A program made the position numbers and the translations under genes. DNA of 62,833 bases from Bacteroidales bacterium (GTDB lineage Bacteria > Bacteroidota > Bacteroidia > Bacteroidales > NBLH01): positions 1 to 62,833 of the forward strand of contig JAFGWC010000054.1 in the NCBI GenBank assembly GCA_016937695.1, in the 5' to 3' direction. Shown here one piece after another: positions 1 through 62,833 of the stretch (position 1 is its first letter; every line of letters starts with the position of its first letter). The notes below the pieces were generated by a model that was given only the letters and a program-made list of their open reading frames with translations, made no database searches and was not told the DNA's origin.

Positions 1-35
1 ATTTATGACTATATTTACTGACAGAATTAAACCAT

Positions 36-63
36 AAAAAAAGCCGATTCGGAAATCGACTTT
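36..63 (-). terminator. Rho-independent terminator of the first ice-binding-like gene
   Basis: Arms 40-49 and 54-63 pair over 10 bp with one G-T wobble and a 4-nt loop. On the minus strand the hairpin is followed by a run of T (plus-strand A run at 36-42). It lies just past the stop codon of the gene ending at 99. Confidence 0.8.
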
Positions 64-98
64 ACACACTTTTTGGGATAGTGTCAATAACTTATTTA

Positions 99-1178
99 TT
101 ATGGCTCTACAACAATATTACCATCAAGAACAACAGCAGTTTGTGCTAAAGCTCTTCCGTTAAATGATGCACTTGTTTTAAAAGTAATAGCTGTCATCGA
201 CAATATTATACCTTCAAAGTGAGATGATGCTCCAAAAGATGCTTCACCGGCTACCTGCCAGAAAATGTTTTTAGCTTGAGCGCCTCCTTCAAGAATAACG
301 TTTACATCAGCACTCATAGTAAGGTCTCCTGAAATCTGGAAAATCCAAATATCATCTGCTCCACCTGAAATGGTAACATCCGTTGGCAATGTTACTGTAT
401 TTGTCCATTTATACAATCCAGGAGCAAGAGTTTTGCCTCCAATATTTCCTGTTCCTAATTCAAGAAAATCAGGAACAGGACGTCCTGCAGCATCATTGTA
501 AGCAGTAATCATATTTTCCACAGCCGTAGTAAGCATCATTGGAGTATCAATTGCATCCATATCGGCTGCAAATATTTGTCCATCAACTTGTGCAGATTCT
601 GCATAACCTGTATATTTTGTTATATCAAATCCGGTTATATAAGATGCGGCTGCAGGACTTAATCCCAAATCTCCCGTAATATCAGAAGTTGGAACGGTAG
701 AGATTTTCGTTTTTGCAAGAATCACATAGTTAACTGAAGTTCCAAGATCTACTGTTGACATACTTGATGAAGTACTTCCAGTTGTAAAACTCCATTCATT
801 ATCAGCTTCAAGTGCAATACCTGATAGGTTTTCTGCTCCAGTAGTTATTTTGGCAGTATAAGTACTTGCTGATACCCATTTAACAGATGGTGTAAAAGTT
901 GCAGTTGTACCTGAGTACGAAACTGTTCCTTCAACTGGAATTGTTCCTTGATTAATAGTAAAAGTTGTTGTACTAAGAGTCAACGGATTCATTTCCTCAC
1001 TGAATGTAACAGCAACTATTTTATTAAGAACTACATCTGTAACATTGTTTGCCGGATTTTTTGTTAATATAGTTGGTCTGATAATATCAAGGTCAATATT
1101 ATCATCGTCCTTATTGCAACCAGCCATTAATACAACCGCTGCTATTGCAAGGGTTGATAATAGATTTTTCAATTTCAT
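99..1178 (-). CDS. Lipoprotein with Ig-like (Big_5) domain and DUF3494 ice-binding-like domain
   Basis: This 359-residue protein starts with a lipoprotein signal peptide (lipobox LMAGC, Cys21), followed by an acidic Asp-rich linker, so it is probably anchored in the outer membrane. Residues about 33-133 form one bacterial Ig-like domain of the SbsA/Big_5 type (RPTILTKNPAN...VTFSEEMNP). Residues about 140-357 match the DUF3494 ice-binding beta-solenoid, including the AKNIFWQV and FNGRALA signatures. Members of that family bind ice crystals or act as adhesins; which applies here cannot be read from sequence. The next gene upstream is a longer paralogue. The promoter carries copy A of the shared composite element at 1218-1287, and the leader contains a perfect GTGAGAA/TTCTCAC hairpin. 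Confidence 0.9.
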   Translation of the reverse strand: MKLKNLLSTLAIAAVVLMAGCNKDDDNIDLDIIRPTILTKNPANNVTDVVLNKIVAVTFSEEMNPLTLSTTTFTINQGTIPVEGTVSYSGTTATFTPSVKWVSASTYTAKITTGAENLSGIALEADNEWSFTTGSTSSSMSTVDLGTSVNYVILAKTKISTVPTSDITGDLGLSPAAASYITGFDITKYTGYAESAQVDGQIFAADMDAIDTPMMLTTAVENMITAYNDAAGRPVPDFLELGTGNIGGKTLAPGLYKWTNTVTLPTDVTISGGADDIWIFQISGDLTMSADVNVILEGGAQAKNIFWQVAGEASFGASSHFEGIILSMTAITFKTSASFNGRALAQTAVVLDGNIVVEP

Positions 1179-1198
1179 AATAATTTTTTTTAATTAAC

Positions 1199-1213
1199 GT
1201 GAGAAATTCTCAC
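1199..1213 (-). promoter_or_regulatory. 5' leader hairpin of the first ice-binding-like gene
   Basis: GTGAGAA and TTCTCAC form a perfect 7-bp inverted repeat with one unpaired base (possible stem-loop after opening of the inner pairs). It lies immediately downstream of the -7 box, so it would be at the very 5' end of the transcript. The paralogue at 1428-2810 has an equivalent repeat at the same place. Confidence 0.5.
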
Positions 1214-1217
1214 ACAG

Positions 1218-1287
1218 CAAAGGTAAGTTCATTAGTACCAGAGAGTGTTACATAACAATTTAATTAAGTTACATTATTCACACATTT
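1218..1287 (-). promoter_or_regulatory. Shared composite promoter element, copy A
   Basis: The -7 box is TACCTTTG on the minus strand (plus 1218-1225). After 21 nt comes GTTACATAAC (1247-1256), then 10 nt, then a block ending in TTCACACATTT (1267-1287). The two GTTACAT units are 21 bp apart, two helical turns. No -33 TTG is present at the usual distance, which suggests dependence on an activator. Copies B to F have exactly the same spacing. Confidence 0.85.
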
Positions 1288-1325
1288 ACTTTTTTAAGAT
1301 ATTACATAATATATTATTTAATAAA

Positions 1326-1361
1326 AAAAGCGATTTCCGTTAGTTATTGGAAATCGCTTTT
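1326..1361 (-). terminator. Terminator of the second ice-binding-like gene
   Basis: A 13-bp perfect stem (AAAAGCGATTTCC, 1326-1338, with 1349-1361) and a 10-nt loop lie just downstream of the stop codon at 1428. T-rich sequence flanks both sides. Confidence 0.8.
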
Positions 1362-1427
1362 ATAATATTTAAAAATGAATATTGTTTTAATATAGTAATT
1401 TTAAAAAATCAATTAATCCTTTAAGAT

Positions 1428-2810
1428 TTACGGTTTATTGATAGTGTTTGTGTGCGTCATCACAACAGCACCATTTCTTGCAAGCATTCTGCCTTCTGCA
1501 ACTGCATATGAATTCATTGTTATTGATGTTAATGCTAGTATATTCCCTTTAAAGGTAGTATAATCTCCAATGGTTGCTGATCTGCCAGTTTGCCAAAAAA
1601 TGTTTTTTGCCTGGGCGCCTCCTGTAAGAATAACATCTCGTCCTGCTCCACCCACAGTAGTAAAGTCAGATGCTATCTGGAAAATCCAAACGGCATTTTC
1701 ATCTCCCTGCGCATCAAGGGTTAAATCGCCAGATTGTATCAAAAGGGTTGACAATGATTTATATATACCAGGAGCAAGTGTTTTTCCACCTTGATCGCCT
1801 GAAACAGTAATTGGAGCTATAGTTGAAGCTCTTTCTGCAAAAAGAAAAGCATCGCTTAAATCTTGTTTGGCCTGAATAAGCATAGCTGGAATAGGACTGG
1901 CATCATCGGATGCATAAATCACTCCATTAACTATAACGGCTGGCGGGAATCCAGTAACAGATGTACGAATTCCGGGATATATACCAACATCAACATTATT
2001 AATAGTACTGAAACCTGCATTATTGTTTACTGCAACACCTGCAATAATACCAAACCTGTCAACTGTTTTAAGATTTACACTTGGTGCACCTATAGTTTCA
2101 TTAGTACTAAAACTCCATACATAATCATTCAAAATTGGAATATTATTCAGATTCTTAGCTTCAGTAGTTATGGAAGCAGTGTATGTACCTGTAATAAGGT
2201 TTTCTGTTGGTGTAAAAGTAGCTAAGCTGCCTGAATAGTTTACTGTACCTTGAACTATCGTTGCACCTAACATTAATTTAAATGATGATGTTGTAATCGT
2301 TGATTGATTCATCGCTTCACTGAATTCAATACTAATTACTTTATCTATTGCTACACTTGTTTCCAAATCATCTGGATTTGTAGAAATCACCGTAGGAGCT
2401 GTTATTGTCCCAGTAGTAAATTCCCAAACAAAATCATCCTTCATTGATACACCAGATACATTTTCCACATCATTAGTTATAGTAATAGAATAAAAGGAAT
2501 TAGGTAAAAGATTTATAGAAGGCGTAAATCTTGCGTTTGTCCCTGAACATGAAACAGTCCCTTCAACTGATGTTCCATTTTGCTTAAGAATAAAGTTTGT
2601 TTCAGAAAATGTCATTGGATCCATTGACTCACTATATGTTACAGTTATAGTTTTGTTTAAAAAAACATTTGTAGCATTATTTGTCGGATCTGTTGTTGAA
2701 ACAGATGGTCGGGTAACAATATCATCATTGTTATCATCATCTTTATTACAACCTGCAAATAATCCAAAAAATAGCAAAGCTATTATTGGGAACATTGTTT
2801 TAAATTTCAT
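1428..2810 (-). CDS. Lipoprotein with two Ig-like (Big_5) domains and DUF3494 ice-binding-like domain
   Basis: This 460-residue paralogue of the 99-1178 product has a lipoprotein signal (LFAGC, Cys21), two tandem Big_5 Ig-like domains (about 35-135 and 138-237, each with an N-terminal P-x-V/I-x-x-T-x-P and an SEAMN/SESMD motif) and a C-terminal DUF3494 domain (about 245-460, with AKNIFWQT and AEGRMLA). The extra Ig domain would hold the solenoid farther from the membrane. The gene has its own copy of the shared promoter (B) and its own terminator, so it is transcribed separately from its neighbour. Function as an ice-binding protein or as a surface adhesin is inferred from the family only. 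Confidence 0.9.
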   Translation of the reverse strand: MKFKTMFPIIALLFFGLFAGCNKDDDNNDDIVTRPSVSTTDPTNNATNVFLNKTITVTYSESMDPMTFSETNFILKQNGTSVEGTVSCSGTNARFTPSINLLPNSFYSITITNDVENVSGVSMKDDFVWEFTTGTITAPTVISTNPDDLETSVAIDKVISIEFSEAMNQSTITTSSFKLMLGATIVQGTVNYSGSLATFTPTENLITGTYTASITTEAKNLNNIPILNDYVWSFSTNETIGAPSVNLKTVDRFGIIAGVAVNNNAGFSTINNVDVGIYPGIRTSVTGFPPAVIVNGVIYASDDASPIPAMLIQAKQDLSDAFLFAERASTIAPITVSGDQGGKTLAPGIYKSLSTLLIQSGDLTLDAQGDENAVWIFQIASDFTTVGGAGRDVILTGGAQAKNIFWQTGRSATIGDYTTFKGNILALTSITMNSYAVAEGRMLARNGAVVMTHTNTINKP

Positions 2811-2831
2811 AATAAATTGTTTTTAATTAAC

Positions 2832-2846
2832 GTGAGAAATCCTCAC
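2832..2846 (-). promoter_or_regulatory. 5' leader hairpin of the second ice-binding-like gene
   Basis: GTGAG and CTCAC pair over 5 bp around a 5-nt loop. The position relative to the -7 box and the flanking TTAATTAACGTGAGAAAT are conserved with the leader of the paralogue at 1199-1213. Confidence 0.45.
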
Positions 2847-2850
2847 AGAA

Positions 2851-2920
2851 CAAAGGTATTTACTTTAAGTGCAGATAATGTTACACAACTATAGATATAA
2901 GTTATATCATTCACACTTAT
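2851..2920 (-). promoter_or_regulatory. Shared composite promoter element, copy B
   Basis: The -7 box TACCTTTG is at 2851-2858. Then 21 nt, the variant GTTACACAAC at 2880-2889, 10 nt, and the distal block with GTTATAT and TTCACACTT at 2900-2920. It drives the 1428-2810 gene. Confidence 0.85.
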
Positions 2921-2958
2921 AAGGATATGCTTGATTGCCTTATAATATGTAGGTTATT

Positions 2959-3171
2959 TTATTGCTTTTTAGAAGATTGCCATAAAACAAGTCCACCAAT
3001 TCCCATTACTACAATACCAATTATTGGCGACCAATTAAGTTGATATGGATTATTTCTAGTGATTTCAACTGTTACTATATCAACTACTTTTTCTTTAGTA
3101 AAAAAAGTAAATGATGCAAAAATGGTTAATGCGAAACCAATTAGTATAATAATTACACCTGTTTTTTTCAT
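2959..3171 (-). CDS. Small two-helix membrane protein, unknown function
   Basis: This 70-residue protein has an N-terminal membrane segment (about 4-24), a short polar section with an external KEKVVDIVTVEITRNNPYQ stretch, and a second membrane segment (about 47-65) ending in a basic tail (SSKKQ). It resembles small DUF3185-like membrane proteins only in layout; I do not recognise a family with certainty. It lies 32 bp downstream of another tiny membrane gene (3204-3359) in the same direction, so the two are probably cotranscribed. Neither carries a copy of the shared promoter directly upstream, although both lie inside the regulon. Confidence 0.7.
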   Translation of the reverse strand: MKKTGVIIILIGFALTIFASFTFFTKEKVVDIVTVEITRNNPYQLNWSPIIGIVVMGIGGLVLWQSSKKQ

Positions 3172-3203
3172 TTCTGTATTGTATAAATATTAAAATTGTG
3201 TTT

Positions 3204-3359
3204 CTATAAGATTTTTTTTCCTTTAATAATTCGAAGTATAACAGCAATAATTGCAATTACAAGAAGAATGTGTATTATGCCTGAGGCATTGAATCCAACA
3301 AATCCTATTGCCCATAATATAAGTAGAACTACAGCTATAATATAAAGTAAATTTCCCAT
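3204..3359 (-). CDS. 51-residue lmo0937-like (DUF5670) membrane protein
   Basis: A short reading frame from ATG at 3359 to TAG at 3204 encodes 51 residues beginning MGNLLYIIAVVLLILWAIGF. It has two hydrophobic segments separated by GFNASGIIH and a basic end (RIIKGKKIL). The order of hydrophobic, Gly-Phe, His-Ile-Leu-Leu-Val-Ala/Ile features is that of the lmo0937/DUF5670 family of tiny membrane proteins, often found in stress gene clusters. It sits just after a strong hairpin (3421-3463) that separates it from the beta-barrel gene upstream. Confidence 0.75.
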   Translation of the reverse strand: MGNLLYIIAVVLLILWAIGFVGFNASGIIHILLVIAIIAVILRIIKGKKIL

Positions 3360-3420
3360 GATTTTTAATATTAATTAATTCGTATTAAATTTATTTTAAG
3401 CGATTTGTTCTTTAGCTGAA

Positions 3421-3463
3421 ATTGACATTTATGATCTTTGATCTGAGTATCATAAATGTCAAT
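3421..3463 (-). terminator. Long inverted repeat, probable terminator of the beta-barrel operon
   Basis: Arms 3421-3435 and 3449-3463 (ATTGACATTTATGAT and its complement) pair perfectly over 15 bp around a 13-nt loop. It starts 10 bp after the stop of the 3473-4102 gene. The T run after it is poor, so partial read-through into the two tiny genes is possible. Confidence 0.65.
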
Positions 3464-3472
3464 TAAGTTTAA

Positions 3473-4102
3473 CTAGAACCTAAATCCTATAGTTGCCTGA
3501 TACCAAACATTTTTATAACGTGGGTCAGTAGATGTTCCGTCTCCATTGTTATTCTGAATATCCCATCCTGCTCTTCCACTTAGAACAATATTGCTTAAGT
3601 TAATATCAATTCCACCAAGGAAACATAAGGTGTTTTTACGGAGATTGTCATTTTCAAATTCTTCAACTTGTTCATCGGTAAAATCTCCACTTGTAAATTC
3701 ATCTGTTTGTTTTGTCAGATAAGAATATTGAGGCCCAGCAACCAAAGTCAACATTTCTGTTGGTTTAAATTCAAATAACAATGGAACATCAATAAAATTT
3801 GATGTACGAATAAATTTATAGTCTATAATATAAGTACCTGAAGCCTTATATCCTTTTTGAGAAAAAAGAACTTCAGGATGAAAGCCTAAATACTTTCCAA
3901 TAGGAATTGCAACAAAAACACCCGCAACAAATCCTCGTTTAGAATCGGCACTAAAATCTTCGCTTTTTGTATCATACACGTTTGAAAAATTTAATCCTCC
4001 CTTTATTCCAAAATTTAACTTAGTTCGCTGATTAGATACTTGCGCATTACTTATGTTAGTCATAAAAATAACCGACACAATCATTAAAATTATTTTTTTC
4101 AT
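3473..4102 (-). CDS. Outer-membrane beta-barrel protein (PorT-like/OMP_b-brl_2 family)
   Basis: This 209-residue protein has a cleavable signal peptide (ends near ISNAQ), then the signature NFGIKGGLNFSN, alternating amphipathic strands and a terminal aromatic residue (TIGFRF), typical of small eight-stranded Bacteroidota outer-membrane barrels. No enzymatic motif is visible. It is 40 bp downstream of the coiled-coil lipoprotein gene (4143-4604) and is probably cotranscribed with it from shared promoter C. A structural or envelope-stress role is inferred from the context. Confidence 0.85.
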   Translation of the reverse strand: MKKIILMIVSVIFMTNISNAQVSNQRTKLNFGIKGGLNFSNVYDTKSEDFSADSKRGFVAGVFVAIPIGKYLGFHPEVLFSQKGYKASGTYIIDYKFIRTSNFIDVPLLFEFKPTEMLTLVAGPQYSYLTKQTDEFTSGDFTDEQVEEFENDNLRKNTLCFLGGIDINLSNIVLSGRAGWDIQNNNGDGTSTDPRYKNVWYQATIGFRF

Positions 4103-4142
4103 TTTTTTATATTTTCAAATTTATACATAGTTATTAATCAGT

Positions 4143-4604
4143 TTATTTAACATTGTTAACTGTTAAATCTTTAAGAGATTTACCTATTTCGTCCATATCG
4201 TGACTAAATTCCGTTTTAAATGCTTCCCATTTTTCTTTTCCAATTTCCTTATATTCATCTAGTTTCCTTTTAAGATCGCTATTTTTATGTTCCAAATCCA
4301 CTAATTCCTTTTCGTATTCGGCTCTATTTTCTATTTTTTCTAGTGCAATCCTTGATTTGAATTCAACAATACTTTTTTCGTGAGTAGCTATTTTTTCTTC
4401 AGATTCTCTTTTAAATTGTTGAAATTTGTCAAGCGTTTCTTGTTTTGCCTGACTTAAATCTTGCTTGGCTTCACCCAAATCATTTCTTGCTTCTTGTACC
4501 TTATTTTGGGCATCTTTTTCTTTCTCAGCTGAAGATTGGCAGCCTGTTAATATTGTTCCAGCCATAAAAACTATTACTGCCAGAAATAAAATTGTATTTT
4601 TCAT
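4143..4604 (-). CDS. Coiled-coil lipoprotein, stress-associated
   Basis: The 153-residue product has a lipoprotein signal (TILTGC, Cys near 21), followed by a highly charged, almost continuous heptad-like helix (about 30-140) rich in Glu, Lys and Gln (EKEKDAQNKVQEARNDLGEA). The family resembles sll1863-type stress proteins and other Bacteroidota coiled-coil lipoproteins of unknown function. It is the first gene after shared promoter C (4643-4712) and precedes the beta-barrel gene. A role as a periplasmic spacer between outer membrane and peptidoglycan is possible but only a guess. Confidence 0.8.
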   Translation of the reverse strand: MKNTILFLAVIVFMAGTILTGCQSSAEKEKDAQNKVQEARNDLGEAKQDLSQAKQETLDKFQQFKRESEEKIATHEKSIVEFKSRIALEKIENRAEYEKELVDLEHKNSDLKRKLDEYKEIGKEKWEAFKTEFSHDMDEIGKSLKDLTVNNVK

Positions 4605-4642
4605 AACTTTGTTATTAATATGTGATTAATTTATTATAGGAA

Positions 4643-4712
4643 CAAAGGTATTTCTCTTTATTCATCAAATCGTTACATAACATTTAGTATAAGTTACATG
4701 TTTCACACATTT
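4643..4712 (-). promoter_or_regulatory. Shared composite promoter element, copy C
   Basis: The -7 box TACCTTTG is at 4643-4650, then 21 nt, GTTACATAAC at 4672-4681, 10 nt, and the distal block with GTTACATG and TTCACACATTT at 4692-4712. It drives the coiled-coil lipoprotein and beta-barrel genes. Confidence 0.85.
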
Positions 4713-4842
4713 TGTGCATTCAGCAATAGCTAAATATTCTCTTAATAATACTATCACCAACAATTTGCTCAAATGATGTCAAGTAAATGTTGTAATAATC
4801 CTGACTATAATAATAATGAGTAAATAAATTAACATCAATTAA

Positions 4843-4892
4843 GAAAAGGAGTATCCTATAAACTCTGTAAAGTTGATTTGATACTCCTTTTC
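4843..4892 (-). terminator. Inverted repeat, probable terminator of the 5411-4914 operon
   Basis: GAAAAGGAGTATC (4843-4855) pairs perfectly over 13 bp with 4880-4892; the loop is 24 nt. It lies 22 bp beyond the stop codon at 4914. The long loop is unusual, but no gene is present here. The rest of 4605-4913 holds only shared promoter C. Confidence 0.65.
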
Positions 4893-4913
4893 GAACAGCT
4901 TCTTTTTATAGAA

Positions 4914-5132
4914 TTATTCCTTTGAGTTTTCGATATACACCCATGGAATTGCACTATTTTGACTATGTTTATTTCCTTTACCCTTGTGCCATCCTTTATG
5001 TTTTCCATTGTTTCCTTTTCTTGACTTGCCTGTTTTAGGAAATACTATGCAAGATGTTACTGTAAATAAAAGAAACCCGAACATTGCTAATAAAGCAAAT
5101 GTTTTTAATCTTAGTAATTTTTTCATATTCAT
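4914..5132 (-). CDS. Small basic lipoprotein, unknown function
   Basis: The 72-residue product has a signal peptide with a lipobox-like end (FTVTSC) followed by a strongly basic Gly/His/Lys segment (GKHKGWHKGKGNKH) and a short PWVYIENSKE tail. Two ATG codons lie two codons apart; the second (MKKLLRLK) fits a signal peptide equally well. It is 66 bp downstream of another small membrane gene and shares promoter D with it. I know of no function. The His/Lys-rich segment could bind metal or polyanions. Confidence 0.65.
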   Translation of the reverse strand: MNMKKLLRLKTFALLAMFGFLLFTVTSCIVFPKTGKSRKGNNGKHKGWHKGKGNKHSQNSAIPWVYIENSKE

Positions 5133-5198
5133 TGTGTTATTTTAGAATTATTTTTTTTCGCTATCAACTAATTATTGATAATTTTAGATTTCTGATTA

Positions 5199-5411
5199 TC
5201 ATTTTTTTTTAGCTACAAACAATCCGATAACAAAACCTATTACTATACTAATTATTATTTGCGTCCAATCCCAGTGGTTCATAAAAGACAATCTTCCTTG
5301 ATGCATCATCCCATTTATCCAATTTCCTCCTTCTAATTCAAGAAAAGCTACCACTATAACTGCAATTACAATTACATAGACTAATGTTTGATTTTTAGAT
5401 GTTTTTCTCAT
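5199..5411 (-). CDS. Small two-helix membrane protein, unknown function
   Basis: This 70-residue protein has a membrane segment at about 10-25 (VYVIVIAVIVVAFLEL), a loop containing GGNWINGMMHQGRLSFMNHWDW and a second membrane segment at about 48-66 ending in AKKK. It is the first gene behind shared promoter D and is followed by the basic lipoprotein gene. The layout is similar to other short envelope-stress proteins. I do not recognise a named family. Confidence 0.7.
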   Translation of the reverse strand: MRKTSKNQTLVYVIVIAVIVVAFLELEGGNWINGMMHQGRLSFMNHWDWTQIIISIVIGFVIGLFVAKKK

Positions 5412-5459
5412 TTTACATTTATTTTTGCCTTTTAATGGACTGAAGGCTATTATTTAGTA

Positions 5460-5529
5460 CAAAGCTAAGCTCAAATAAACTACTAAGTATTACATTACTA
5501 TTTAAATAAATCACATCATTCACACATTT
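5460..5529 (-). promoter_or_regulatory. Shared composite promoter element, copy D
   Basis: The -7 box TAGCTTTG is at 5460-5467, then 21 nt, the variant ATTACATTAC at 5489-5498, 10 nt, and a distal block ending TCATTCACACATTT at 5509-5529. It drives the small membrane protein and lipoprotein pair. This is the most divergent copy in the proximal half-site, but spacing is exact. Confidence 0.8.
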
Positions 5530-5726
5530 AGTAAGGGAATCCAAAGAGTAGTTTTTATTTATATTATGATATATCTGGTTTTTTGATTTAAAAAATAAAC
5601 TTAATATAAACTTAATGTTTTTGCTGTATCTAGAATAGGATTCGATATTTTTATAACGCAGAATTGATTTTTTTTAGCTGTATCTTCTTACAAAATTGAA
5701 TTTACTTATAACAATTTCGATTATTA

Positions 5727-5909
5727 CTATTCAATAATTTTTTGTAATTCTTCTTTTGTTTTGACTAACTTAATTTGAAGTCTTTCAAGCAATTCTTCTT
5801 TTTTCCCTTCTTTAAACAAAAAGTCATTATCCAAAAGTACTGTAAATTTCTGTTTAAGTTTAACTTTTTGCTCTTTCCAGTTTCCTTGTAATTCTGTTAT
5901 ATTTGTCAT
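5727..5909 (-). CDS. CsbD-like general stress protein
   Basis: The 60-residue product matches the short Bacteroidota CsbD-like family: an N-terminal LQGNWKEQKVKLKQKF helix, a central acidic turn (LLDNDFLFKEGKKEEL) and a C-terminal helix LQIKLVKTKEELQKII. CsbD was first known as a sigma-B-dependent stress protein in Bacillus; the molecular role is unknown. It is cytosolic, with no signal peptide. It is transcribed alone from shared promoter E, which supports the view that this set of promoters is a stress regulon. Confidence 0.85.
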   Translation of the reverse strand: MTNITELQGNWKEQKVKLKQKFTVLLDNDFLFKEGKKEELLERLQIKLVKTKEELQKIIE

Positions 5910-5948
5910 TATTTTCTAATTATATTATATCATAAAATTCTCTAGATA

Positions 5949-6018
5949 CAAAGGTGAGTGTATTAGAAATGAAAAGTGTTACATAACTATAGAATTAAGT
6001 TATATTATTCACACCTAT
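5949..6018 (-). promoter_or_regulatory. Shared composite promoter element, copy E
   Basis: The -7 box is CACCTTTG (5949-5956), a one-base variant of the consensus. Then 21 nt, GTTACATAAC at 5978-5987, 10 nt, and the distal block with GTTATATTATTCACAC at 5998-6018. It drives the CsbD-like gene. Confidence 0.85.
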
Positions 6019-6111
6019 TAAAATTTTGAAGGAAGTATTATTTATTAAGAAGGAGAGCGCTGCTTAATAAGCAACACACCTATATAATAATAACAAATGA
6101 AATAAATAGTA

Positions 6112-6546
6112 TTACATTCTTTCCATATACCAACTTAATTCTTTTTCCATTTTTTTATAAGAAAAAATAGTTGTAATAATTTTTTGTAAACGTATGAAAG
6201 CCGTTTCGCTTTTTAATACATAATCAGTAGCTTTATGGTGCATGCAATTTATAGCTACATCAATTTTATCTTGAGATGATAGCATTACAACAGGAATGTT
6301 GGGATTGAACAATTTAATTTTATCTAATGTTTCTATCCCGTTTATCGCTTTTTTATCAATACCATCAAGATGATAATCTAAAATGATAACATCAGGATTG
6401 TGTGATAAATTCTCTAAGCAAATTTCGCCTGTCGCATATGTTTCAATAGAAAAATCAGCATGTTGTAGAAAATCAATTTCTAATGATTTTAAATACAAAG
6501 CATCGTCATCTACCAGGAAAATTTTGATTCTATTATCTTTATTCAT
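6112..6546 (-). CDS. Stand-alone response regulator receiver
   Basis: The 144-residue product is a single receiver domain: acidic pocket DDD (13-15), phospho-acceptor Asp57 in VIILDYHLDG, the Ser/Thr position in VVMLSS and the Lys in VLKSE. No DNA-binding or catalytic output domain follows; the last 20 residues are a helix (FSYKKMEKELSWYMERM). The start overlaps the stop codon of the hybrid kinase by one base (TGATG), so translation is coupled. It probably accepts phosphate from the Hpt domain of that kinase and works by protein-protein contact, perhaps on the AraC-type regulator of the same operon. The last point is inference. Confidence 0.93.
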   Translation of the reverse strand: MNKDNRIKIFLVDDDALYLKSLEIDFLQHADFSIETYATGEICLENLSHNPDVIILDYHLDGIDKKAINGIETLDKIKLFNPNIPVVMLSSQDKIDVAINCMHHKATDYVLKSETAFIRLQKIITTIFSYKKMEKELSWYMERM

Positions 6547-9023
6547 CAGTTTGCGTTTTTAATTGCATTAAACTCTTCTTTTAATTCTTCACATGCCTGT
6601 ACACAAACGTTTTCAAGTTGCAGAACCATTTCATGGATTCCTTCCGATTGTTTCTGTGTGCTTGCATATTCCTGTACTTTTTTTGCTATATCTTCATAAT
6701 CAGTACTAATGCCCATTATCGAAAATGATGGTATCATTTTATGTACAGCTGCGTAAAGAGATTCCCAATCTTTATTTTTCAAACCTTGTTTCATTGAAGT
6801 AATTAAAGTAGGAGTTTGTTTCAGATAAAGCGAAATCATTTCCATCATTAGAATCGGATTCGATTTTGTCCTACGATTTAAATAATCTAAGTCAATACAT
6901 TTATCATTTTCACTATGATCTAATCTATTTTTTTCAGGTTCTATAATAATAATTGGATTCTTTTTAACCAAACCAACCATTTTACTATACAATAATCTTT
7001 CGTCGACAGGTTTTGCAATGTAATCGTTCATACCGACAGATTCACATTTAGCTAAATCAACAGTAGTAACATCGGCTGTTAAAGCTATTATAGGTATATT
7101 GGAATTCATTTTATTTCGAATATATTCGGTAGCCTCAAATCCATTCATTTCAGGCATTTGCAAGTCCATCAAAATAATATCATACGATTTAGTTTGCATT
7201 TTCTCGACAGCAATTTTTCCGTTAGCTGCAATATTACATTCAAACCCAAAATCATCCAAAAGTGTTTTCATAAGTAATTGATTGAGAGGCATATCTTCAA
7301 CTACCAATACTTTTAAATTTTTAATATCTGCATCCAATTCAGCTATTTCTAGTTCAAAATCAGCTTTAGCCTTTGTTTTCTGAAAACTTAATTTAAAGCT
7401 AAAAGTAGAACCTTCATTAATTTTGCTTGATACATGAATACTTCCTCCCTGCGTTTCTACTAATTGCTTAACAATGGCAAGACCTAATCCTGTTCCTCCA
7501 AACAAACGTGATGTACCACTTGATCCCTGCTGAAAGTTATCAAAAATTTTTTTTATTTTATTTTCAGGTATTCCAATTCCGGTATCTGAGACTGCAAATT
7601 CAATGATTACTTTCTTTTCATCTTCATCCAACAATCGAATACTGAATGTAATTTTTCCTTTTGAAGTAAACTTAACAGCATTACTTAACAGATTTGAAAT
7701 AATCTGGTGCAATCTAACTGGGTCTCCAACAAGCACATCGGGGATTTTAAGGTCGTAGTCCTTTACTAATTTTAAATTTTTTTCCTGAATTTTGATTTCA
7801 AAAAGATGGAGCATTGCAGGAATAGATTGAGACATTTTGAAAGGTATTTGCTCAAATGTCATTTTTCCGGCATCTACTTTTGCCAAATCGAGTATATCAT
7901 TTATAAGCACTATTAATGCATCGCCACTTAATTTTATGGCTTCTAAATATTCTTTTTGTTTTTCAGACAATTCTGTTTTTAGCAATACTTTGGTAAATCC
8001 AATAATCGCATTCATCGGAGTGCGAATTTCATGACTCATATTCGACAAAAATAGTTGTTTTGATTTTACTGCATCTTCAGCAATTTTGGTAGCTTTTTCA
8101 GCTTTGGTTTTTGCTTCCTCTGCAATCAATGTTGCCATTTCGGCAAATACGATTGCTTCTGTAAGTTCAGTTGCAATTCTTTTTTGCTCGGTAACATCTC
8201 TTGCAACTATAACTACTCCATCTACTTTTCCATTTTCATCTTTATAGACCGATCCGTTGAATAATACATCTGTCAGCTTACCATTTTTATGGCGAATTGT
8301 AAGTGGCAAATCGGCAACAGATCCATTAGCAAAAACTTCCTGATAAACTTCACGTGCTTTTTGTGGTTCTGTAAAATAATCCAGAAAATCAGTGTCTGTT
8401 AGTTCTTCACGTGTCAAACCTGTTATTTTTGTCAAAGCCTCATTCATATCAGTTATTTTACCTTCGGTATTTATAGTAACTAGAGGGTCAAGACTGGCCT
8501 CAATAAGACTAAGCGTATATTGAGAATCCGATTCAATCTCATCGTTGAACGCTTCAAGTTCTTTATTTACAATTTTCTGTTTTTCTTTCTCTTTATTTTG
8601 AAACGCAAGTTCTTTATTGGCTTTTCTTAACTCTATTACCCATTTTTGATTTGTAACATTGCGCGCTACTGCAACAACACCGAGAATATTTCCCTTAGCA
8701 TCTTTATAAACGGAGGCATTGTATGATACATCGATTAAGTTTCCGTTTTTATGTTTTATGGTTAAAGGATAATCGGCAATAAAACCCTTTTTAAAAACCT
8801 GAAGATAACCTTTCTGTGCTTTTTTCGGATCTGTAAAATAATTTGAGAATTCAGTATTTATTAGTTCTTCACGCGGAATACCTGTTACTTTAATCGATGC
8901 CTCGTTAACGTCTGTTATCTTTCCTTCAGCACTGATAGTTACAAGAGGATCTAAACTGGCCTCTATCAAACTCCTTGAATATTGATCCATATATTTATGA
9001 GAGTTGCTTTTTGTTGTTTTCAT
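6546..9023 (-). CDS. Hybrid histidine kinase: PAS-PAS-HisKA-HATPase-REC-Hpt
   Basis: The 825-residue protein has two PAS domains (about 16-130 and 170-285) that are clearly duplicates of each other, both opening with SLIEASLDPLVTI. After a coiled coil come HisKA with the phospho-His in MSHEIRTP (His331), the HATPase with its DTGIGI and GGTGLGLAI boxes, a receiver with Asp620 in ILMDLQMP, and a C-terminal Hpt domain with His761 in AVHKMIPSF. No membrane segment is seen, so it is a cytosolic sensor. A four-step phosphorelay ending on the adjacent stand-alone receiver is the simplest reading. The gene is 33 bp downstream of the AraC-type gene and is in its operon. Confidence 0.95.
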   Translation of the reverse strand: MKTTKSNSHKYMDQYSRSLIEASLDPLVTISAEGKITDVNEASIKVTGIPREELINTEFSNYFTDPKKAQKGYLQVFKKGFIADYPLTIKHKNGNLIDVSYNASVYKDAKGNILGVVAVARNVTNQKWVIELRKANKELAFQNKEKEKQKIVNKELEAFNDEIESDSQYTLSLIEASLDPLVTINTEGKITDMNEALTKITGLTREELTDTDFLDYFTEPQKAREVYQEVFANGSVADLPLTIRHKNGKLTDVLFNGSVYKDENGKVDGVVIVARDVTEQKRIATELTEAIVFAEMATLIAEEAKTKAEKATKIAEDAVKSKQLFLSNMSHEIRTPMNAIIGFTKVLLKTELSEKQKEYLEAIKLSGDALIVLINDILDLAKVDAGKMTFEQIPFKMSQSIPAMLHLFEIKIQEKNLKLVKDYDLKIPDVLVGDPVRLHQIISNLLSNAVKFTSKGKITFSIRLLDEDEKKVIIEFAVSDTGIGIPENKIKKIFDNFQQGSSGTSRLFGGTGLGLAIVKQLVETQGGSIHVSSKINEGSTFSFKLSFQKTKAKADFELEIAELDADIKNLKVLVVEDMPLNQLLMKTLLDDFGFECNIAANGKIAVEKMQTKSYDIILMDLQMPEMNGFEATEYIRNKMNSNIPIIALTADVTTVDLAKCESVGMNDYIAKPVDERLLYSKMVGLVKKNPIIIIEPEKNRLDHSENDKCIDLDYLNRRTKSNPILMMEMISLYLKQTPTLITSMKQGLKNKDWESLYAAVHKMIPSFSIMGISTDYEDIAKKVQEYASTQKQSEGIHEMVLQLENVCVQACEELKEEFNAIKNAN

Positions 9024-9056
9024 TTTATTTTTTATCTCGCCTTATAAAAAGGTGAT

Positions 9057-9653
9057 TTATTTTGTTTGATTATGATTATCATCAGGCATATTCCCAATAT
9101 CTTCAATAGGACTCCGTCTTTTATTCTTCAATTGTTTAAAATGAGAAGGTGAAAGTCCTGTAACTTTTTTAAACTGATTTGATAAATGAGCTACGCTGCT
9201 GTAATTCATTTTCCATGCAATTTCTGAAATAGTTAATTCATCATAAATGATTAATTCTTTTATTCGCTCAATTTTATGAGAAATAATAAATTTCTCAATA
9301 GTTGTACCTTGTACTTCTGAAAATAAATTTGCCATATAAGTATAATCGTGATTTAATTTTTCACTTAAATAATCAGAAAAGTTTGTTTTTATTACCTCAT
9401 CCGAATAATGAACCATTTCAATAATTATATTTTTTATTTTTTCAATTAATATAGCTTTTTTGTCATCCATTAATTCTAGTCCCGTGCTGTGTAAAGCTAT
9501 TTTCAGTTGTTCACGCTTCTCCATAGAAATATTTTCCATAATCTCAACTTCGCCTAAATCAACAACAATAAAATGGAGTTGAAGCTTTTTCAACTCATCT
9601 TTTACCGCAGTTTTACAACGTTTGCTTACCATGTATTTTATATATATTTTCAT
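9057..9653 (-). CDS. AraC-type transcriptional regulator with HMA-like N-terminus
   Basis: This 198-residue protein ends in an AraC-type double helix-turn-helix (about 95-180: FIISHKIERIKELI, LTISEIAWKMNYSSVAHLSNQFKKVTGLSPSHF). The first 70 residues start IKYMVSKRCKTAVKDELKKL and resemble a heavy-metal-associated (HMA) ferredoxin-like fold in which the first Cys of CxxC is replaced by Ser. This regulator type is widespread in Bacteroidota. It heads the operon with the hybrid kinase and receiver. Promoter copy F lies directly upstream, so it is the best candidate for the protein that binds all six shared elements, including its own. Confidence 0.9.
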   Translation of the reverse strand: MKIYIKYMVSKRCKTAVKDELKKLQLHFIVVDLGEVEIMENISMEKREQLKIALHSTGLELMDDKKAILIEKIKNIIIEMVHYSDEVIKTNFSDYLSEKLNHDYTYMANLFSEVQGTTIEKFIISHKIERIKELIIYDELTISEIAWKMNYSSVAHLSNQFKKVTGLSPSHFKQLKNKRRSPIEDIGNMPDDNHNQTK

Positions 9654-9672
9654 TTTTTTTAATAAATCTTTA

Positions 9673-9742
9673 CAAAGATGGTCGCTTTTATATTGTAATG
9701 TGTTATATAACTTTTAGAATAGGTTACATCATTCACACATTT
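9673..9742 (-). promoter_or_regulatory. Shared composite promoter element, copy F
   Basis: The -7 box is CATCTTTG (9673-9680), then 21 nt, GTTATATAAC at 9702-9711, 10 nt, and the distal block with GTTACATCATTCACACATTT at 9723-9742. It drives the regulator, kinase and receiver operon and implies feedback control. Confidence 0.85.
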
Positions 9743-10213
9743 ATTGATGTGTTATCAATGTAGTTTAGTTAAGGGTTAATTTAATGGTGCTATTTACCTC
9801 TTCGCACTATACTATGTTTGTGATAAAATACAATGTAAAATCAAAAAAAACTGCAATCTTAACAAAGTTAAATATAATATTCTTAAATCATGATTTAGTA
9901 CATTGTAATTTTTATATACTTATTGCTGATTCTTATTAAACTGTCTCCAATTGCTCATTTTTTATTCTATAACATTATAGATTTAATATTTTGCCAAGCA
10001 TACTTTAGAAAAAAAATGAAAATTAACCAGAGAAAAAAAATTATTATGAAACAATAACTCATAAATACCTAGCTTCGTTTTAATCCACAAACACCACTTA
10101 TTATGTTTCAAAAAAATAATTACCCACTATTCATTACAAAGAACATACAATATTACATCATTTTTGTTACAAACTATTCTTATATTTACTTCAGTTTTAT
10201 CACAAATAGATAT
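9743..10213 (+). other. Gene-free, A+T-rich spacer
   Basis: I see no credible gene, tRNA or strong hairpin in these 471 bases. An in-frame upstream extension of the following pseudogene from 10103 has no family resemblance and is not a likely start. The stretch separates the minus-strand regulon from a block of decayed genes. Confidence 0.5.
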
Positions 10214-11468
10214 ATGATGATACAAAGAAATGCATATAGGAAGCTTCTTGAATGGAAGGAATCACCTAATAGAAAACCTCTGCTATTGAGAGGAGCAAGA
10301 CAAGTAGGGAAAACAACTTTGATAAAAGAGTTTGCCGTGAATTTAATAATTTTATAGAACTAAATCTGGAAAAAGATACAGACAGGAAGCTTTTTCAAAT
10401 AGATGATGTTGATAAAATATTAAACGCAGCTTACTTACTTAAAGGCTTGTTGCCAAATAAATCAACCCTCCTTTTTATTGATGAAATTCAGGAATCAAAT
10501 TATTAAGATATTTCAACGAAGAAAAGCCGGAAATATATGTAATTGCTGCTGGCTCATTACTAGAATTCGCTTTAAAAGAAGTACCAAGTTTTCCGGTAGG
10601 TAGAATAGAATATTTTTACCCGATTATGCTCATAACACTTTACTGGATTTGTTTCATGACTATGCACTTATTGGTGGTATGCCGGAGATAGTAACCAATT
10701 ATTTAAAGATAAAAATATTGCAGCTTTATCTAAAAAAACCTACAATCGACTATGGCAAGCATATAAAGATGATGTAGAGAAATATGCTCGGAATAATACA
10801 GATAGAAAAATAATCAGCCATGTTATTGAAACAACACCAAACGAAACTGACAGGATAAAGTTTGAGGGTTTTGGCAAATCAAATTATCGATCACGTGAAG
10901 TTGTAGAAGCATTACGTGCTTTAGATTTAGCCAGAATTATCAGGCTAATTTATCCAACAACAAGCCTTGAACCACTCTTATTACAACCGACTATAAAAAA
11001 CGACCAAGGCTTCAGTTTTTATACACGGGAATGCTAAACCAAATTTTGCTTTTGCAAGCTGAAATGATAGGCCTAAATGATTTAAGTGACCTTTACAGAG
11101 GCAAAATAATTGAACATTTAGTTTATCAGGAAATTATTTCAACTCATGATGAAACTGCATATAAACCACACTTTTGGGTAAGAGCGGAAAGAGACCTTAA
11201 CTCTGAAGTCGATTTAGTTTATAAGCATGGAAAATACATTATTCCCATTGAAATTAAATTGGGTAAACAAGGTAGACTTAGATCGCTTCATCAGTTTATT
11301 GAACGGAGCAATCATCCCTATGCTATACGATTGTATGCTGGAGAATCTAAAATAGAAAAATCAATAACACCGGGTGGCGTAACATATTTATTAATGAATA
11401 TGCCATATAATTTAGGAACAAAAATACCTGAATACATTGAATATTTTGTAAATAAACATACTTTATAA
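10214..11468 (+). pseudogene. Broken AAA ATPase with DUF4143-type C-terminus
   Basis: The pieces of one ATPase lie in order but in different frames. MMIQRNAYRKLLEW and the Walker A motif GARQVGKTT (10214-10345) run into a frameshift near 10333; restoring one base gives AREFNNFIELNLEKD. Walker B LLFIDEIQES ends near 10500, where bases are missing. YVIAAGSLLEFALKEV follows, then a larger deletion near 10620 where the next motif region (YAHNTLLDLFHDYALIGGMPE) joins. The last intact part (11031-11468) has the DUF4143 and nuclease-like end (NSEVDLVYKHGKYIIPIEIKLG). Intact members are about 400 residues and are common mobile-looking genes of unclear role. This copy cannot make a full protein. Confidence 0.88.
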
Positions 11469-11946
11469 TCCCGGCTATTCAATTCCCGAGATTTCAAAAA
11501 CAATTGGTGAGCACAATGACAAAAACACCATTAGATAGTGTCAAATCTTTTCATCACAATAGAAAATTTAGATACAATCTCGACACAATTTTCTTAAAAT
11601 TAATCAATAAATGTATAGTTTCATAACATTGTTATTTTTTTTCTCATCAGTTCAAGTTTGGTTACTATTTAAATAATTTAAGTCTGCTCTTGACCTATAT
11701 AAGGGTTAATATATGTTTGCCATAAGCTGATTCGATATTCAGTTTTCATTTATATTACTCTTTTTATATTCTTTATTTCAATAACAATTAACTATACTTC
11801 ATTTATCAACGTTTTTAAAATGCTACCACATTTTGATAGTTCAGAAACTACCTTTATTATTCGACATAGCTGCAAAATATGCCGAACTCCTCGCTTTTAA
11901 TTAGCTACTTCGGCTAGCGGGGGAACCAAACTTTTTTAATAATTTG
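11469..11946. other. Gene-free stretch with a possible gene scrap
   Basis: There is no intact gene in these 478 bases. Plus-strand 11463-11540 can be read without a stop as YNPGYSIPEISKTIGEHNDK, which looks like a helix-turn-helix scrap, but it has no start and ends at a TAG. The rest is A+T-rich. Together with the pseudogenes on either side it looks like decayed accessory DNA. Confidence 0.4.
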
Positions 11947-12276
11947 CTATTTATCTTTTACAAACAGCTTTTTTATAAATTTGTAAATTTTATAACTTAA
12001 TTGTTCCTCTAATTGTTCTTGTTCTGTTTTTATCTTTTCTTCTGCTTCTTTTTCATACCGTTCTTTTCTTTTATATATTTTTCTATACTTTTCATTCATT
12101 TCATAAACAAAATCACCTTTTTGCTTGGGTAATATTTCTGTATGTGAATGAGAGTTGTAAAATATTTCCGGTGGTATTCTATTCATAAAAGCTCTACAAT
12201 TAGGCCATGCCTATTTTTCATGACCAAGATAATTTATACATTCTTTGCATGTGCCAAATGAGCTTCTTGTAGTCAT
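11947..12276 (-). pseudogene. Small Cys/His protein gene with an in-frame TAG
   Basis: Reading from ATG at 12276 gives MTTRSSFGTCKECINYLGHEK, then TAG at 12211-12213, then in the same frame AWPNCRAFMNRIPPEIFYNS and on to a charged helical tail ending at 11947. The pattern C-x2-C, then C-x-A-F-x-x-x-I-P-x-E-I, a His pair and GDFVYE is that of a known type of small metal-site protein (CRAFPxxIPxEI...H...GD). A CAG-to-TAG change would explain the stop. If translation restarts at ATG 12186, a 79-residue protein without the first two Cys would be made. The charged C-terminal extension (about 50 residues) is not part of the usual short family. Confidence 0.6.
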
Positions 12277-12337
12277 AACCTTTATTTTAAATGAATATTT
12301 AAAAATTGAATTTGTATGCAAATTTCTAAAAACAAAA

Positions 12338-12361
12338 AAGCCTTACATCTCTGTAAGGCTT
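12338..12361 (-). terminator. Terminator behind the tRNA gene
   Basis: AAGCCTTACA (12338-12347) pairs perfectly over 10 bp with 12352-12361 around a 4-nt loop. On the minus strand it is followed by a T run (plus-strand A run at 12334-12339). It begins 9 bases past the CCA end of the tRNA. Confidence 0.85.
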
Positions 12362-12369
12362 GTATTTGC

Positions 12370-12446
12370 TGGTGGGCCCACAAGGGCTTGAACCTTGGAC
12401 TCCCTGATTATGAGTCAGGTGCTCTAACCAACTGAGCTATGGGCCC
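12370..12446 (-). tRNA. tRNA with CAU anticodon (Met or lysidine-modified Ile)
   Basis: The 77-nt gene folds into a full cloverleaf: 7-bp acceptor stem GGGCCCA/TGGGCCC, D arm with GCTC/GAGC, anticodon stem CCTGA/TCAGG with loop CTCATAA (anticodon CAT), 5-nt variable region, T arm CAAGG-TTCAAGC-CCTTG, discriminator A and an encoded CCA. CAU is used by elongator Met, initiator Met and Ile2 tRNAs. The first base pair is G-C, so it is not a classical initiator. I cannot separate elongator Met from Ile2 by eye. Confidence 0.93.
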
Positions 12447-12543
12447 TGAATTATAATTTCGGATTGCAAAAGTAATTATATTTTTATAAAATTTAAATTT
12501 TTTATTAAAAAAAAACTGAATTTTTGAAAAAAATATTTACCTC

Positions 12544-13623
12544 TTATTCTCGAATACTCCCAAATTCATTTTTGCTAACCATTAACGGATTGACATTAAG
12601 CTCTTTATGCATTTCTCTGTTTCTATATATATCCAATGCTAAATACATTGCCTGTCTAAAAGAGTCGGCCGAAGCTATATTTTCACCTGCAATTTCATAT
12701 GCCGTTCCATGTGCAGGCGAAGTTCTTACAATTGGTAAGCCGGCTGTAAAATTAACGCCATTTGTGAAAGACAATGACTTAAAAGGCGCTAAACCTTGGT
12801 CGTGATACATAGCTAAAATTGCATCAAATTCAGTATAGTCCTTTGAACCAAATAATCCGTCTGCAGGATAAGGTCCTAATGCAAAAATGCCTTCTTCTCT
12901 AGCAATATCAATAGTTGGAATTATAACTTCAAGTTCTTCTTTACCAATTAATCCGTTATCGCCTGCATGTGGATTAAGTCCTAAAACTGCAATTTTAGGT
13001 TTAGAAATAGCAAAATCCTCAATTAATGATTTATTTAAAATTCTTATTTTTTTTAATATTGCTTCTTTTGTAATAGATTTTGATACATCTTTTAATGGAA
13101 TATGACCAGTAACAACTCCTACTCTTAATTTATCGCTAACCATTAACATTAAAACTTCTTCTATATCAAATTTGTTTTTTAAATATTCAGTATGTCCCGG
13201 AAAATTAAAAGAATCGGACTGGATATTATCCTTGTTAATTGGCCCAGTAACCAATATTTGTAAATCGCCGTTTTTTAAATCTTCTGTAACTTTTTCTAAA
13301 GATGCCAAAGCAGCTTTTCCTGCCATTGTTGTAGATTTTCCTAATTCTACCCTTATTTCATCATCAACACAATTAATAATATGTGCTTTTTTAGGACTTG
13401 CTTCACCAATTATCTTGATACTATTTAGATTGAAATTAGGAATATTTAAAGCTTTTCTATGATACGCCATAATTTTTGAAGAACCATATAAAACTGGGGT
13501 AAAAAAATCGAAAATTCTATTATCCATTAATGATTTTATAATAACTTCATAGCTTATACTATTTATGTCGCCATGACTAATTCCTATTTTTACTGTATTA
13601 TCGCTTTGTATATTTGAATTCAT
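12544..13623 (-). CDS. pdxA: 4-hydroxythreonine-4-phosphate dehydrogenase PdxA
   Basis: The 359-residue protein matches PdxA in length and motifs: ISHGDINSISYE near the N-terminus, LVTGPINKDNI, PGHTEYL, LGLNPHAGDNGLIGKEE, MYHDQGLAPFK (metal-binding His) and the C-terminal RTSPAHGTAYEIAG. The enzyme oxidises 4-phosphohydroxy-L-threonine with NAD, a step before PdxJ in the deoxyxylulose 5-phosphate dependent route to pyridoxal phosphate. It acts as a cytosolic dimer. It is 74 bp downstream of the aminopeptidase gene in the same direction and may be cotranscribed; no terminator is evident between them. Confidence 0.96.
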   Translation of the reverse strand: MNSNIQSDNTVKIGISHGDINSISYEVIIKSLMDNRIFDFFTPVLYGSSKIMAYHRKALNIPNFNLNSIKIIGEASPKKAHIINCVDDEIRVELGKSTTMAGKAALASLEKVTEDLKNGDLQILVTGPINKDNIQSDSFNFPGHTEYLKNKFDIEEVLMLMVSDKLRVGVVTGHIPLKDVSKSITKEAILKKIRILNKSLIEDFAISKPKIAVLGLNPHAGDNGLIGKEELEVIIPTIDIAREEGIFALGPYPADGLFGSKDYTEFDAILAMYHDQGLAPFKSLSFTNGVNFTAGLPIVRTSPAHGTAYEIAGENIASADSFRQAMYLALDIYRNREMHKELNVNPLMVSKNEFGSIRE

Positions 13624-13697
13624 TTTTTTATCTGTTTATACATCAATTTTAACTTATCCATTCTCAAAAAATATTTATAATTAAAAGCACAAATTTA

Positions 13698-15140
13698 TTA
13701 AGCAAAATATTGCTTTTTAAGGAAATTAATAATTAATCTAACCGAAACGCCTGTTCCTCCTTTTGTTCTGTAATGGTCATCATTACTGATAAATGCTGGA
13801 CCCGCAATATCAAGATGTATCCAATTATAGTTTGTAAATATTTCTAGAAATTTTCCTGCAGTAATTGCACCTGCAACTTTTCCGCCTATGTTTTTAACAT
13901 CAGCAATATCTGATTTTAAAAGCTCTTTATATTCATCCCACAAAGGAAATCTAACAATTCTTTCATAAACATCAGTTCCTGAAGTTTCCAACTTATTAAA
14001 TGTAACATCATCGGCATTTCCCATTGAAACAATTCCATATTCACCAATTGCCATAACTGCTGCGCCAGTTAAAGTTGCGAAATCAATTACTAGTTCAGGT
14101 TTATATTTTTCGGCATAGCTCAAAGCATCAGCAAGAATTAGTCTGCCTTCAGCATCAGTGTTTAAAACTTCAACTGTTTTTCCATTATGCATTTTTATTA
14201 CATCGCCTGGTACATATGCTTCGTTATTTATAGAATTATCTGTGATTGGAATTAAACCAATAACTTTCACATCTAACTTCATTTTTGCAATTGCATATAA
14301 AATTGAAGCAACAGCAGCAGCACCTCCCATATCAGATTTCATAATATCCATACTGTTTGCTGTTGACTTTAGACTTAAACCTCCTGTATCATAAACAATT
14401 CCTTTGCCCACAAGTACAATAAAATTATTGTTTTTTGCATTTTCTGGTTCCCAAGTTAAAATTGCAAACTTTGGTGGCAAATTGCTTCCTTTATTTACAG
14501 CAAGAAGTCCACCCATTTTTAAACTTTCAATTTGCTTTTTATCAAGTACATTAAGCAAAAAGCCAGATTCTACACTTAATTTTTTAATTTCCTCTGCAAA
14601 CTGATTTGTATTTAAAAACGATAGAGGTTCATTTACTAAATCTCGTGCTTTGTAAACAGATTCTACAGATATTTTAAGGTCTTCAATTTGATTTAAGTAT
14701 TTTTTTTCGGTATAAACATTAATTTCTTTTAAAGAATTAATTTTTTCGGCTTTATCTTCAAAATATTTAATAAATTGATAATGACTTAAAGCTAATCCTT
14801 CTGAAAAAGAAATAAGTCGTTCAAAATTATTATCTGTATCGATAATTGTAATTTTCTCAATTTTTAATTTATTTAAGTCTGATTTTAATTTTGATGCAGA
14901 TTTTCTTAATTCCTCAAATAATGAATATTTAAATTCTTTTTCAGGAATAAACTTTACATAAATTATCCTTTTATATTGATTAATCTGAATTAAATTTTCT
15001 TTTCTATCATGCAAATTATTGATAAAATCTAATTCCAATTTTTCTAATCCATACTTATTTAATTTTTCAATTTTATCTGTTAAAATAACAATATTATCGT
15101 TTTTTGAAAAACTCTCGCAAATTTTTATATCTAAATTCAT
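13698..15140 (-). CDS. pepA: Leucyl aminopeptidase, M17 family
   Basis: The 480-residue protein has the M17 layout: a variable N-terminal domain (about 1-150) and a C-terminal catalytic domain with the metal ligands and active Lys in VGKGIVYDTGG, the Asp of MKSDMGGAAAV, the signature NTDAEGRLILADAL and the C-terminal HLDIAGPAF. It removes N-terminal residues from peptides in the cytosol, using two metal ions in a hexamer. A TACTTTTG -7-like box is present on the minus strand at 15251-15258, about 110 bp upstream. The symbol follows the family; Bacteroidota M17 enzymes vary in specificity. Confidence 0.94.
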   Translation of the reverse strand: MNLDIKICESFSKNDNIVILTDKIEKLNKYGLEKLELDFINNLHDRKENLIQINQYKRIIYVKFIPEKEFKYSLFEELRKSASKLKSDLNKLKIEKITIIDTDNNFERLISFSEGLALSHYQFIKYFEDKAEKINSLKEINVYTEKKYLNQIEDLKISVESVYKARDLVNEPLSFLNTNQFAEEIKKLSVESGFLLNVLDKKQIESLKMGGLLAVNKGSNLPPKFAILTWEPENAKNNNFIVLVGKGIVYDTGGLSLKSTANSMDIMKSDMGGAAAVASILYAIAKMKLDVKVIGLIPITDNSINNEAYVPGDVIKMHNGKTVEVLNTDAEGRLILADALSYAEKYKPELVIDFATLTGAAVMAIGEYGIVSMGNADDVTFNKLETSGTDVYERIVRFPLWDEYKELLKSDIADVKNIGGKVAGAITAGKFLEIFTNYNWIHLDIAGPAFISNDDHYRTKGGTGVSVRLIINFLKKQYFA

Positions 15141-15499
15141 TGCTTTTATTTTTAAGTCAACTATTTTTTGTAAACGGCTAAATTATTAAATAAATTTAAA
15201 GATATTATTTATTTGAATATGAAATGTTCATAAAAATAAAATATCTATTTCAAAAGTAATACTTATTAGACTAATAATTAAGAAATACTCTAAAAATAAG
15301 AGTTTAAACATTAAAGTAGTATCTTGCTAATAATCTGCATTTTAAAAATCTATTTTAATGCATTATCTAAAAAAAATAAATATAAAATATATTTTAAAAA
15401 TTTTAAATAAATCTATTTTTTTAACTTTGCACAAATATTTCAAAAAAATGCCCAAATTATTTAATAGTAATTTAAATAATACAAATAGTAATTATCATT
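15141..15499. other. Divergent promoter region between pepA and mqnC
   Basis: These 359 bases hold no gene. A TACTTTTG box on the minus strand (15251-15258) suits pepA, and TAACTTTG on the plus strand (15422-15429) suits mqnC, leaving a leader of about 65 nt. I see no riboswitch-like fold. Confidence 0.5.
15422..15429 (+). promoter_or_regulatory. -7 box of mqnC
   Basis: TAACTTTG matches the Bacteroidota TAnnTTTG -7 consensus, 70 bp before the ATG. No clear TTG lies 17-23 bp upstream. Confidence 0.5.
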
Positions 15500-16621
15500 A
15501 TGAACATAAATAATTTATTTAATAAAGCACTTAAACAAGAATTTTTAAATCAAGAAGAAGGTTTATTTTTATATGAAAAAGTAGCTGTTTCTGATTTAAT
15601 GTGGCTTGCTAATGAACTAAAAACAAGGATTTTAAAAGAAAGCAAAAATAAAGTTGGCTGGATAATAGACAGAAATGTAAACATAACTAATGTTTGTATT
15701 GCACAATGCAAATTTTGTAATTTTTATAGACGTCCAGGAGATCCGGATATATATATAACTTCAACCGAAGAATATATTGAGAAAATTGAAGTCTTAAAAA
15801 ACTTTGGTGGAAATCAACTTTTGTTACAAGGCGGCTTACATCCCAAATTAGGATTAAAATTTTATTCCGATTTGTTTAAAGAACTAAAAAAACTATATCC
15901 TGATTTAAAATTACATGCACTTGGCCCTGCAGAAATTGCTCATATTGCAAGAATTGAAAAAATCAGTTATAGAGAAGTTTTACTTTCATTAATAGCCTCA
16001 GGATTAGATAGTTTACCTGGTGCTGGTGCAGAAATTTTAACCGACAGAGTTAGAAACATCGTATCAAAAGGAAAATGCAATTCACAGCAATGGTTAGATG
16101 TTATGTATCAAGCACATAAGCTAAATTTAACAACATCAGCAACAATGATGTTCGGCCATATTGAAACAAATGCTGAAAGAATTGAACATCTTATTAAAAT
16201 AAGAGATTTACAGGCTAAGAAACCTGAAAATTCTGTTGGATTTATTTCTTTTATCCCTTGGCCTTTTCAAGATGAAGGAACAAATTTGAACTTGGAACTT
16301 GGAATAAAAAATACAATTAAAGCTGAAGAATATATTAAAACAATAGCCCTAAGCAGAATTATGCTGCCAAATATTACAAATATTCAAGCATCGTGGTTAA
16401 CTGTTGGTAAAGATGTTGCTAAAATTTGTCTACATGCCGGCGCAAATGATTTTGGCTCAATAATGATTGAAGAAAATGTAGTTTCGGCTGCTGGTGCAAA
16501 TTATCAATTTGACTCAAACGGAATACAAGAAGCTATAAAGGAAGCTGGTTTTGAGCCTTATTTAAGAGATCAGAATTATAACAAAGCTAAAAAACCGGTA
16601 AATGTTGAAATTTTAGGATAA
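15500..16621 (+). CDS. mqnC: Cyclic dehypoxanthinyl futalosine synthase MqnC
   Basis: This 373-residue radical SAM enzyme has the cluster motif Cys66-x3-Cys70-x2-Cys73 (VCIAQCKFCNFYR), the glycine strand LLLQGGLHP, and the MqnC-typical GLDSLPGAGAEILTDRVR and ATMMFGHIE. MqnC closes the ring of dehypoxanthine futalosine to the cyclic form in the futalosine route to menaquinone. Its presence means that menaquinone is probably made this way and not by the classical Men route. Related MqnE and CofH lack the GAGAEIL context, so MqnC is the best call. No other mqn gene is in the window. Confidence 0.95.
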   Translation: MNINNLFNKALKQEFLNQEEGLFLYEKVAVSDLMWLANELKTRILKESKNKVGWIIDRNVNITNVCIAQCKFCNFYRRPGDPDIYITSTEEYIEKIEVLKNFGGNQLLLQGGLHPKLGLKFYSDLFKELKKLYPDLKLHALGPAEIAHIARIEKISYREVLLSLIASGLDSLPGAGAEILTDRVRNIVSKGKCNSQQWLDVMYQAHKLNLTTSATMMFGHIETNAERIEHLIKIRDLQAKKPENSVGFISFIPWPFQDEGTNLNLELGIKNTIKAEEYIKTIALSRIMLPNITNIQASWLTVGKDVAKICLHAGANDFGSIMIEENVVSAAGANYQFDSNGIQEAIKEAGFEPYLRDQNYNKAKKPVNVEILG

Positions 16622-16857
16622 ACTGTAATTAAATTTAATAAATTCAACTCTGTTTTTAAATTCTGGCAAATTCTTTGAGTTATAAAAATATCGGTATATA
16701 AAATTTATTTTTTGATTGAAAAAATATTGCTAACTTTAGTTGCTTTTTGTAAAGTAAAATATAAGTTTAATCTTTTAAAACTGATTATAAATTAGCTTCT
16801 TAAAACATACATTTAAAACTGTTTAATTGCTAAATATTTGTATATAATATCACCAAA

Positions 16858-19218
16858 ATGAAAATCCGTGCAAAAATATTTTTATTTATTTTTATAAGTT
16901 CATTTATAGTGTTTGCTATTGTAATTGGTGTAATTGTTTTTAGATATAAAAATTACGCAATAAAAGATGCAAAAAAAATAGCAACTACATATGCATATAA
17001 CGCTGCTAATCAAGTAAAATCTGCATTAGAACACGATATTGGTGTAAGTAAAACATTATCACTTAGCTTTCTGGGTTACGACAATATTCCATCTGTTTTA
17101 AGAAAAAGTGCATATAATGATATGCTAAAAAATGTGCTTATTGGCCATCCTGAATATTTATCAGTTTGGATGTCATGGGAACTTCAATACGTAAAAAAAG
17201 GCTATAATAAACCATACGGACGAGAAAGAACAGCAACTCTAAAAGAATCTGGCAATATAACTTTTTATGTAGATACAGTTGAAACAGATGGCGATAATCT
17301 TGGCAGCCTTTACTACAAACAAAAAATTACCGGAGACGATCTTTTAACCGATCCATATTATTATGTTTATTCCAAAACCGAAAATGCCGATTCTATTTTA
17401 GAAACAAGTATTGCAACTCCTATAATTAAAAATGGTGAATTTATTGGTATTTCAGGTATTGATATCACTTTAAACAGATTTCAAAACATAATTGAACAAA
17501 TAAAACCATTTAAAGACAGTTATGCATTTTTAATCTCAAACAACGGCGTAATTGTTTCATATCCTAATGAAGAACATAACGGCGATAGTTTAATTAAAAT
17601 ATATCCGCAATTTAAAGAATTAAATACATTAGAGAAAATAAGAGAGGGCAGAACCTTTTCTTTTAATTTTAATGATAGTTTAAATTATTCAAACTTTGTA
17701 ACATTTGCACCAATTAAAGTTGGACGAACAAAAACACCATGGTCGATGTGTTTAATTGCGCCTTCTAAAATTGTTGAAGAAGAAGCTTTATCAAACTTTA
17801 ATATTTCGCTGCTTATAGGTTTTATAGGTATTCTGATTTTCTCTCTTTTCACATTATTTATAGCACAAAGAATAACATCTCCTCTTCATCAAAGTACATT
17901 GATACTTAAGGATTTAGATAAAGGAATAATAGATTTTTCAAAAAAATTAAAAGTACGTTCAAAAGATGAACTTGCAGAAATGGGTAATTCATTAAATAAA
18001 CTAATGGATACTTTAAGCAATACTGCAAATTTTGCTAAAAAAGTAGGACAAGGAGATTTTACAGCTAAATACACAGCTTTAAGTAAACACGATGTTCTTG
18101 GAAATGCATTAATTGACATGCAAAATAATTTACAAAAATCTCAGGAACAGGAAGATATAAGAATTTTAGAACAAAAAAAATCTACTTGGGCACAAGAAGG
18201 TATTTCAATTCTAGGAGAAACTCTAAGAAAAAGTACCGATGATTATCAAGTATATTTGTTTAATATCATCAGTACTGTTGTTAATTATTTAAATGCCGAT
18301 CAAGGAGGAATTTTTATTTATTACAACAATAAAGACGAAGCTCCTTATTTAGAGCTAGTTACAGCTTATGCTTATGATAAAAAGAAAGCTTTAAACTTAA
18401 AAGTTGAACCGGGTGAAAGTCTTGTTGGAAGATGTTTTAAAGAAAAAGAACTAATTTATTTAAATGATATTCCGGAAGGCTATACATTTATTTCTTCAGG
18501 ACTAGGTGAACATGAACCTAAAAGTTTAGTGCTTTTGCCTCTTATATTTGAAAATGAGGTTTTTGGAGTCATTGAAATTGCTTCTTTTAACGAAATTCTT
18601 GATTTCGAATTTGAATTTTTAAGAAATGCAGGAGAACGAATTGCCTCTTCAATTTCAGTTTTACAAAAAACAATAGAAACCAGAAAACTTCTTGAACAAT
18701 CGCAAATTCAATCTGAAAAATTACAAGATAGAGAAAAAGCTTTGCAAGACAACCTTATAAATCTGCAAAAAGCACAAGAAGAAGCAGCAACACGAGAAAA
18801 AGAAACAGCCGGTATTATTGATGCAATTTCTGCAATGGCATCTGTTGTTTGGTACGATTTAGAAGGCAAAATTATAAATATTATCGACCCTAATCTTGAA
18901 GATGCAGGTTTATCTGCCAAAGAAATGATAGGACATTTTCAATCGGAATTTGCACCGGAAACAGAATCAGACCCAAAAGGATATAAAAGATTTTGGAACG
19001 ACCTTAATGCCGGAAAGACTAAAGAACGATTATTTAAAACAGAAACAAGCAAAGGAACTCTCTGGATTTCAGAAACTTACGTGCCAATTAAAGACGTTTC
19101 GGGTAATCCGGATAAAGTCATTAATATTGGTTTTAATATCACGAAACAAAAAGAGCTTGAAAAAGAAATATATAATTTACAAAAAGAACTAAAAGAATTA
19201 AAAGATAAATTTTCCTAG
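16858..19218 (+). CDS. Membrane sensor protein: dCache-HAMP-GAF-PAS without output domain
   Basis: The 786-residue protein has a membrane helix at about 7-28, a large periplasmic double Cache (PDC) sensor (about 35-300; typical VWMSWELQYV, DPYYYVYSKT, ISGIDITLNRF, YAFLISNNGVIVSYP), a second helix at about 313-334, a HAMP-like linker to about 420, a GAF domain (about 440-600; LVGRCFKEKELIYLNDIP and LVLLPLIFENEVFGVIEIAS), a coiled coil and a C-terminal PAS domain (about 655-770). It has no histidine kinase, cyclase, GGDEF/EAL or chemotaxis signalling domain after the PAS. It may work through partners. The small gene after it (19374) is not an obvious partner. Confidence 0.88.
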   Translation: MKIRAKIFLFIFISSFIVFAIVIGVIVFRYKNYAIKDAKKIATTYAYNAANQVKSALEHDIGVSKTLSLSFLGYDNIPSVLRKSAYNDMLKNVLIGHPEYLSVWMSWELQYVKKGYNKPYGRERTATLKESGNITFYVDTVETDGDNLGSLYYKQKITGDDLLTDPYYYVYSKTENADSILETSIATPIIKNGEFIGISGIDITLNRFQNIIEQIKPFKDSYAFLISNNGVIVSYPNEEHNGDSLIKIYPQFKELNTLEKIREGRTFSFNFNDSLNYSNFVTFAPIKVGRTKTPWSMCLIAPSKIVEEEALSNFNISLLIGFIGILIFSLFTLFIAQRITSPLHQSTLILKDLDKGIIDFSKKLKVRSKDELAEMGNSLNKLMDTLSNTANFAKKVGQGDFTAKYTALSKHDVLGNALIDMQNNLQKSQEQEDIRILEQKKSTWAQEGISILGETLRKSTDDYQVYLFNIISTVVNYLNADQGGIFIYYNNKDEAPYLELVTAYAYDKKKALNLKVEPGESLVGRCFKEKELIYLNDIPEGYTFISSGLGEHEPKSLVLLPLIFENEVFGVIEIASFNEILDFEFEFLRNAGERIASSISVLQKTIETRKLLEQSQIQSEKLQDREKALQDNLINLQKAQEEAATREKETAGIIDAISAMASVVWYDLEGKIINIIDPNLEDAGLSAKEMIGHFQSEFAPETESDPKGYKRFWNDLNAGKTKERLFKTETSKGTLWISETYVPIKDVSGNPDKVINIGFNITKQKELEKEIYNLQKELKELKDKFS

Positions 19219-19325
19219 AAATTAATCTGAAAAATCTTCAACTATAATAATTCTTCAATTTGGAAAAAAATTATCCTCAGATAAAAATAAATTAACTTTT
19301 CAGATATAAGTTTATATTTTATTAA

Positions 19326-19333
19326 GTAACTTT
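19326..19333 (+). promoter_or_regulatory. -7 box that fixes the start of the next small gene
   Basis: TAACTTTG fits TAnnTTTG. An upstream in-frame ATG at 19332 overlaps this box, so the gene should start at the later ATG (19374), which also opens with a proper hydrophobic segment. Confidence 0.5.
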
Positions 19334-19373
19334 GTTACTAAATAAATTCGAGACGTTTGTAAATTTAAAATTT

Positions 19374-19733
19374 ATGAAGCTTTTCAAAAAAATAATTATT
19401 GCAACAGGCACTTTGTTCGGGCTTGCTTTATCTTTATCTCTTCTACAAAGAAAAACCTTATTACTTGCAGGAAAAATTGAATTTTTAGATGATATAAAAT
19501 TTGAAGATTTAAAAGAATTGACCTTAAAAAAAGATTATACCATCAGAAAAGTAAGCGGGAATAACGAAGGCTTCAAAATTTATAGAAACAATCAAGTTTT
19601 TTTTGAAACATCAGAAAAAAATTCTCTATCTGCCTTTGGATTACATTTATCATCAGCTACTTATAAAGTTGCTCCTATTTCTAGAAGTAAAAAATCAGAT
19701 TCTTCAGTTATTATTGAGTTAGTTGAAGAATAA
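19374..19733 (+). CDS. Small membrane-anchored protein, unknown function
   Basis: From ATG 19374 the product has 119 residues. It begins with a basic and hydrophobic segment (MKLFKKIIIATGTLFGLALSLSLL) that is either an uncleaved signal anchor or a signal peptide, followed by a mixed alpha/beta soluble part with IKFEDLKELTLKKDYTIRK and a polar Ser-rich end (ISRSKKSDSSVIIELVEE). I recognise no family. It follows the sensor gene by 155 bp and has its own likely promoter. Confidence 0.6.
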   Translation: MKLFKKIIIATGTLFGLALSLSLLQRKTLLLAGKIEFLDDIKFEDLKELTLKKDYTIRKVSGNNEGFKIYRNNQVFFETSEKNSLSAFGLHLSSATYKVAPISRSKKSDSSVIIELVEE

Positions 19734-19738
19734 AAAAG

Positions 19739-19779
19739 TTACCTGACAATTTTTTATTAATTCAAAAATCATCAGGTAA
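19739..19779. terminator. Bidirectional terminator between convergent genes
   Basis: TTACCTGA (19739-19746) pairs with TCAGGTAA (19772-19779); A runs on the left and T runs inside and after the stem suit both directions. It lies between the plus-strand small gene and the minus-strand nuclease gene. Confidence 0.65.
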
Positions 19780-19792
19780 TTTTAATAAAATA

Positions 19793-22700
19793 CTATTCAA
19801 TTATTATCAATCTACTTCCTAAAACTTCTTTTGATTCAAACTTAACAACATAAACTCCTGAATCTAAATAATTTAAATCAATAGTTGAAGATTCGTTAAG
19901 CTTATACGATTCTATAAATAAACCTGTTGTTGTATAAATTTTCACTATTGCATCAGAATAATTAAAATAATTACTGATATTAATTATTCCATCAGATGGA
20001 TTTGGATAAATTGAAAATACTGATTTTGAAATATCATTTACAGATGTGCTTCCATCACTTACACTTATTGTTTTTGACACAACAGCAGCATTATACTTAT
20101 CGTTTCCGTTTTGATAGGCTTCAACAGTTATATTTCCGGTACTGGTAAAATAAAGTTGATTTCCTGAAATTGTTCCTGTTCCGGATGTAATTCTAAAACT
20201 AACAGTTAAACCCGATGATGAACTTGCAGCTAATTCAACATTTCCTTCAGAAAGTTCAATTTCTGATTGCAAATTAAATGTAATAGTTTGAGAACCTTTA
20301 ACAACATCAAATTCTTTTTGATCGCTTGCAGCTAATGTTGTGCTATTTCCTGAGTTATAAGCTTTTACAACTACAGTTCCTAAATCATTAACAGTTAAAA
20401 CATTACCAATTAAAGTTGCAGGTCCGCTTACAATTTCATATTCCAAAGGCAAATCTTCTGATGATTCTGCATTTACCATAAATGGTGCAGAACCATATCC
20501 TTTATCAGAAATATTTTCAATTTTAACAATTTGCCCATTAAAATTTTCTTCATCAAGTTTTAAACGCAATAAAATCGGATTATGGTCAGAATAACTTGTA
20601 GAACCAATAGACCAATTATTTGTTAACGATTGGTGCTCAAAATACAATTCGTTTGATAAAGAAATATGATCAATTGAAGCTCCTGCAGCACGTAGATAAT
20701 CTTCATTTGCATTTTCCCACCATGTAATATACGGACTATCGCCGCCCGACATGCTTCCAATGTAATAATCATTATAATCGCCAAGCACTATAACATTCTC
20801 ATTATCAAAGTTTTCGTCTAATTCTGCTTTTAAAAATAAAGCGTCCGCAACTTTCCTATCTTTACTATCAGAACAGCATTTTGTATGAATATTTATAAAG
20901 TCTAAAGGAACTGTAATGCCATCAATTGTAACATCAGCCTGAAGCAAAAATGGTAAGCGACCGGATGCCCAAAATGTTGATGCTGTTCCCGTGTATCCTT
21001 CAATATAAGTTACACTTGAATTAGGATATAAATCTGAAAACATTGATTCTGATTGCACATTTGCAAAATTAGCTGTTTTGTATATATAGCAAACACGTTG
21101 TGCCGGCCAAGTATTTGAAGGTGTTTGAAAATCAAGTGAAAAACGAGGTCCAAATACGCCTGTATAAGTTCCTTCACCTGCCTGATTATTTAACGCTTCT
21201 ACTAAAGGCGCTAGAAAATCTCCGTTTACATTATCTACAATAACTTCTTGCAAGGCATAAATATCTGCATCTAGGTTTAAAATTGTTGTAGCAACACTTG
21301 CCAGTTTTGCATCCCAATTTGGATAACTTTTTTCTGATATCCCAAAATATTCCAGATTCCATGTTACTATATCTAAAGTTTCTTCTCTTGATAAAGAACT
21401 TGCATCAGTTGGAAAATTAGAATTTTCAGCTACTGTAATATCAACAATTAAATTGGTGACATTTGTTGTGCTGTGCGAAATGCTACCTGTAAATTCACCT
21501 AAATAATTTTCAATTGGTCTATATCTTACAAACACCTGTTTATCAGTAGCTTCGCCTTGATTTATTGTTACTGATGTTTGCCATAAAGCTTCATCTAAAG
21601 AAAGCTCAAAAGGTAATTCGGTTGTAATATTAATGTTACCTTCTAAATTTTCGCCTGAAACAGTGTAACTAATTGTAGCACTTGTGTTTCCTGCTTCGGT
21701 ATATTCAAAATTTAAGTTTGATGTGCTGCTCGAAATTTGTGCAATTGAATTAATTCCTTTCAGGCTTATATCATCTATATTAATACGAGAAGAAAATCCT
21801 GATGTTGAGCCACTTACATGCTTAAAAGCTAAATAATATGAACTTTCGCTAATATTCTGTAAATCAGTAGTATATTCTGCCCAGTTTTCTGCAAAAGAAA
21901 CATCTTCAATTTTAGTCCAGTTAGCATCATTTGGATTTCCTGAACCAATATAATCAGTAGAATAAAACAATTCGATAGTGCTTCCTGAATATGTCCACTC
22001 CATCCAGTAATTTAATTTTATATCAGAATATGAAGAAATATCAAATTGTGGACTTATAAGCCAATCTTCGCTATTTGCATCTGCTTGATAATTATTAATT
22101 GCTATTGCAACTCCACCGCCATATCCATAAACATCGCAAGTCCAGTCTTTGTTGCTGCTTACGCTATATTTTGTCCAATCTGGCGCACAATTTGTTTCAA
22201 AATTTTGAGTATAAATATCAACAGGTATTAATAGTGGATTTCCTTCGGTTCCTGAAACTGTTAAATTTGCAAGATTTGTTCCACTATAATGTTCTATAAT
22301 TCCATTAACTTCTTCACCAACAGCTGATTCCGGTGCAAATCTCACATAAATTGTTGTAGATTCAAGATTTCCATCTGTTACATTTAATTCAAGATGTTTA
22401 ACAAAATCAATATCGTTTAATGATATTTCAAAATGCTCAGGTGCATCAATATTTAAAGTTTCATCAAGTTCTGTTCCTTCAACAAGGTATGTTTTTGATT
22501 CGGAAACCGTGCCGTATTGAACAACAGGAAAAGCATCAATACTTGTAAGTTTTATGCCCGAACTTGTGCTTCCGGGCCAAGCAAGTCCTTGTTTATCGCC
22601 CCAAATATAATCTACTAGATTTGGATTATCAATAAACGGATTTCTATTATTTTGCCAATCATAAACCACATTATTCCTGCGCATTTCAAAATCATCAGGT

Positions 22701-23428
22701 GCATCTAATTTATCCCATTGAAGCAAAGCTGTTAAATCACCAATGATTTGTCCGTCTTGATCGCCGGCAGCAAGACTAAGTGCGTCGTATCTTATTTCCA
22801 TATAAAAAAGAGCACGTGCCACATCGCCTTTTGCACTAAGCGGCGGTTCGTAAAAATAACTATTTTTTGTTCGTGGTCCGCTAACATTACCGAAATCTAA
22901 ATTTCCACGATTACTGTTTTCACCTACAAAAGAAGCTCTAAGATGATGCGCATCTCCGTGAGCATGAGTTATTTGCGATGAACTTGTAGAAAAATAAACA
23001 TCTTTTCCATCAGAGCTTGTGCTTGTTCCATCTGCAAATCCGCCACGCGTTTGCGGGAATATGTGCTCTCTGTTCCAACCTGTACTTCCGCCTGTATTTT
23101 GTTCTGATTTATCTATACCTGATTCTATGTATATTTGCCAAACTTGATTTGTATTTGCCGGATTTTCATCTGCTTCTCTCAGCATTAACCAAACATCGCC
23201 ATAATTCTGTCCTTTTGTTGTTGAGTTTACCACGATGTTTTTCAGCGCATTACGAAGCTCTGTGCCGCTCAAACCAATTAATTGGCTATAATAATCGCTT
23301 GAGGCTGTGGATTGTACATTTCCATAGGTTGGATTTGAAGGCGTTCCTATTTGTGCCTGGATAGAATATGCTACAAACAATATTAAAAATGTAAAATATT
23401 GTCTGTATTTTATTTTTTTTTGTATCAT
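19793..23428 (-). CDS. T9SS-secreted double nuclease: EndA-type domain plus EEP-type domain
   Basis: The 1211-residue protein has a signal peptide (ends near IQAQ), an endonuclease I/EndA-like His-metal nuclease (about 40-300: GWNREHIFPQ near 118, GDAHHLRAS near 158, NRGNLDFG near 171), a choice-of-anchor-type beta domain (about 400-560), Ig-like linkers, and a full endonuclease/exonuclease/phosphatase domain (about 680-955: TWNLEYFG, YALQEV, FINIHTK, VLGDYNDY, SIDHISL, SDHNPILL). Two more beta domains and a T9SS type A sorting domain (SVFSIYPNPSDGIINIS to the end) follow. All catalytic motifs of both nuclease folds appear intact. It should act outside the cell on nucleic acids. It lies downstream of the TonB receptor and lipoprotein genes in the same direction, behind a hairpin at 23522-23555. 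Confidence 0.92.
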   Translation of the reverse strand: MIQKKIKYRQYFTFLILFVAYSIQAQIGTPSNPTYGNVQSTASSDYYSQLIGLSGTELRNALKNIVVNSTTKGQNYGDVWLMLREADENPANTNQVWQIYIESGIDKSEQNTGGSTGWNREHIFPQTRGGFADGTSTSSDGKDVYFSTSSSQITHAHGDAHHLRASFVGENSNRGNLDFGNVSGPRTKNSYFYEPPLSAKGDVARALFYMEIRYDALSLAAGDQDGQIIGDLTALLQWDKLDAPDDFEMRRNNVVYDWQNNRNPFIDNPNLVDYIWGDKQGLAWPGSTSSGIKLTSIDAFPVVQYGTVSESKTYLVEGTELDETLNIDAPEHFEISLNDIDFVKHLELNVTDGNLESTTIYVRFAPESAVGEEVNGIIEHYSGTNLANLTVSGTEGNPLLIPVDIYTQNFETNCAPDWTKYSVSSNKDWTCDVYGYGGGVAIAINNYQADANSEDWLISPQFDISSYSDIKLNYWMEWTYSGSTIELFYSTDYIGSGNPNDANWTKIEDVSFAENWAEYTTDLQNISESSYYLAFKHVSGSTSGFSSRINIDDISLKGINSIAQISSSTSNLNFEYTEAGNTSATISYTVSGENLEGNINITTELPFELSLDEALWQTSVTINQGEATDKQVFVRYRPIENYLGEFTGSISHSTTNVTNLIVDITVAENSNFPTDASSLSREETLDIVTWNLEYFGISEKSYPNWDAKLASVATTILNLDADIYALQEVIVDNVNGDFLAPLVEALNNQAGEGTYTGVFGPRFSLDFQTPSNTWPAQRVCYIYKTANFANVQSESMFSDLYPNSSVTYIEGYTGTASTFWASGRLPFLLQADVTIDGITVPLDFINIHTKCCSDSKDRKVADALFLKAELDENFDNENVIVLGDYNDYYIGSMSGGDSPYITWWENANEDYLRAAGASIDHISLSNELYFEHQSLTNNWSIGSTSYSDHNPILLRLKLDEENFNGQIVKIENISDKGYGSAPFMVNAESSEDLPLEYEIVSGPATLIGNVLTVNDLGTVVVKAYNSGNSTTLAASDQKEFDVVKGSQTITFNLQSEIELSEGNVELAASSSSGLTVSFRITSGTGTISGNQLYFTSTGNITVEAYQNGNDKYNAAVVSKTISVSDGSTSVNDISKSVFSIYPNPSDGIINISNYFNYSDAIVKIYTTTGLFIESYKLNESSTIDLNYLDSGVYVVKFESKEVLGSRLIIIE

Positions 23429-23521
23429 TTTATCTAAAATTTGTTATCTAAAGTTTGTTCTTTAGTGCAGCTTTTGTTTTTAGTATTTTAAAGTTAAACA
23501 AAAAAGAAGGGATTAAATGCT

Positions 23522-23555
23522 AAAAAAGTGAAGAGCAATTGCCCTTCACTTTTTT
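23522..23555 (-). terminator. Hairpin between the lipoprotein and nuclease genes
   Basis: AAAAAAGTGAAG (23522-23533) pairs with 23544-23555 around an inner GCAATTGC palindrome. The long stem with flanking A and T runs looks like a terminator on either strand. It would reduce or end transcription from the TonB receptor genes before the nuclease gene starts at 23428. Confidence 0.75.
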
Positions 23556-23578
23556 TAATTTAATGTATTAATAATTTA

Positions 23579-24925
23579 TTAATTTTCAGTTGGTCCTTCA
23601 ACAAGAGTAAACACGCCATTAGCAGTACATTGATATTTTACAGTATAGTAAATATATTTACCACTACCATGATAAGTAGTATAGTTAACTGTATAATAAA
23701 CATCTGCACCGTTTACTGAAGGAACAGCATCAGGATATTTTGCTTGAAGCAAAAAATTAATACCTTCAACAACTCTTTCGTCCATTAATGCTAATCCATC
23801 TTCTTCTGTCATGTCAGCAGGGAAGTTAGTTGGATCATAATTTTGTCGATTGTATAATTGGAAATCAAAGTTGCCATAATAACCACTTGCTCCATAATAA
23901 AATTCAGCAGTTCCGTAGCCATCTAAATACTCAGCTCCAATATTAGCAGCAACATAGCTTACAATAATAGCATAATCAGATTTTTGCATTGTAAATTCTA
24001 CAGAAGGATCGAATTTCCATTCAGAATCTAAAAATAAATATTGTTCTGTTTTTTCAATTTTTTCTGTTGTACTAGACCAGCTTGAGCCATTAAAATAATA
24101 TTCCTGAATATTAGCTAGAGTTGATCCACTATAATATTTATAAGCAACAGATTGAATATCACCAGTTTTAGCTGAAGGATACTTTGTTAATAACCATAAA
24201 GGTAAATAGTAATCAGGATCTATACTTGATGAAAAGTTGTTGTATTGCCCAGGTTTATTAGTACCTTCTCCCATATCATCATAGTCGCCGGTTTGTAAAT
24301 ACAAACCTGTGGTTCCATAATCCCAAGTTGTTCCATTAAAAGTATAATTATCAGCATATTCAGGGCTAGCACCACCATAATATTTATAAACAATAACATA
24401 CTCCTCACCTTCAACTGCGGCAGGATATTTCGTTAGTAACCAATCCGGTAACCACTCATATGAAATTACATCTGCTGAAAAGTTATTATACTCTCCAGGT
24501 TCTAATGTTCCAGTTCCCATATCATCATAATCTGCAGTAGCAAGAGAATACAAAGTTAGATTAGTTGAAGGTAAATAATCAGGATTAATAGCATAGTTAA
24601 AAGTAACTATACAAGCAGCTCCATTATCAAAAGAATTATATTCTTTCATTAAAAAGTAAGGTATAAATACAGATGATGGTGCAGTTTCTGAAAAGTATTT
24701 ATTACTTCCAACACTATTAACAATAACTGAATCTTCGTGAGAAACAGCATCTTTAATAGCCAAGCTTGTAATTGTACCATAATCAGCATCAGCTAAAGTT
24801 ACAGATGTAACATCAATATAAGGAGCATGTATATTATCTTCCATGCCCTCAAACTGATCGTTGTATTTTTCGCAAGCAGTAAATAAAGTAGCTACTGCCA
24901 TAAGCGCTAATAATATTTTTTTCAT
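23579..24925 (-). CDS. Surface lipoprotein with internal repeat, partner of TonB receptor
   Basis: The 448-residue product has a lipoprotein signal (LFTAC, Cys18) followed by acidic residues, often seen on surface-exposed Bacteroidota lipoproteins. Residues about 128-195 and 217-290 are two copies of one unit (DYDDMGxGTxxPGxYNNFS, then LPxWLLTKYPxA and YKYYxG). A C-terminal part has Tyr-rich beta-like sequence (YYTVNYTTYHGSGKYIYYTVKY). It begins 11 bp after the TonB receptor gene, so the two are surely one operon. It may bind the ligand that the receptor imports, as SusD-type lipoproteins do, but it is not SusD-like in sequence. I do not recognise the family. Confidence 0.8.
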   Translation of the reverse strand: MKKILLALMAVATLFTACEKYNDQFEGMEDNIHAPYIDVTSVTLADADYGTITSLAIKDAVSHEDSVIVNSVGSNKYFSETAPSSVFIPYFLMKEYNSFDNGAACIVTFNYAINPDYLPSTNLTLYSLATADYDDMGTGTLEPGEYNNFSADVISYEWLPDWLLTKYPAAVEGEEYVIVYKYYGGASPEYADNYTFNGTTWDYGTTGLYLQTGDYDDMGEGTNKPGQYNNFSSSIDPDYYLPLWLLTKYPSAKTGDIQSVAYKYYSGSTLANIQEYYFNGSSWSSTTEKIEKTEQYLFLDSEWKFDPSVEFTMQKSDYAIIVSYVAANIGAEYLDGYGTAEFYYGASGYYGNFDFQLYNRQNYDPTNFPADMTEEDGLALMDERVVEGINFLLQAKYPDAVPSVNGADVYYTVNYTTYHGSGKYIYYTVKYQCTANGVFTLVEGPTEN

Positions 24926-24936
24926 TTTATTATAAA

Positions 24937-27561
24937 TTAAAAGTTAATTTTTAAACCAAGAGACCAGGTTCTTCCAAAACCGTAAAATACTGTTGCAGTA
25001 TCCCAATCATTAGAAGAGCCATTATTAGCATCAACAATGTATTCTCCATCAAGAATGTTATCAACATTGAAATAAAGAGTAGAATTTAAACCTGAGAATT
25101 TAAAGTTATAAACCATATTTGCATCAATTGTATAGTAATCAGGAACTTGCCAAGTATCTTCACCTGTTAGAGTTGACATACTATAGTTAGCAAATAATCT
25201 TGAATAATATTTTGCATTAATACCAAGCTTAAATCCTTTAAATAATTCATAGTTTACTCCAAGAGAAGCAGTAGTTTGAGCAGCATCGCCAATATGAACA
25301 TCAGCAATTGATAGTGAAGTTTTGTAATGCTCATCGCTATATGGCGTAACAACTTCACCATGACTATCAACAGCATTACCGTTTTTATCAAAAGCATAAG
25401 CAGTAACATCATCAGCCCATTTCCAGTCACCAACAGAAACCATACCTCTGATTGTTAATTTATCGATAGGTTTAGAAACAAAGTCTAATTCAATACCTTT
25501 ATGAACAGCATTAACACCTTCTGCGTTATATACCCCTCTGTTTGGATCATTTCTATCAACCTGACCGTACTGAGTTTTATTGTTCCACATTGTGTAATAT
25601 AAGTTAAAGTTTAAAGTAATAAAATTATATCTCATACCATAACCTAATTCAGCAGAAATAACTTCTTCGTTAAGAGCATCTTCGTTCATAAAATTGCTAA
25701 CATCTTTAGCTGTAAAAACACTGCTAAAGAAAGGCGCTCTTGAAAAATAACCTCCGTTAACAAAAACGTTATGGTTATCGTTTAAATTGTAGTTTGCACC
25801 AGCTTTAGCGCTATAACCTAAAAAGTTAATTTTATCAGATTCTTCATTTGCAGCATCATAATACATTTTATCAACTCTCCAATATTGAGTGTTAGAAATA
25901 GAAGCAGCAACAAAAGTACTTAAATTAGCCATAGGCGTATATTCAACTTGAGCAAATGCACCTTCCCAAAGAACGTGTCCAAAATAATTTCTACCAACAA
26001 CATCGCCAACATACAATTTTTCATTAATATAATTATAGTCATCTCCTCTATAAGTATTTACACGTGTTGCATCAATATAGAAGCTACCGCCCATTAAATC
26101 TTGTATAGTTTTATTATGTTCGCCAATATAATATCTTAAATCAATACCTCCTGAAATATTAAAATTTTCAGAAAAATCTTTATTTAAATTAGAAATAACA
26201 CCATACCACTGGTGGTTGTTATTTGAACTGGAAATAATATTTTCAGAACCATTTAAGGCAGCTGCATTTTCTTCCATAACATAAGCATAATCAACATAAC
26301 CTTCTAAAGTTCTGTTTGTACTGCTTCCATATAATGAGTTAGTATTGCTACCTAAAGCACCATATCCGCCACCAGTACCAAATGAATAGTAAGCAGCTGT
26401 AGATAAGGTTGTTGTATTATCAATAGTCCAATAATGGTTTAAAGAAAACTGAGGTTTGTGATAAAAATTATAATTAGCCGATTTTCTAATACCATCAACA
26501 CCAAAACCATAAGAAGGATTAAAACGATAACCTTCATCATAAGTTTGCCATTGAGCAATAGTTTTCATATCGTAAGTACTTCTTTGATAATGCCATTGTG
26601 GCGCTCCAAAACCTGTTAATGAAAGTAAGTGCTTGTCATTTAATCTTTTAGAGATATTAATAAAATACGAATAACCTTCGAAATTAGTACCTAAAATATA
26701 ACCATCACCTTTAGTTTTAGCACCTAATAAAGTAACAGCCCAATTGTTCTCAGTCATACCTGTAGAAACAGCAAAAGAAACTTTTTGGTAACCATCGTTT
26801 CCAACCATTGTAGAAACAGCACCACCTTTTTTAACTTCAGTAGTATTAGTTACAATGTTGATAGAACCGCCAACAGAAGGTACAGCAATTTTAGAAGCAC
26901 CAAGTCCACGCTGAACTTGCATAGAACGAGTTACATCAGATAAACCGGCCCAATTTGACCAGTAAATACCGCCCCATTCCATATCGTTAACAGGAACACC
27001 GTTAATCATAACAGCGATGTTTTCAGAGCTAAAACCACGAAGATTAATACGAGAATCTCCAAAAGCACCACCTCTTTTAGTAGCATAAACAGAAGGAGTA
27101 TTGCTTAAAATTTCAGGAAATTCTTTTGTTCCTAATTTTTCAAGAATAACTTCCGGGCTAATTGTAGAAACAGCAACAGGAGTTTTTCTGTCAATAGCAA
27201 CAGAAGCAAGAACACTTACTTCAGCAATACCAACAGCGTCAGATTGTAAATCAACTGCAGGTAAAACATTAGCGCCTTCATTAATATCAATATCTTGAGC
27301 TAAAGGCGCATAACCAATAAATGAGATAGATACATTATATTTTCCCACTTTCATATTGGTAATTTTAAAGTTACCGTTAAAATCGGCAACAGTACCATAT
27401 TGAGTACCGTCTGCATGATTAGCAATAACAGTAGCACCAACAAGGGCTTCATCGCCGCTCATTACCTTTCCGGTAAGTTCAGCAGTTCCTTGCCCAAAAA
27501 CACTTATTGAAGAGAAAATAAACCCTGCAATAAGCAAAAAACTAAAAATTTTCTTTTTCAT
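24937..27561 (-). CDS. TonB-dependent outer-membrane receptor
   Basis: The 874-residue protein has a signal peptide (to about 23), a carboxypeptidase-regulatory-like beta domain (about 27-110; GKVMSGDEALVGATVIAN...GNFKITNMKVGKYNVSISFIGY), a plug domain (about 125-240; PEILSNTPSVYATKRGGAFGDSRINLRGFSSENIAVMINGVPVND) and a 22-strand-type barrel ending with an aromatic residue (SLGLKINF). It imports a ligand across the outer membrane with energy from TonB. The operon with a repeat lipoprotein and, after a hairpin, a secreted double nuclease suggests import of nucleic-acid breakdown products. This link is inferred from gene order only. Confidence 0.93.
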   Translation of the reverse strand: MKKKIFSFLLIAGFIFSSISVFGQGTAELTGKVMSGDEALVGATVIANHADGTQYGTVADFNGNFKITNMKVGKYNVSISFIGYAPLAQDIDINEGANVLPAVDLQSDAVGIAEVSVLASVAIDRKTPVAVSTISPEVILEKLGTKEFPEILSNTPSVYATKRGGAFGDSRINLRGFSSENIAVMINGVPVNDMEWGGIYWSNWAGLSDVTRSMQVQRGLGASKIAVPSVGGSINIVTNTTEVKKGGAVSTMVGNDGYQKVSFAVSTGMTENNWAVTLLGAKTKGDGYILGTNFEGYSYFINISKRLNDKHLLSLTGFGAPQWHYQRSTYDMKTIAQWQTYDEGYRFNPSYGFGVDGIRKSANYNFYHKPQFSLNHYWTIDNTTTLSTAAYYSFGTGGGYGALGSNTNSLYGSSTNRTLEGYVDYAYVMEENAAALNGSENIISSSNNNHQWYGVISNLNKDFSENFNISGGIDLRYYIGEHNKTIQDLMGGSFYIDATRVNTYRGDDYNYINEKLYVGDVVGRNYFGHVLWEGAFAQVEYTPMANLSTFVAASISNTQYWRVDKMYYDAANEESDKINFLGYSAKAGANYNLNDNHNVFVNGGYFSRAPFFSSVFTAKDVSNFMNEDALNEEVISAELGYGMRYNFITLNFNLYYTMWNNKTQYGQVDRNDPNRGVYNAEGVNAVHKGIELDFVSKPIDKLTIRGMVSVGDWKWADDVTAYAFDKNGNAVDSHGEVVTPYSDEHYKTSLSIADVHIGDAAQTTASLGVNYELFKGFKLGINAKYYSRLFANYSMSTLTGEDTWQVPDYYTIDANMVYNFKFSGLNSTLYFNVDNILDGEYIVDANNGSSNDWDTATVFYGFGRTWSLGLKINF

Positions 27562-27705
27562 AACTTTGGTAAAGATTGGTTTATAATAAAATTTTACTTA
27601 TCTAAAAAACGAGTTGGCAATTTTAATACTTTTTTGTCTTTTATTTTTATTGTTCATGTTAATTTTGTATTAATTTTAAATTATCACAAACTCGCTATAT
27701 TATAA

Positions 27706-27722
27706 TTTGTACAATGTACAAA
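27706..27722. promoter_or_regulatory. Operator-like inverted repeat upstream of the TonB receptor
   Basis: TTTGTAC (27706-27712), AAT, GTACAAA (27716-27722) form a perfect 7-bp dyad, 145 bp before the receptor start and in the gene-free stretch 27562-27860. It may be a site for a dimeric regulator. I see no other copy in the window and no clear -7 box for the receptor gene. Confidence 0.4.
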
Positions 27723-27860
27723 GAATTTTTGTTTATATTAAAATCTTAAATAGAATCATTTTAGAATGCTTTAAACCGTATATTTAATTTTGTAAATAAA
27801 AATTTATCCTATTTGCTTAAACAATTGATAATAAGATATTAAACATGTTTTTTTTGGTTT

Positions 27861-29099
27861 TTAATTTTGATTTTTTAAAGAAATATAATTTACAATTTTT
27901 TCAGTTGCGCCTCTATTTATTTCCACATAAATTTTTGCATTTACAGAACTTTCTTTAATTTTAGTTGTATTAGAAATTAAATTTGTCATTATTTTTTCAA
28001 ACGATTTATAATCAGAAATAGTAAAAGCCGCATTGTTTTTTATTAAATCAACAGCTTCTTGATATTTTCTGAAATTTGGTCCAAAAATTACTGGCATACC
28101 AAAAGTTGCAGGTTCTAATACATTATGTATTCCGGAGCCAAAACCACCTCCGATAAATGCAATATTTGCATATTGATATAATGAAGATAAAAGTCCAATA
28201 TTATCAATTATAATAACTTGATATTCAGATATATCATTCATGTTTACATTTGAAAATCTGATTGTTTTTAAATTGATTGAATTAACAATTCTATTTATAT
28301 TAGTTTCATGAATTTCGTGAGGTGCAATAATATATTTAAGATTATTATTTTTATTTATATAATTAATGAAAATATCTTCGTCTGCTTTCCAAGAGCTTCC
28401 GGCAATAAAAACCATATTGTTTTCACAAAATTTTTCAACTATGGGAATTTTTTTTGCATTTTGTGAGATTTGAAATACACGATCAAATCTGGTATCGCCA
28501 GTAATTTCAATATTACTATAATTTAAGGATTTAAGAAGCTGCATTGATTCTTCGTTCTGCACAAAAAAATATGTAAAATAGTTTAGCATTTTTCTGTACC
28601 AAGCACCATACCATTTAAAAAATATTTGATCTTTTCTAAAAATTGTTGAAATAAGATATGTGTTGATATTTAATGACTTAAGAGCTTTTAAATAGTTAAA
28701 CCAAAATTCATATTTAATAAAAACGACAAATTTAGGTTGAATTAATTTAATAAATCTTTCTGCATTTTTTTTTGTGTCGTCTGGCAAGTAGAATACATAA
28801 TCAGCAAACGCGTAATCTTTCATTATTTCGTAACCAGATGGCGAAAAGAAAGTTAGCACAATTTTTAATTCGGGATTTTTTCCTTTTAAATCTTCAATTA
28901 TTGGTCTACCTTGTTCAAATTCGCCAAGAGAAGCAGCATGAAACCAAACTCTGTTTTCGTTATCTTTTAATTGATTTTTTATTTTTTGGAAGATATTTTG
29001 TCTGCCAGCAATCCATTTTTTTGCCTTAACATTAAACAGAGAGCCAATGTTAAGTAATAATCTGAATATTAGAAGACCAAAATGATATAACATTTCCAT
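27861..29099 (-). CDS. waaA: 3-deoxy-D-manno-octulosonic acid (Kdo) transferase
   Basis: The 412-residue protein matches WaaA/KdtA: an N-terminal membrane anchor (YHFGLLIFRLLLNIGSLF), a Rossmann-type acceptor domain with VWFHAASLGEFEQGRPIIE and the TFFSPSGYE motif, FVVFIKYEFWFNYL, then a donor domain with FIAGSSWKADED, APHEIHE, and FIGGGFGSGIHNVLEPATFGMPVIFGPN. It transfers Kdo from CMP-Kdo to lipid IVA at the inner face of the cytoplasmic membrane, an essential step in lipopolysaccharide assembly. The gene stands alone; the TonB receptor gene follows after 299 bp without a clear terminator. Confidence 0.95.
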   Translation of the reverse strand: MEMLYHFGLLIFRLLLNIGSLFNVKAKKWIAGRQNIFQKIKNQLKDNENRVWFHAASLGEFEQGRPIIEDLKGKNPELKIVLTFFSPSGYEIMKDYAFADYVFYLPDDTKKNAERFIKLIQPKFVVFIKYEFWFNYLKALKSLNINTYLISTIFRKDQIFFKWYGAWYRKMLNYFTYFFVQNEESMQLLKSLNYSNIEITGDTRFDRVFQISQNAKKIPIVEKFCENNMVFIAGSSWKADEDIFINYINKNNNLKYIIAPHEIHETNINRIVNSINLKTIRFSNVNMNDISEYQVIIIDNIGLLSSLYQYANIAFIGGGFGSGIHNVLEPATFGMPVIFGPNFRKYQEAVDLIKNNAAFTISDYKSFEKIMTNLISNTTKIKESSVNAKIYVEINRGATEKIVNYISLKNQN

Positions 29100-29393
29100 A
29101 AATCCAAGGAAAATTTGGACTGCGAATTTAAAAAATATAAATTAAGATGCAAATAAATATTAATTATAAGTACTAACAGATTTCTAATATTTATCAAATT
29201 TGTAAAATAAGGTTTGAAAATTTCATATTTTTTTTATAATCTTACATACCAAATTTGAAAAATAAATTAGTAATGTAATTATATAATGGTGCAATTATAC
29301 AATGAAATGACACATTAATATTCAATTACAAAAACCAGAAACTAATTATAAGTTGCTATTAAAAATAAAATTAAACAATTAAAAATAAATTAA
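29100..29393. other. Divergent intergenic region between waaA and dacB
   Basis: These 294 bases are A+T-rich and hold no gene. I see no convincing TAnnTTTG box or hairpin. Confidence 0.4.
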
Positions 29394-30893
29394 ATGCAAA
29401 AAAACATTATTCTTATTCTTATTTTAATTATAAGCACACCTAATTTATTAATCTCTCAAAATAAAGCATTAAAGCTTCAAAATCATATATTAAATGAAAG
29501 TTTAAATAAACTAAAAGCAGATAAAGATTTTAAAAATGCACTAATATCGTTTTACGCAATAGATACAAAAACCAACGAAATTATAGCAGAGAACAATAGT
29601 GATTTAACTGTTATGCCAGCTTCTACACAAAAGCTTTTCAGCACATCGGCAGCATTAGAAATAATTGGAAAAAACTACAGATTTACTACTTCGCTTCAAT
29701 ATTCAGGTAAAATAGATGTTTCATCAAAAGTATTAACGGGAAATATTTATATAAAAGGTGGCGGAGATCCAACTTTAGGTTCAAAGTATTTTAACAAGAA
29801 TAATATCAATAAATTTATTGATGAATGGATAAATGCTATAAAAAAACTCGGAATAAAATCAATTAATGGACGTATAATTGGCGATGCAAGTATTTACAGC
29901 ACAGACATTTCTGTTGGAAAATGGGCTTGGGAAGATGTAGGTAATTACTATGCTGCCGGCGCAAATGGTTTAAGCGTATTTGATAATTTATATGAAATAC
30001 ATTTGCAATCTCCAAAAAATCCAAATTTAGCGACAAAAATTATAAATATCGAACCTCAAATTCCTAATATCGAGATTATTAACGAGGTTTTATCGTCTAA
30101 CATCAGATCTGACGAAGCTTTTATTTTTGGCGCACCCTATAGAAATTTACACATTATTAGAGGTACAATTCCAAAAGCAAAAAATGATTTTGTGATAAAA
30201 GGTTCAATACCAGATCCTGCATATTATATTGCCTGGTTATTACAACAAAAACTTGATTCTTTAGGTATAAAATGCACAAAATCAGCAAGTACTATTCGAT
30301 TGAAATTATTGGAAGGGGACACAATTAAATCATTTAGAAAAACTATACATATTCATTATTCAAATAGTTTATCCGAAATAATAAATATCACAAATAAAAA
30401 AAGTATAAATCTGTTTGCAGAACATTTACTAAACCACATTGGATTTATATCTTTAAAAGAAGGTAGCAATAATAGTGGACAAAAAGCATTATCTGACTTT
30501 TGGAAAGCAAAAGGAATGGATACAGATGGTTTATATCTTTATGATGGAAGCGGTTTGTCTAGATTTAATGGAATAACAGCAAAACAAATGGTTTTTGTGC
30601 TAAATTATATGAAAAATAAAAGCAATAATTTTGAAACATTTTACTCTACATTGCCTGTTGCAGGAATATCCGGAACTTTAAAATCTAATGGAAAAAGCAC
30701 AAGTGCAGAAAATAATGTGCATGCAAAAAGTGGCTCTATTGGCCGTGTTCGTGCATATGCAGGTTATGTTACTACAAAATCAGGAAGGGAATTAGCTTTT
30801 TCAATGAATATTTCTAATTACAATTGTAGTTCATCGGAAGCTCGCAATAAACTTACAGAACTAATGATTGCCATGGCTGATTTTAATCTTTAA
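29394..30893 (+). CDS. dacB: D-alanyl-D-alanine carboxypeptidase/endopeptidase, PBP4 (DacB) family
   Basis: The 499-residue protein has a signal peptide and the PBP4 (peptidase S13) layout: catalytic Ser77 and Lys80 in PASTQKLFSTSAALE, the S-x-N motif in NKKSINLFAEHLL, and the KSG box in HAKSGSIGRVRAYAGY. A long insertion between the first two motifs (about 110-290) carries GNIYIKGGGDPTLGS and the typical NYYAAGANGLSV. It cleaves D-Ala-D-Ala ends or cross-links of peptidoglycan in the periplasm. It ends at a strong terminator shared with the convergent gene. Confidence 0.94.
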   Translation: MQKNIILILILIISTPNLLISQNKALKLQNHILNESLNKLKADKDFKNALISFYAIDTKTNEIIAENNSDLTVMPASTQKLFSTSAALEIIGKNYRFTTSLQYSGKIDVSSKVLTGNIYIKGGGDPTLGSKYFNKNNINKFIDEWINAIKKLGIKSINGRIIGDASIYSTDISVGKWAWEDVGNYYAAGANGLSVFDNLYEIHLQSPKNPNLATKIINIEPQIPNIEIINEVLSSNIRSDEAFIFGAPYRNLHIIRGTIPKAKNDFVIKGSIPDPAYYIAWLLQQKLDSLGIKCTKSASTIRLKLLEGDTIKSFRKTIHIHYSNSLSEIINITNKKSINLFAEHLLNHIGFISLKEGSNNSGQKALSDFWKAKGMDTDGLYLYDGSGLSRFNGITAKQMVFVLNYMKNKSNNFETFYSTLPVAGISGTLKSNGKSTSAENNVHAKSGSIGRVRAYAGYVTTKSGRELAFSMNISNYNCSSSEARNKLTELMIAMADFNL

Positions 30894-30905
30894 TTTGTAT
30901 TAAAT

Positions 30906-30952
30906 ATTGATTTACAGACAATTATTTGATTGTTAATTGTCTGTAAATCAAT
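30906..30952. terminator. Bidirectional terminator between dacB and the SnoaL-like gene
   Basis: Arms 30906-30924 and 30934-30952 are perfectly complementary over 19 bp with a 9-nt loop. It sits 12 bp from each of the two convergent stop codons. Confidence 0.85.
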
Positions 30953-30964
30953 GAACAATAAAAT

Positions 30965-31411
30965 TTAATCCCAAACAAATTTCCAAGTTCCATCCGTTTG
31001 TTTTTTCCAAACAGTATGAAAAATTCCTTCATTGTTAATTGTTTCTCCCTGTTCATTTATCGCAGAAAAAACATAATGTCCGTAAGTATAAGCTAAGTCG
31101 CCTGATATTGAGACATCAACAAATTCTGGTTTCCATTCAAGATGAACATTTGCCAGCTTTTGATTATTAAAATAAGATTTAATTTTTCCTTTACCTTTAA
31201 TTAATTCGTTATTTCTATTTAAAACAGCTTTTTGATCTGCAAAGTGCAGAAAAGCATCAGCAATTCCTTTATTTTTAACCATTTCGGCAAAATCGGCTTC
31301 TACTTTAATTATTTCAGACTTTATTTCTTCCAAATTACTTTGTTTACTTCCGGAATTACAAGCTATAAAAGTTATAACGATTAAAAAATATAAAACAACT
31401 AATCGTTTCAT
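30965..31411 (-). CDS. Lipoprotein with SnoaL/DUF4440-like (NTF2-fold) domain
   Basis: The 148-residue product has a lipoprotein signal (ITFIAC) and an NTF2-like domain with VEADFAEMVKNKGIADAFLHFADQKAVLNRNNELIKGKGKI, DLAYTYGHYVF and a terminal WKKQTDGTWKFVWD. Such proteins bind small molecules or catalyse varied reactions; no active site can be named. It is 15 bp downstream of the riboflavin synthase gene and is probably cotranscribed with it, although no direct link to flavins is visible. Confidence 0.85.
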   Translation of the reverse strand: MKRLVVLYFLIVITFIACNSGSKQSNLEEIKSEIIKVEADFAEMVKNKGIADAFLHFADQKAVLNRNNELIKGKGKIKSYFNNQKLANVHLEWKPEFVDVSISGDLAYTYGHYVFSAINEQGETINNEGIFHTVWKKQTDGTWKFVWD

Positions 31412-31426
31412 ACACAGTCAATTATC

Positions 31427-32026
31427 TTATTGTTTTCCTAGTTGTTGTTTCACTATTTTTGTTATATATTTTCCAATAATATCAAACTCAATATTAACAA
31501 CAGTTCCTTTTTTAAACTCGTGAAAGTTAGTTATGTCATAAGTAAAAGGAATTATAGCAACCTGAAAAGAATTATCTTTAGAATTTACAACTGTTAAACT
31601 AACGCCATTAACAGAAATAGAGCCTTTTTCAACTGTTATATTTCCTAAATTCGGGTCGTACTCAAAAGTATAATACCAACTTCCGTCTGCTTCTTCAACT
31701 TTTGTGCAAACTGCTGTTTGATCAACGTGGCCTTGAACAATATGTCCGTCTAATAAACTATCAGGTTTCATACTTCTTTCAAGATTTACTTTATTTCCTA
31801 GTTCAAGTAAACCAAGATTTGATTTTATCAAAGTTTCCTGAATTGCAGTAACTGTGTAAGTTTTATCAGTAATATCAACCACAGTTAAACAAACTCCATT
31901 ATGCGCAACACTTTGGTCTATTTTTAATTCATTAACAAAAGAACATTCTAATGTAATATGCAAATTTTCTTTTTCTTTTCGTAAAGCAACAACTTTAGCG
32001 GCTTCTTCTACTATTCCTGAAAACAT
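31427..32026 (-). CDS. ribE: Riboflavin synthase, alpha subunit
   Basis: The 199-residue protein has two lumazine-binding barrels: the first begins MFSGIVEEAAKVVAL and has HNGVCLTVVDI; the second has DGHIVQGHVDQTA and ISVNGVSLTVVN. The enzyme makes riboflavin from two molecules of 6,7-dimethyl-8-ribityllumazine in the cytosol, as a trimer. A TAATTTTG box on the minus strand (32066-32073) is 40 bp upstream of the start. No FMN riboswitch can be seen in the short leader. Confidence 0.96.
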   Translation of the reverse strand: MFSGIVEEAAKVVALRKEKENLHITLECSFVNELKIDQSVAHNGVCLTVVDITDKTYTVTAIQETLIKSNLGLLELGNKVNLERSMKPDSLLDGHIVQGHVDQTAVCTKVEEADGSWYYTFEYDPNLGNITVEKGSISVNGVSLTVVNSKDNSFQVAIIPFTYDITNFHEFKKGTVVNIEFDIIGKYITKIVKQQLGKQ

Positions 32027-32065
32027 ATTTTTTATATTTTAGTTTTATAATTTCAAATTTCTGCA

Positions 32066-32073
32066 CAAAATTA
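32066..32073 (-). promoter_or_regulatory. -7 box of ribE
   Basis: TAATTTTG on the minus strand matches the TAnnTTTG consensus, 40 bp before the ribE ATG. No TTG at ideal distance. Confidence 0.45.
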
Positions 32074-32202
32074 GAATAAATCTTATTGAATAAAAGGAAA
32101 AAAATCATATAAATAAAAAACAAGTCAAATTCAATTAACAAAATTTAACAAAACAGGAAACTCTTTTAACATTTAAAGTTTTCTTTGTATTTTTAGTTTT
32201 TG

Positions 32203-32210
32203 TAGTTTTG
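32203..32210 (+). promoter_or_regulatory. -7 box next to the TetR gene start
   Basis: TAGTTTTG ends only 4 bp before the ATG at 32215. If used, transcription would begin at or just after the start codon, giving a leaderless mRNA. Confidence 0.4.
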
Positions 32211-32214
32211 TCGA

Positions 32215-32832
32215 ATGAAATTAGAAGATATTTTAATAAAAGCCCACGAGTTATTTCATAAATATGCAATAAAAAGCATAACTATGGATGATGTTGCAAG
32301 AGAGCTTGGTATTTCAAAAAAGACTCTGTATCAGTTTATTATGAACAAAAAAGAGCTTATTGAAAAAGTAATTGCAAAAGAAGTTGAAACTTCAACAGCT
32401 AAACACGAAGCAATAAAAAAACTAAATTTAAACCCAATAGAAGAACTTTTTGAATTTAGTAAAATGATGAACGAACTTCTAAAAACTCAAAATCCGGCTT
32501 TGATTTATGATTTAAGAAAATATCATCCATCACTTTTTAATAAAATTTCTGAAATAAAAAGGCAAAAAGCATATGAATCGGTTTTGGCAAATTTAAAAAA
32601 TGGCATTAAAGATGGATTTTACAGAAAAGAAATTAATCCTGATATTATTGCAAAAATTTATGTTTCAAGAATTGAACATAATTATGATCAAAGTATTTTT
32701 TCTATTTCGGAAATAACTTCAATGGATGTTTTCAACGAGATTTTAATTTATCATTTACATGGAATCTGTAATTCTGAAGGATTAAAAATATTAAACAAAA
32801 AATTAGACGAATTTAAAAATCAATTAATATAA
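32215..32832 (+). CDS. TetR/AcrR-family regulator of the efflux operon
   Basis: The 205-residue protein has a TetR-type N-terminal DNA-binding domain (HELFHKYAIKSITMDDVARELGISKKTLYQFIMNKKELIEKVI) and a helical ligand-binding part (about 65-205). It is the first gene of a four-gene set with a TolC-like outer-membrane protein (10-bp gap), a membrane-fusion protein and an RND pump. This order is a standard arrangement in Bacteroidota, with the regulator usually repressing its own operon and being released by a pump substrate. The ligand is unknown. Confidence 0.93.
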   Translation: MKLEDILIKAHELFHKYAIKSITMDDVARELGISKKTLYQFIMNKKELIEKVIAKEVETSTAKHEAIKKLNLNPIEELFEFSKMMNELLKTQNPALIYDLRKYHPSLFNKISEIKRQKAYESVLANLKNGIKDGFYRKEINPDIIAKIYVSRIEHNYDQSIFSISEITSMDVFNEILIYHLHGICNSEGLKILNKKLDEFKNQLI

Positions 32833-32842
32833 ATTTTAAATA

Positions 32843-34189
32843 ATGAAGGTAAAAATAATTTTTATAACAGCTTTTTTATTAATTCCGATTTTTCTTTTAT
32901 CTCAAGAAAAAACAGATTCTATAAAAATTCACAATTTATCGCTAGATGAAGCAAAACAATTTGCAATTGAGAATAATTATCAGAATAAAAATTCGAAAAT
33001 TGATATTGAAATAGCTAAAAAGCAAATTTGGGAGACAACAGCAATAGGTTTGCCTCAAATAAATGCAAGCGGCGAATATTCGAACATGATACAAATTCCG
33101 ACACAAATGCTTCCGGGCGAGTTTTTTGGTGCGCCTGGTTCATATATTCCTGTTCAATTTGGTCAGCAGCACAATTTAAGCGGAACAATAACTGCCACAC
33201 AATTAATTTTTAGCGGCGAATATATTGTTGGTTTACAAGCCTCAAAAATATTTCTGGAGATTTCTAAACAATCGTATTCCAAATCAACAAAATCGATTAA
33301 AGAAACTGTAACGAAATCGTATTATTTAGCATTAATTGCTGAAGAAAGTAAAAAAATACTTGAAGAAACAGGAAAAAACTTTGAATCTCTTTTAAATAAA
33401 ATTGAACAAAGTTACAAATTAGGTTTTGTTGAAGACATTGATGTTGACCAACTTAGACTTACAAAACAAAATAATGACAATACATTGATAACAATAAATA
33501 ATCAGATAGAATTATCGAAGCGACTTTTAAAATATCAGCTGGGTATTAGTTTTAAAGACAGCTTAATTTTATCTGATAGCTTAGATATTTTTGTTGAAAA
33601 GCTTGATTTTAGTGATATTGTAACAAAAGAATTTGATTTAGAATCTAATATAGATTACAAATTAATGCAAACACAAGAAGCAGTTGCAGAATTAAATTTG
33701 AAAAGAGAAAAATCATTGTATTTACCACAACTTTCGGCATTTTTCACACATTCGCAAAATGCTTATAATAATGATTTTGCAGATTTAACAAGCGAGTGGT
33801 TTCCTTCAACAATTTTTGGATTAAACTTAAATATTCCGATTTTTTCGAGCGGATTAAAAAACTCTAAAGTAAAGCAAAGGAAATTGAAATTAGAGCAAAC
33901 AAAAAACCAAAAAGAACAGCTTGAACAAAGCCTTGGTTTACAAGCAGATCAGTATAGAAAAGAATTTATTAACGCAAAAAATAAATTTGAGAATGAAAAA
34001 TCAAACATGACTTTAGCTAAAAGAATAAATGATAAAACAGAAATTAAATATAATAATGGAGTTTCATCTGTAAACGACCTTATGATAGTTCAAAATCAGT
34101 ATTTATCATCATTAAATAATTATTATCTGGCACTTTCAACACTTCTAGAAACCAGAGCAACCTTAGAATATATTTTATTAGAAAATTAA
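32843..34189 (+). CDS. TolC-family outer-membrane efflux protein
   Basis: The 448-residue product has a signal peptide (ends near FLLSQ) and two related OEP repeats of long helices and short strands (first half with LSLDEAKQFAIENNYQNKNSKIDIEIAKKQIWE; second with FGLNLNIPIFSSGLKNSKVKQRKLKLEQTK). It forms the trimeric outer-membrane and periplasmic channel of the tripartite pump coded by the next two genes. It ends 23 bp before the adaptor gene. Confidence 0.93.
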   Translation: MKVKIIFITAFLLIPIFLLSQEKTDSIKIHNLSLDEAKQFAIENNYQNKNSKIDIEIAKKQIWETTAIGLPQINASGEYSNMIQIPTQMLPGEFFGAPGSYIPVQFGQQHNLSGTITATQLIFSGEYIVGLQASKIFLEISKQSYSKSTKSIKETVTKSYYLALIAEESKKILEETGKNFESLLNKIEQSYKLGFVEDIDVDQLRLTKQNNDNTLITINNQIELSKRLLKYQLGISFKDSLILSDSLDIFVEKLDFSDIVTKEFDLESNIDYKLMQTQEAVAELNLKREKSLYLPQLSAFFTHSQNAYNNDFADLTSEWFPSTIFGLNLNIPIFSSGLKNSKVKQRKLKLEQTKNQKEQLEQSLGLQADQYRKEFINAKNKFENEKSNMTLAKRINDKTEIKYNNGVSSVNDLMIVQNQYLSSLNNYYLALSTLLETRATLEYILLEN

Positions 34190-34212
34190 GCCATTTTAAA
34201 AATTGAAGAAAA

Positions 34213-35340
34213 ATGAAAAAGATATTTAGCATAATATTATTAGTGTTTTTAATTTCTTGTGGAAATAATGATTTAACACAAGAGGATATTGAAAAACAGA
34301 TTCATAATTATAAAAATCAAATTTCAGAAATTGAAGATAAAATAAGCAAATTAGAAACTGAACTTTCTAAAAAAACAGGCGAGCCGGAAGAATCTTTAAT
34401 TACAGTAAAAACAGATACAATATTAAAAGAATCTTTTGAACATTATGTAACTGCAAGTGCCTCATTAGAAGCAGTTAACAGCGCTTTTATAAGTCCGGAA
34501 ATTAACGGACAAATAAAAAGTATAAATGTAAATGAAGGCGATTATGTAACACAAGGCCAATTGCTTGTTTCATTAAATGCCGATTTAATTGATGCAAATA
34601 TAAAAGAACTTGAAACAGACTATCAATTGGCAAAAACAGTTTTCGAAAAACAAGAAAAACTGTGGAATCAACAAATTGGCTCAGAAATTCAATATCTTGA
34701 AGCTAAAAACAATAAAGAATCATTAGAAGGCAAGCTTAAAAGTTTATATATCCAAAGAGATAAATCAAAAATAAAAGCACCAATTTCAGGTATTGTAGAT
34801 AAAATTAATTTAAAAGTAGGAGAACTTGCAATGCCGGGAATACAAATAATTGAACTTGTAAATATTGCAAATTTTTATGTTAATGCCGATGTTTCAGAAA
34901 AATATATTGGAAATGTAAAAAGAGGAGAGCCTATAACTGTTAATATTCCAACATATCAAAATTGGGAAATACAAACAACAGTTCATAGAACAAGCAATAT
35001 AATAAAACAAGCAAATAGAACTTTTACGCTTCAGGCAATTATCAGCAATAAAGATAACAAACTAAAACCCAACATGTTAGCAACAATAAAGTTTAGAGAT
35101 TATAAAATAGAAAACGCCATAACTGTTCCTTCAATAATTGTAAAAGAAGATTTTAAAGGAAAATATATATATGTAGCCGAACATCACAGCGAAAATTTTA
35201 CAGCAAAGAAAAAATACATCAAAACAACCATGTCTAACGATTCAAAAACTTTGATTGAAGACGGTTTAAACGAAGGCGAAATGATTATTGTAGAAGGCTA
35301 TAATTTAATAAAAGACGGAATTTCAATAAAGCTTATGTAA
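34213..35340 (+). CDS. RND efflux periplasmic adaptor (membrane-fusion protein)
   Basis: The 375-residue product has a lipoprotein signal (FLISCG, Cys near 16), an N-terminal coiled coil (IEKQIHNYKNQISEIEDKISKLETEL), a lipoyl/barrel-sandwich hybrid (INGQIKSINVNEGDYVTQGQLLVSLN and its second half KIKAPISGIVDKINLKVGE), an alpha hairpin between them and a beta-barrel domain. It bridges the inner-membrane pump and the TolC-like channel. The additional N-terminal coiled coil before the first barrel strand is longer than in AcrA. Confidence 0.93.
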   Translation: MKKIFSIILLVFLISCGNNDLTQEDIEKQIHNYKNQISEIEDKISKLETELSKKTGEPEESLITVKTDTILKESFEHYVTASASLEAVNSAFISPEINGQIKSINVNEGDYVTQGQLLVSLNADLIDANIKELETDYQLAKTVFEKQEKLWNQQIGSEIQYLEAKNNKESLEGKLKSLYIQRDKSKIKAPISGIVDKINLKVGELAMPGIQIIELVNIANFYVNADVSEKYIGNVKRGEPITVNIPTYQNWEIQTTVHRTSNIIKQANRTFTLQAIISNKDNKLKPNMLATIKFRDYKIENAITVPSIIVKEDFKGKYIYVAEHHSENFTAKKKYIKTTMSNDSKTLIEDGLNEGEMIIVEGYNLIKDGISIKLM

Positions 35341-35379
35341 AATATAAAAAATAATTTTTACTAAAAAAATTAACAAAAC

Positions 35380-38300
35380 GTGGAAAATTTAGAAAAAAAA
35401 CATAAAAACAGAGAATTTAAATTAAGTACATTAGCTCTGAAAAATAAAAATACAATATTTTTAATAAGCTTTGTAATAATAATTTTTGGAACGCTTGCAT
35501 ACACATCTCTTCCAAAAGAATTATTCCCGGATATAAAAATACCAACAATAATAATTCAAACAATATATCCGGGAAATCCGCCTTCAGATATTGAAAATTT
35601 AATAACAAAAGTTATTGAAAAAGAGATAAAAACAGTTCAGGGAATAGATAAAATTAATTCAACATCCAGCCAAGATGCTTCTTTAATAATTGTTGAGTTT
35701 ACGCTAGATTCAGATGTAGATAAAGCACTTCAGGACATTAAAGATGCAATAGACAAAATAAAAAGCGATTTACCATCTGATTTACCATCCGATCCAATTG
35801 TAGAAGATATTGATTTATCTGAAATGCCTGTTATAAACATCAATCTATCAGGCGATTACAGCTTAGCCGAACTTAAAGATTATGCCGAATTTTTACAAGA
35901 CGAAATTGAAACAATTTACGAAATCTCAAGAGTCGACATAAAAGGAGTTGAAGAAAGAGAATTACAAATTAATGTAGATCCACTAAAATTAGAAGCATTT
36001 GAAATGAGTTTTTCAGATATTGAAAATGCAATAAATTCTGAAAACATATCAATTTCCGGCGGTGAAATAAAAATGGGAAAAATTAGACGCTCAATAAGGT
36101 CAATTGGCGAATTTAAAAATATAGAAGAAATAGAAAACATAATTGTAAAATCAGAAAAAGGAAATATTGTATATTTAAGAGACGTTGCTGAAGTTGTTGA
36201 CACATATGCAGAAGCACAGTCTTATGCCAGATTAGACAAGCAATCGGTTGTTTCTTTACAAGTAATTAAAAAAAGTGGCGAAAATCTATTAAGTGCTGTA
36301 GATCAGATATTTAAAATATTAGACGAATCAAAAAAAACAGGAGATATTGACAGTAGATTAAAAGTAACTATCACAAATGATCAATCAAAACAAGTTCGTT
36401 CACAAATATCCAATTTAGAAAACAGCATGATAATGGGAGTTATTTTTGTTGTATTGGTTTTATTTTTCTTTTTAGGATTAAGAAACGCACTTTTTGTCGG
36501 TATTGCAATTCCTTTATCTATGCTACTTTCTTTCGCCATTCTTTCGGCAATAGATGCTACAATAAATATGATGACTCTTTTTTCATTAATTCTGGCACTC
36601 GGAATGCTTGTAGACAATGCAATTGTTGTTATTGAAAATATTTATCGGTTTATGGATAAAGGGTATAAAGTTTTTGAAGCAGCAAAATTAGCAGTTGGAG
36701 AAATAGCAATGGCAATAATTTCTTCAACAGCAACAACTTTGGCTGCCTTCTTCCCTCTTCTTTTCTGGAATGATATTATGGGAGAATTTATGAAATTTAT
36801 GCCTATAACATTAATTATTGTTCTAACATCATCTTTAATAGTGGCATTAGTTATTATACCTGTTTTTGCTGCAACTATTGTTAAAGATAATGAAAAAGAA
36901 TCGAGACCAAACAAGAAAAAAAACATTATTGTAGCACTTACAATTATTGGAATTTCACTGATTTTTTATTTTTCAAAATCATTTGGAATTGCAAATCTCC
37001 TTTTAATGTTTGGTGTTTTAATACTTTTAAACTTATTTGTATTATTTGACTTATCCGTTTGGTTTCAAAAAGTATTTCTCACAAAATTAGAAAATTGGTA
37101 TTTATTAGCTATTCAATTTACTTTAAAAGGAAATCGGCCAAAATTGTTTTTACTAGGAACAGTATTTCTATTAATCGGAACAATAATGTTTATGGGTGCC
37201 AGAGATTTAGATGTAGATTTTTTCCCAAAAACCGATCCGCAATATATAAATATTATAGCAGAATTTCCAATAGGAACTGATGTTACTGTTACAGATTCTG
37301 TTATGAAAATAATGGAGACAGACATAATTAAAATAGTAGAACCGTACAATAATTTAATTGAATCAATGCTAACAACAGTTGGTACAGGTGCAAAGCGAGA
37401 AATGGAAATTGCTATTGGAAACACACCAAATAAATCTATATCAACCATTAAATTCATTGATTTTGAATACAGAAACGGTATTTCTACAATGGATGTTTTA
37501 AAATTACTATCAGACTCATTACATAATAAATATACAGGAGTTGAAGTTTTTATAGAACAAAACAGAATGGGACCATCAACAGGATATCCCATAAATATAG
37601 AGATAAAAGGAAAAGATATAAATAGAATCATTTCAATTAGCGATAGTCTTCAATTACTAATTAAAAAAAATAAAATAAATGGCATCGAAGGATTTAAAAT
37701 TGATATAGAAACCGGAAATCCCGAATTAATTGTAAACATTGACAGAGATAAAGCAAGAAGATTCGGATTATCAACATATTCAATTTCAATGGCAATTAGA
37801 ACTGCACTTTTCGGAAAAGAACTAAACGATTACAAAGGACGAGGTGATGATTATCCGATTCAATTAAGACTGCAAGAAAAATACAGAAATAATCTTGCTT
37901 CAATAATGAATCAAAAAATCACATTCAGAAATAATCAGGGAAAACTAATGCAAGTACCAATTTCGGCAGTTGCAGAAATTTCTTACAGTACAAGTTTTGG
38001 CAGTGTTAAAAGAAAAGATTTAGATAGAGTTGTTACTTTGTTCTCAAACGTAAAAGCAGGATACAATGCAAACAGAATAAATATTGACATAAAAAAAGCC
38101 ATAAAAAAATACAATTTACCTATTGGATATGAGTACAAATTTACGGGCGAGCAAGAAGAACAAAAAGACACAATGAATTTTTTAATTGGAGCTTTAGTTG
38201 CAGCAATTGCGCTTATTTTAATAATTCTAGTAACTCAATTTAACTCATTCGCAAAACCTTTAATTATTATAGCAAGTGTTGTTTTTAGTACGATTGGCGT

Positions 38301-38784
38301 TTTTGGCGGAATTGCAACTTTTAAAATGCCAATAGTAATTCTGCTTACCGGAGTCGGTATTGTATCGTTAGCCGGAGTTGTTGTTAACAATGCCATAGTT
38401 TTAATCGATTATATCGATTATTTAAAATCAAAACGGAAAATAGCACTCGGATTAGACGAAAACGATAATCTTGAAGTGCAAGAAATTATTGAATGTATTG
38501 TTGAAGGCGGGAAAACTAGATTAAGACCAGTACTTTTAACTGCAATAACAACAATATTAGGATTACTTCCAATGGCAATAGGTTTAAATATAAATTTTGT
38601 AACAATGTTTACAGAATTTAATCCACATATATTTTTTGGTGGCGATAATGCAGCATTCTGGAGTTCAATGTCGTGGACTGTTATTTTTGGATTATCTTTT
38701 GCAACTTTCTTAACATTAATTATTGTTCCTGCAATGTATTTACTTGCAAATAAGGCAAAATTAAAAGCAGTTAATAAAAATTAA
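35380..38784 (+). CDS. RND-family efflux pump, inner-membrane permease
   Basis: The 1134-residue protein starts at GTG. It has the HAE1 RND layout: first membrane helix near 25-43 followed by LPKELFPDIKIPTIIIQTIYPG, a periplasmic porter part, helices 2-6 with the proton-relay region LALGMLVDNAIVVIENIYRF (one Asp kept, the second replaced by Asn), a second periplasmic half, and helices 8-12 with GVGIVSLAGVVVNNAIVLIDYID and TRLRPVLLTAITTILGLLPMAIGL. An insertion with an additional hydrophobic segment lies between the halves (about 500-590). It exports drugs or other amphiphiles using the proton gradient. It is last in the operon and is followed by a terminator. Confidence 0.95.
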   Translation: MENLEKKHKNREFKLSTLALKNKNTIFLISFVIIIFGTLAYTSLPKELFPDIKIPTIIIQTIYPGNPPSDIENLITKVIEKEIKTVQGIDKINSTSSQDASLIIVEFTLDSDVDKALQDIKDAIDKIKSDLPSDLPSDPIVEDIDLSEMPVININLSGDYSLAELKDYAEFLQDEIETIYEISRVDIKGVEERELQINVDPLKLEAFEMSFSDIENAINSENISISGGEIKMGKIRRSIRSIGEFKNIEEIENIIVKSEKGNIVYLRDVAEVVDTYAEAQSYARLDKQSVVSLQVIKKSGENLLSAVDQIFKILDESKKTGDIDSRLKVTITNDQSKQVRSQISNLENSMIMGVIFVVLVLFFFLGLRNALFVGIAIPLSMLLSFAILSAIDATINMMTLFSLILALGMLVDNAIVVIENIYRFMDKGYKVFEAAKLAVGEIAMAIISSTATTLAAFFPLLFWNDIMGEFMKFMPITLIIVLTSSLIVALVIIPVFAATIVKDNEKESRPNKKKNIIVALTIIGISLIFYFSKSFGIANLLLMFGVLILLNLFVLFDLSVWFQKVFLTKLENWYLLAIQFTLKGNRPKLFLLGTVFLLIGTIMFMGARDLDVDFFPKTDPQYINIIAEFPIGTDVTVTDSVMKIMETDIIKIVEPYNNLIESMLTTVGTGAKREMEIAIGNTPNKSISTIKFIDFEYRNGISTMDVLKLLSDSLHNKYTGVEVFIEQNRMGPSTGYPINIEIKGKDINRIISISDSLQLLIKKNKINGIEGFKIDIETGNPELIVNIDRDKARRFGLSTYSISMAIRTALFGKELNDYKGRGDDYPIQLRLQEKYRNNLASIMNQKITFRNNQGKLMQVPISAVAEISYSTSFGSVKRKDLDRVVTLFSNVKAGYNANRINIDIKKAIKKYNLPIGYEYKFTGEQEEQKDTMNFLIGALVAAIALILIILVTQFNSFAKPLIIIASVVFSTIGVFGGIATFKMPIVILLTGVGIVSLAGVVVNNAIVLIDYIDYLKSKRKIALGLDENDNLEVQEIIECIVEGGKTRLRPVLLTAITTILGLLPMAIGLNINFVTMFTEFNPHIFFGGDNAAFWSSMSWTVIFGLSFATFLTLIIVPAMYLLANKAKLKAVNKN

Positions 38785-38803
38785 ATAACTTAATAAATAA
38801 AAT

Positions 38804-38841
38804 TGCTGTTTTATAGGAAATTAATATCCTGTAAAACAGCA
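38804..38841 (+). terminator. Terminator of the TetR-RND operon
   Basis: TGCTGTTTTATAGGA (38804-38818) pairs with 38827-38841 with one mismatch or wobble and an 8-nt loop, 20 bp past the pump stop codon. Confidence 0.75.
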
Positions 38842-38925
38842 TAATAATTAATTATATCCAATATTATTGACTTTCATTAGGTTTTTTTGTAAATTAATAT
38901 ATCTATAAAACAAAAAAATAAACCA

Positions 38926-39408
38926 ATGAAAAATTTTGATAAAAATGGAATGTTAATAATTCCAACACCAAAAGAAATAAAATCTGAATGTGAATCAGAA
39001 GAAATACTTGTTGTAAAAGAATGTTATTGCCAAAACGGACATCAACTTATTAACAAACGAGTTTGTTTTAACGATTTACCCGGAATTTTGTTGAAAGTAA
39101 AAAAACTTAATTATAAAGAAGGATTTATAGCATTAAGTCCTGTTTATAATCACAAACACAGAATTTCTATAGATATTGATTTAATAAAAGGCGAAAGTTT
39201 ACAGCTATATTGTCCAGAATGCAGTATTGAATTACCTATATACTCAAACTGCACATGCTGCGATGGAAAATTAATCGCTGTATTTTTAGATAAAACTGCA
39301 AATTTTAATAATTGTATAACTATAGGGAACACTGTTGGTTGTAAAAATTCAAGCATAATTGCCAATAAAGAAATTCTTAGCGAGATTAAATATATTATTA
39401 CCAGATAA
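38926..39408 (+). CDS. Cys-rich protein, probable zinc-ribbon, unknown function
   Basis: The 160-residue cytosolic product has 12 or so Cys. They group as ECYCQNGHQL near residue 30, CPECS near 86, NCTCCDG near 97 and single Cys at the C-terminal part (NNCITIGNTVGCKNSS). The C-x-C and C-x2-C pairs followed by C-x-CC suggest one or two metal sites of a zinc-ribbon kind. I recognise no named family. It is a single gene between two terminators. Confidence 0.7.
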   Translation: MKNFDKNGMLIIPTPKEIKSECESEEILVVKECYCQNGHQLINKRVCFNDLPGILLKVKKLNYKEGFIALSPVYNHKHRISIDIDLIKGESLQLYCPECSIELPIYSNCTCCDGKLIAVFLDKTANFNNCITIGNTVGCKNSSIIANKEILSEIKYIITR

Positions 39409-39409
39409 T

Positions 39410-39443
39410 ATGCAATTCTAAATCATGATTATTTGCATTTTTA
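39410..39443 (+). terminator. Weak terminator after the Cys-rich gene
   Basis: ATGCAA (39410-39415) pairs with TTGCAT (39433-39438), enclosing a AATCATGATT palindrome, followed by TTTTTATT. Confidence 0.45.
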
Positions 39444-39460
39444 TTGTTGCCTTTTCTTTA

Positions 39461-39468
39461 TATATTTG
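39461..39468 (+). promoter_or_regulatory. -7 box of the following secreted-protein gene
   Basis: TATATTTG matches TAnnTTTG, 36 bp before the ATG at 39505. Candidate TTG triplets lie at poor spacing. Confidence 0.45.
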
Positions 39469-39504
39469 CAGAAATTTTCAATAATATAAATAAATTAAAT
39501 TATC

Positions 39505-40164
39505 ATGAGAACTATTATATTAATATTTATAATACTAATTACTTCATATAAATTTAGTTTTTCACAAATAAATTATTCTTCAAATAATAATGATGACAAT
39601 AATGTATATTTAAATATACCTGCAGAAGAAGAAATAAATCAAAAAGATAGAATCTATTATAATTTTGAATGGCAAAAAGGTAACATAATAAAAAAAGATA
39701 GTACAATAATGACAAATCTTTCTTTTAGATATGATGTTAAAAACGATAGATTTGAAATGTGGTCATTAGTAAATCCAAATAGTTTAAAAATAATAACACT
39801 AAATGGTAAATTTTTTATTTATTCTACATACAAAGATAGAAATTACGAAAGAAAAGGTTATTTTGAATTAATTATTGACGGCTACGCTAAGCTATTGATA
39901 AAGAAAGCATTGAAGACAATTCCGGGCAAATCTGGTGCTTACGGATATAGTTCTCGCCAAGCCATTATTGAAACTTATTATTTAAAAGTTGGTGATAATC
40001 CGGCAATTTTATTTGATGTGAAGAAAAAAGACGTTGAAACTCTTTTTCCTGAAAAAATCGAAAAAGTTAAAGATTTTATTTCTAATAACAACATTAACTT
40101 AAAAAGAACAGAAGACATGATTAAGATAGTCAGATACTACAACACTTTGTTTGCTAATTCATAA
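39505..40164 (+). CDS. Secreted protein, unknown function
   Basis: The 219-residue product has a signal peptide (ends near FSFSQ), then polar sequence with an Asn/Asp-rich section, and beta-rich parts with VYLNIPAEEEINQKDRIYYNFEWQKG, FEMWSLVNPNSLKIITLNGKFFIYST and a Lys-rich helical end. I recognise no family. It is probably periplasmic or on the outer membrane. It stands between the Cys-rich gene and the POT transporter gene without obvious functional tie. Confidence 0.7.
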   Translation: MRTIILIFIILITSYKFSFSQINYSSNNNDDNNVYLNIPAEEEINQKDRIYYNFEWQKGNIIKKDSTIMTNLSFRYDVKNDRFEMWSLVNPNSLKIITLNGKFFIYSTYKDRNYERKGYFELIIDGYAKLLIKKALKTIPGKSGAYGYSSRQAIIETYYLKVGDNPAILFDVKKKDVETLFPEKIEKVKDFISNNNINLKRTEDMIKIVRYYNTLFANS

Positions 40165-40223
40165 ATATTTTATTTAATATTTTAAAGAACACTCTTATTT
40201 CATTTTCCACTTAATAAAAAAAT

Positions 40224-40264
40224 ATTAATTTAGGCAATTATTAACCATAATAACCTAAATTAAT
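40224..40264. promoter_or_regulatory. Large inverted repeat at the POT transporter start
   Basis: ATTAATTTAGG (40224-40234) and its exact complement CCTAAATTAAT (40254-40264) flank an inner TTATTA/TAATAA pair. The repeat ends 4 bp before the ATG at 40269. As DNA it could be an operator; as RNA it would form a stem beside the start codon. Confidence 0.55.
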
Positions 40265-40268
40265 TTTT

Positions 40269-41741
40269 ATGAAATTTACACAGATATTTAAAAGTTTTCC
40301 CAAAACGTTTTGGATTGCCAATACAATGGAATTATTCGAACGTTGGGCATGGTACGGATTATTTGCAGTTTTAGCACTATATTTAACAAAATCTACCGAT
40401 GAAGGAGCACTAGGCTTTTCTCATATTCAAAAAGGTTCAATAATGGGAACTGTAACTGCTATTTTATACTTTCTACCTATTATTACAGGCGCAATAGCTG
40501 ACCGTATTGGATATAAAAAAATACTCTTTCTTGCTTATTTCCTTTTAACATCCGGTTACTTATTAATGGGATATGTTGATACATATTTAACAGTGTATTT
40601 AGCATTTTTATGGGTTGCCTTAGGTGCCGCTTTTTTTAAACCGGTTATCTCTGCAACAATAACTAAAACAACATCAAAAGAAACTTCTTCAATAGGTTTC
40701 GGAATCTTTTATATGATGGTTAATGTTGGTGGTTTTATTGGACCAATTTTTTCATCTAAATTAAGAGGTGCTTTTGGTTGGAAAATAGTTTTTATTATGG
40801 CTGCTTCTGCAATTGTAGTCAACATTCTTTTACTACTTTTCTTCTATAAAGAACCTGACAGAGAAAAATCGACAGAACCTTTAGGACAAGTTATAAAAAA
40901 ATCATTACTTAATATTTTAACTGCTTTAGCTGATATTAAGCTTGCTATTTTCCTTATTATAATGGTTGGTTTTTGGACAATGTTTAATCAACTTTTTTAT
41001 ACTTTACCAAACTTTATAGATCAATGGGTTAACACAAGTATAATTTATAATTCAATAGCTAATATTTCCCCAGCTTTAGCAGCTGCAATTGGTACTTCTG
41101 AAGGCACAATAGCACCAGAAATGATGGTAAATCTTGATGCAGGAGCAATTATATTTTTTCAAGTACTTATTTCAGCTTTGGTTATGAAATTTCGTCCAGT
41201 TAATGGAATTATTTCTGGTATTCTTGTTGCTGCACTTGGTATTGGTATTGCCTTTGGTACAGGAAATGGATTTTATGTAATTCTTGGTATATTTATTTTT
41301 GCTCTTGGCGAAATGGCAAGTTCACCAAAATTTACTGAATATGTAGGAACAATTGCCCCAAAAGGAAAAGAAGCTCTTTATATGGGAACTTCATTTTTAC
41401 CTGTTGCCGCAGGAAACTATTTTACTGGTTTTTTATCAGGGAACTTATACGAGGCATGGACAGATAAAATATCTTTGCTTAAGATTGAAGTTGTAAAAAG
41501 AGGTTTAGAAATACCTGAAATTACTAACGGTTTTACTCAGAATGATTATATTAATAAAGCTGCTGAACAAATGGGCATGAATAATCAACAACTTACTGAT
41601 TTTCTTTGGAATACGTATAATCCATCTAAAATATGGTATGTGTTTAGTGCAATTGGGATTGTTACAGTTATTGCTTTAATGTTATACAATAAATTTATTC
41701 TTAAAAGTATTGAAGAAAAAAATACTATCACAGAAAAATAA
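40269..41741 (+). CDS. POT-family (proton-coupled oligopeptide type) MFS transporter
   Basis: The 490-residue protein has about 12-14 membrane helices. The first helix carries the POT motif E-x-x-E-R-x-x-x-Y-G (MELFERWAWYGLFAVLALYL), followed by ITGAIADRIGYKKILF (MFS loop 2-3 motif) and LGAAFFKPVISATITK. An internal stretch has the typical FALGEMASSPKFTEYVG. POT proteins import di- and tripeptides with protons; related ones carry nitrate or other solutes, so the substrate is not certain. A large inverted repeat ends just before the ATG, and a shared terminator follows. Confidence 0.88.
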   Translation: MKFTQIFKSFPKTFWIANTMELFERWAWYGLFAVLALYLTKSTDEGALGFSHIQKGSIMGTVTAILYFLPIITGAIADRIGYKKILFLAYFLLTSGYLLMGYVDTYLTVYLAFLWVALGAAFFKPVISATITKTTSKETSSIGFGIFYMMVNVGGFIGPIFSSKLRGAFGWKIVFIMAASAIVVNILLLLFFYKEPDREKSTEPLGQVIKKSLLNILTALADIKLAIFLIIMVGFWTMFNQLFYTLPNFIDQWVNTSIIYNSIANISPALAAAIGTSEGTIAPEMMVNLDAGAIIFFQVLISALVMKFRPVNGIISGILVAALGIGIAFGTGNGFYVILGIFIFALGEMASSPKFTEYVGTIAPKGKEALYMGTSFLPVAAGNYFTGFLSGNLYEAWTDKISLLKIEVVKRGLEIPEITNGFTQNDYINKAAEQMGMNNQQLTDFLWNTYNPSKIWYVFSAIGIVTVIALMLYNKFILKSIEEKNTITEK

Positions 41742-41760
41742 ATCTTAAAAACTACAAATA

Positions 41761-41798
41761 AAAAACCGCTGGAAGTTTTAAAACTTCCAGCGGTTTTT
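41761..41798. terminator. Perfect bidirectional terminator between POT transporter and tdh
   Basis: Positions 41761-41779 and 41780-41798 are exact reverse complements (19 bp), with A run on one side and T run on the other. It lies between two convergent stop codons. Confidence 0.9.
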
Positions 41799-41828
41799 AT
41801 AAATAATTTCATTTCTATTTTAAAATTT

Positions 41829-42860
41829 TTAATCCCACTCAAGAATAACTTTTCCAGAATTTCCTGAATCCATAATATCAAAACCTTTTTGAAAATCATC
41901 AACTTTAAATCTATGACTTATCATTGGCGATAAATCTAAACCCGACATTAGCATTTGTTCCATCAAATACCAGGTTTCAAACATTTCTCTACCATAAATT
42001 CCTTTTATTTGCAATCCTTTAAAAATAATATTATTCCAATCTATTTGAGTTGATGAAGGCAAAATGCCTAATAATGAAATTTTCCCAGAATTATACATAT
42101 GTGCTAACATATCATTAAAAGCTGCTGGAGAACCGGAACATTCCATTCCAATATCAAAACCAATCATGCCAAGGTCTTTAATTACATCATCTAATGATTC
42201 TTTTAAAGGATTTATAACTCTGGTTGCTCCCATTTTCTTTGCAAGCTCAATTCTATAAGGATTTGTTTCTGTGGCAACTACATATCTGGCACCAGCAAAT
42301 TTAGAAATCGCCACACACATACTTCCAATTAATCCGGCGCCTGTAATTAAAACATCTTCACCAATTAAAGGAAAAGAAAGAGCTGTATGTGTTGCGTTAC
42401 CAAAAGGATCCATTATAGCAAGCATTTCATCAGAAATGTCGCTACTCATTTTCATCACATTTGATGATGGCACTAAAACATACTCTGCAAAAGCACCGTC
42501 AATATTTACACCTATTCCAAGTGTGTTTTCGCAAATATGCTTTCGTCCTCTTCTACAATTTCTGCAATGTCCACATGCAATATGGCCTTCACCCGTAACT
42601 CGTTCGCCTATTTTAAATCCGGTTACTCCTTTTCCCATTTCAGCGATCGTTCCCACATATTCATGCCCAATTGTCATTGGTGTTTTTATAGTCTTTTGCG
42701 ACCATTCGTCCCACCTGTAAATGTGTAAATCGGTTCCACAAATTGCTGTTTTTTTTATTTTTATCAATATATCGTTAATCCCCGGTTTTGGAATTTCAAC
42801 TTCTTGCATCCAAATTCCTCTTTCCGGCTTTGCTTTAACAAGGGCTTTCATTTTTCCCAT
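41829..42860 (-). CDS. tdh: L-threonine 3-dehydrogenase
   Basis: The 343-residue zinc alcohol-dehydrogenase-type protein follows E. coli Tdh very closely: [19 protein letters not shown] (catalytic zinc Cys38), GHEYVG (His63, Glu64), structural zinc Cys93, Cys96, Cys99 and Cys107 ([16 protein letters not shown]), [15 protein letters not shown], the NAD fold GAGLIG near 175, and the C-terminal [13 protein letters not shown] and [20 protein letters not shown]. It oxidises threonine to 2-amino-3-ketobutyrate with NAD. The usual partner kbl is not next to it in this window. Confidence 0.96.
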
Positions 42861-42984
42861 AATAAAAAAATTAAAGTTTATTTATTAAAATGCTTTATAT
42901 CTGTATTTTAAGTTTAAAATGTCTTTTATAAAATTACAGAAAAAATTTATCATTACTGACATATTAAAAAACATAAATTTCCTT

Positions 42985-43329
42985 TTATAAACTCTCTTTT
43001 TGTTTTTTTGTCATTTTTGAAACTACAAGATTATAAGAATCATCTATCCATTCATATATTTTTTTTATATCAATTGGTCCATCAATTTCAATTGTATTCC
43101 AATGAATTTTACTCATGTGATATCCCGGCTTAACAGACTCATATTCAGCTCTTAGCTCAATCGCTTTTTCCGGATTACATTTTAAATTAATACTTAATTC
43201 ACCTTGCAGATTTATTAATGCAAACATTTTATCAAGAACTTTAAATACAAGAGTTTCTTCATCAAATGGAAAACTTTCTGTTACCATTTTTTTTGATAGG
43301 CAATATTCTCTAATTTGTTCAATATTCAT
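42985..43329 (-). CDS. MmcQ/YjbR-family protein
   Basis: The 114-residue protein has the CyaY-like fold family features of MmcQ/YjbR: IEQIREYCLSKKMVTESFPFDEETLVFKVLDKMFALI and the C-terminal HMSKIHWNTIEIDGPID and IYEWIDDSYNLVVSKM. Its function is unknown; a DNA-binding role has been suggested for the family. It starts 4 bp after the YraN gene, so both are in one transcript. Confidence 0.93.
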   Translation of the reverse strand: MNIEQIREYCLSKKMVTESFPFDEETLVFKVLDKMFALINLQGELSINLKCNPEKAIELRAEYESVKPGYHMSKIHWNTIEIDGPIDIKKIYEWIDDSYNLVVSKMTKKQKESL

Positions 43330-43333
43330 TTTT

Positions 43334-43699
43334 TTATCTTAAAAGTGGTTGAAAAGCATCTTCAATATGTTCTATTTCGAATTTATTATTTTTAAATAAA
43401 ACAGAAATAATATCAAATCGAACATCAAAATCCAAATTATATTTTTCAATATATGCATTAGTTGCTTCAATAATAAATTTTTGTTTTTTTTTAGTTACCG
43501 CATCCTGTGGTTTCTCGAATTCGTCACTAGAGCGGGTTTTTACCTCAACAACAACTAAAATATCATCTTTAAAAGAAATAATATCAATTTCTTTATTTTT
43601 AAATCTCCAATTTTGTTCTTTTATCAAATAACTCTTGTTTATAAGGTGTTTTACAGCAACTTTTTCACCTTTTTCACCCAATTCATTGTGAAATGCCAT
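43334..43699 (-). CDS. YraN/UPF0102-family endonuclease-like protein
   Basis: The 121-residue protein has the restriction-endonuclease-like core of UPF0102: GEKGEKVAVKHLINKSY, WRFKNKEIDIISFKDDILVVVEVKTRSS (D-x-n-E-x-K catalytic pattern), and KKQKFIIEATNAYI. Family members are thought to act on recombination structures but the role is unclear. It is the first gene of a two-gene unit with yjbR-like 42985-43329. Confidence 0.94.
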   Translation of the reverse strand: MAFHNELGEKGEKVAVKHLINKSYLIKEQNWRFKNKEIDIISFKDDILVVVEVKTRSSDEFEKPQDAVTKKKQKFIIEATNAYIEKYNLDFDVRFDIISVLFKNNKFEIEHIEDAFQPLLR

Positions 43700-43787
43700 T
43701 TTATTTTTATTTTTATAGTTTATCTATTAACTTTGGACTAATTAAATTTTATTAAACTGCTGTCAATTTATAGAAAAACAGTTTCAA

Positions 43788-44447
43788 ATGCAAATAATAT
43801 CTCATTTTACAATTTTAGCAGCATTATTAATAAATAGTATGCTGCCGATAAATATTTCAAAAGCTCAAACCTTTGAAGGCGAAATCACTTTTGTTAAAGA
43901 AACATCAATAGACACAAGTTATTACTCATATAAAGTTAAAAATAATATCATTAGAATTGATGAGTTAAATAAGAACTTAAAACTTGTCAATTATATGATT
44001 GTGGATATAAATAAACAAAAAATTTATGCTCTAAATCCTAAAAGGAAAATTTTTACAAGCCTTCCGGTTCACCCTTGGGATAATAATAAAGATCCTGATA
44101 ATTATCAAGTTATAAAAACTCAAAATTATAAAACCATAAATGGATATCTCTGCTATCAATGGCGCGTAAGAAATAAAAAGGAGAATACCGAAGTGGCATT
44201 TTGGGTAACAAATGATCAATTTAGCTTTTTTAGCGACTTTTTAAAAATAATAAATCGAACCGAAAAAAGTTCTACTTATTATTTAAAAATACCTGATACT
44301 CAAGGTTTTTTCCCGATGCTTTCTGTTGAACGTTCTCTATTAAGAGATTTTAGATTAAAACTTTCTGTGATGAAAATCGAAAAAAAGAATCTTGATATAT
44401 CTTTATTTCAAATCCCAAGCGATTATAAATATTTTCAAAAAAATTAG
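43788..44447 (+). CDS. Secreted protein, DUF4412-like
   Basis: The 219-residue product has a signal peptide (ends near ISKAQ) and a beta-rich body starting TFEGEITFVKETSIDTSYYSYKVKNNIIRIDEL, followed by YMIVDINKQKIYALNP, INGYLCYQWRV and AFWVTNDQFSFFSDFL. This series of strands is that of DUF4412 and similar lipoprotein-carrier-like (LolA/LolB-like) folds in Bacteroidota. The function is not known. It is divergent from the yraN operon and has no partner. Confidence 0.75.
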   Translation: MQIISHFTILAALLINSMLPINISKAQTFEGEITFVKETSIDTSYYSYKVKNNIIRIDELNKNLKLVNYMIVDINKQKIYALNPKRKIFTSLPVHPWDNNKDPDNYQVIKTQNYKTINGYLCYQWRVRNKKENTEVAFWVTNDQFSFFSDFLKIINRTEKSSTYYLKIPDTQGFFPMLSVERSLLRDFRLKLSVMKIEKKNLDISLFQIPSDYKYFQKN

Positions 44448-44503
44448 ATGTTTTTTTATTAAAAATTTATATCTGTTTTTTTAATCTTTATAAGCATATT
44501 ATC

Positions 44504-44511
44504 TAAATTTG
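44504..44511 (+). promoter_or_regulatory. -7 box of metG
   Basis: TAAATTTG matches TAnnTTTG, 126 bp before the ATG. It predicts a leader of about 120 nt, in which I see no T-box or SAM riboswitch fold. Confidence 0.45.
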
Positions 44512-44636
44512 CATCCATATTTTAAAAATCACTTTTTTACTAAAAATAAGTAAAATATAAAATAAATATTATTGCTGATTTTTCATAAACTTATTACATT
44601 GTTTGTTAATAATCAGCTTATTACAAAACATTACTC

Positions 44637-46667
44637 ATGAAAAAATTTAAACGCTTTTTAGTAACTTCAGCTTTACCATATGCAAACGGTCCGGTTCATA
44701 TCGGCCATTTAGCCGGAGTATATATTCCTTCAGATATTTATGTAAGATATTTGCGTCTTAGAAACAAAGATGTTGTTTGGGTTTGTGGTTCTGACGAGCA
44801 TGGAGTTCCAATAACTTTAAAAGCAAAAAAAGAAAACAAACATCCGCAAGAGATTGTAGATCAATATCATAACATTATAAAAAAATCTTTCGAAGATTTT
44901 GGAATTTCTTTCGATATTTATTCAAGAACAAGTTCAAAAACTCATTACGAAACTGCTTCAGAAATTTTTAAAACAATATATGATAAAAATGGTTTTATAG
45001 AAAAAACCACCGAGCAATATTACGATTCTGAAGCCAAACAATTTCTTGCCGACAGATATATAACAGGCACTTGTCCGCATTGTTCGTACGAAAATGCTTA
45101 TGGTGACCAATGTGAAAAATGTGGGACTTCGCTTAACGCTACAGAATTAATTAATCCAAAATCAGCAATAAGCGGCGCAAAACCAGAACTTAAAGAAACC
45201 AAACATTGGTTTTTGCCACTTGACACTTACGAGCCTTTTTTGAAAAAATGGATTTTGGAAGACCATAAAGAATGGAAACCAAATGTATACGGACAATGTA
45301 AATCGTGGATTGATCAGGGTTTACAACCACGTGCAGTTAGTAGAGATTTAGATTGGGGAGTTCCTTTGCCTATTGAAAATGCAGAAGGAAAAGTGCTTTA
45401 TGTTTGGTTTGATGCTCCAATCGGCTATATATCAGCAACTAAAGAATTAACTAATGACTGGGAGAAATATTGGAAAGATAAAGAAACAAAAATGGTTCAC
45501 TTTATTGGAAAAGATAATATAGTATTTCACTGCATAATTTTTCCTGCAATGCTAAAAGCTGAAGGCTCATATATTTTACCTGAAAATGTGCCGGCAAATG
45601 AATTTTTAAATCTTGAAGGCGATAAAATTTCGACATCAAGAAATTGGGCTGTTTGGTTACACGAATATTTAAACGAATTTAAAGAAAAACAAGATGTTTT
45701 AAGATATGTTTTAACAGCAAATGCTCCGGAAACAAAAGACAATGATTTTACTTGGAAAGATTTTCAGGCAAGAAACAATAACGAACTTGTTGCAGTTTTA
45801 GGCAATTTTATTAACCGAACTGTTGTTTTAACAAACAAATATTTCGAAGGCATAGTTCCAGAAAGAAATAATATTGATGAAAATGATAAAGAAGTTCTAA
45901 ATCAAATTTCTTTATTGAAAGAAAAAGTAGAATTCAGTATTGAAAATTACAGATTTAGAGAAGCATTGAAAGAAGCAATGAATTTAGCCAGAATTGGGAA
46001 TAAATATCTTGCAGAAACTGAGCCTTGGAAAATATTTAAAACAGATATTGAAAGAGTTAAGACTATTTTAAATATTTCTTTAGAAATAACTGCTGCTTTA
46101 TCTGTAATTTTAGAGCCTTTTTTGCCTTTTACATCTGTAAAAATTAGAAATTTACTTAATATAAAAAAAATTGATTGGGATATTTTAGGAACAAAAGATT
46201 TGCTTTTTAAAGACCATAAAATAAATACTGCAAGCTTATTATTTGAAAAAATTGAAGATGAAGATATTGAATTTCAGATAAATAAACTTTTAAATACAAA
46301 AAAATATAATCTTGAAGATAAAAAACACGAAGCAGTAAAAGAATCAATTAGTTTTGAAGATTTTCAAAAATTAGACATCAGAACAGCCAAAATACTTGAA
46401 GCAGAGAAAGTTGCAAAAACAAAAAAGCTTTTAAAACTTTTACTCGATACAGGTGTTGATAAAAGAACAGTTGTTTCCGGAATTGCAGAATTTTTTAATC
46501 CGGAAGAAATAATTGGAAAACAGGTAAGTGTATTATTAAATCTTGAACCAAGAAAAATAAAAGGAATAGAATCTCAAGGAATGATTTTAATGGCTGAAGA
46601 TAATGAAGGTAAATTGCATTTTGTTAAACCAAGCGAAGATATAAATGTTGGAGCATTTATAAAATAA
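44637..46667 (+). CDS. metG: Methionyl-tRNA synthetase
   Basis: The 676-residue class I synthetase has the HIGH motif in [16 protein letters not shown] (about 20), a zinc knuckle with CPHC and CEKC (about 147-160), the KMSKS equivalent [11 protein letters not shown] (about 330), the helical anticodon domain with WKIFKTD and a C-terminal EMAPII-like tRNA-binding domain (from about 570: [17 protein letters not shown] to the end) that promotes dimer formation. It charges tRNA-Met in the cytosol. Length and domain order fit the common bacterial form with C-terminal extension. Confidence 0.97.
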
Positions 46668-46679
46668 TTCTTTATTAAA

Positions 46680-46707
46680 AAACCATATAAGCTTTCTTAT
46701 GTGGTTT
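46680..46707. terminator. Bidirectional terminator between metG and SGNH hydrolase gene
   Basis: AAACCATATAAG (46680-46691) pairs with 46696-46707 over 12 bp with one T-G wobble and a 4-nt loop. It lies between two convergent stop codons. Confidence 0.8.
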
Positions 46708-46714
46708 ATCAAAT

Positions 46715-47464
46715 TTATATTGGCTTTAATACAATAGCCTCTGGCTTTAATAGTTTTCTTTCTTTTGTTGGTGTTTTAAGTAATATTCTACTTCTGCTTG
46801 TATTGTTTATCCAATTTACAATACTATCAACCCACATTGAACAAGATTTGACTGTTGGATGCATACCGTCTTTCTGTCTTTGAAATTTTAAGTTCTCTGA
46901 TAAGAAAAATTTATCCTGCGTAAGCTTTGACATTAACATTTTATTTATTCCAGAATCCTTTTTCCAATTTGGCGGTCCAATCCAAACCCATTTTACTTTT
47001 GATAATTTATTTGAAATCTCATCCACAAATTTAGTCCTGTTTTTCGATATATCTTTAATAAACAGTTCATTAGAACCAAGAACCAATATAACATAAGATG
47101 CTGAATATTTATCGATATAATAATTTATTGTATCAGTTTTAGCAAACCACTTTGTATTTCCACTAACCCAAGTAACTGTTGATAGTTTATGATTATTCTC
47201 TTCGCAATAATCTTGAAGCCTGTATCTCAGCCACTTAGACATGGAATCACCAATCAATAATATCTTCTGAGATGTAGAATCTACTTTATATCTGTCTTTC
47301 AGCTTATTATTTTCAAAATGAATGTTTTCGGATTTTGTAATTTTTTTCGCAAAATTTAAATTGTAAATTCTTTTTGAAATACTTAAATTGATTTGGAAAA
47401 TTATAAAAGCATAAATTAAAACAATAATCAAAAACGGATATGTTTTTTTGAAAAAATAATTCAT
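46715..47464 (-). CDS. SGNH/GDSL-type hydrolase, membrane anchored
   Basis: The 249-residue product has an N-terminal membrane helix (about 8-28) and an SGNH hydrolase domain: block I LIGDSMSKW (catalytic Ser in GDS), Gly block in VSGNTKW, Asn block in LVLGSNELF, and the terminal Asp/His block DGMHPTVK. The catalytic set therefore looks complete. Such enzymes remove acyl groups from cell-wall or surface sugars; the substrate is not known. It is probably in the periplasm. It lies just beyond the lspA terminator (47496-47524), so it is likely transcribed apart from lspA. Confidence 0.85.
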   Translation of the reverse strand: MNYFFKKTYPFLIIVLIYAFIIFQINLSISKRIYNLNFAKKITKSENIHFENNKLKDRYKVDSTSQKILLIGDSMSKWLRYRLQDYCEENNHKLSTVTWVSGNTKWFAKTDTINYYIDKYSASYVILVLGSNELFIKDISKNRTKFVDEISNKLSKVKWVWIGPPNWKKDSGINKMLMSKLTQDKFFLSENLKFQRQKDGMHPTVKSCSMWVDSIVNWINNTSRSRILLKTPTKERKLLKPEAIVLKPI

Positions 47465-47495
47465 TTATTCTAATTTAAACTTTTTTAAAATAAAA

Positions 47496-47524
47496 ATACA
47501 CAGGCAACATAAAACCCTGTGTAT
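47496..47524 (-). terminator. Terminator of the ileS-dksA-lspA set
   Basis: ATACACAGG (47496-47504) pairs over 9 bp with 47516-47524. On the minus strand it is followed by TTTTTA. It starts 36 bp past the lspA stop codon. Confidence 0.75.
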
Positions 47525-47559
47525 TAACTATATAAACTAATGTTTTTAAAAATAGAATA

Positions 47560-48207
47560 TTAAGCAATTTCTTGCTCAATATTTTCATGTCCTAGATTTT
47601 CGGTTTTATTTTTAAAAAATTTACGATGTAACACAATAATTAAAACAACACCAATTGTAATTGCAGAGTCAGCAACATTAAAAACTGGTCTGAAAAAAGT
47701 AAAATATTCGCCTCCCCATATTGGTATCCAATCTGGAAAATTGCCTTTTAACAATGGAAAATAAAACATATCAACAACTTTGCCATGCAAAAAACTTGCA
47801 TAACCACCACTTTCAGGAAAAATTTGAGCTAATTCGCCATAACTTTCATTAAAAATTATTCCATAAAATGCACTATCAATAATATTCCCAATAGCTCCTG
47901 CTAAAACAAGAGAAAAACTGATTATAAGTCCTTTAGGAGCATTGTTTTTTGCTAAATCATACAGATACCAGCCAATTCCAATAACAGCAACAATTCTAAA
48001 CACGCTTAAAAATATTTTCCCAAATTCACCTCCAAACTCCCATCCAAAAGCCATTCCGTTGTTTTCGGTGAAATGCAAAAAAGCCCAATTCCCGAATATT
48101 GAAATTTGTTCACCAAGCAAAAAATGTGTCTTTATCCAAATTTTTAATGATTGATCAATAATCAGAATCAATAAAATCAGAATAATCGGTGTTTTTAATT
48201 TTGACAT
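47560..48207 (-). CDS. lspA: Lipoprotein signal peptidase II
   Basis: The 215-residue protein has four membrane helices and the two catalytic Asp in conserved places (GNIIDSAFYG and FNVADSAITIG), with ENNGMAFGWEF between helices 1 and 2 and KVVDMFYFPL before the last pair. It is longer than E. coli LspA (164) through a periplasmic insertion between helices (about 110-165), usual in Bacteroidota. It removes signal peptides from prolipoproteins such as the many found in this window. It starts 27 bp after the dksA-like gene, in an ileS-dksA-lspA cluster. Confidence 0.96.
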   Translation of the reverse strand: MSKLKTPIILILLILIIDQSLKIWIKTHFLLGEQISIFGNWAFLHFTENNGMAFGWEFGGEFGKIFLSVFRIVAVIGIGWYLYDLAKNNAPKGLIISFSLVLAGAIGNIIDSAFYGIIFNESYGELAQIFPESGGYASFLHGKVVDMFYFPLLKGNFPDWIPIWGGEYFTFFRPVFNVADSAITIGVVLIIVLHRKFFKNKTENLGHENIEQEIA

Positions 48208-48234
48208 AAATATAAAAAGTCTTTAAAATAAAAC

Positions 48235-48612
48235 TTATAATTGACTATTCTTTGCTTCTATGCTTAATGTTGCATGAGGCACAGCTTTTAATCTCTCTTT
48301 AGAAATAAGTTTGCCAGTTTCACGACAAATTCCATAAGTTTTATTTTGTATTCTAATCAGAGCAGCTTCTAAATGCTCTATAAATTTTTCTTGTCTTTGA
48401 GCTAATCTTCCTGATTGTTCTTTTGAAAACACAGATGCGCCTTCTTCCAAAACTTTAAAAGTTGGCGAAGTGTCATTTGTATCGTTATTATCACTTTGGT
48501 CAAGCGCGTTTCTTAACATTTTATAATCGTGCTTAGCATTCTCTAATTTTTCTAAAATTATGGCTTTGAATTCAGCCAGCTCCTCATCAGAATATCTCGT
48601 CTTTTCTGCCAT
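48235..48612 (-). CDS. TraR/DksA-family protein with reduced zinc finger
   Basis: The 125-residue protein has the DksA coiled-coil part (YSDEELAEFKAIILEKLENAKHDYKMLRNALDQ... FIEHLEAALIRIQNKTYGIC) and the C-terminal RETGKLISKERLKAVPHATLSIEAK of DksA/TraR. Only one Cys of the usual four-Cys zinc finger remains (YGICRETG). Bacteroidota homologues often look like this. It probably binds RNA polymerase in the secondary channel to tune transcription. It lies between ileS (63 bp gap) and lspA. Confidence 0.9.
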   Translation of the reverse strand: MAEKTRYSDEELAEFKAIILEKLENAKHDYKMLRNALDQSDNNDTNDTSPTFKVLEEGASVFSKEQSGRLAQRQEKFIEHLEAALIRIQNKTYGICRETGKLISKERLKAVPHATLSIEAKNSQL

Positions 48613-48675
48613 TTTTATATATTTTAAGTTTTTTTATTCATTATATATGATTCAAATAAATATAATTGTAATCAA

Positions 48676-51600
48676 CTATACTTTAACAATATTTATTTTA
48701 GTTTGAATTGTATCGCTGATTTCTACAAATTTAGTGCCTATTTCATCATAAATTTCATCACTTAATATTAATTCCTCAGTTAACGTTTGAGTTGAAATAT
48801 ATTCTTTATGATTTTGAATTGCACTATTTATTTCATCATGCTTTTGTATATACAAACTAATTTTATCTGTAACTTCAAATCCTAATTCTTTTCTTAAATT
48901 TTGAATTCTGTTAATAAACTCTCTGGCAATACCTTCTTCTTTTAATTCATCACTAATTGTAACGTCCAATGCTACAGTTAAACCATTATTCGAAGCAACT
49001 AACCATCCGGGAATATCTTCAGATGAAATTTCAACTTCAGAAAGTTCAATTTCTATGTTATTATTGTCAATATTTAAAATATATTTTCCTTCTGATTCAA
49101 TTTTTTTAATATCCGCCTGAGTAAAATTATTTATTTCATTAGATACTAATTTCATTAATTTACCATGCTTTTGTCCAAGCAATTTAAAGTTAGCTTTTAT
49201 TTTTTTTACCAAAAAATCGGCATCATCAGTTATATATTCAATTGATTTAACGTTTATTTCTGACAAAATAATATCTTTTTCAGCATCTATTTTATTTTTT
49301 ATTTCATCATTAAGAACAGGAATCATTATTTTAGAAAGTGGCTGACGAACTTTTATGCTTTTTTGTCTTCTTAAACCTAAAGTCATAGAAGAAATTTGTT
49401 GTGCCATCCACATTCTTTCTTCAAGTTCCTTATCTATTGCTGTTTCATCACAAACCGGAAAATCAGATAAATGTACAGAATCGTATTTGCATTTTCCCGT
49501 AGCATTTATTAAATCTCTGAATAACTGATCTGAATAAAAAGGTGAAATTGGTGCAGAAAGTCTTGCAACAACATCTAAACAAGTATAAAGAGTTTGGTAA
49601 GCTGCAATTTTATTTTCTGAATATTCGCCGCCCCAAAAACGTTTTCTGTTAAGCCTTACATACCAATTACTTAAATTATCGTTTACAAAATCCTGAATAG
49701 CTCTTCCTGCCTTAGTTGGAAAATAATTTGCATAATAATCATCAACTTCTTTAATTAATGAATTTAATAATGAAATTATCCAACGGTCAATTTCAGGTCT
49801 TTTTTCTAAAGAAATTTCTTCTTCTTCATACTTAAAATTATCGACATTTGCATATAACGAAAAGAACGAATAAGTGTTATAAAGTGTGCCGAAATATTTA
49901 CGCCTAACCTCATCAATTCCCTCAATATCAAACTTTAAGTTATCCCATGGTTGAGAATTTGTAATCATGTACCAACGCAAAGGGTCAGAACCGTATTTTT
50001 CAATTGTTTCAAAAGGGTCAACAGCATTTCCAAGTCGTTTCGACATTTTTTGACCATCTTTATCAAGCACTAAACCATTGGAAATGATGTTTTTAAAAGC
50101 AACAGAATCAAAAATCATTGTCGCAATTGCATGCAATGTATAAAACCACCCGCGAGTTTGATCAACACCTTCTGCTATAAAATCTGCAGGATAAAAATTT
50201 TCAAATTTCTCTTTATTCTCAAAAGGATAATGTAATTGCGCATATGGCATAGCGCCTGAATCGAACCAAACATCAATTAAATCGCTTTCGCGATACATTT
50301 TTTTTCCTCTTTCCGATACTAAAATTACATTATCAACATGATGTTTATGTAAATCGAATTTGTCATAATTTTCTTTTGAAAAATCACCAATATTAAAATC
50401 TTTAAGCGGATTTTTAGACATAAATCCTGCTTTAACAGATTTTTCAGCTTCAAGTTTTAATTCTTCAACAGAACCGATACAAATTTCTTCTGTTCCGTCT
50501 TCTGTTCGCCAAATAGGAAGCGGAGTTCCCCAATATCTTGAGCGGGATAAATTCCAATCTACTAAATTTTCGAGCCATTTCCCAAATCGCCCTGAACCTG
50601 TAGATTTTGGCTGCCAGTTAATTGTATCATTAAGCTCCATCATTCTTCCCTTTAGAGCTGTTGTGCGTATAAACCATGAATCCATTGGATAATAAAGAAC
50701 AGGTTTATCTGTTCGCCAACAATGAGGATATGAGTGAACGTATTTTTCTATTTTAAACGCTTTGTTTTCTTTTTTTAGTTTAACTGCAATATCAACATCA
50801 ACAGTAGCATCGTCGTCAGTTAAAGAATTGTCGTAAGCATTTTTAACAAATCTTCCGCTAAACTCGCCAACTCCATCAATAAATTTACCGTTAATATCAA
50901 CCAAAGTTAAAGAACCAATTCCGTTTTCTTTACAAACACGATAATCATCGGCACCAAAACTTGGAGCAGTGTGTACAATGCCTGTTCCATCTTCTGTTGT
51001 AACAAAATCGCCTGTAATTACTTTAAAAGCATCGCCATCTTCCGGCTGTTTATATGGCAATAATTGTTCGTAGCTTATTCCTTTTAATTCACTGCCTTTG
51101 TATTCTGCAATAACTTTAAACGGAATATTTTTATCTCCTTCTTTATAATCGTCAAAGCTTAATTCTGAATTTTTTCCGGGAAATAATGAATTCATTAAAT
51201 CCTTAGCCATTATTAATGTAACAGGAATTCCTGTGTAAGGATTAAAGCTTCTGATAAGAGCATAATTAATTTTAGCACCAACTGTTAATGCTGTATTTGA
51301 AAGCAGAGTCCAAGGAGTTGTAGTCCAAGCTAAAAAGTAAACATCAGCATCAGTTTGATTGAATAAAAACTCTGAATTTTCGTTTCTTACTGCTTTAAAC
51401 TGAGCAACACAAGTTGTATCTTTTACATCTTTATAGCAGCCGGGTAAATTAAGTTCGTGCGAGCTTAAACCTGTTCCTGCTGCAGGAGAATAAGGCTGAA
51501 TTGTATATCCTTTATATAAAAGGTCTTTATTATAAAATTGTTTTAAAAGCCACCAAAGTGTTTCAATATATCTGTTATCGTAAGTAATATATGGATTTTC

Positions 51601-52038
51601 CATATCAACCCAATAACCCATTTGTTCGGTAATTTCCTCCCAAAGGTCAGTATATTTCATTACCTCTTTACGGCAAGCATCGTTATATTCATTAATAGGA
51701 ACTTTTACGCCAATATCATCTTTTGTAATGCCAAGCATTTGTTCAACGGCAAGTTCAACAGGAAGTCCGTGAGTATCCCAACCTGCTTTACGTTCAACAT
51801 AAAAGCCTTTTTGTGTTTTGTATCTGCAAAAAATATCTTTAATTGAACGAGCCATTACGTGATGTATTCCTGGTTTTCCATTTGCTGAAGGTGGTCCTTC
51901 ATAAAAAACAAAAGCTGGTTTGCCTTTTCTGATAGATAAACTTTTTTCAAATGTTTTATTGTCTTCCCAAAATTTTAATACATCTTTATTAATTTGAGAT
52001 AAGTCTAATTTATTGTATTCTTTAAATTTTTTACTCAT
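48676..52038 (-). CDS. ileS: Isoleucyl-tRNA synthetase
   Basis: The 1120-residue class I synthetase has the HIGH-equivalent in GPPSANGKPGIHHVMARSIKD (about 50-67), an editing domain with LAWTTTPWTLLSNTAL and TGIVHTAPSFGADDY, and KMSKRLGNAVDPFE near 664. The C-terminal part has the anticodon-binding helices and a region rich in Lys/Glu/Ile. Length, the GIHH motif and the lack of a C-terminal zinc-Cys set point to the eukaryote-like IleS2 form. A promoter (TTG-N19-TATATTTG) is at 52075-52104. It heads the ileS-dksA-lspA set. Confidence 0.97.
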   Translation of the reverse strand: MSKKFKEYNKLDLSQINKDVLKFWEDNKTFEKSLSIRKGKPAFVFYEGPPSANGKPGIHHVMARSIKDIFCRYKTQKGFYVERKAGWDTHGLPVELAVEQMLGITKDDIGVKVPINEYNDACRKEVMKYTDLWEEITEQMGYWVDMENPYITYDNRYIETLWWLLKQFYNKDLLYKGYTIQPYSPAAGTGLSSHELNLPGCYKDVKDTTCVAQFKAVRNENSEFLFNQTDADVYFLAWTTTPWTLLSNTALTVGAKINYALIRSFNPYTGIPVTLIMAKDLMNSLFPGKNSELSFDDYKEGDKNIPFKVIAEYKGSELKGISYEQLLPYKQPEDGDAFKVITGDFVTTEDGTGIVHTAPSFGADDYRVCKENGIGSLTLVDINGKFIDGVGEFSGRFVKNAYDNSLTDDDATVDVDIAVKLKKENKAFKIEKYVHSYPHCWRTDKPVLYYPMDSWFIRTTALKGRMMELNDTINWQPKSTGSGRFGKWLENLVDWNLSRSRYWGTPLPIWRTEDGTEEICIGSVEELKLEAEKSVKAGFMSKNPLKDFNIGDFSKENYDKFDLHKHHVDNVILVSERGKKMYRESDLIDVWFDSGAMPYAQLHYPFENKEKFENFYPADFIAEGVDQTRGWFYTLHAIATMIFDSVAFKNIISNGLVLDKDGQKMSKRLGNAVDPFETIEKYGSDPLRWYMITNSQPWDNLKFDIEGIDEVRRKYFGTLYNTYSFFSLYANVDNFKYEEEEISLEKRPEIDRWIISLLNSLIKEVDDYYANYFPTKAGRAIQDFVNDNLSNWYVRLNRKRFWGGEYSENKIAAYQTLYTCLDVVARLSAPISPFYSDQLFRDLINATGKCKYDSVHLSDFPVCDETAIDKELEERMWMAQQISSMTLGLRRQKSIKVRQPLSKIMIPVLNDEIKNKIDAEKDIILSEINVKSIEYITDDADFLVKKIKANFKLLGQKHGKLMKLVSNEINNFTQADIKKIESEGKYILNIDNNNIEIELSEVEISSEDIPGWLVASNNGLTVALDVTISDELKEEGIAREFINRIQNLRKELGFEVTDKISLYIQKHDEINSAIQNHKEYISTQTLTEELILSDEIYDEIGTKFVEISDTIQTKINIVKV

Positions 52039-52074
52039 TACTTGTCTTTTACTCCTATCTTAAAAAAAGTTTTG

Positions 52075-52104
52075 CAAATATAGGCTACAGAAACTTAATT
52101 ACAA
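52075..52104 (-). promoter_or_regulatory. Promoter of ileS
   Basis: On the minus strand a TTG (52102-52104) is followed after 19 bp by TATATTTG (52075-52082). This is an excellent match to the Bacteroidota consensus and leaves a leader of about 30 nt. Confidence 0.7.
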
Positions 52105-52218
52105 ATATTATGGCATTAAAATATTTAAGAGTTCTTAAAATATTGAGCCGTTTTGTTATAATTTTAACGGAAATTAGTTTTAACAATTAATCAAATTTTA
52201 TTAATTTATATTTTTCTA

Positions 52219-52249
52219 TTGAGTATTTTTACATTAGATTTTAATTTTG
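52219..52249 (+). promoter_or_regulatory. Promoter of the OmpH-led operon
   Basis: TTG (52219-52221), 20 bp, TAATTTTG (52242-52249) match the Bacteroidota consensus. The position rules out start codons before about 52256 and supports ATG 52294. Confidence 0.7.
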
Positions 52250-52293
52250 TGAAGAAAGATTTAATTTTTTTAATGAATATAAAAAATGTTAAA

Positions 52294-52809
52294 ATGAAAA
52301 AACTATTATTTGGGTTAATTGTTATGTTGCTAATATTCAGCAATATAACAATTATAAAATCTCAGAATTTAAAATATGGATATTTAAATTCTGATAAATT
52401 ATTAGCAGAAATGCCTGAAATTATATCTGCAAATAAAGATATTGAAGTTTTTATTAATCAAATTAACGAGCATATAAAAACAAAAAATCAGGAATATCAG
52501 AAAAAAATAACTGATTATAAAAAAGAAGAAAAAAACTTATCTGATTTAATAAAATTAGATAAACAAAAGGAATTAAATCAATTACAAGAAGATATAAAGG
52601 AATTTCAAATAAATGCTCAAAACGAAATAAATAAAAAAAAGAACGACCTTTATAAACCTGCAATTGATAAATTAAAAAAAGCTATTGACGAAGTAGCCAA
52701 GGAAAATAAGTTTAAATTTATTATTGATAACAATAAAGGACAACTTTTATATTTTGAGGAAGAAGACAACATAGAACCTTTTATTAGAAAAAAGTTAAAT
52801 ATTAAATAA
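52294..52809 (+). CDS. OmpH/Skp-family periplasmic chaperone
   Basis: Starting at ATG 52294 the product has 171 residues: signal peptide (ends near IIKSQ), LKYGYLNSDKLLAEMPEI, a long coiled coil (about 40-130, tentacle helices) and a C-terminal AIDEVAKENKFKFIIDNNKGQLLYFEEEDNI. This is the Skp/OmpH form that holds outer-membrane proteins in the periplasm. Longer readings from 52219 overlap the promoter and are rejected. It is followed after 2 bp by the thiamine-binding-type gene. Confidence 0.92.
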   Translation: MKKLLFGLIVMLLIFSNITIIKSQNLKYGYLNSDKLLAEMPEIISANKDIEVFINQINEHIKTKNQEYQKKITDYKKEEKNLSDLIKLDKQKELNQLQEDIKEFQINAQNEINKKKNDLYKPAIDKLKKAIDEVAKENKFKFIIDNNKGQLLYFEEEDNIEPFIRKKLNIK

Positions 52810-52811
52810 TT

Positions 52812-53123
52812 ATGTCAGTATTATTAGAATTTGCAATATTTCCAACCGACAAGGGAATAAGTGTTAGCAATGATGTTAGCAAAGTACTTAAAATGATAAA
52901 AGAATCGGGAATTAGTTACAAATTAACAGCAATGGGAACTATAATTGAAACTTCAACATTGCCTGAAGCTCTTGATATTGTTAATAAATCGTACGAAATA
53001 TTAGAAAAAAATTCGGACCGAGTTTATTCAACAATTACAATTGATATAAAAAAAGAAGGTGATGATAGAATAGAAAAAAAAGTGCAATCTATTGAATCGA
53101 AAATTGGAAGTGTAAATAAATAA
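52812..53123 (+). CDS. MTH1187/YkoF-like thiamine-binding family protein
   Basis: The 103-residue protein has the MTH1187 pattern: LLEFAIFPTDKGISVSNDVSKVLKMIKESGISYKLTAMGTIIE, then AMGTIIET and VYSTITIDIKKEGDDRIEKKVQSIESKI. The family has a ferredoxin-like fold, and some members bind thiamine. No known link with its neighbours exists. It is 2 bp after the OmpH-type gene and 24 bp before the DUF3108 gene. Confidence 0.93.
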   Translation: MSVLLEFAIFPTDKGISVSNDVSKVLKMIKESGISYKLTAMGTIIETSTLPEALDIVNKSYEILEKNSDRVYSTITIDIKKEGDDRIEKKVQSIESKIGSVNK

Positions 53124-53147
53124 TATTCAGACTATTATGAAGGTAAT

Positions 53148-53972
53148 ATGAATAATAAAATAAAAATCTTATCTGCCATATTTTTTATGTTTTTTAATTT
53201 TATGGATGTATATTCGCAGTGTATGCCAGTTGTAAAAAGTTTTAAAAGTGGAGAAATATTGGAGTATGATGTTGTATATAATTGGGGATTTATTTGGGTA
53301 AATGCCGGAAAAGTAAAATTTGAAGCCAAAAAAGAATTATTAAACAATAAAGAAGTTTATCATTTTTCCGGAACTGGAACATCAGTAAAAAAATATGACT
53401 GGATATTTACAGTAAGAGATTATTATAATTCGTGGGCTGATTTAAATAGTTTGAAATCAATAAAATACAGCAGAAATACATCTGAAGGGAAACAAAAAAC
53501 AAAAAACTATTATAAGTTTGATTATAATAATTACAAAATATATACAGACACTTGGAATACAAAGAAAAAGAGACAATTAGACACTCTTGAACTTCAAAAT
53601 TGCACTTTTGATATAATGACAGCAGTATATTATGCCAGAACTTTTGATTTCAGCAATTTTAAAGAAAATCAAAAAATTCCGCTTACAATGATTGTTGATA
53701 ACGAAATTTATAATCTTTATGGAAGATTTTTAGGTAAAGATATAATTGAAACAAGAGAAGGTGAAAAATATAATTGCCTTAAATTTTCAATTCTTTTAAT
53801 AGAAGGAACCATTTTTAAAGGCGGCGAAGATTTATTTGTTTGGGTTAGTGATGATGAAAACAGAATTCCGTTACTTGTTGAAGCAAAAATACTTGTTGGC
53901 TCTGTTAAAGCTGTTTTTAAAAACGCCTATAATTTAAAATATAAAACAAACTATAAATTAAATGATTTATAA
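53148..53972 (+). CDS. Secreted DUF3108 protein
   Basis: The 274-residue product has a signal peptide (ends near VYSQC) and the DUF3108 body: FKSGEILEYDVVYNWGFIWVNAGKVKFEAKKE, FSGTGTSVKKYDWIFTVRDYYNSW, IMTAVYYARTFDFSNFKENQKIPLTMIVDNEIYNLYGRFLG and DLFVWVSDDENRIPLLVEAKI. The family probably forms an antiparallel beta structure in the periplasm; its role is unknown. It is the third gene of the OmpH-led operon; the TPR gene starts 53 bp later. Confidence 0.9.
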   Translation: MNNKIKILSAIFFMFFNFMDVYSQCMPVVKSFKSGEILEYDVVYNWGFIWVNAGKVKFEAKKELLNNKEVYHFSGTGTSVKKYDWIFTVRDYYNSWADLNSLKSIKYSRNTSEGKQKTKNYYKFDYNNYKIYTDTWNTKKKRQLDTLELQNCTFDIMTAVYYARTFDFSNFKENQKIPLTMIVDNEIYNLYGRFLGKDIIETREGEKYNCLKFSILLIEGTIFKGGEDLFVWVSDDENRIPLLVEAKILVGSVKAVFKNAYNLKYKTNYKLNDL

Positions 53973-54025
53973 TAAATTAATGAAATTTTCTAAATTTGTA
54001 ACCAGTCAACCATATATATTTTATT

Positions 54026-56140
54026 GTGAAGCAAACAAAAAGAACAAAAAAAAGCACAGAAATAAGTATCAAAAGTAAAAATAAAGATTCTATAATTGAA
54101 GCTATTAGTAAAAAAACTGTTTTTAAATGGCTAATTATTATTGCAATTTTTACAGTAGTTGCTTATTTCCCTGCATTTAAAAATGAAATTACAAATTGGG
54201 ACGATGACAATTATGTAGTTGAAAATCCAAATATAAAAGAACTTTCTAAAGAAAATATCAAAAATATATTTTCAGAATATTATATGGGTAACTATCATCC
54301 GCTTAGTATGTTATCTTTAAATATTGATTATCAAATTGGCGGATTAGATAAAGACGGTGAATTTGTTGCCTGGATTTATCATTTTACAAATATATTATTG
54401 CATTTATTAAATACTTTATTGATTCTTTGGCTTGTTTATTCTTTATTTGGACGATTTGATATTGCAATTGCAGCATCTTTATTATTTGGCGTAAACACTT
54501 TACATGTAGAGTCTGTGGCTTGGATTTCTGAACGAAAAGACGTTTTATATGCTTTTTTCTATATCGCCTCATTAATATCTTATATTTATTACATCAAAAA
54601 CAAACAACTAAAATATTACTTCATTTCCATTTTACTTTTTATACTTTCTTTATTATCAAAAGGACAGGCAGTTTCACTTGCAATTACTTTATTTGCTGTT
54701 GATTATTTATTTGATAGAAAACTTTTAGATAAAAAAGTGATTTTTGAAAAAATTCCTTTTCTGATACTTGCTGTTGTATTTGGTATTGTCGCAATTTATG
54801 CTCAAAAAGCAGGAAATGCTTTGCACGATTCTAACAGCTACGAGTTTTATAAAAGAATAGGAATTGCAGCTTATTCGTTTTCATTTTATATCATAAAATT
54901 AATTTTACCTGTAAATTTAGCTGCAATTTATCCATATCCTGATATTATAAATAAAACAATACCTGCATATTATTGGTTATACGTAATCCCTTCATCTTTA
55001 GTCGTTTACGTGTTTTTTTATTTTATAAAAAAATCAAAAATCATAAGTTTTTCAATTGCTTTTTTTGTAATAAATATATTTCTTTTACTTCAACTTATTC
55101 CTGTTGGAAGCGCAATTATGGCAGATAGATATAGCTATATTCCGTCAATTGGATTTTTTATTTTAACAGGTTGGTTTTTTGTTAAACTAAAAGAGAAATT
55201 TTCTGATAAAAAATATTTAGCATATACAATACTTTTTATTTATACAATTGGACTTACCGCATTATCTTTTCAGAGATGTAAAATATGGGAAAACAGCCTT
55301 GTTTTATGGAACGACACAATTAAAAAATCGCCAAAAGCAGTTGTAGCATGGAATAACAGAGGCAGCACAAAAGACAAAGAAAAAAATCATAAAGAAGCAA
55401 TTGAAGATTTTACAAGGGCAATTATTTTAAAACCCGACTATTATCACGCATTTTACAATAGAGGAACATCTCGAAAAGATTACGCTAAAGAATTGTCTGA
55501 CAGCAATTTAGTGAAACTTGCAATAAAAGATTTTGATAAAGCAATTGAAATTGAAAGTACTTTTGTTGAAGCATATCACAACCGTGGACTTGCAAAAGAA
55601 ACATATTCTGAGCTTGCAGCAGATACCACATTAGCAAAACAAAGACTTTATGAAGCACTTTTAGATTACGATAAAACAATTGAACTTGACCCATTATATG
55701 AAAATGCTTTTGTAAACAGAGGCGTAATAAATGGAAAATTAAACAGAACAAAAGAAGCAATTGACGATTTTAATAAAGCTATAGAATACGATTCAAAAAA
55801 TGCATCTGCATACTCAAACAGAGGCTTAGCTAAAGATAATGCAAAAATGCACAATGAAGCTATTTTAGACTATAACAAAGCAATTGAAATAGATGCTGAG
55901 TTTGTTACCGCATATTTAAATAGAGGAATTTCATATCGAAATCTGAAAAATTATACAGAATCTATAAATAATTTTACAAAAGCAATTGAAATAAATCCCA
56001 AATTATCCGCAGCATACTATTTTAGGGCATTAGATAAATTAGAAATAAATAAAAAAAATGAAGCTTGTGCTGATTTTCAAATAGCAAAAAATTTAGGTCA
56101 CAAATACGCACAATTTCAAATTGATAAATTTTGTAAATAA
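54026..56140 (+). CDS. Membrane protein with TMTC/GT-C-like N-terminus and seven TPR repeats
   Basis: The 704-residue protein starts at GTG. The N-terminal 400 residues have about nine to eleven membrane helices, with the loop after helix 1 holding an acidic pair (TNWDDDNYVVENP) and YHPLSMLSLNIDY, followed by LHVESVAWISERKDVLYAFFYI. This is the layout of the GT-C-fold transferases related to TMTC O-mannosyltransferases. The C-terminal 260 residues hold seven TPR units (AWNNRGSTKD... , AYSNRGLAKDNAKMHNEAILDYNKAIEIDA, and so on). It may transfer sugars in the periplasm with the TPR part holding the protein substrate. Substrate and lipid donor are unknown. Confidence 0.85.
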   Translation: MKQTKRTKKSTEISIKSKNKDSIIEAISKKTVFKWLIIIAIFTVVAYFPAFKNEITNWDDDNYVVENPNIKELSKENIKNIFSEYYMGNYHPLSMLSLNIDYQIGGLDKDGEFVAWIYHFTNILLHLLNTLLILWLVYSLFGRFDIAIAASLLFGVNTLHVESVAWISERKDVLYAFFYIASLISYIYYIKNKQLKYYFISILLFILSLLSKGQAVSLAITLFAVDYLFDRKLLDKKVIFEKIPFLILAVVFGIVAIYAQKAGNALHDSNSYEFYKRIGIAAYSFSFYIIKLILPVNLAAIYPYPDIINKTIPAYYWLYVIPSSLVVYVFFYFIKKSKIISFSIAFFVINIFLLLQLIPVGSAIMADRYSYIPSIGFFILTGWFFVKLKEKFSDKKYLAYTILFIYTIGLTALSFQRCKIWENSLVLWNDTIKKSPKAVVAWNNRGSTKDKEKNHKEAIEDFTRAIILKPDYYHAFYNRGTSRKDYAKELSDSNLVKLAIKDFDKAIEIESTFVEAYHNRGLAKETYSELAADTTLAKQRLYEALLDYDKTIELDPLYENAFVNRGVINGKLNRTKEAIDDFNKAIEYDSKNASAYSNRGLAKDNAKMHNEAILDYNKAIEIDAEFVTAYLNRGISYRNLKNYTESINNFTKAIEINPKLSAAYYFRALDKLEINKKNEACADFQIAKNLGHKYAQFQIDKFCK

Positions 56141-56203
56141 TTATTTTTATTTTGCTGCAACATTTTTGCTATTATTTTTGTTTTATATAATAATATTATT
56201 ACC

Positions 56204-56211
56204 TATTTTTG
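56204..56211 (+). promoter_or_regulatory. -7 box directly before the MORN-repeat gene
   Basis: TATTTTTG ends 3 bp before ATG 56215, and a TTG is at 56178-56180 (23-bp spacer). If used, the transcript would start at or within the start codon. Confidence 0.4.
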
Positions 56212-56214
56212 AGC

Positions 56215-57087
56215 ATGAATAAAGCCTTGTTTAAATATATTTTACTGATTTTTATTAGTTTAAATTTTCTACTAGTTGCCAATAGTCAGGGAGTTATAAA
56301 TAATTCTGATACTATAAACAGATTAGATGCTAACAAAAACAAATATGGTTGGTGGATATATTTATATACAAATGAAACTAAGAAAATAGAAAAAGAAGGA
56401 AATTTTGTAAATAATAAAAAACACGGCATTTGGAAATCATATTATTTAAACGGCAATTTAAAATCTGAAATTACTTATATAAATAATCGCCCAAATGGTT
56501 ATGCTAAAATTTATTATGAAACCGGAAAACTTTCGGAAGAAGGTATTTGGCAAGGAACAAAATGGGTTGGTAAATATAATTTTTATCATGAAAATGGTGA
56601 AAAAGCTTACGAATGGAGCTTTAATGAAAAAGGAAAACGCTCAGGAATTCAAAAATACTATTATCCAAGCGGAAAATTAAGAATTGAAGGTGATTGGCGT
56701 GAAGGAAAAGAAAATGGAGTAATTAAAGAATATGATGAAAAAGGTTCATTAAAGTCGGAGAAATTTTTTGCAGCAGGACAGTTTAATGAAAAATCATCAA
56801 AATTTTATGCCGAAAAAAAAGTTTCTGTTGATGAAATACCCGACGATACAAATGCTACAATAAGCAAAGAACATATTGATAATGAGAATAATGAAAATTC
56901 GTACGAAGTTTTTGATGGAAATGGAAATCACAAACTTTATAATGCTTTTAAAAAAATAGACAGAGAAGGTGAATTTAGAAACGGAAAATTAATTGACGGA
57001 AAAAGATATTACTACAACTCTGACGGATTATTAATAAAAACAGTTATATACAAAAATGGAAGAATTACTGAAGTTATCAAAAACTAA
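56215..57087 (+). CDS. Secreted MORN-repeat (YwqK-like) protein
   Basis: From ATG 56215 the product has 290 residues: signal peptide (ends near VANSQ), then a series of MORN-2 units (GWWIYLYTNETKKIEKEGNFVNNKKHGIWKSYYLNGNLKSE, NGYAKIYYETGKLSEEGIWQG, GIQKYYYPSGKLRIEGDW, GVIKEYDEKGSLKSE), an acidic linker, and one more unit at the C-terminus. Many such proteins are annotated as YwqK-type antitoxins, with no proof of such a role. It is preceded by the TPR gene (about 75 bp) and stands before cysS. Confidence 0.85.
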   Translation: MNKALFKYILLIFISLNFLLVANSQGVINNSDTINRLDANKNKYGWWIYLYTNETKKIEKEGNFVNNKKHGIWKSYYLNGNLKSEITYINNRPNGYAKIYYETGKLSEEGIWQGTKWVGKYNFYHENGEKAYEWSFNEKGKRSGIQKYYYPSGKLRIEGDWREGKENGVIKEYDEKGSLKSEKFFAAGQFNEKSSKFYAEKKVSVDEIPDDTNATISKEHIDNENNENSYEVFDGNGNHKLYNAFKKIDREGEFRNGKLIDGKRYYYNSDGLLIKTVIYKNGRITEVIKN

Positions 57088-57358
57088 TATTTTTATCTAC
57101 ACACCAAAATCCTGCCCTTATTGTTGCTAATAAGGATAATTCTATATTGGAAAAATTTAAAATAAAACAACATTTTTTTTTACTTTTGCATTTTCAAATT
57201 ATTACAAAGCAATTAATCTCAATTTGTTAACCATTTTTTTAATTAAAATCATAGTGTAAATTTAATTTTACATTAAAAGCTAATTTTAATAAAAATTTGT
57301 TTATTCTGATTTTTAATTATAAAAAAACAAATTCAGAAAACTTAAAAATTCATTAATA
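57088..57358. other. Intergenic region before cysS
   Basis: These 271 bases hold no gene. TACTTTTG at 57181-57188 is a likely -7 box for cysS, giving a long A+T-rich leader of about 165 nt. No T-box or riboswitch fold is apparent. Confidence 0.4.
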
Positions 57359-58828
57359 ATGGAACATAAAATACATATATACAATACATTAAGTCGTAAA
57401 AAAGAAGTTTTTGAACCAATAAACTCACCAAATGTAGGAATGTATGTTTGCGGACCAACGGTTTATGGCGATCCACATTTAGGCCATGCACGTCCGGCAA
57501 TTACATACGATATCCTTTTCAGATATTTAACACATCTTGGATACAAAGTAAGATATGTAAGAAATATTACTGATGTTGGACATTTGGTAAATGATGCTGA
57601 CCAAGGCGAAGATAAAATTGCTAAAAAAGCACGAATAGAACAGCTTGAACCAATGGAAATTGCACAATTTTATACAAACTCCTATCACGATAAGATGAGA
57701 GATTTGAATACACTTCGTCCAAGTATTGAACCTCATGCTTCCGGCCATATAATTGAACAACAAGAATTGGTTAGAAAAATTATTAAAAATGGTTATGCAT
57801 ACGAAAAAAACGGTTCTATTTATTTTGATGTAGAAAAATATAACAAAAAGTATAATTACGGAAAGCTTTCTGGTCGCGTACTTGATGATTTGCAAAGCAA
57901 TAACAGAGAACTGGAAGGTCAGGAAGAAAAGAACAATCCTTTCGACTTTGCATTATGGAAAAAAGCAGAACCTGAACATATTATGCGATGGCCTTCAGAC
58001 TGGAGCGATGGATTCCCCGGTTGGCATCTTGAATGTTCTGTGATGAGCACAAAATATTTAGGCGAAAAATTCGATATTCATGGTGGCGGAATGGATTTGC
58101 TTTTTCCACATCACGAATGTGAAATTGCTCAATCTACTGCTGCAAATGGCGAAGAATCAGTAAAATACTGGATGCACAACAATATGATTACCATTGAAGG
58201 GCAGAAAATGGGGAAATCGCTTGGTAATTTTATTACTCTTGAAGAATTATTTACAGGAAATCATAAATTATTGGCCCAAGCATATTCGCCAATGACTATA
58301 AGATTTTTTATTCTTCAATCGCATTACAGAAAACCATTAGATTTTTCCAATGAAGCGCTTCAAGCTTCAGAAAAAGGTTTGGAAAGATTATTAACAGCAA
58401 TTAAAACAATTGATACTTTAAAAACATCTGAAAAATCATCTTTAGATATCAAAAATTTTAAACAAAAATGTTATGATGCTTTAAACGACGATTTAAATAC
58501 TCCTATTTTATTTGCTCATTTATTTGATGGAGTCAGGTATATTAATTCTATTGCTGATGGAAATGATATTATATCAAGTGCTGATTTACAAGAACTTAAA
58601 GAAACTTATCATAAATTTGTTTTTGAAATTGCAGGCTTAAAAAATATTGAAACTAATGCAGCTTCAAACGATAAATTAGAATCGGTAATAAATATTTTGT
58701 TAAACACAAGACTTGATGCAAAAAACAATAAAGATTTTGCAACATCTGATAAAATAAGGGATTTATTAAGCGAAGCCGGAATTATTATTAAAGATAAAAA
58801 AGACGGTTTTGAATGGGAAATAAAATAA
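57359..58828 (+). CDS. cysS: Cysteinyl-tRNA synthetase
   Basis: The 489-residue class I synthetase has zinc Cys in [20 protein letters not shown] (with the HIGH-type HLGH near 40), WHLECSVMS and [10 protein letters not shown], and the KMSKS equivalent KMGKSLGNF near 282. A helical anticodon-binding part ends with [27 protein letters not shown]. It charges tRNA-Cys in the cytosol. It is followed by a clear terminator. Confidence 0.97.
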
Positions 58829-58836
58829 TATAATTT

Positions 58837-58879
58837 AAACACATGGAAGTGTTTGAAAAACCTTCCATCGTGTTTTTTT
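58837..58879 (+). terminator. Terminator of cysS
   Basis: AAACACATGGAAG (58837-58849) pairs with CTTCCATCGTGTTT (58862 on), with one bulge, followed by a run of seven T. Confidence 0.75.
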
Positions 58880-58931
58880 CTTCTACAATAACTTTTGTTA
58901 AAATTTATATCTCAACATTTCTAATATTTAC

Positions 58932-58939
58932 TAATTTTG
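58932..58939 (+). promoter_or_regulatory. -7 box of the cyclophilin gene
   Basis: TAATTTTG matches TAnnTTTG, 12 bp before ATG 58952, so the leader would be very short. Confidence 0.5.
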
Positions 58940-58951
58940 CAATTCAAAAAA

Positions 58952-59803
58952 ATGAAAACCATGAAAATATCAAAATTAATTATAATAGCAGTTATTGTTT
59001 TAACTGTATTTTCGCAATGTAAAAGTCAGAAAAAAAACAATAAAGAAACTATTGTTGAAATTGAAACAACAATGGGAAATTTAAAAGTTAAACTTTATGA
59101 CGAAACACCCGAACACAAAAATAATTTTCTAAAACTTATTGACGAAAAATTTTACGAAGGTGTTCTATTTCACAGAGTTATAGCCGATTTTATGATACAA
59201 GCTGGTGATCCTGATTCTAAAACTGCACAAGAAGGACAAGCCTTAGGAAGCGGCGGACCAGGTTATACAATTCCTGCAGAATTTAATCCAAAATTTATTC
59301 ATAAAAAAGGAGCATTATCTGCTGCAAGAACTGGCGACCAAGTAAATCCGGAAAAACGTTCGTCTGGCTCACAATTCTATATTGTTCAAGGTTCTATTTT
59401 TAATGATGAACAATTAACGCAAATGGAAACTCAATCTGAAATGAATCAATTACTTCCATTCATCAGAACATATATCCAAAATCCTGAAAATGAGTCTATT
59501 CAAAAAGAAATCGCAAATTTTCAAAATACAAGAAACGAAAAAGGTTTAGACAGTTTAATTAATATTATTACAGAAATTGTTAAAAAAGAACATCCTGAAA
59601 TAAAATCATTAAAATATACAGAAGAACAAAAAAATATTTATAAAACAATTGGTGGCACACCTCATCTTGACGGCGCATATACAGTTTTTGGTGAAGTGGT
59701 TGAAGGATTAGATATTATAGATAAAATTGCTTCTGTTAAAAGAGATAAAAACGACAGACCAATTGACGATATTAAAATTATTTCGATGAAAATTATTAAA
59801 TAA
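58952..59803 (+). CDS. Cyclophilin-type peptidyl-prolyl isomerase, lipoprotein
   Basis: From ATG 58952 the product has 283 residues (a second ATG at 58961 is also possible): lipoprotein signal (LTVFSQC), then a cyclophilin domain with ETTMGNLKVKLYDETPEHKNNFLKL, GVLFHRVIADFMIQAGDP, GALSAARTG and GSQFYIVQG. About 80 residues with helical character are inserted before the last part (PHLDGAYTVFGEVVEGLDIIDKIASV), as often seen in Bacteroidota. It helps fold proteins in the periplasm or on the membrane. The pheS gene begins 26 bp after its end. Confidence 0.93.
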   Translation: MKTMKISKLIIIAVIVLTVFSQCKSQKKNNKETIVEIETTMGNLKVKLYDETPEHKNNFLKLIDEKFYEGVLFHRVIADFMIQAGDPDSKTAQEGQALGSGGPGYTIPAEFNPKFIHKKGALSAARTGDQVNPEKRSSGSQFYIVQGSIFNDEQLTQMETQSEMNQLLPFIRTYIQNPENESIQKEIANFQNTRNEKGLDSLINIITEIVKKEHPEIKSLKYTEEQKNIYKTIGGTPHLDGAYTVFGEVVEGLDIIDKIASVKRDKNDRPIDDIKIISMKIIK

Positions 59804-59829
59804 ACAATTGAATATTAAGATATTACGAT

Positions 59830-60846
59830 ATGATTAATAAAATTCAAGAGCTGATTAAAGAAGTAGAAAAATTTTCGGCAAAATCTATTGATGAAATTGA
59901 AAATTTCAGAATTAAATTTTTATCAAAAAAAAACGGAATTGTAACAGAGCTTTTTAACGAATTTAAAAATATTCCTGCTGATGAAAAAAAGGAATTTGGA
60001 CGAGTTTTAAATATTCTGAAATCAAATATTCAGGACAAAATTGAATTTTTAAAATTGAATACTGAAGAAGATAATCAAAAATCGAAAATTCAGTTAGATT
60101 TAAGTTTGCCTGGTGATTCTGTTAATTTAGGAAGCAGACATCCTATTTCTATAGTTAGAAACGAAATAATTGAAATTTTCACAAGATTAGGCTTTACAAT
60201 TTCTGAAGGTCCTGAAATTGAAGACGATTATCACGTTTTTTCGGCTCTTAATTTTCCTGAAGAACATCCGGCTCGTGATATGCAAGATACATTTTTTATT
60301 GAGCAAAATCCAGATGTACTTTTAAGAACTCACACTTCATCGGTTCAAGTTAGAGTAATGGACAATGAGAAACCACCGATTAGAACAATTTCTCCGGGAC
60401 GAGTTTTTAGAAACGAAGCTATTTCGGCAAGAGCACATTGCATTTTTCATCAAATAGAAGGTTTATATATTGATAAAAATGTTTCATTTGCCGATTTAAA
60501 ACAAACGCTGCTTTATTTTGCAAAAGAATTATTTGGCGAAAAAACTCAAATAAGGCTTCGTCCTTCATATTTTCCTTTTACTGAACCTTCTGCAGAAATG
60601 GATATTTCATGCTCTTTATGTGGTGGAAAAGGCTGTAATGTTTGTAAATACACAGGTTGGCTCGAAATTTTAGGTTGTGGAATGGTTGATCCTAATGTGC
60701 TGGAAAGCAATAACATAGACAGTAAAGTTTATACAGGTTTTGCATTTGGAATGGGAATTGAAAGAATTGCAATGCTAAAATATGGTGTAAAAGATCTGAG
60801 AATGTATTTTGAAAATGATATCCGATTTTTACAACAATTTCAATAG
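59830..60846 (+). CDS. pheS: Phenylalanyl-tRNA synthetase, alpha subunit
   Basis: The 338-residue class II synthetase subunit has an N-terminal coiled coil (about 1-85), then [53 protein letters not shown] (motif 1 region), [32 protein letters not shown] (motif 2), [17 protein letters not shown] and the motif 3 [17 protein letters not shown]. It works as a tetramer with PheT, whose gene is not in this window. A strong terminator follows. Confidence 0.97.
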
Positions 60847-60867
60847 AAATTTTTAATTATCAAGAAA

Positions 60868-60901
60868 AAAAAACGCCTGGATTTATAAAATCAGGCGTTT
60901 A
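60868..60901. terminator. Bidirectional terminator after pheS
   Basis: AAACGCCTG (60871-60879) pairs perfectly with CAGGCGTTT (60892-60900); A run in front and TTT behind. It serves pheS and the convergent small gene. Confidence 0.85.
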
Positions 60902-60919
60902 ACAAAAAAAATCTGAATT

Positions 60920-61258
60920 TTAAATTTCTTTTAAATCAGTAATGACAGAAATTTTTTGAGTTTCGCCAGTAGCTTCGCCTTCTTCGTCAAAAATGTCAAC
61001 AAAATCTTCTTCCCATGTTACAGAAAATTTTGTACCTATAATTTCGTCATCATATAAATTAACATTTACATTTTCGCTAACTTCATCAAAAACAAATTCA
61101 TTTCCATCATCATCGGTAAATACGAATTTTCCATCATCGTTCATTCCGTTATATGTAGCAATTAAAGTTTCTTGTTTTTGAAAATTATAAATACAATCTG
61201 AACTCATTGCAGGCAATGCAACAAATAGAGCTATTATTATAGCAAATGTAGTTTTCAT
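60920..61258 (-). CDS. Small secreted acidic protein, unknown function
   Basis: The 112-residue product has a signal peptide (MKTTFAIIIALFVALPAMSS) and a very acidic beta-rich body (DGKFVFTDDDGNEFVFDEVSENVNVNLYDDEIIGTKFSVTWEEDF, EEGEATGETQKISVITDL). A single Cys lies right after the signal peptide (SDCIYN), but it is not a lipobox. Many homologue-like short proteins exist in Bacteroidota, with no known role. It is convergent with pheS and shares the terminator. Confidence 0.75.
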   Translation of the reverse strand: MKTTFAIIIALFVALPAMSSDCIYNFQKQETLIATYNGMNDDGKFVFTDDDGNEFVFDEVSENVNVNLYDDEIIGTKFSVTWEEDFVDIFDEEGEATGETQKISVITDLKEI

Positions 61259-61717
61259 TTTAATAAATTTAAATTAAGTTTTTTGTTGATAAAATTAATT
61301 GTTTCCACAATCTAATTGTGAAATACCGCTTTCATTATCCTTAATGATGGGTATATTCTGAAAAGTTTTTTCTATAAAACCATAGGCATTTCAATTTAGA
61401 TGTTTCAAATATTACTTTATAAAAACCAAAATCTTAAAAATTTATATATAATAAACCTTTTAATTAAAAACATCTATATATTAAAACAAAGAAATTATTA
61501 AACGAAGATATCACATTTTTTTATAAAAATATCTTTTTAACAAATAAAAATTTCTCAATAAAATATAATCACAATTAGCTGTATATAAAGATATTACATT
61601 TAATATTTTATGCGATATTAGTAAAAAAGATAAAGCCAAATAACTTAAAAAAGTAATATCTAATACTTTCAAAATTATTATTTATAATTACTTTTAAAAT
61701 TTATAATTACAAATTTT
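61259..61717. other. Gene-free A+T-rich region
   Basis: These 459 bases are about 80% A+T. They hold no gene, RNA or long inverted repeat that I can see. It should contain the promoters of the two divergent genes beside it, but no clear TAnnTTTG box stands out. Confidence 0.4.
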
Positions 61718-62382
61718 ATGAAAATCCAAATATTACTCCTTTTATCATTTATAATTATTTTCTTAAATAGTTGTTGCCATACAGAAGCGGAACTTAAAAC
61801 TGCAGTACAACAAAATGATTATGAGTTAGTTAAAGAAATATTAGAAGAAAGTTGTAACAGAGGTTTAAACGGATTGCTGGACTGGAGTGTTTATAATGAA
61901 ATCTGGAAATAACAAAACTTTTAATTGAAAAAGGCGAAAACGTAAATAAAAAAAATTATAATGGACAAACTCCTCTTTCAGAAGCGGCTGTAGAAGGTTA
62001 TCCTGAAATTGCAGAATTATTAATTAACTCAGGCGCCGATTTAAACATAAAAGATAATGAAGGCCGAACAGCACTAGACAGAGCAATATATTGCATTGGA
62101 GGCTCTTTATCCGAAATGGCAGAATATTCAAAATTAAGTCCTTGCTATAAAGTATTAATTTTATTGCTTGAAAATGGCGCAAATGTCAATTCTCAAAAAA
62201 AATCCGGCCAAACTGCTCTTCATTCATCAATAAATTATGAAAATTTTAAAGTTACTGAACTATTGCTTAAATACAGAGGCGATATTAATATAAAAGACAC
62301 TTGCGGAATTAGTCCATTAGATATCGCTATTAAACATAATAATAAACAAATGCTTGAATTAATCAATAAATATTCAAAATAA
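61718..62382 (+). pseudogene. Ankyrin-repeat lipoprotein gene with a single-base frameshift
   Basis: The first part (61718-61912) codes for a lipoprotein signal (FLNSCC) and the first ankyrin unit (AELKTAVQQNDYELVKEILEES), then stops after NEIWK. In the next frame the protein goes on without break from about 61900: LEITKLLIEKGENVNKKNYNGQTPLSEAAVEGYPEIAELLINSGADLN, two more ankyrin units and KQMLELINKYSK at 62382. Adding one A in the GAAAT near 61899 (to give NENLEITK) joins the two. It is either a recent mutation or a sequence error in an A run; with the base added it would be a 221-residue periplasmic ankyrin protein. Confidence 0.85.
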
Positions 62383-62406
62383 ATAATTAATCTTTATTCA
62401 AAAACA

Positions 62407-62833
62407 TTACTCATCCGCCAAATTCACAGCTAAATACCTCATAGCTAATTCATTAGAAATGTTTTTTCTTTGCGCGTAATCTTCAATTTGTTCTTTAGTA
62501 ATTCTTCCTAAATTAAAGTATTTTGATTGCGGATGCGAAAAACACATTGCACTTACAGAAGCTGCCGGATACATTGAAAAATTCTCTGTCAATTTCATTT
62601 GAATATTATTTTCAACATCAAGCAAATTAAATAAAGTTTGTTTTTCAGAATGTTCCGGGCAAGCAGGATAACCAAAAGCAGGCCTAATTCCTTGATATCT
62701 GGATTTAAATAAATCATCCAAACTTAAATTTTCATCTTTGGAATATGCCCAATATTCTTTTCTGATTTTTTCGTGAATTAATTCTGCAAAAGCTTCGGCA
62801 AGCCTGTCGGCCAATGCTTTTAACATTATTGCA
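62407..62833 (-). CDS. metH: Cobalamin-dependent methionine synthase, C-terminal activation domain (partial)
   Basis: Only the last 140 or so residues lie in the window; the gene runs off the right edge. The visible part is the AdoMet-binding activation domain: ALADRLAEAFAELIHEKIRKEYW, the signature RPAFGYPACPEH (R-x3-GY-x2-CP), MYPAASVSAMCFSHPQSKYFNLGRI and the terminal NISNELAMRYLAVNLADE. The enzyme moves the methyl group from methyltetrahydrofolate to homocysteine; this domain serves for reductive reactivation of cobalamin. The ATG at 62826 is internal and not the gene start. Confidence 0.95.
   Translation of the reverse strand, partial: AIMLKALADRLAEAFAELIHEKIRKEYWAYSKDENLSLDDLFKSRYQGIRPAFGYPACPEHSEKQTLFNLLDVENNIQMKLTENFSMYPAASVSAMCFSHPQSKYFNLGRITKEQIEDYAQRKNISNELAMRYLAVNLADE

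Follow-up and report, generated by a model that had tools for sequence, protein, structure and literature searches.

The two nuclease families considered here both occur in Vibrio cholerae, in which the EndA-family Dns (VcEndA; Endonuclease I) and the EEP-family Xds (PF03372) are separate proteins that work together outside the cell, the first as an endonuclease and the second as an exonuclease acting on extracellular DNA, with a role in nutrition (PMC3212620). Flavobacterium johnsoniae possesses phosphate utilisation systems (PUS), PUL-like phosphorus loci with SusCD-like pairs; its secreted EndA proteins Fjoh_4721 and Fjoh_4723 are induced by phosphate starvation, and their genes are listed there as orphans and carry an LTD instead of an EEP domain (PMC8115612). 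In Riemerella anatipestifer, an outer-membrane TBDR-like receptor is followed by a lipoprotein (RA0C_RS04915/RS04920), and deletion of either partner abolishes natural transformation; the screen named this receptor-lipoprotein pair, whose mechanism is unproven (PMC8459023). Endonuclease I domains with a T9SS tail are found in T9SS_DNase_Rie (NF052644, family description) and other T9SS EndA proteins, and SusC/SusD polysaccharide loci present a TonB receptor, a surface lipoprotein and a secreted hydrolase in series.

The stretch of DNA analysed here (62,833 nucleotides from a marine Bacteroidales bacterium, hereafter the window) joins the families of Dns and Xds, separate proteins in Vibrio, in one T9SS-tailed chain encoded beside a TonB-dependent receptor and a lipoprotein (LP; Table 1). 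From the fusion, the hydrolases that neighbour related pairs, a distant locus (L313) and the clade of the receptor, we infer that this is, on balance, probably a TonB-driven locus for the acquisition of nucleic acid. The secreted fusion protein would cut extracellular DNA, possibly also RNA, through its EndA domain, the EEP domain would process the resulting fragments, and LP and the receptor would form a surface import pair that brings nucleotides or pieces of nucleic acid through the outer membrane, most likely for feeding on phosphorus, nitrogen and carbon. The only RNA family matched within the window was tRNA.

Table 1. Position and supporting evidence of the features of the window.
Feature	Position	Strand	Evidence or remark
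Fused nuclease, 1211 aa	19793..23428	-	EndA, choice-of-anchor J, EEP, T9SS tail
T9SS type A sorting domain, residues 1140-1209	19802..20011	-	Por_Secre_tail E 4.7e-10, Pfam and NCBIfam
EEP domain (PF03372), residues 688-949	20582..21367	-	Pfam Exo_endo_phos E 3.4e-8
Choice-of-anchor J domain, residues 406-555	21764..22213	-	NCBIfam match
Endonuclease I domain (PF04231), residues 55-269	22622..23266	-	Pfam Endonuclease_1 E 8.6e-29
Terminator-like hairpin with T-run, between the LP and nuclease genes	23522..23555	-	Folding
Surface lipoprotein-like protein (LP), 448 aa, receptor partner	23579..24925	-	Repeated motifs
TonB-dependent receptor, group 1	24937..27561	-	Pfam Plug and barrel above cut-off
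kdtA-like Kdo transferase	27861..29099	-	Syntenic neighbour, outside the functional parts

The open reading frame of the fused nuclease has exactly the extent described in the sequence-only reading, and the two nuclease families that this reading had placed in one T9SS-tailed chain were both recovered, Endonuclease_1, Exo_endo_phos and Por_Secre_tail all exceeding their Pfam curated cut-offs (101.4 bits against 25 for Endonuclease I; 34 bits against 24.5 for EEP). The EndA profile matches the Vibrio nuclease (1ouo/1oup). The residues of the EndA His-metal motif (WNREH, DAH, EN..R and RRNN) form invariant columns in an alignment of six sequences, as do those of the EEP motif (N, E, H, D/N, D and DH, in WN.E, ALQE, NIH, GDYND, IDH and SDH; alignment A1, six sequences), and we take them to be the catalytic motifs of each family, both of them complete as originally read. 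Together with SprA in the window's genome (595 bits), the type A sorting domain identifies the protein as T9SS cargo. It scored only 19.5 bits against the equivalog cut-off of 260 for T9SS_DNase_Rie, in its C-terminal part alone, and thus falls outside that family. The proposed 'beta linkers' are represented by one choice-of-anchor J domain, not found in the relative L042, while the remaining linker sequence displays no Pfam or NCBIfam match. The structural model of the whole chain (pLDDT 41.7, alignment of five sequences) was too low in confidence for use of the fold.

EEP proteins form a broad superfamily, and the modest Pfam score, with few solved relatives of the profile, would also suit a domain with hydrolytic activity on the head groups of lipids or on further kinds of phosphodiester, the protein then being a nuclease coupled to an unrelated esterase. 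We consider this quite improbable, since the profile has its best solved matches, although weak ones, in an EEP protein (9sf9/9sf8) and in exodeoxyribonucleases, EEP is repeatedly linked to EndA, and some EEP relatives contain LTD, DUF5689 or DUF6359 within the same chain, an arrangement known from ExeM/Xds-type nucleases.

Chains carrying both EndA and EEP occur in 14 genomes and show three different domain orders; a fifteenth genome (L313) encodes a more distant EndA-EEP protein. Two rows of the EndA tree labelled single (L131 and L146) are the fused proteins of the window and of genome G006. The gene order receptor, LP, EndA-EEP, whose conservation bore on the sequence-only reading, is kept in four of the five genomes belonging to the clade of the window but in none of the six other fused loci examined, all of which lack the pair; in genome G004 a different TonB-dependent receptor, with no LP, lies beside the fused nuclease. 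Searches of open-licence PubMed Central papers (preprints outside the search) found no description of either the EndA-EEP fusion or the group 1 pair.

The receptor and lipoprotein expected upstream of the nuclease were both confirmed. Group 1 pairs were defined by a receptor that scores above 600 bits with profile A5 and by an adjoining LP of the A4 type; the window receptor scored 1245 bits (next-best in its genome, 155) and adjoins such an LP, alignments A4 and A5 both including the window's own sequences. The receptor is unique in its genome. In 67 of 72 Bacteroidales loci an LP gene comes directly after the receptor gene, the two travelling together. No Pfam or NCBIfam family matched LP at E<=0.01, and among six LP relatives scanned three matched DUF5017 and three matched nothing. 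Its model was usable (pLDDT 82.7) and returned no clear fold match, the best being E 2.7e-3 at TM 0.13 with Foldseek and Z 4.0 at 15.9 A with VIA-align. A SusD-like identity for LP was rejected given the absence of any family match, and the locus thus does not qualify as a SusCD polysaccharide utilisation locus; unlike in SusC/SusD loci, moreover, the window receptor sits apart in the receptor tree from the rows that are presumably SusC-type.

Folding placed a terminator-like hairpin between the LP and nuclease genes, although a separate pattern scan did not list it. The whole gap is unusually stable (z -4.29; 0 of 200 shuffles equally stable), and a terminator-like hairpin was found in the same gap at all four loci compared (the window, L039, L040 and L042), which counts against a simple operon. 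The pair might accordingly import an unrelated ligand, with the nuclease an independent neighbour, kept by local synteny, that by itself breaks down DNA outside the cell in biofilm turnover or as a nutrient. This alternative, which we regard as rather unlikely, also draws on the absence of the pair from the other fused loci, on the different receptor in G004 and on the 59 of 72 loci at which no scored hydrolase (EndA, EEP, EEP3, NPP, 5'-nucleotidase or PhoD) was detected within three genes of the pair. Against it, EndA, nucleotide pyrophosphatases (NPP) and 5'-nucleotidases recur in a position-specific manner beside the pair in distinct families, an LP module is found within EndA proteins of L313, and the receptor belongs to a clade that includes a transformation receptor.

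These hydrolases flank a minority of pairs, above positional expectation. The neighbour test to trust is that on a held-out set of 47 loci fetched later, in which 9 of 160 near genes were scored hydrolases versus 2 of 238 far genes (p=0.006), spread over 6 of 28 families and with seven near hits when L313 is set aside. In the full sample the counts were 13 of 239 near and 2 of 336 far (p=6.5e-4), a comparison that is partly circular because the hydrolase list was chosen after seeing L161-L185. Neighbour genes were mechanical open reading frames of at least 100 aa with overlaps removed, several loci stopping at contig edges, and for NPP, 5'-nucleotidase, PhoD and EEP3 detection relied on similarity to a single Pfam-verified sequence per type. 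EndA, NPP (PF01663) or 5'-nucleotidase neighbours were Pfam-verified at L171, L176, L177, L180, L208, L209, L226, L309 and L313, with L208 and L209 having the order TBDR-LP-EndA. NPP enzymes can hydrolyse other phosphodiesters too. The sequence-only reading of a PUL-like set for nucleic acid stands in part: a nucleic-acid theme surrounds the receptor-LP pair (in the neighbouring hydrolases, L313 and the Riemerella kinship), whereas the pair is not SusC/SusD, is more widely distributed than the nuclease, mostly lacks scored hydrolase neighbours and is separated from the nuclease by the hairpin.

The window receptor and the Riemerella-type receptor fall in a common clade (support 97/96) in a tree of hand-picked rows comprising 33 of the 60 used earlier, with six long-branch or odd-composition rows and L245 deliberately excluded. 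Within it the window receptor lies inside group 1 (97/99) and outside the Riemerella-type group 2, a separate clade (100/100), and a branch exclusive to the two groups is weak (61/32). This kinship would also fit a natural-transformation machine for intact DNA, Riemerella-like, with the fused nuclease acting to process the DNA that comes in or to limit it. The window's genome contains ComEC and HHH_3 domains, but genomes such as that of E. coli match as well. ComEC was found near the receptor in none of 34 loci across the phylum (L227 being the ComEC source itself) and, among 13 later loci, in L302 only. L302 is the locus of the Riemerella pair, where an EEP nuclease gene adjoins, and a PF19580-type EEP nuclease lies within two genes of 23 of the 30 receptors counted as group 2. 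The window pair differs from the Riemerella pair, for which a need in transformation has been shown, in its group 1 receptor, only 22% identical, and in an LP without DUF5689. That domain was detected neither in LP nor elsewhere in the window's genome, and a second, Riemerella-type pair there was rejected on this ground. Since a surface nuclease pair would, moreover, be expected to destroy transforming DNA, we judge a transformation role unlikely for the window and retain acquisition of nucleic acid as the preferred reading.

More broadly, and with confidence just short of even, we suggest that such receptor-lipoprotein pairs may constitute a phylum-wide Bacteroidota family of TonB-driven nucleic-acid importers, in which group 2 (DUF5689 lipoprotein, EEP neighbour) would take up DNA for transformation and group 1 would serve nucleic-acid feeding; in some lineages, secreted multi-nuclease proteins would have arisen through fusion of the LP module with one nuclease or several. 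If true, Bacteroidota would have a PUL-like DNA system together with a route for DNA across the outer membrane that needs no pilus, which would address the question of how DNA passes that membrane in Bacteroidota without recognisable type IV pili. Should the window pair be a feeding relative, this question could be put to the test in marine or laboratory strains that are not pathogens, and the recycling of sediment DNA by Bacteroidota, measured via isotope probing (PMC8289736), would gain candidate importers.

Fusion of the LP module with nucleases was seen in L313, from a distant genome, in which a window-type receptor precedes three T9SS-tailed EndA proteins encoded on a single strand (63, 33 and 57 bp apart). 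An LP module is present in two of these (E 8e-13 and 3e-9), one of the two combining EndA, LP module and EEP in a single chain.

The fused nuclease gene encodes a protein of 1211 aa with Pfam matches over cut-off to Endonuclease_1 (EndA), Exo_endo_phos (EEP) and Por_Secre_tail, confirming the sequence-only reading that two nuclease families and a T9SS sorting tail share one chain; a choice-of-anchor J domain (NCBIfam) lies between EndA and EEP. The complete motifs proposed for both domains were borne out by alignments of six sequences per domain, in which the columns holding the known motif residues are invariant in EndA and EEP alike. The EndA profile matches structures of Vibrio-type nucleases (1ouo, E 8.6e-10), and the EEP profile matches structures 9sf9/9sf8 (E 3.5e-4) and, weakly, exodeoxyribonucleases. 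The same genome contains the T9SS translocon gene SprA and encodes another EndA protein elsewhere (G000:C152).

Coordinates of the features discussed
Feature	Sequence	Position	Strand
Fused nuclease (EndA-EEP-T9SS)	window	19793-23428	-
Surface lipoprotein-like protein (LP)	window	23579-24925	-
TonB-dependent receptor (TBDR)	window	24937-27561	-
kdtA-like gene	window	27861-29099	
Cache-HAMP-GAF-PAS protein	window	16858-19218	opposite to the locus
PF19580 EEP gene and adjoining receptor	L302 (genome G736)	6933-12634	

EndA-EEP fusions form a small family with shuffled domain order. Among 149 relatives searched, genomes G089, G001, G004 and G006 encode full-length or split counterparts (truncated at the end of the contig in G004), and G087 encodes one of reversed order. 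The EEP alignment was also scanned against the genome_contigs collection (84,980 species genomes), and 80 of 90 confirmed relatives were kept; 13 combine EndA and EEP in a single ORF (14 genomes including the window) and 67 have an EEP ORF without EndA. The order is EndA-EEP in loci L051, L052, L117 and L102 (cut), and in Labilibaculum and a Marinifilaceae MAG (L053, L054, L055, L058 and L059; up to 2275 aa), EndA-EEP-EndA in L061 (2768 aa) and L062 (3510 aa), and EEP-EndA in L056 and L057. L056 is identical with the G087 contig, and the contigs of L051, L052, L102 and L117 agree in length with those of G001, G089, G004 and G006. L125 and L128 each hold EndA and EEP as separate ORFs; close EEP relatives without EndA occur in L063 and L064 (L060 being truncated at a contig end), and more distant EEP relatives carry LTD and DUF5689 (L065) or LTD (L070). 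The giant multi-nuclease proteins of Labilibaculum and Prolixibacteraceae (L053, L061 and L062; 2174 to 3510 aa) contain one or two EndA domains, EEP, Calx-beta, DUF6359 and a T9SS tail, with LTD also in L053 and, below its cut-off, in L062.

The gene order TBDR-LP-nuclease is only partly conserved: it is kept in the window, L039 (G089), L040 (G001) and L042 (G006). In L041 (G004), on a contig with a gap, LP is absent near the nuclease; a different TBDR lies nearby, as does a gene that looks ATPase-like by eye. A phmmer search did not find the pair within 10 kb in any of six other fused loci (L053, L057, L058, L059, L061 and L062). Since the LP-nuclease gap of each of the four conserved loci contains a stable hairpin with a T-run, unrelated in sequence between loci (folding z -4.29 in the window), the nuclease probably forms a unit of its own, or one reached in part by read-through; in the window, 11 bp separate TBDR and LP. 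In the window, L042, L164 and L174 a kdtA-like gene sits immediately upstream of the receptor (assigned by eye in the last two, from the start of the protein); it is also upstream in L039 and, before the different TBDR, in L041.

The window TBDR is unique in its genome, scoring 1245 bits against its own profile, which includes the window sequence itself, vs 155 for the next receptor. LP homologues were detected in 26 of the 149 relatives and in 75 of 393 genomes of the order. Across 72 LP loci, all from outside the window's clade, a receptor adjoins LP in 67, and most pairs stand alone (59 loci without any scored hydrolase within three genes). Hydrolase-flanked pairs have a common enzyme theme: a Pfam-confirmed type I phosphodiesterase/nucleotide pyrophosphatase (NPP; L171, L176, L177 and L226) or EndA (L208, L209, L309 and L313) lies near the pair, and L180 has a Pfam-confirmed 5'-nucleotidase next to an EndA detected by profile only. 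Because the enzyme list was chosen after the first 25 loci, enrichment was tested on the 47 fetched later, where hydrolases made up 9 of 160 genes within two positions vs 2 of 238 at three to eight (one-sided p=0.006; near matches in 6 of 28 families, and seven near matches without L313). In L239 and L241, from genomes outside the class, tandem receptors of the window's type (group 1) precede a nucleotide-pyrophosphatase-like gene.

The L313 proteins tie lipoprotein and nucleases physically. In this locus, from a genome of another family of the order (G101), three EndA proteins with T9SS tails are encoded behind a group 1 receptor (818 bits), all on one strand and with gaps of 63, 33 and 57 bp. 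The C-terminal module of the LP family is present in the second (E 3e-9) and third (E 8e-13), the only two of 6079 ORFs to combine it with a nuclease. The third reads EndA-LP module-EEP-T9SS, its EEP domain being above cut-off; the EEP of this lineage matches that of the window only distantly.

In a 2021 transposon study of Riemerella anatipestifer, natural transformation is described as abolished by markerless deletion of either of two genes, RA0C_RS04915 (outer-membrane, carboxypeptidase-regulatory-like) and RA0C_RS04920 (DUF5689, DUF5017) (PMC8459023); reduced transformation is also described for tonBA and tonBB mutants, the latter with an iron confound (PMC8383284). Genome G736 (L302) encodes ComEC and then, after two further genes, an EEP protein of PF19580, a receptor with PF13620 and a lipoprotein with DUF5689 and a sub-threshold DUF5017, in this order; RecA lies 5 kb ahead of ComEC. 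We infer that this is the Riemerella transformation locus, because order, spacing and domains agree with the published one. The PF19580 EEP gene, adjacent to the receptor and divergent from it, is a candidate for a transformation nuclease. The L302 receptor belongs to a second group (group 2); of 30 receptors so counted by score, a set including L253, which the tree places outside, 25 have a DUF5689-type lipoprotein and 23 a PF19580-type EEP gene within two genes. A 33-row receptor tree separates group 1 (97/99) from group 2 (100/100) and unites both with a small third branch in a clade (97/96) apart from 11 other receptors; a branch joining groups 1 and 2 without the third is weakly supported (61/32), and reaches 94 SH-aLRT in a 60-row quick tree. 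Given this clade and the 22% identity of the window and L302 receptors (795 columns, E 2e-30), the window pair is related to the transformation pair without belonging to its group.

Dns and Xds of Vibrio cholerae, which belong to the two nuclease families fused in the window, are described as an endo- and an exonuclease acting on extracellular DNA and supporting its use as a nutrient (PMC3212620). Secreted EndA proteins of F. johnsoniae are reported to be induced by phosphate starvation (PMC8115612), and Bacteroidota to degrade DNA in marine sediments (PMC8289736). On these precedents we read the locus as a putative nucleic-acid foraging system, in which the surface double nuclease would cut and trim DNA and the TonB-driven receptor with its lipoprotein would import the products. 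The enzyme half of this reading is well supported; the import half is read from genomic context and distant kinship. The underlying observation is confirmed and its interpretation partly supported, with the polysaccharide-utilisation analogue first proposed for the locus replaced by kinship to a DNA-uptake pair. The Cache-HAMP-GAF-PAS protein adjoining the locus has neither a kinase domain nor any other output domain that exceeds its cut-off.
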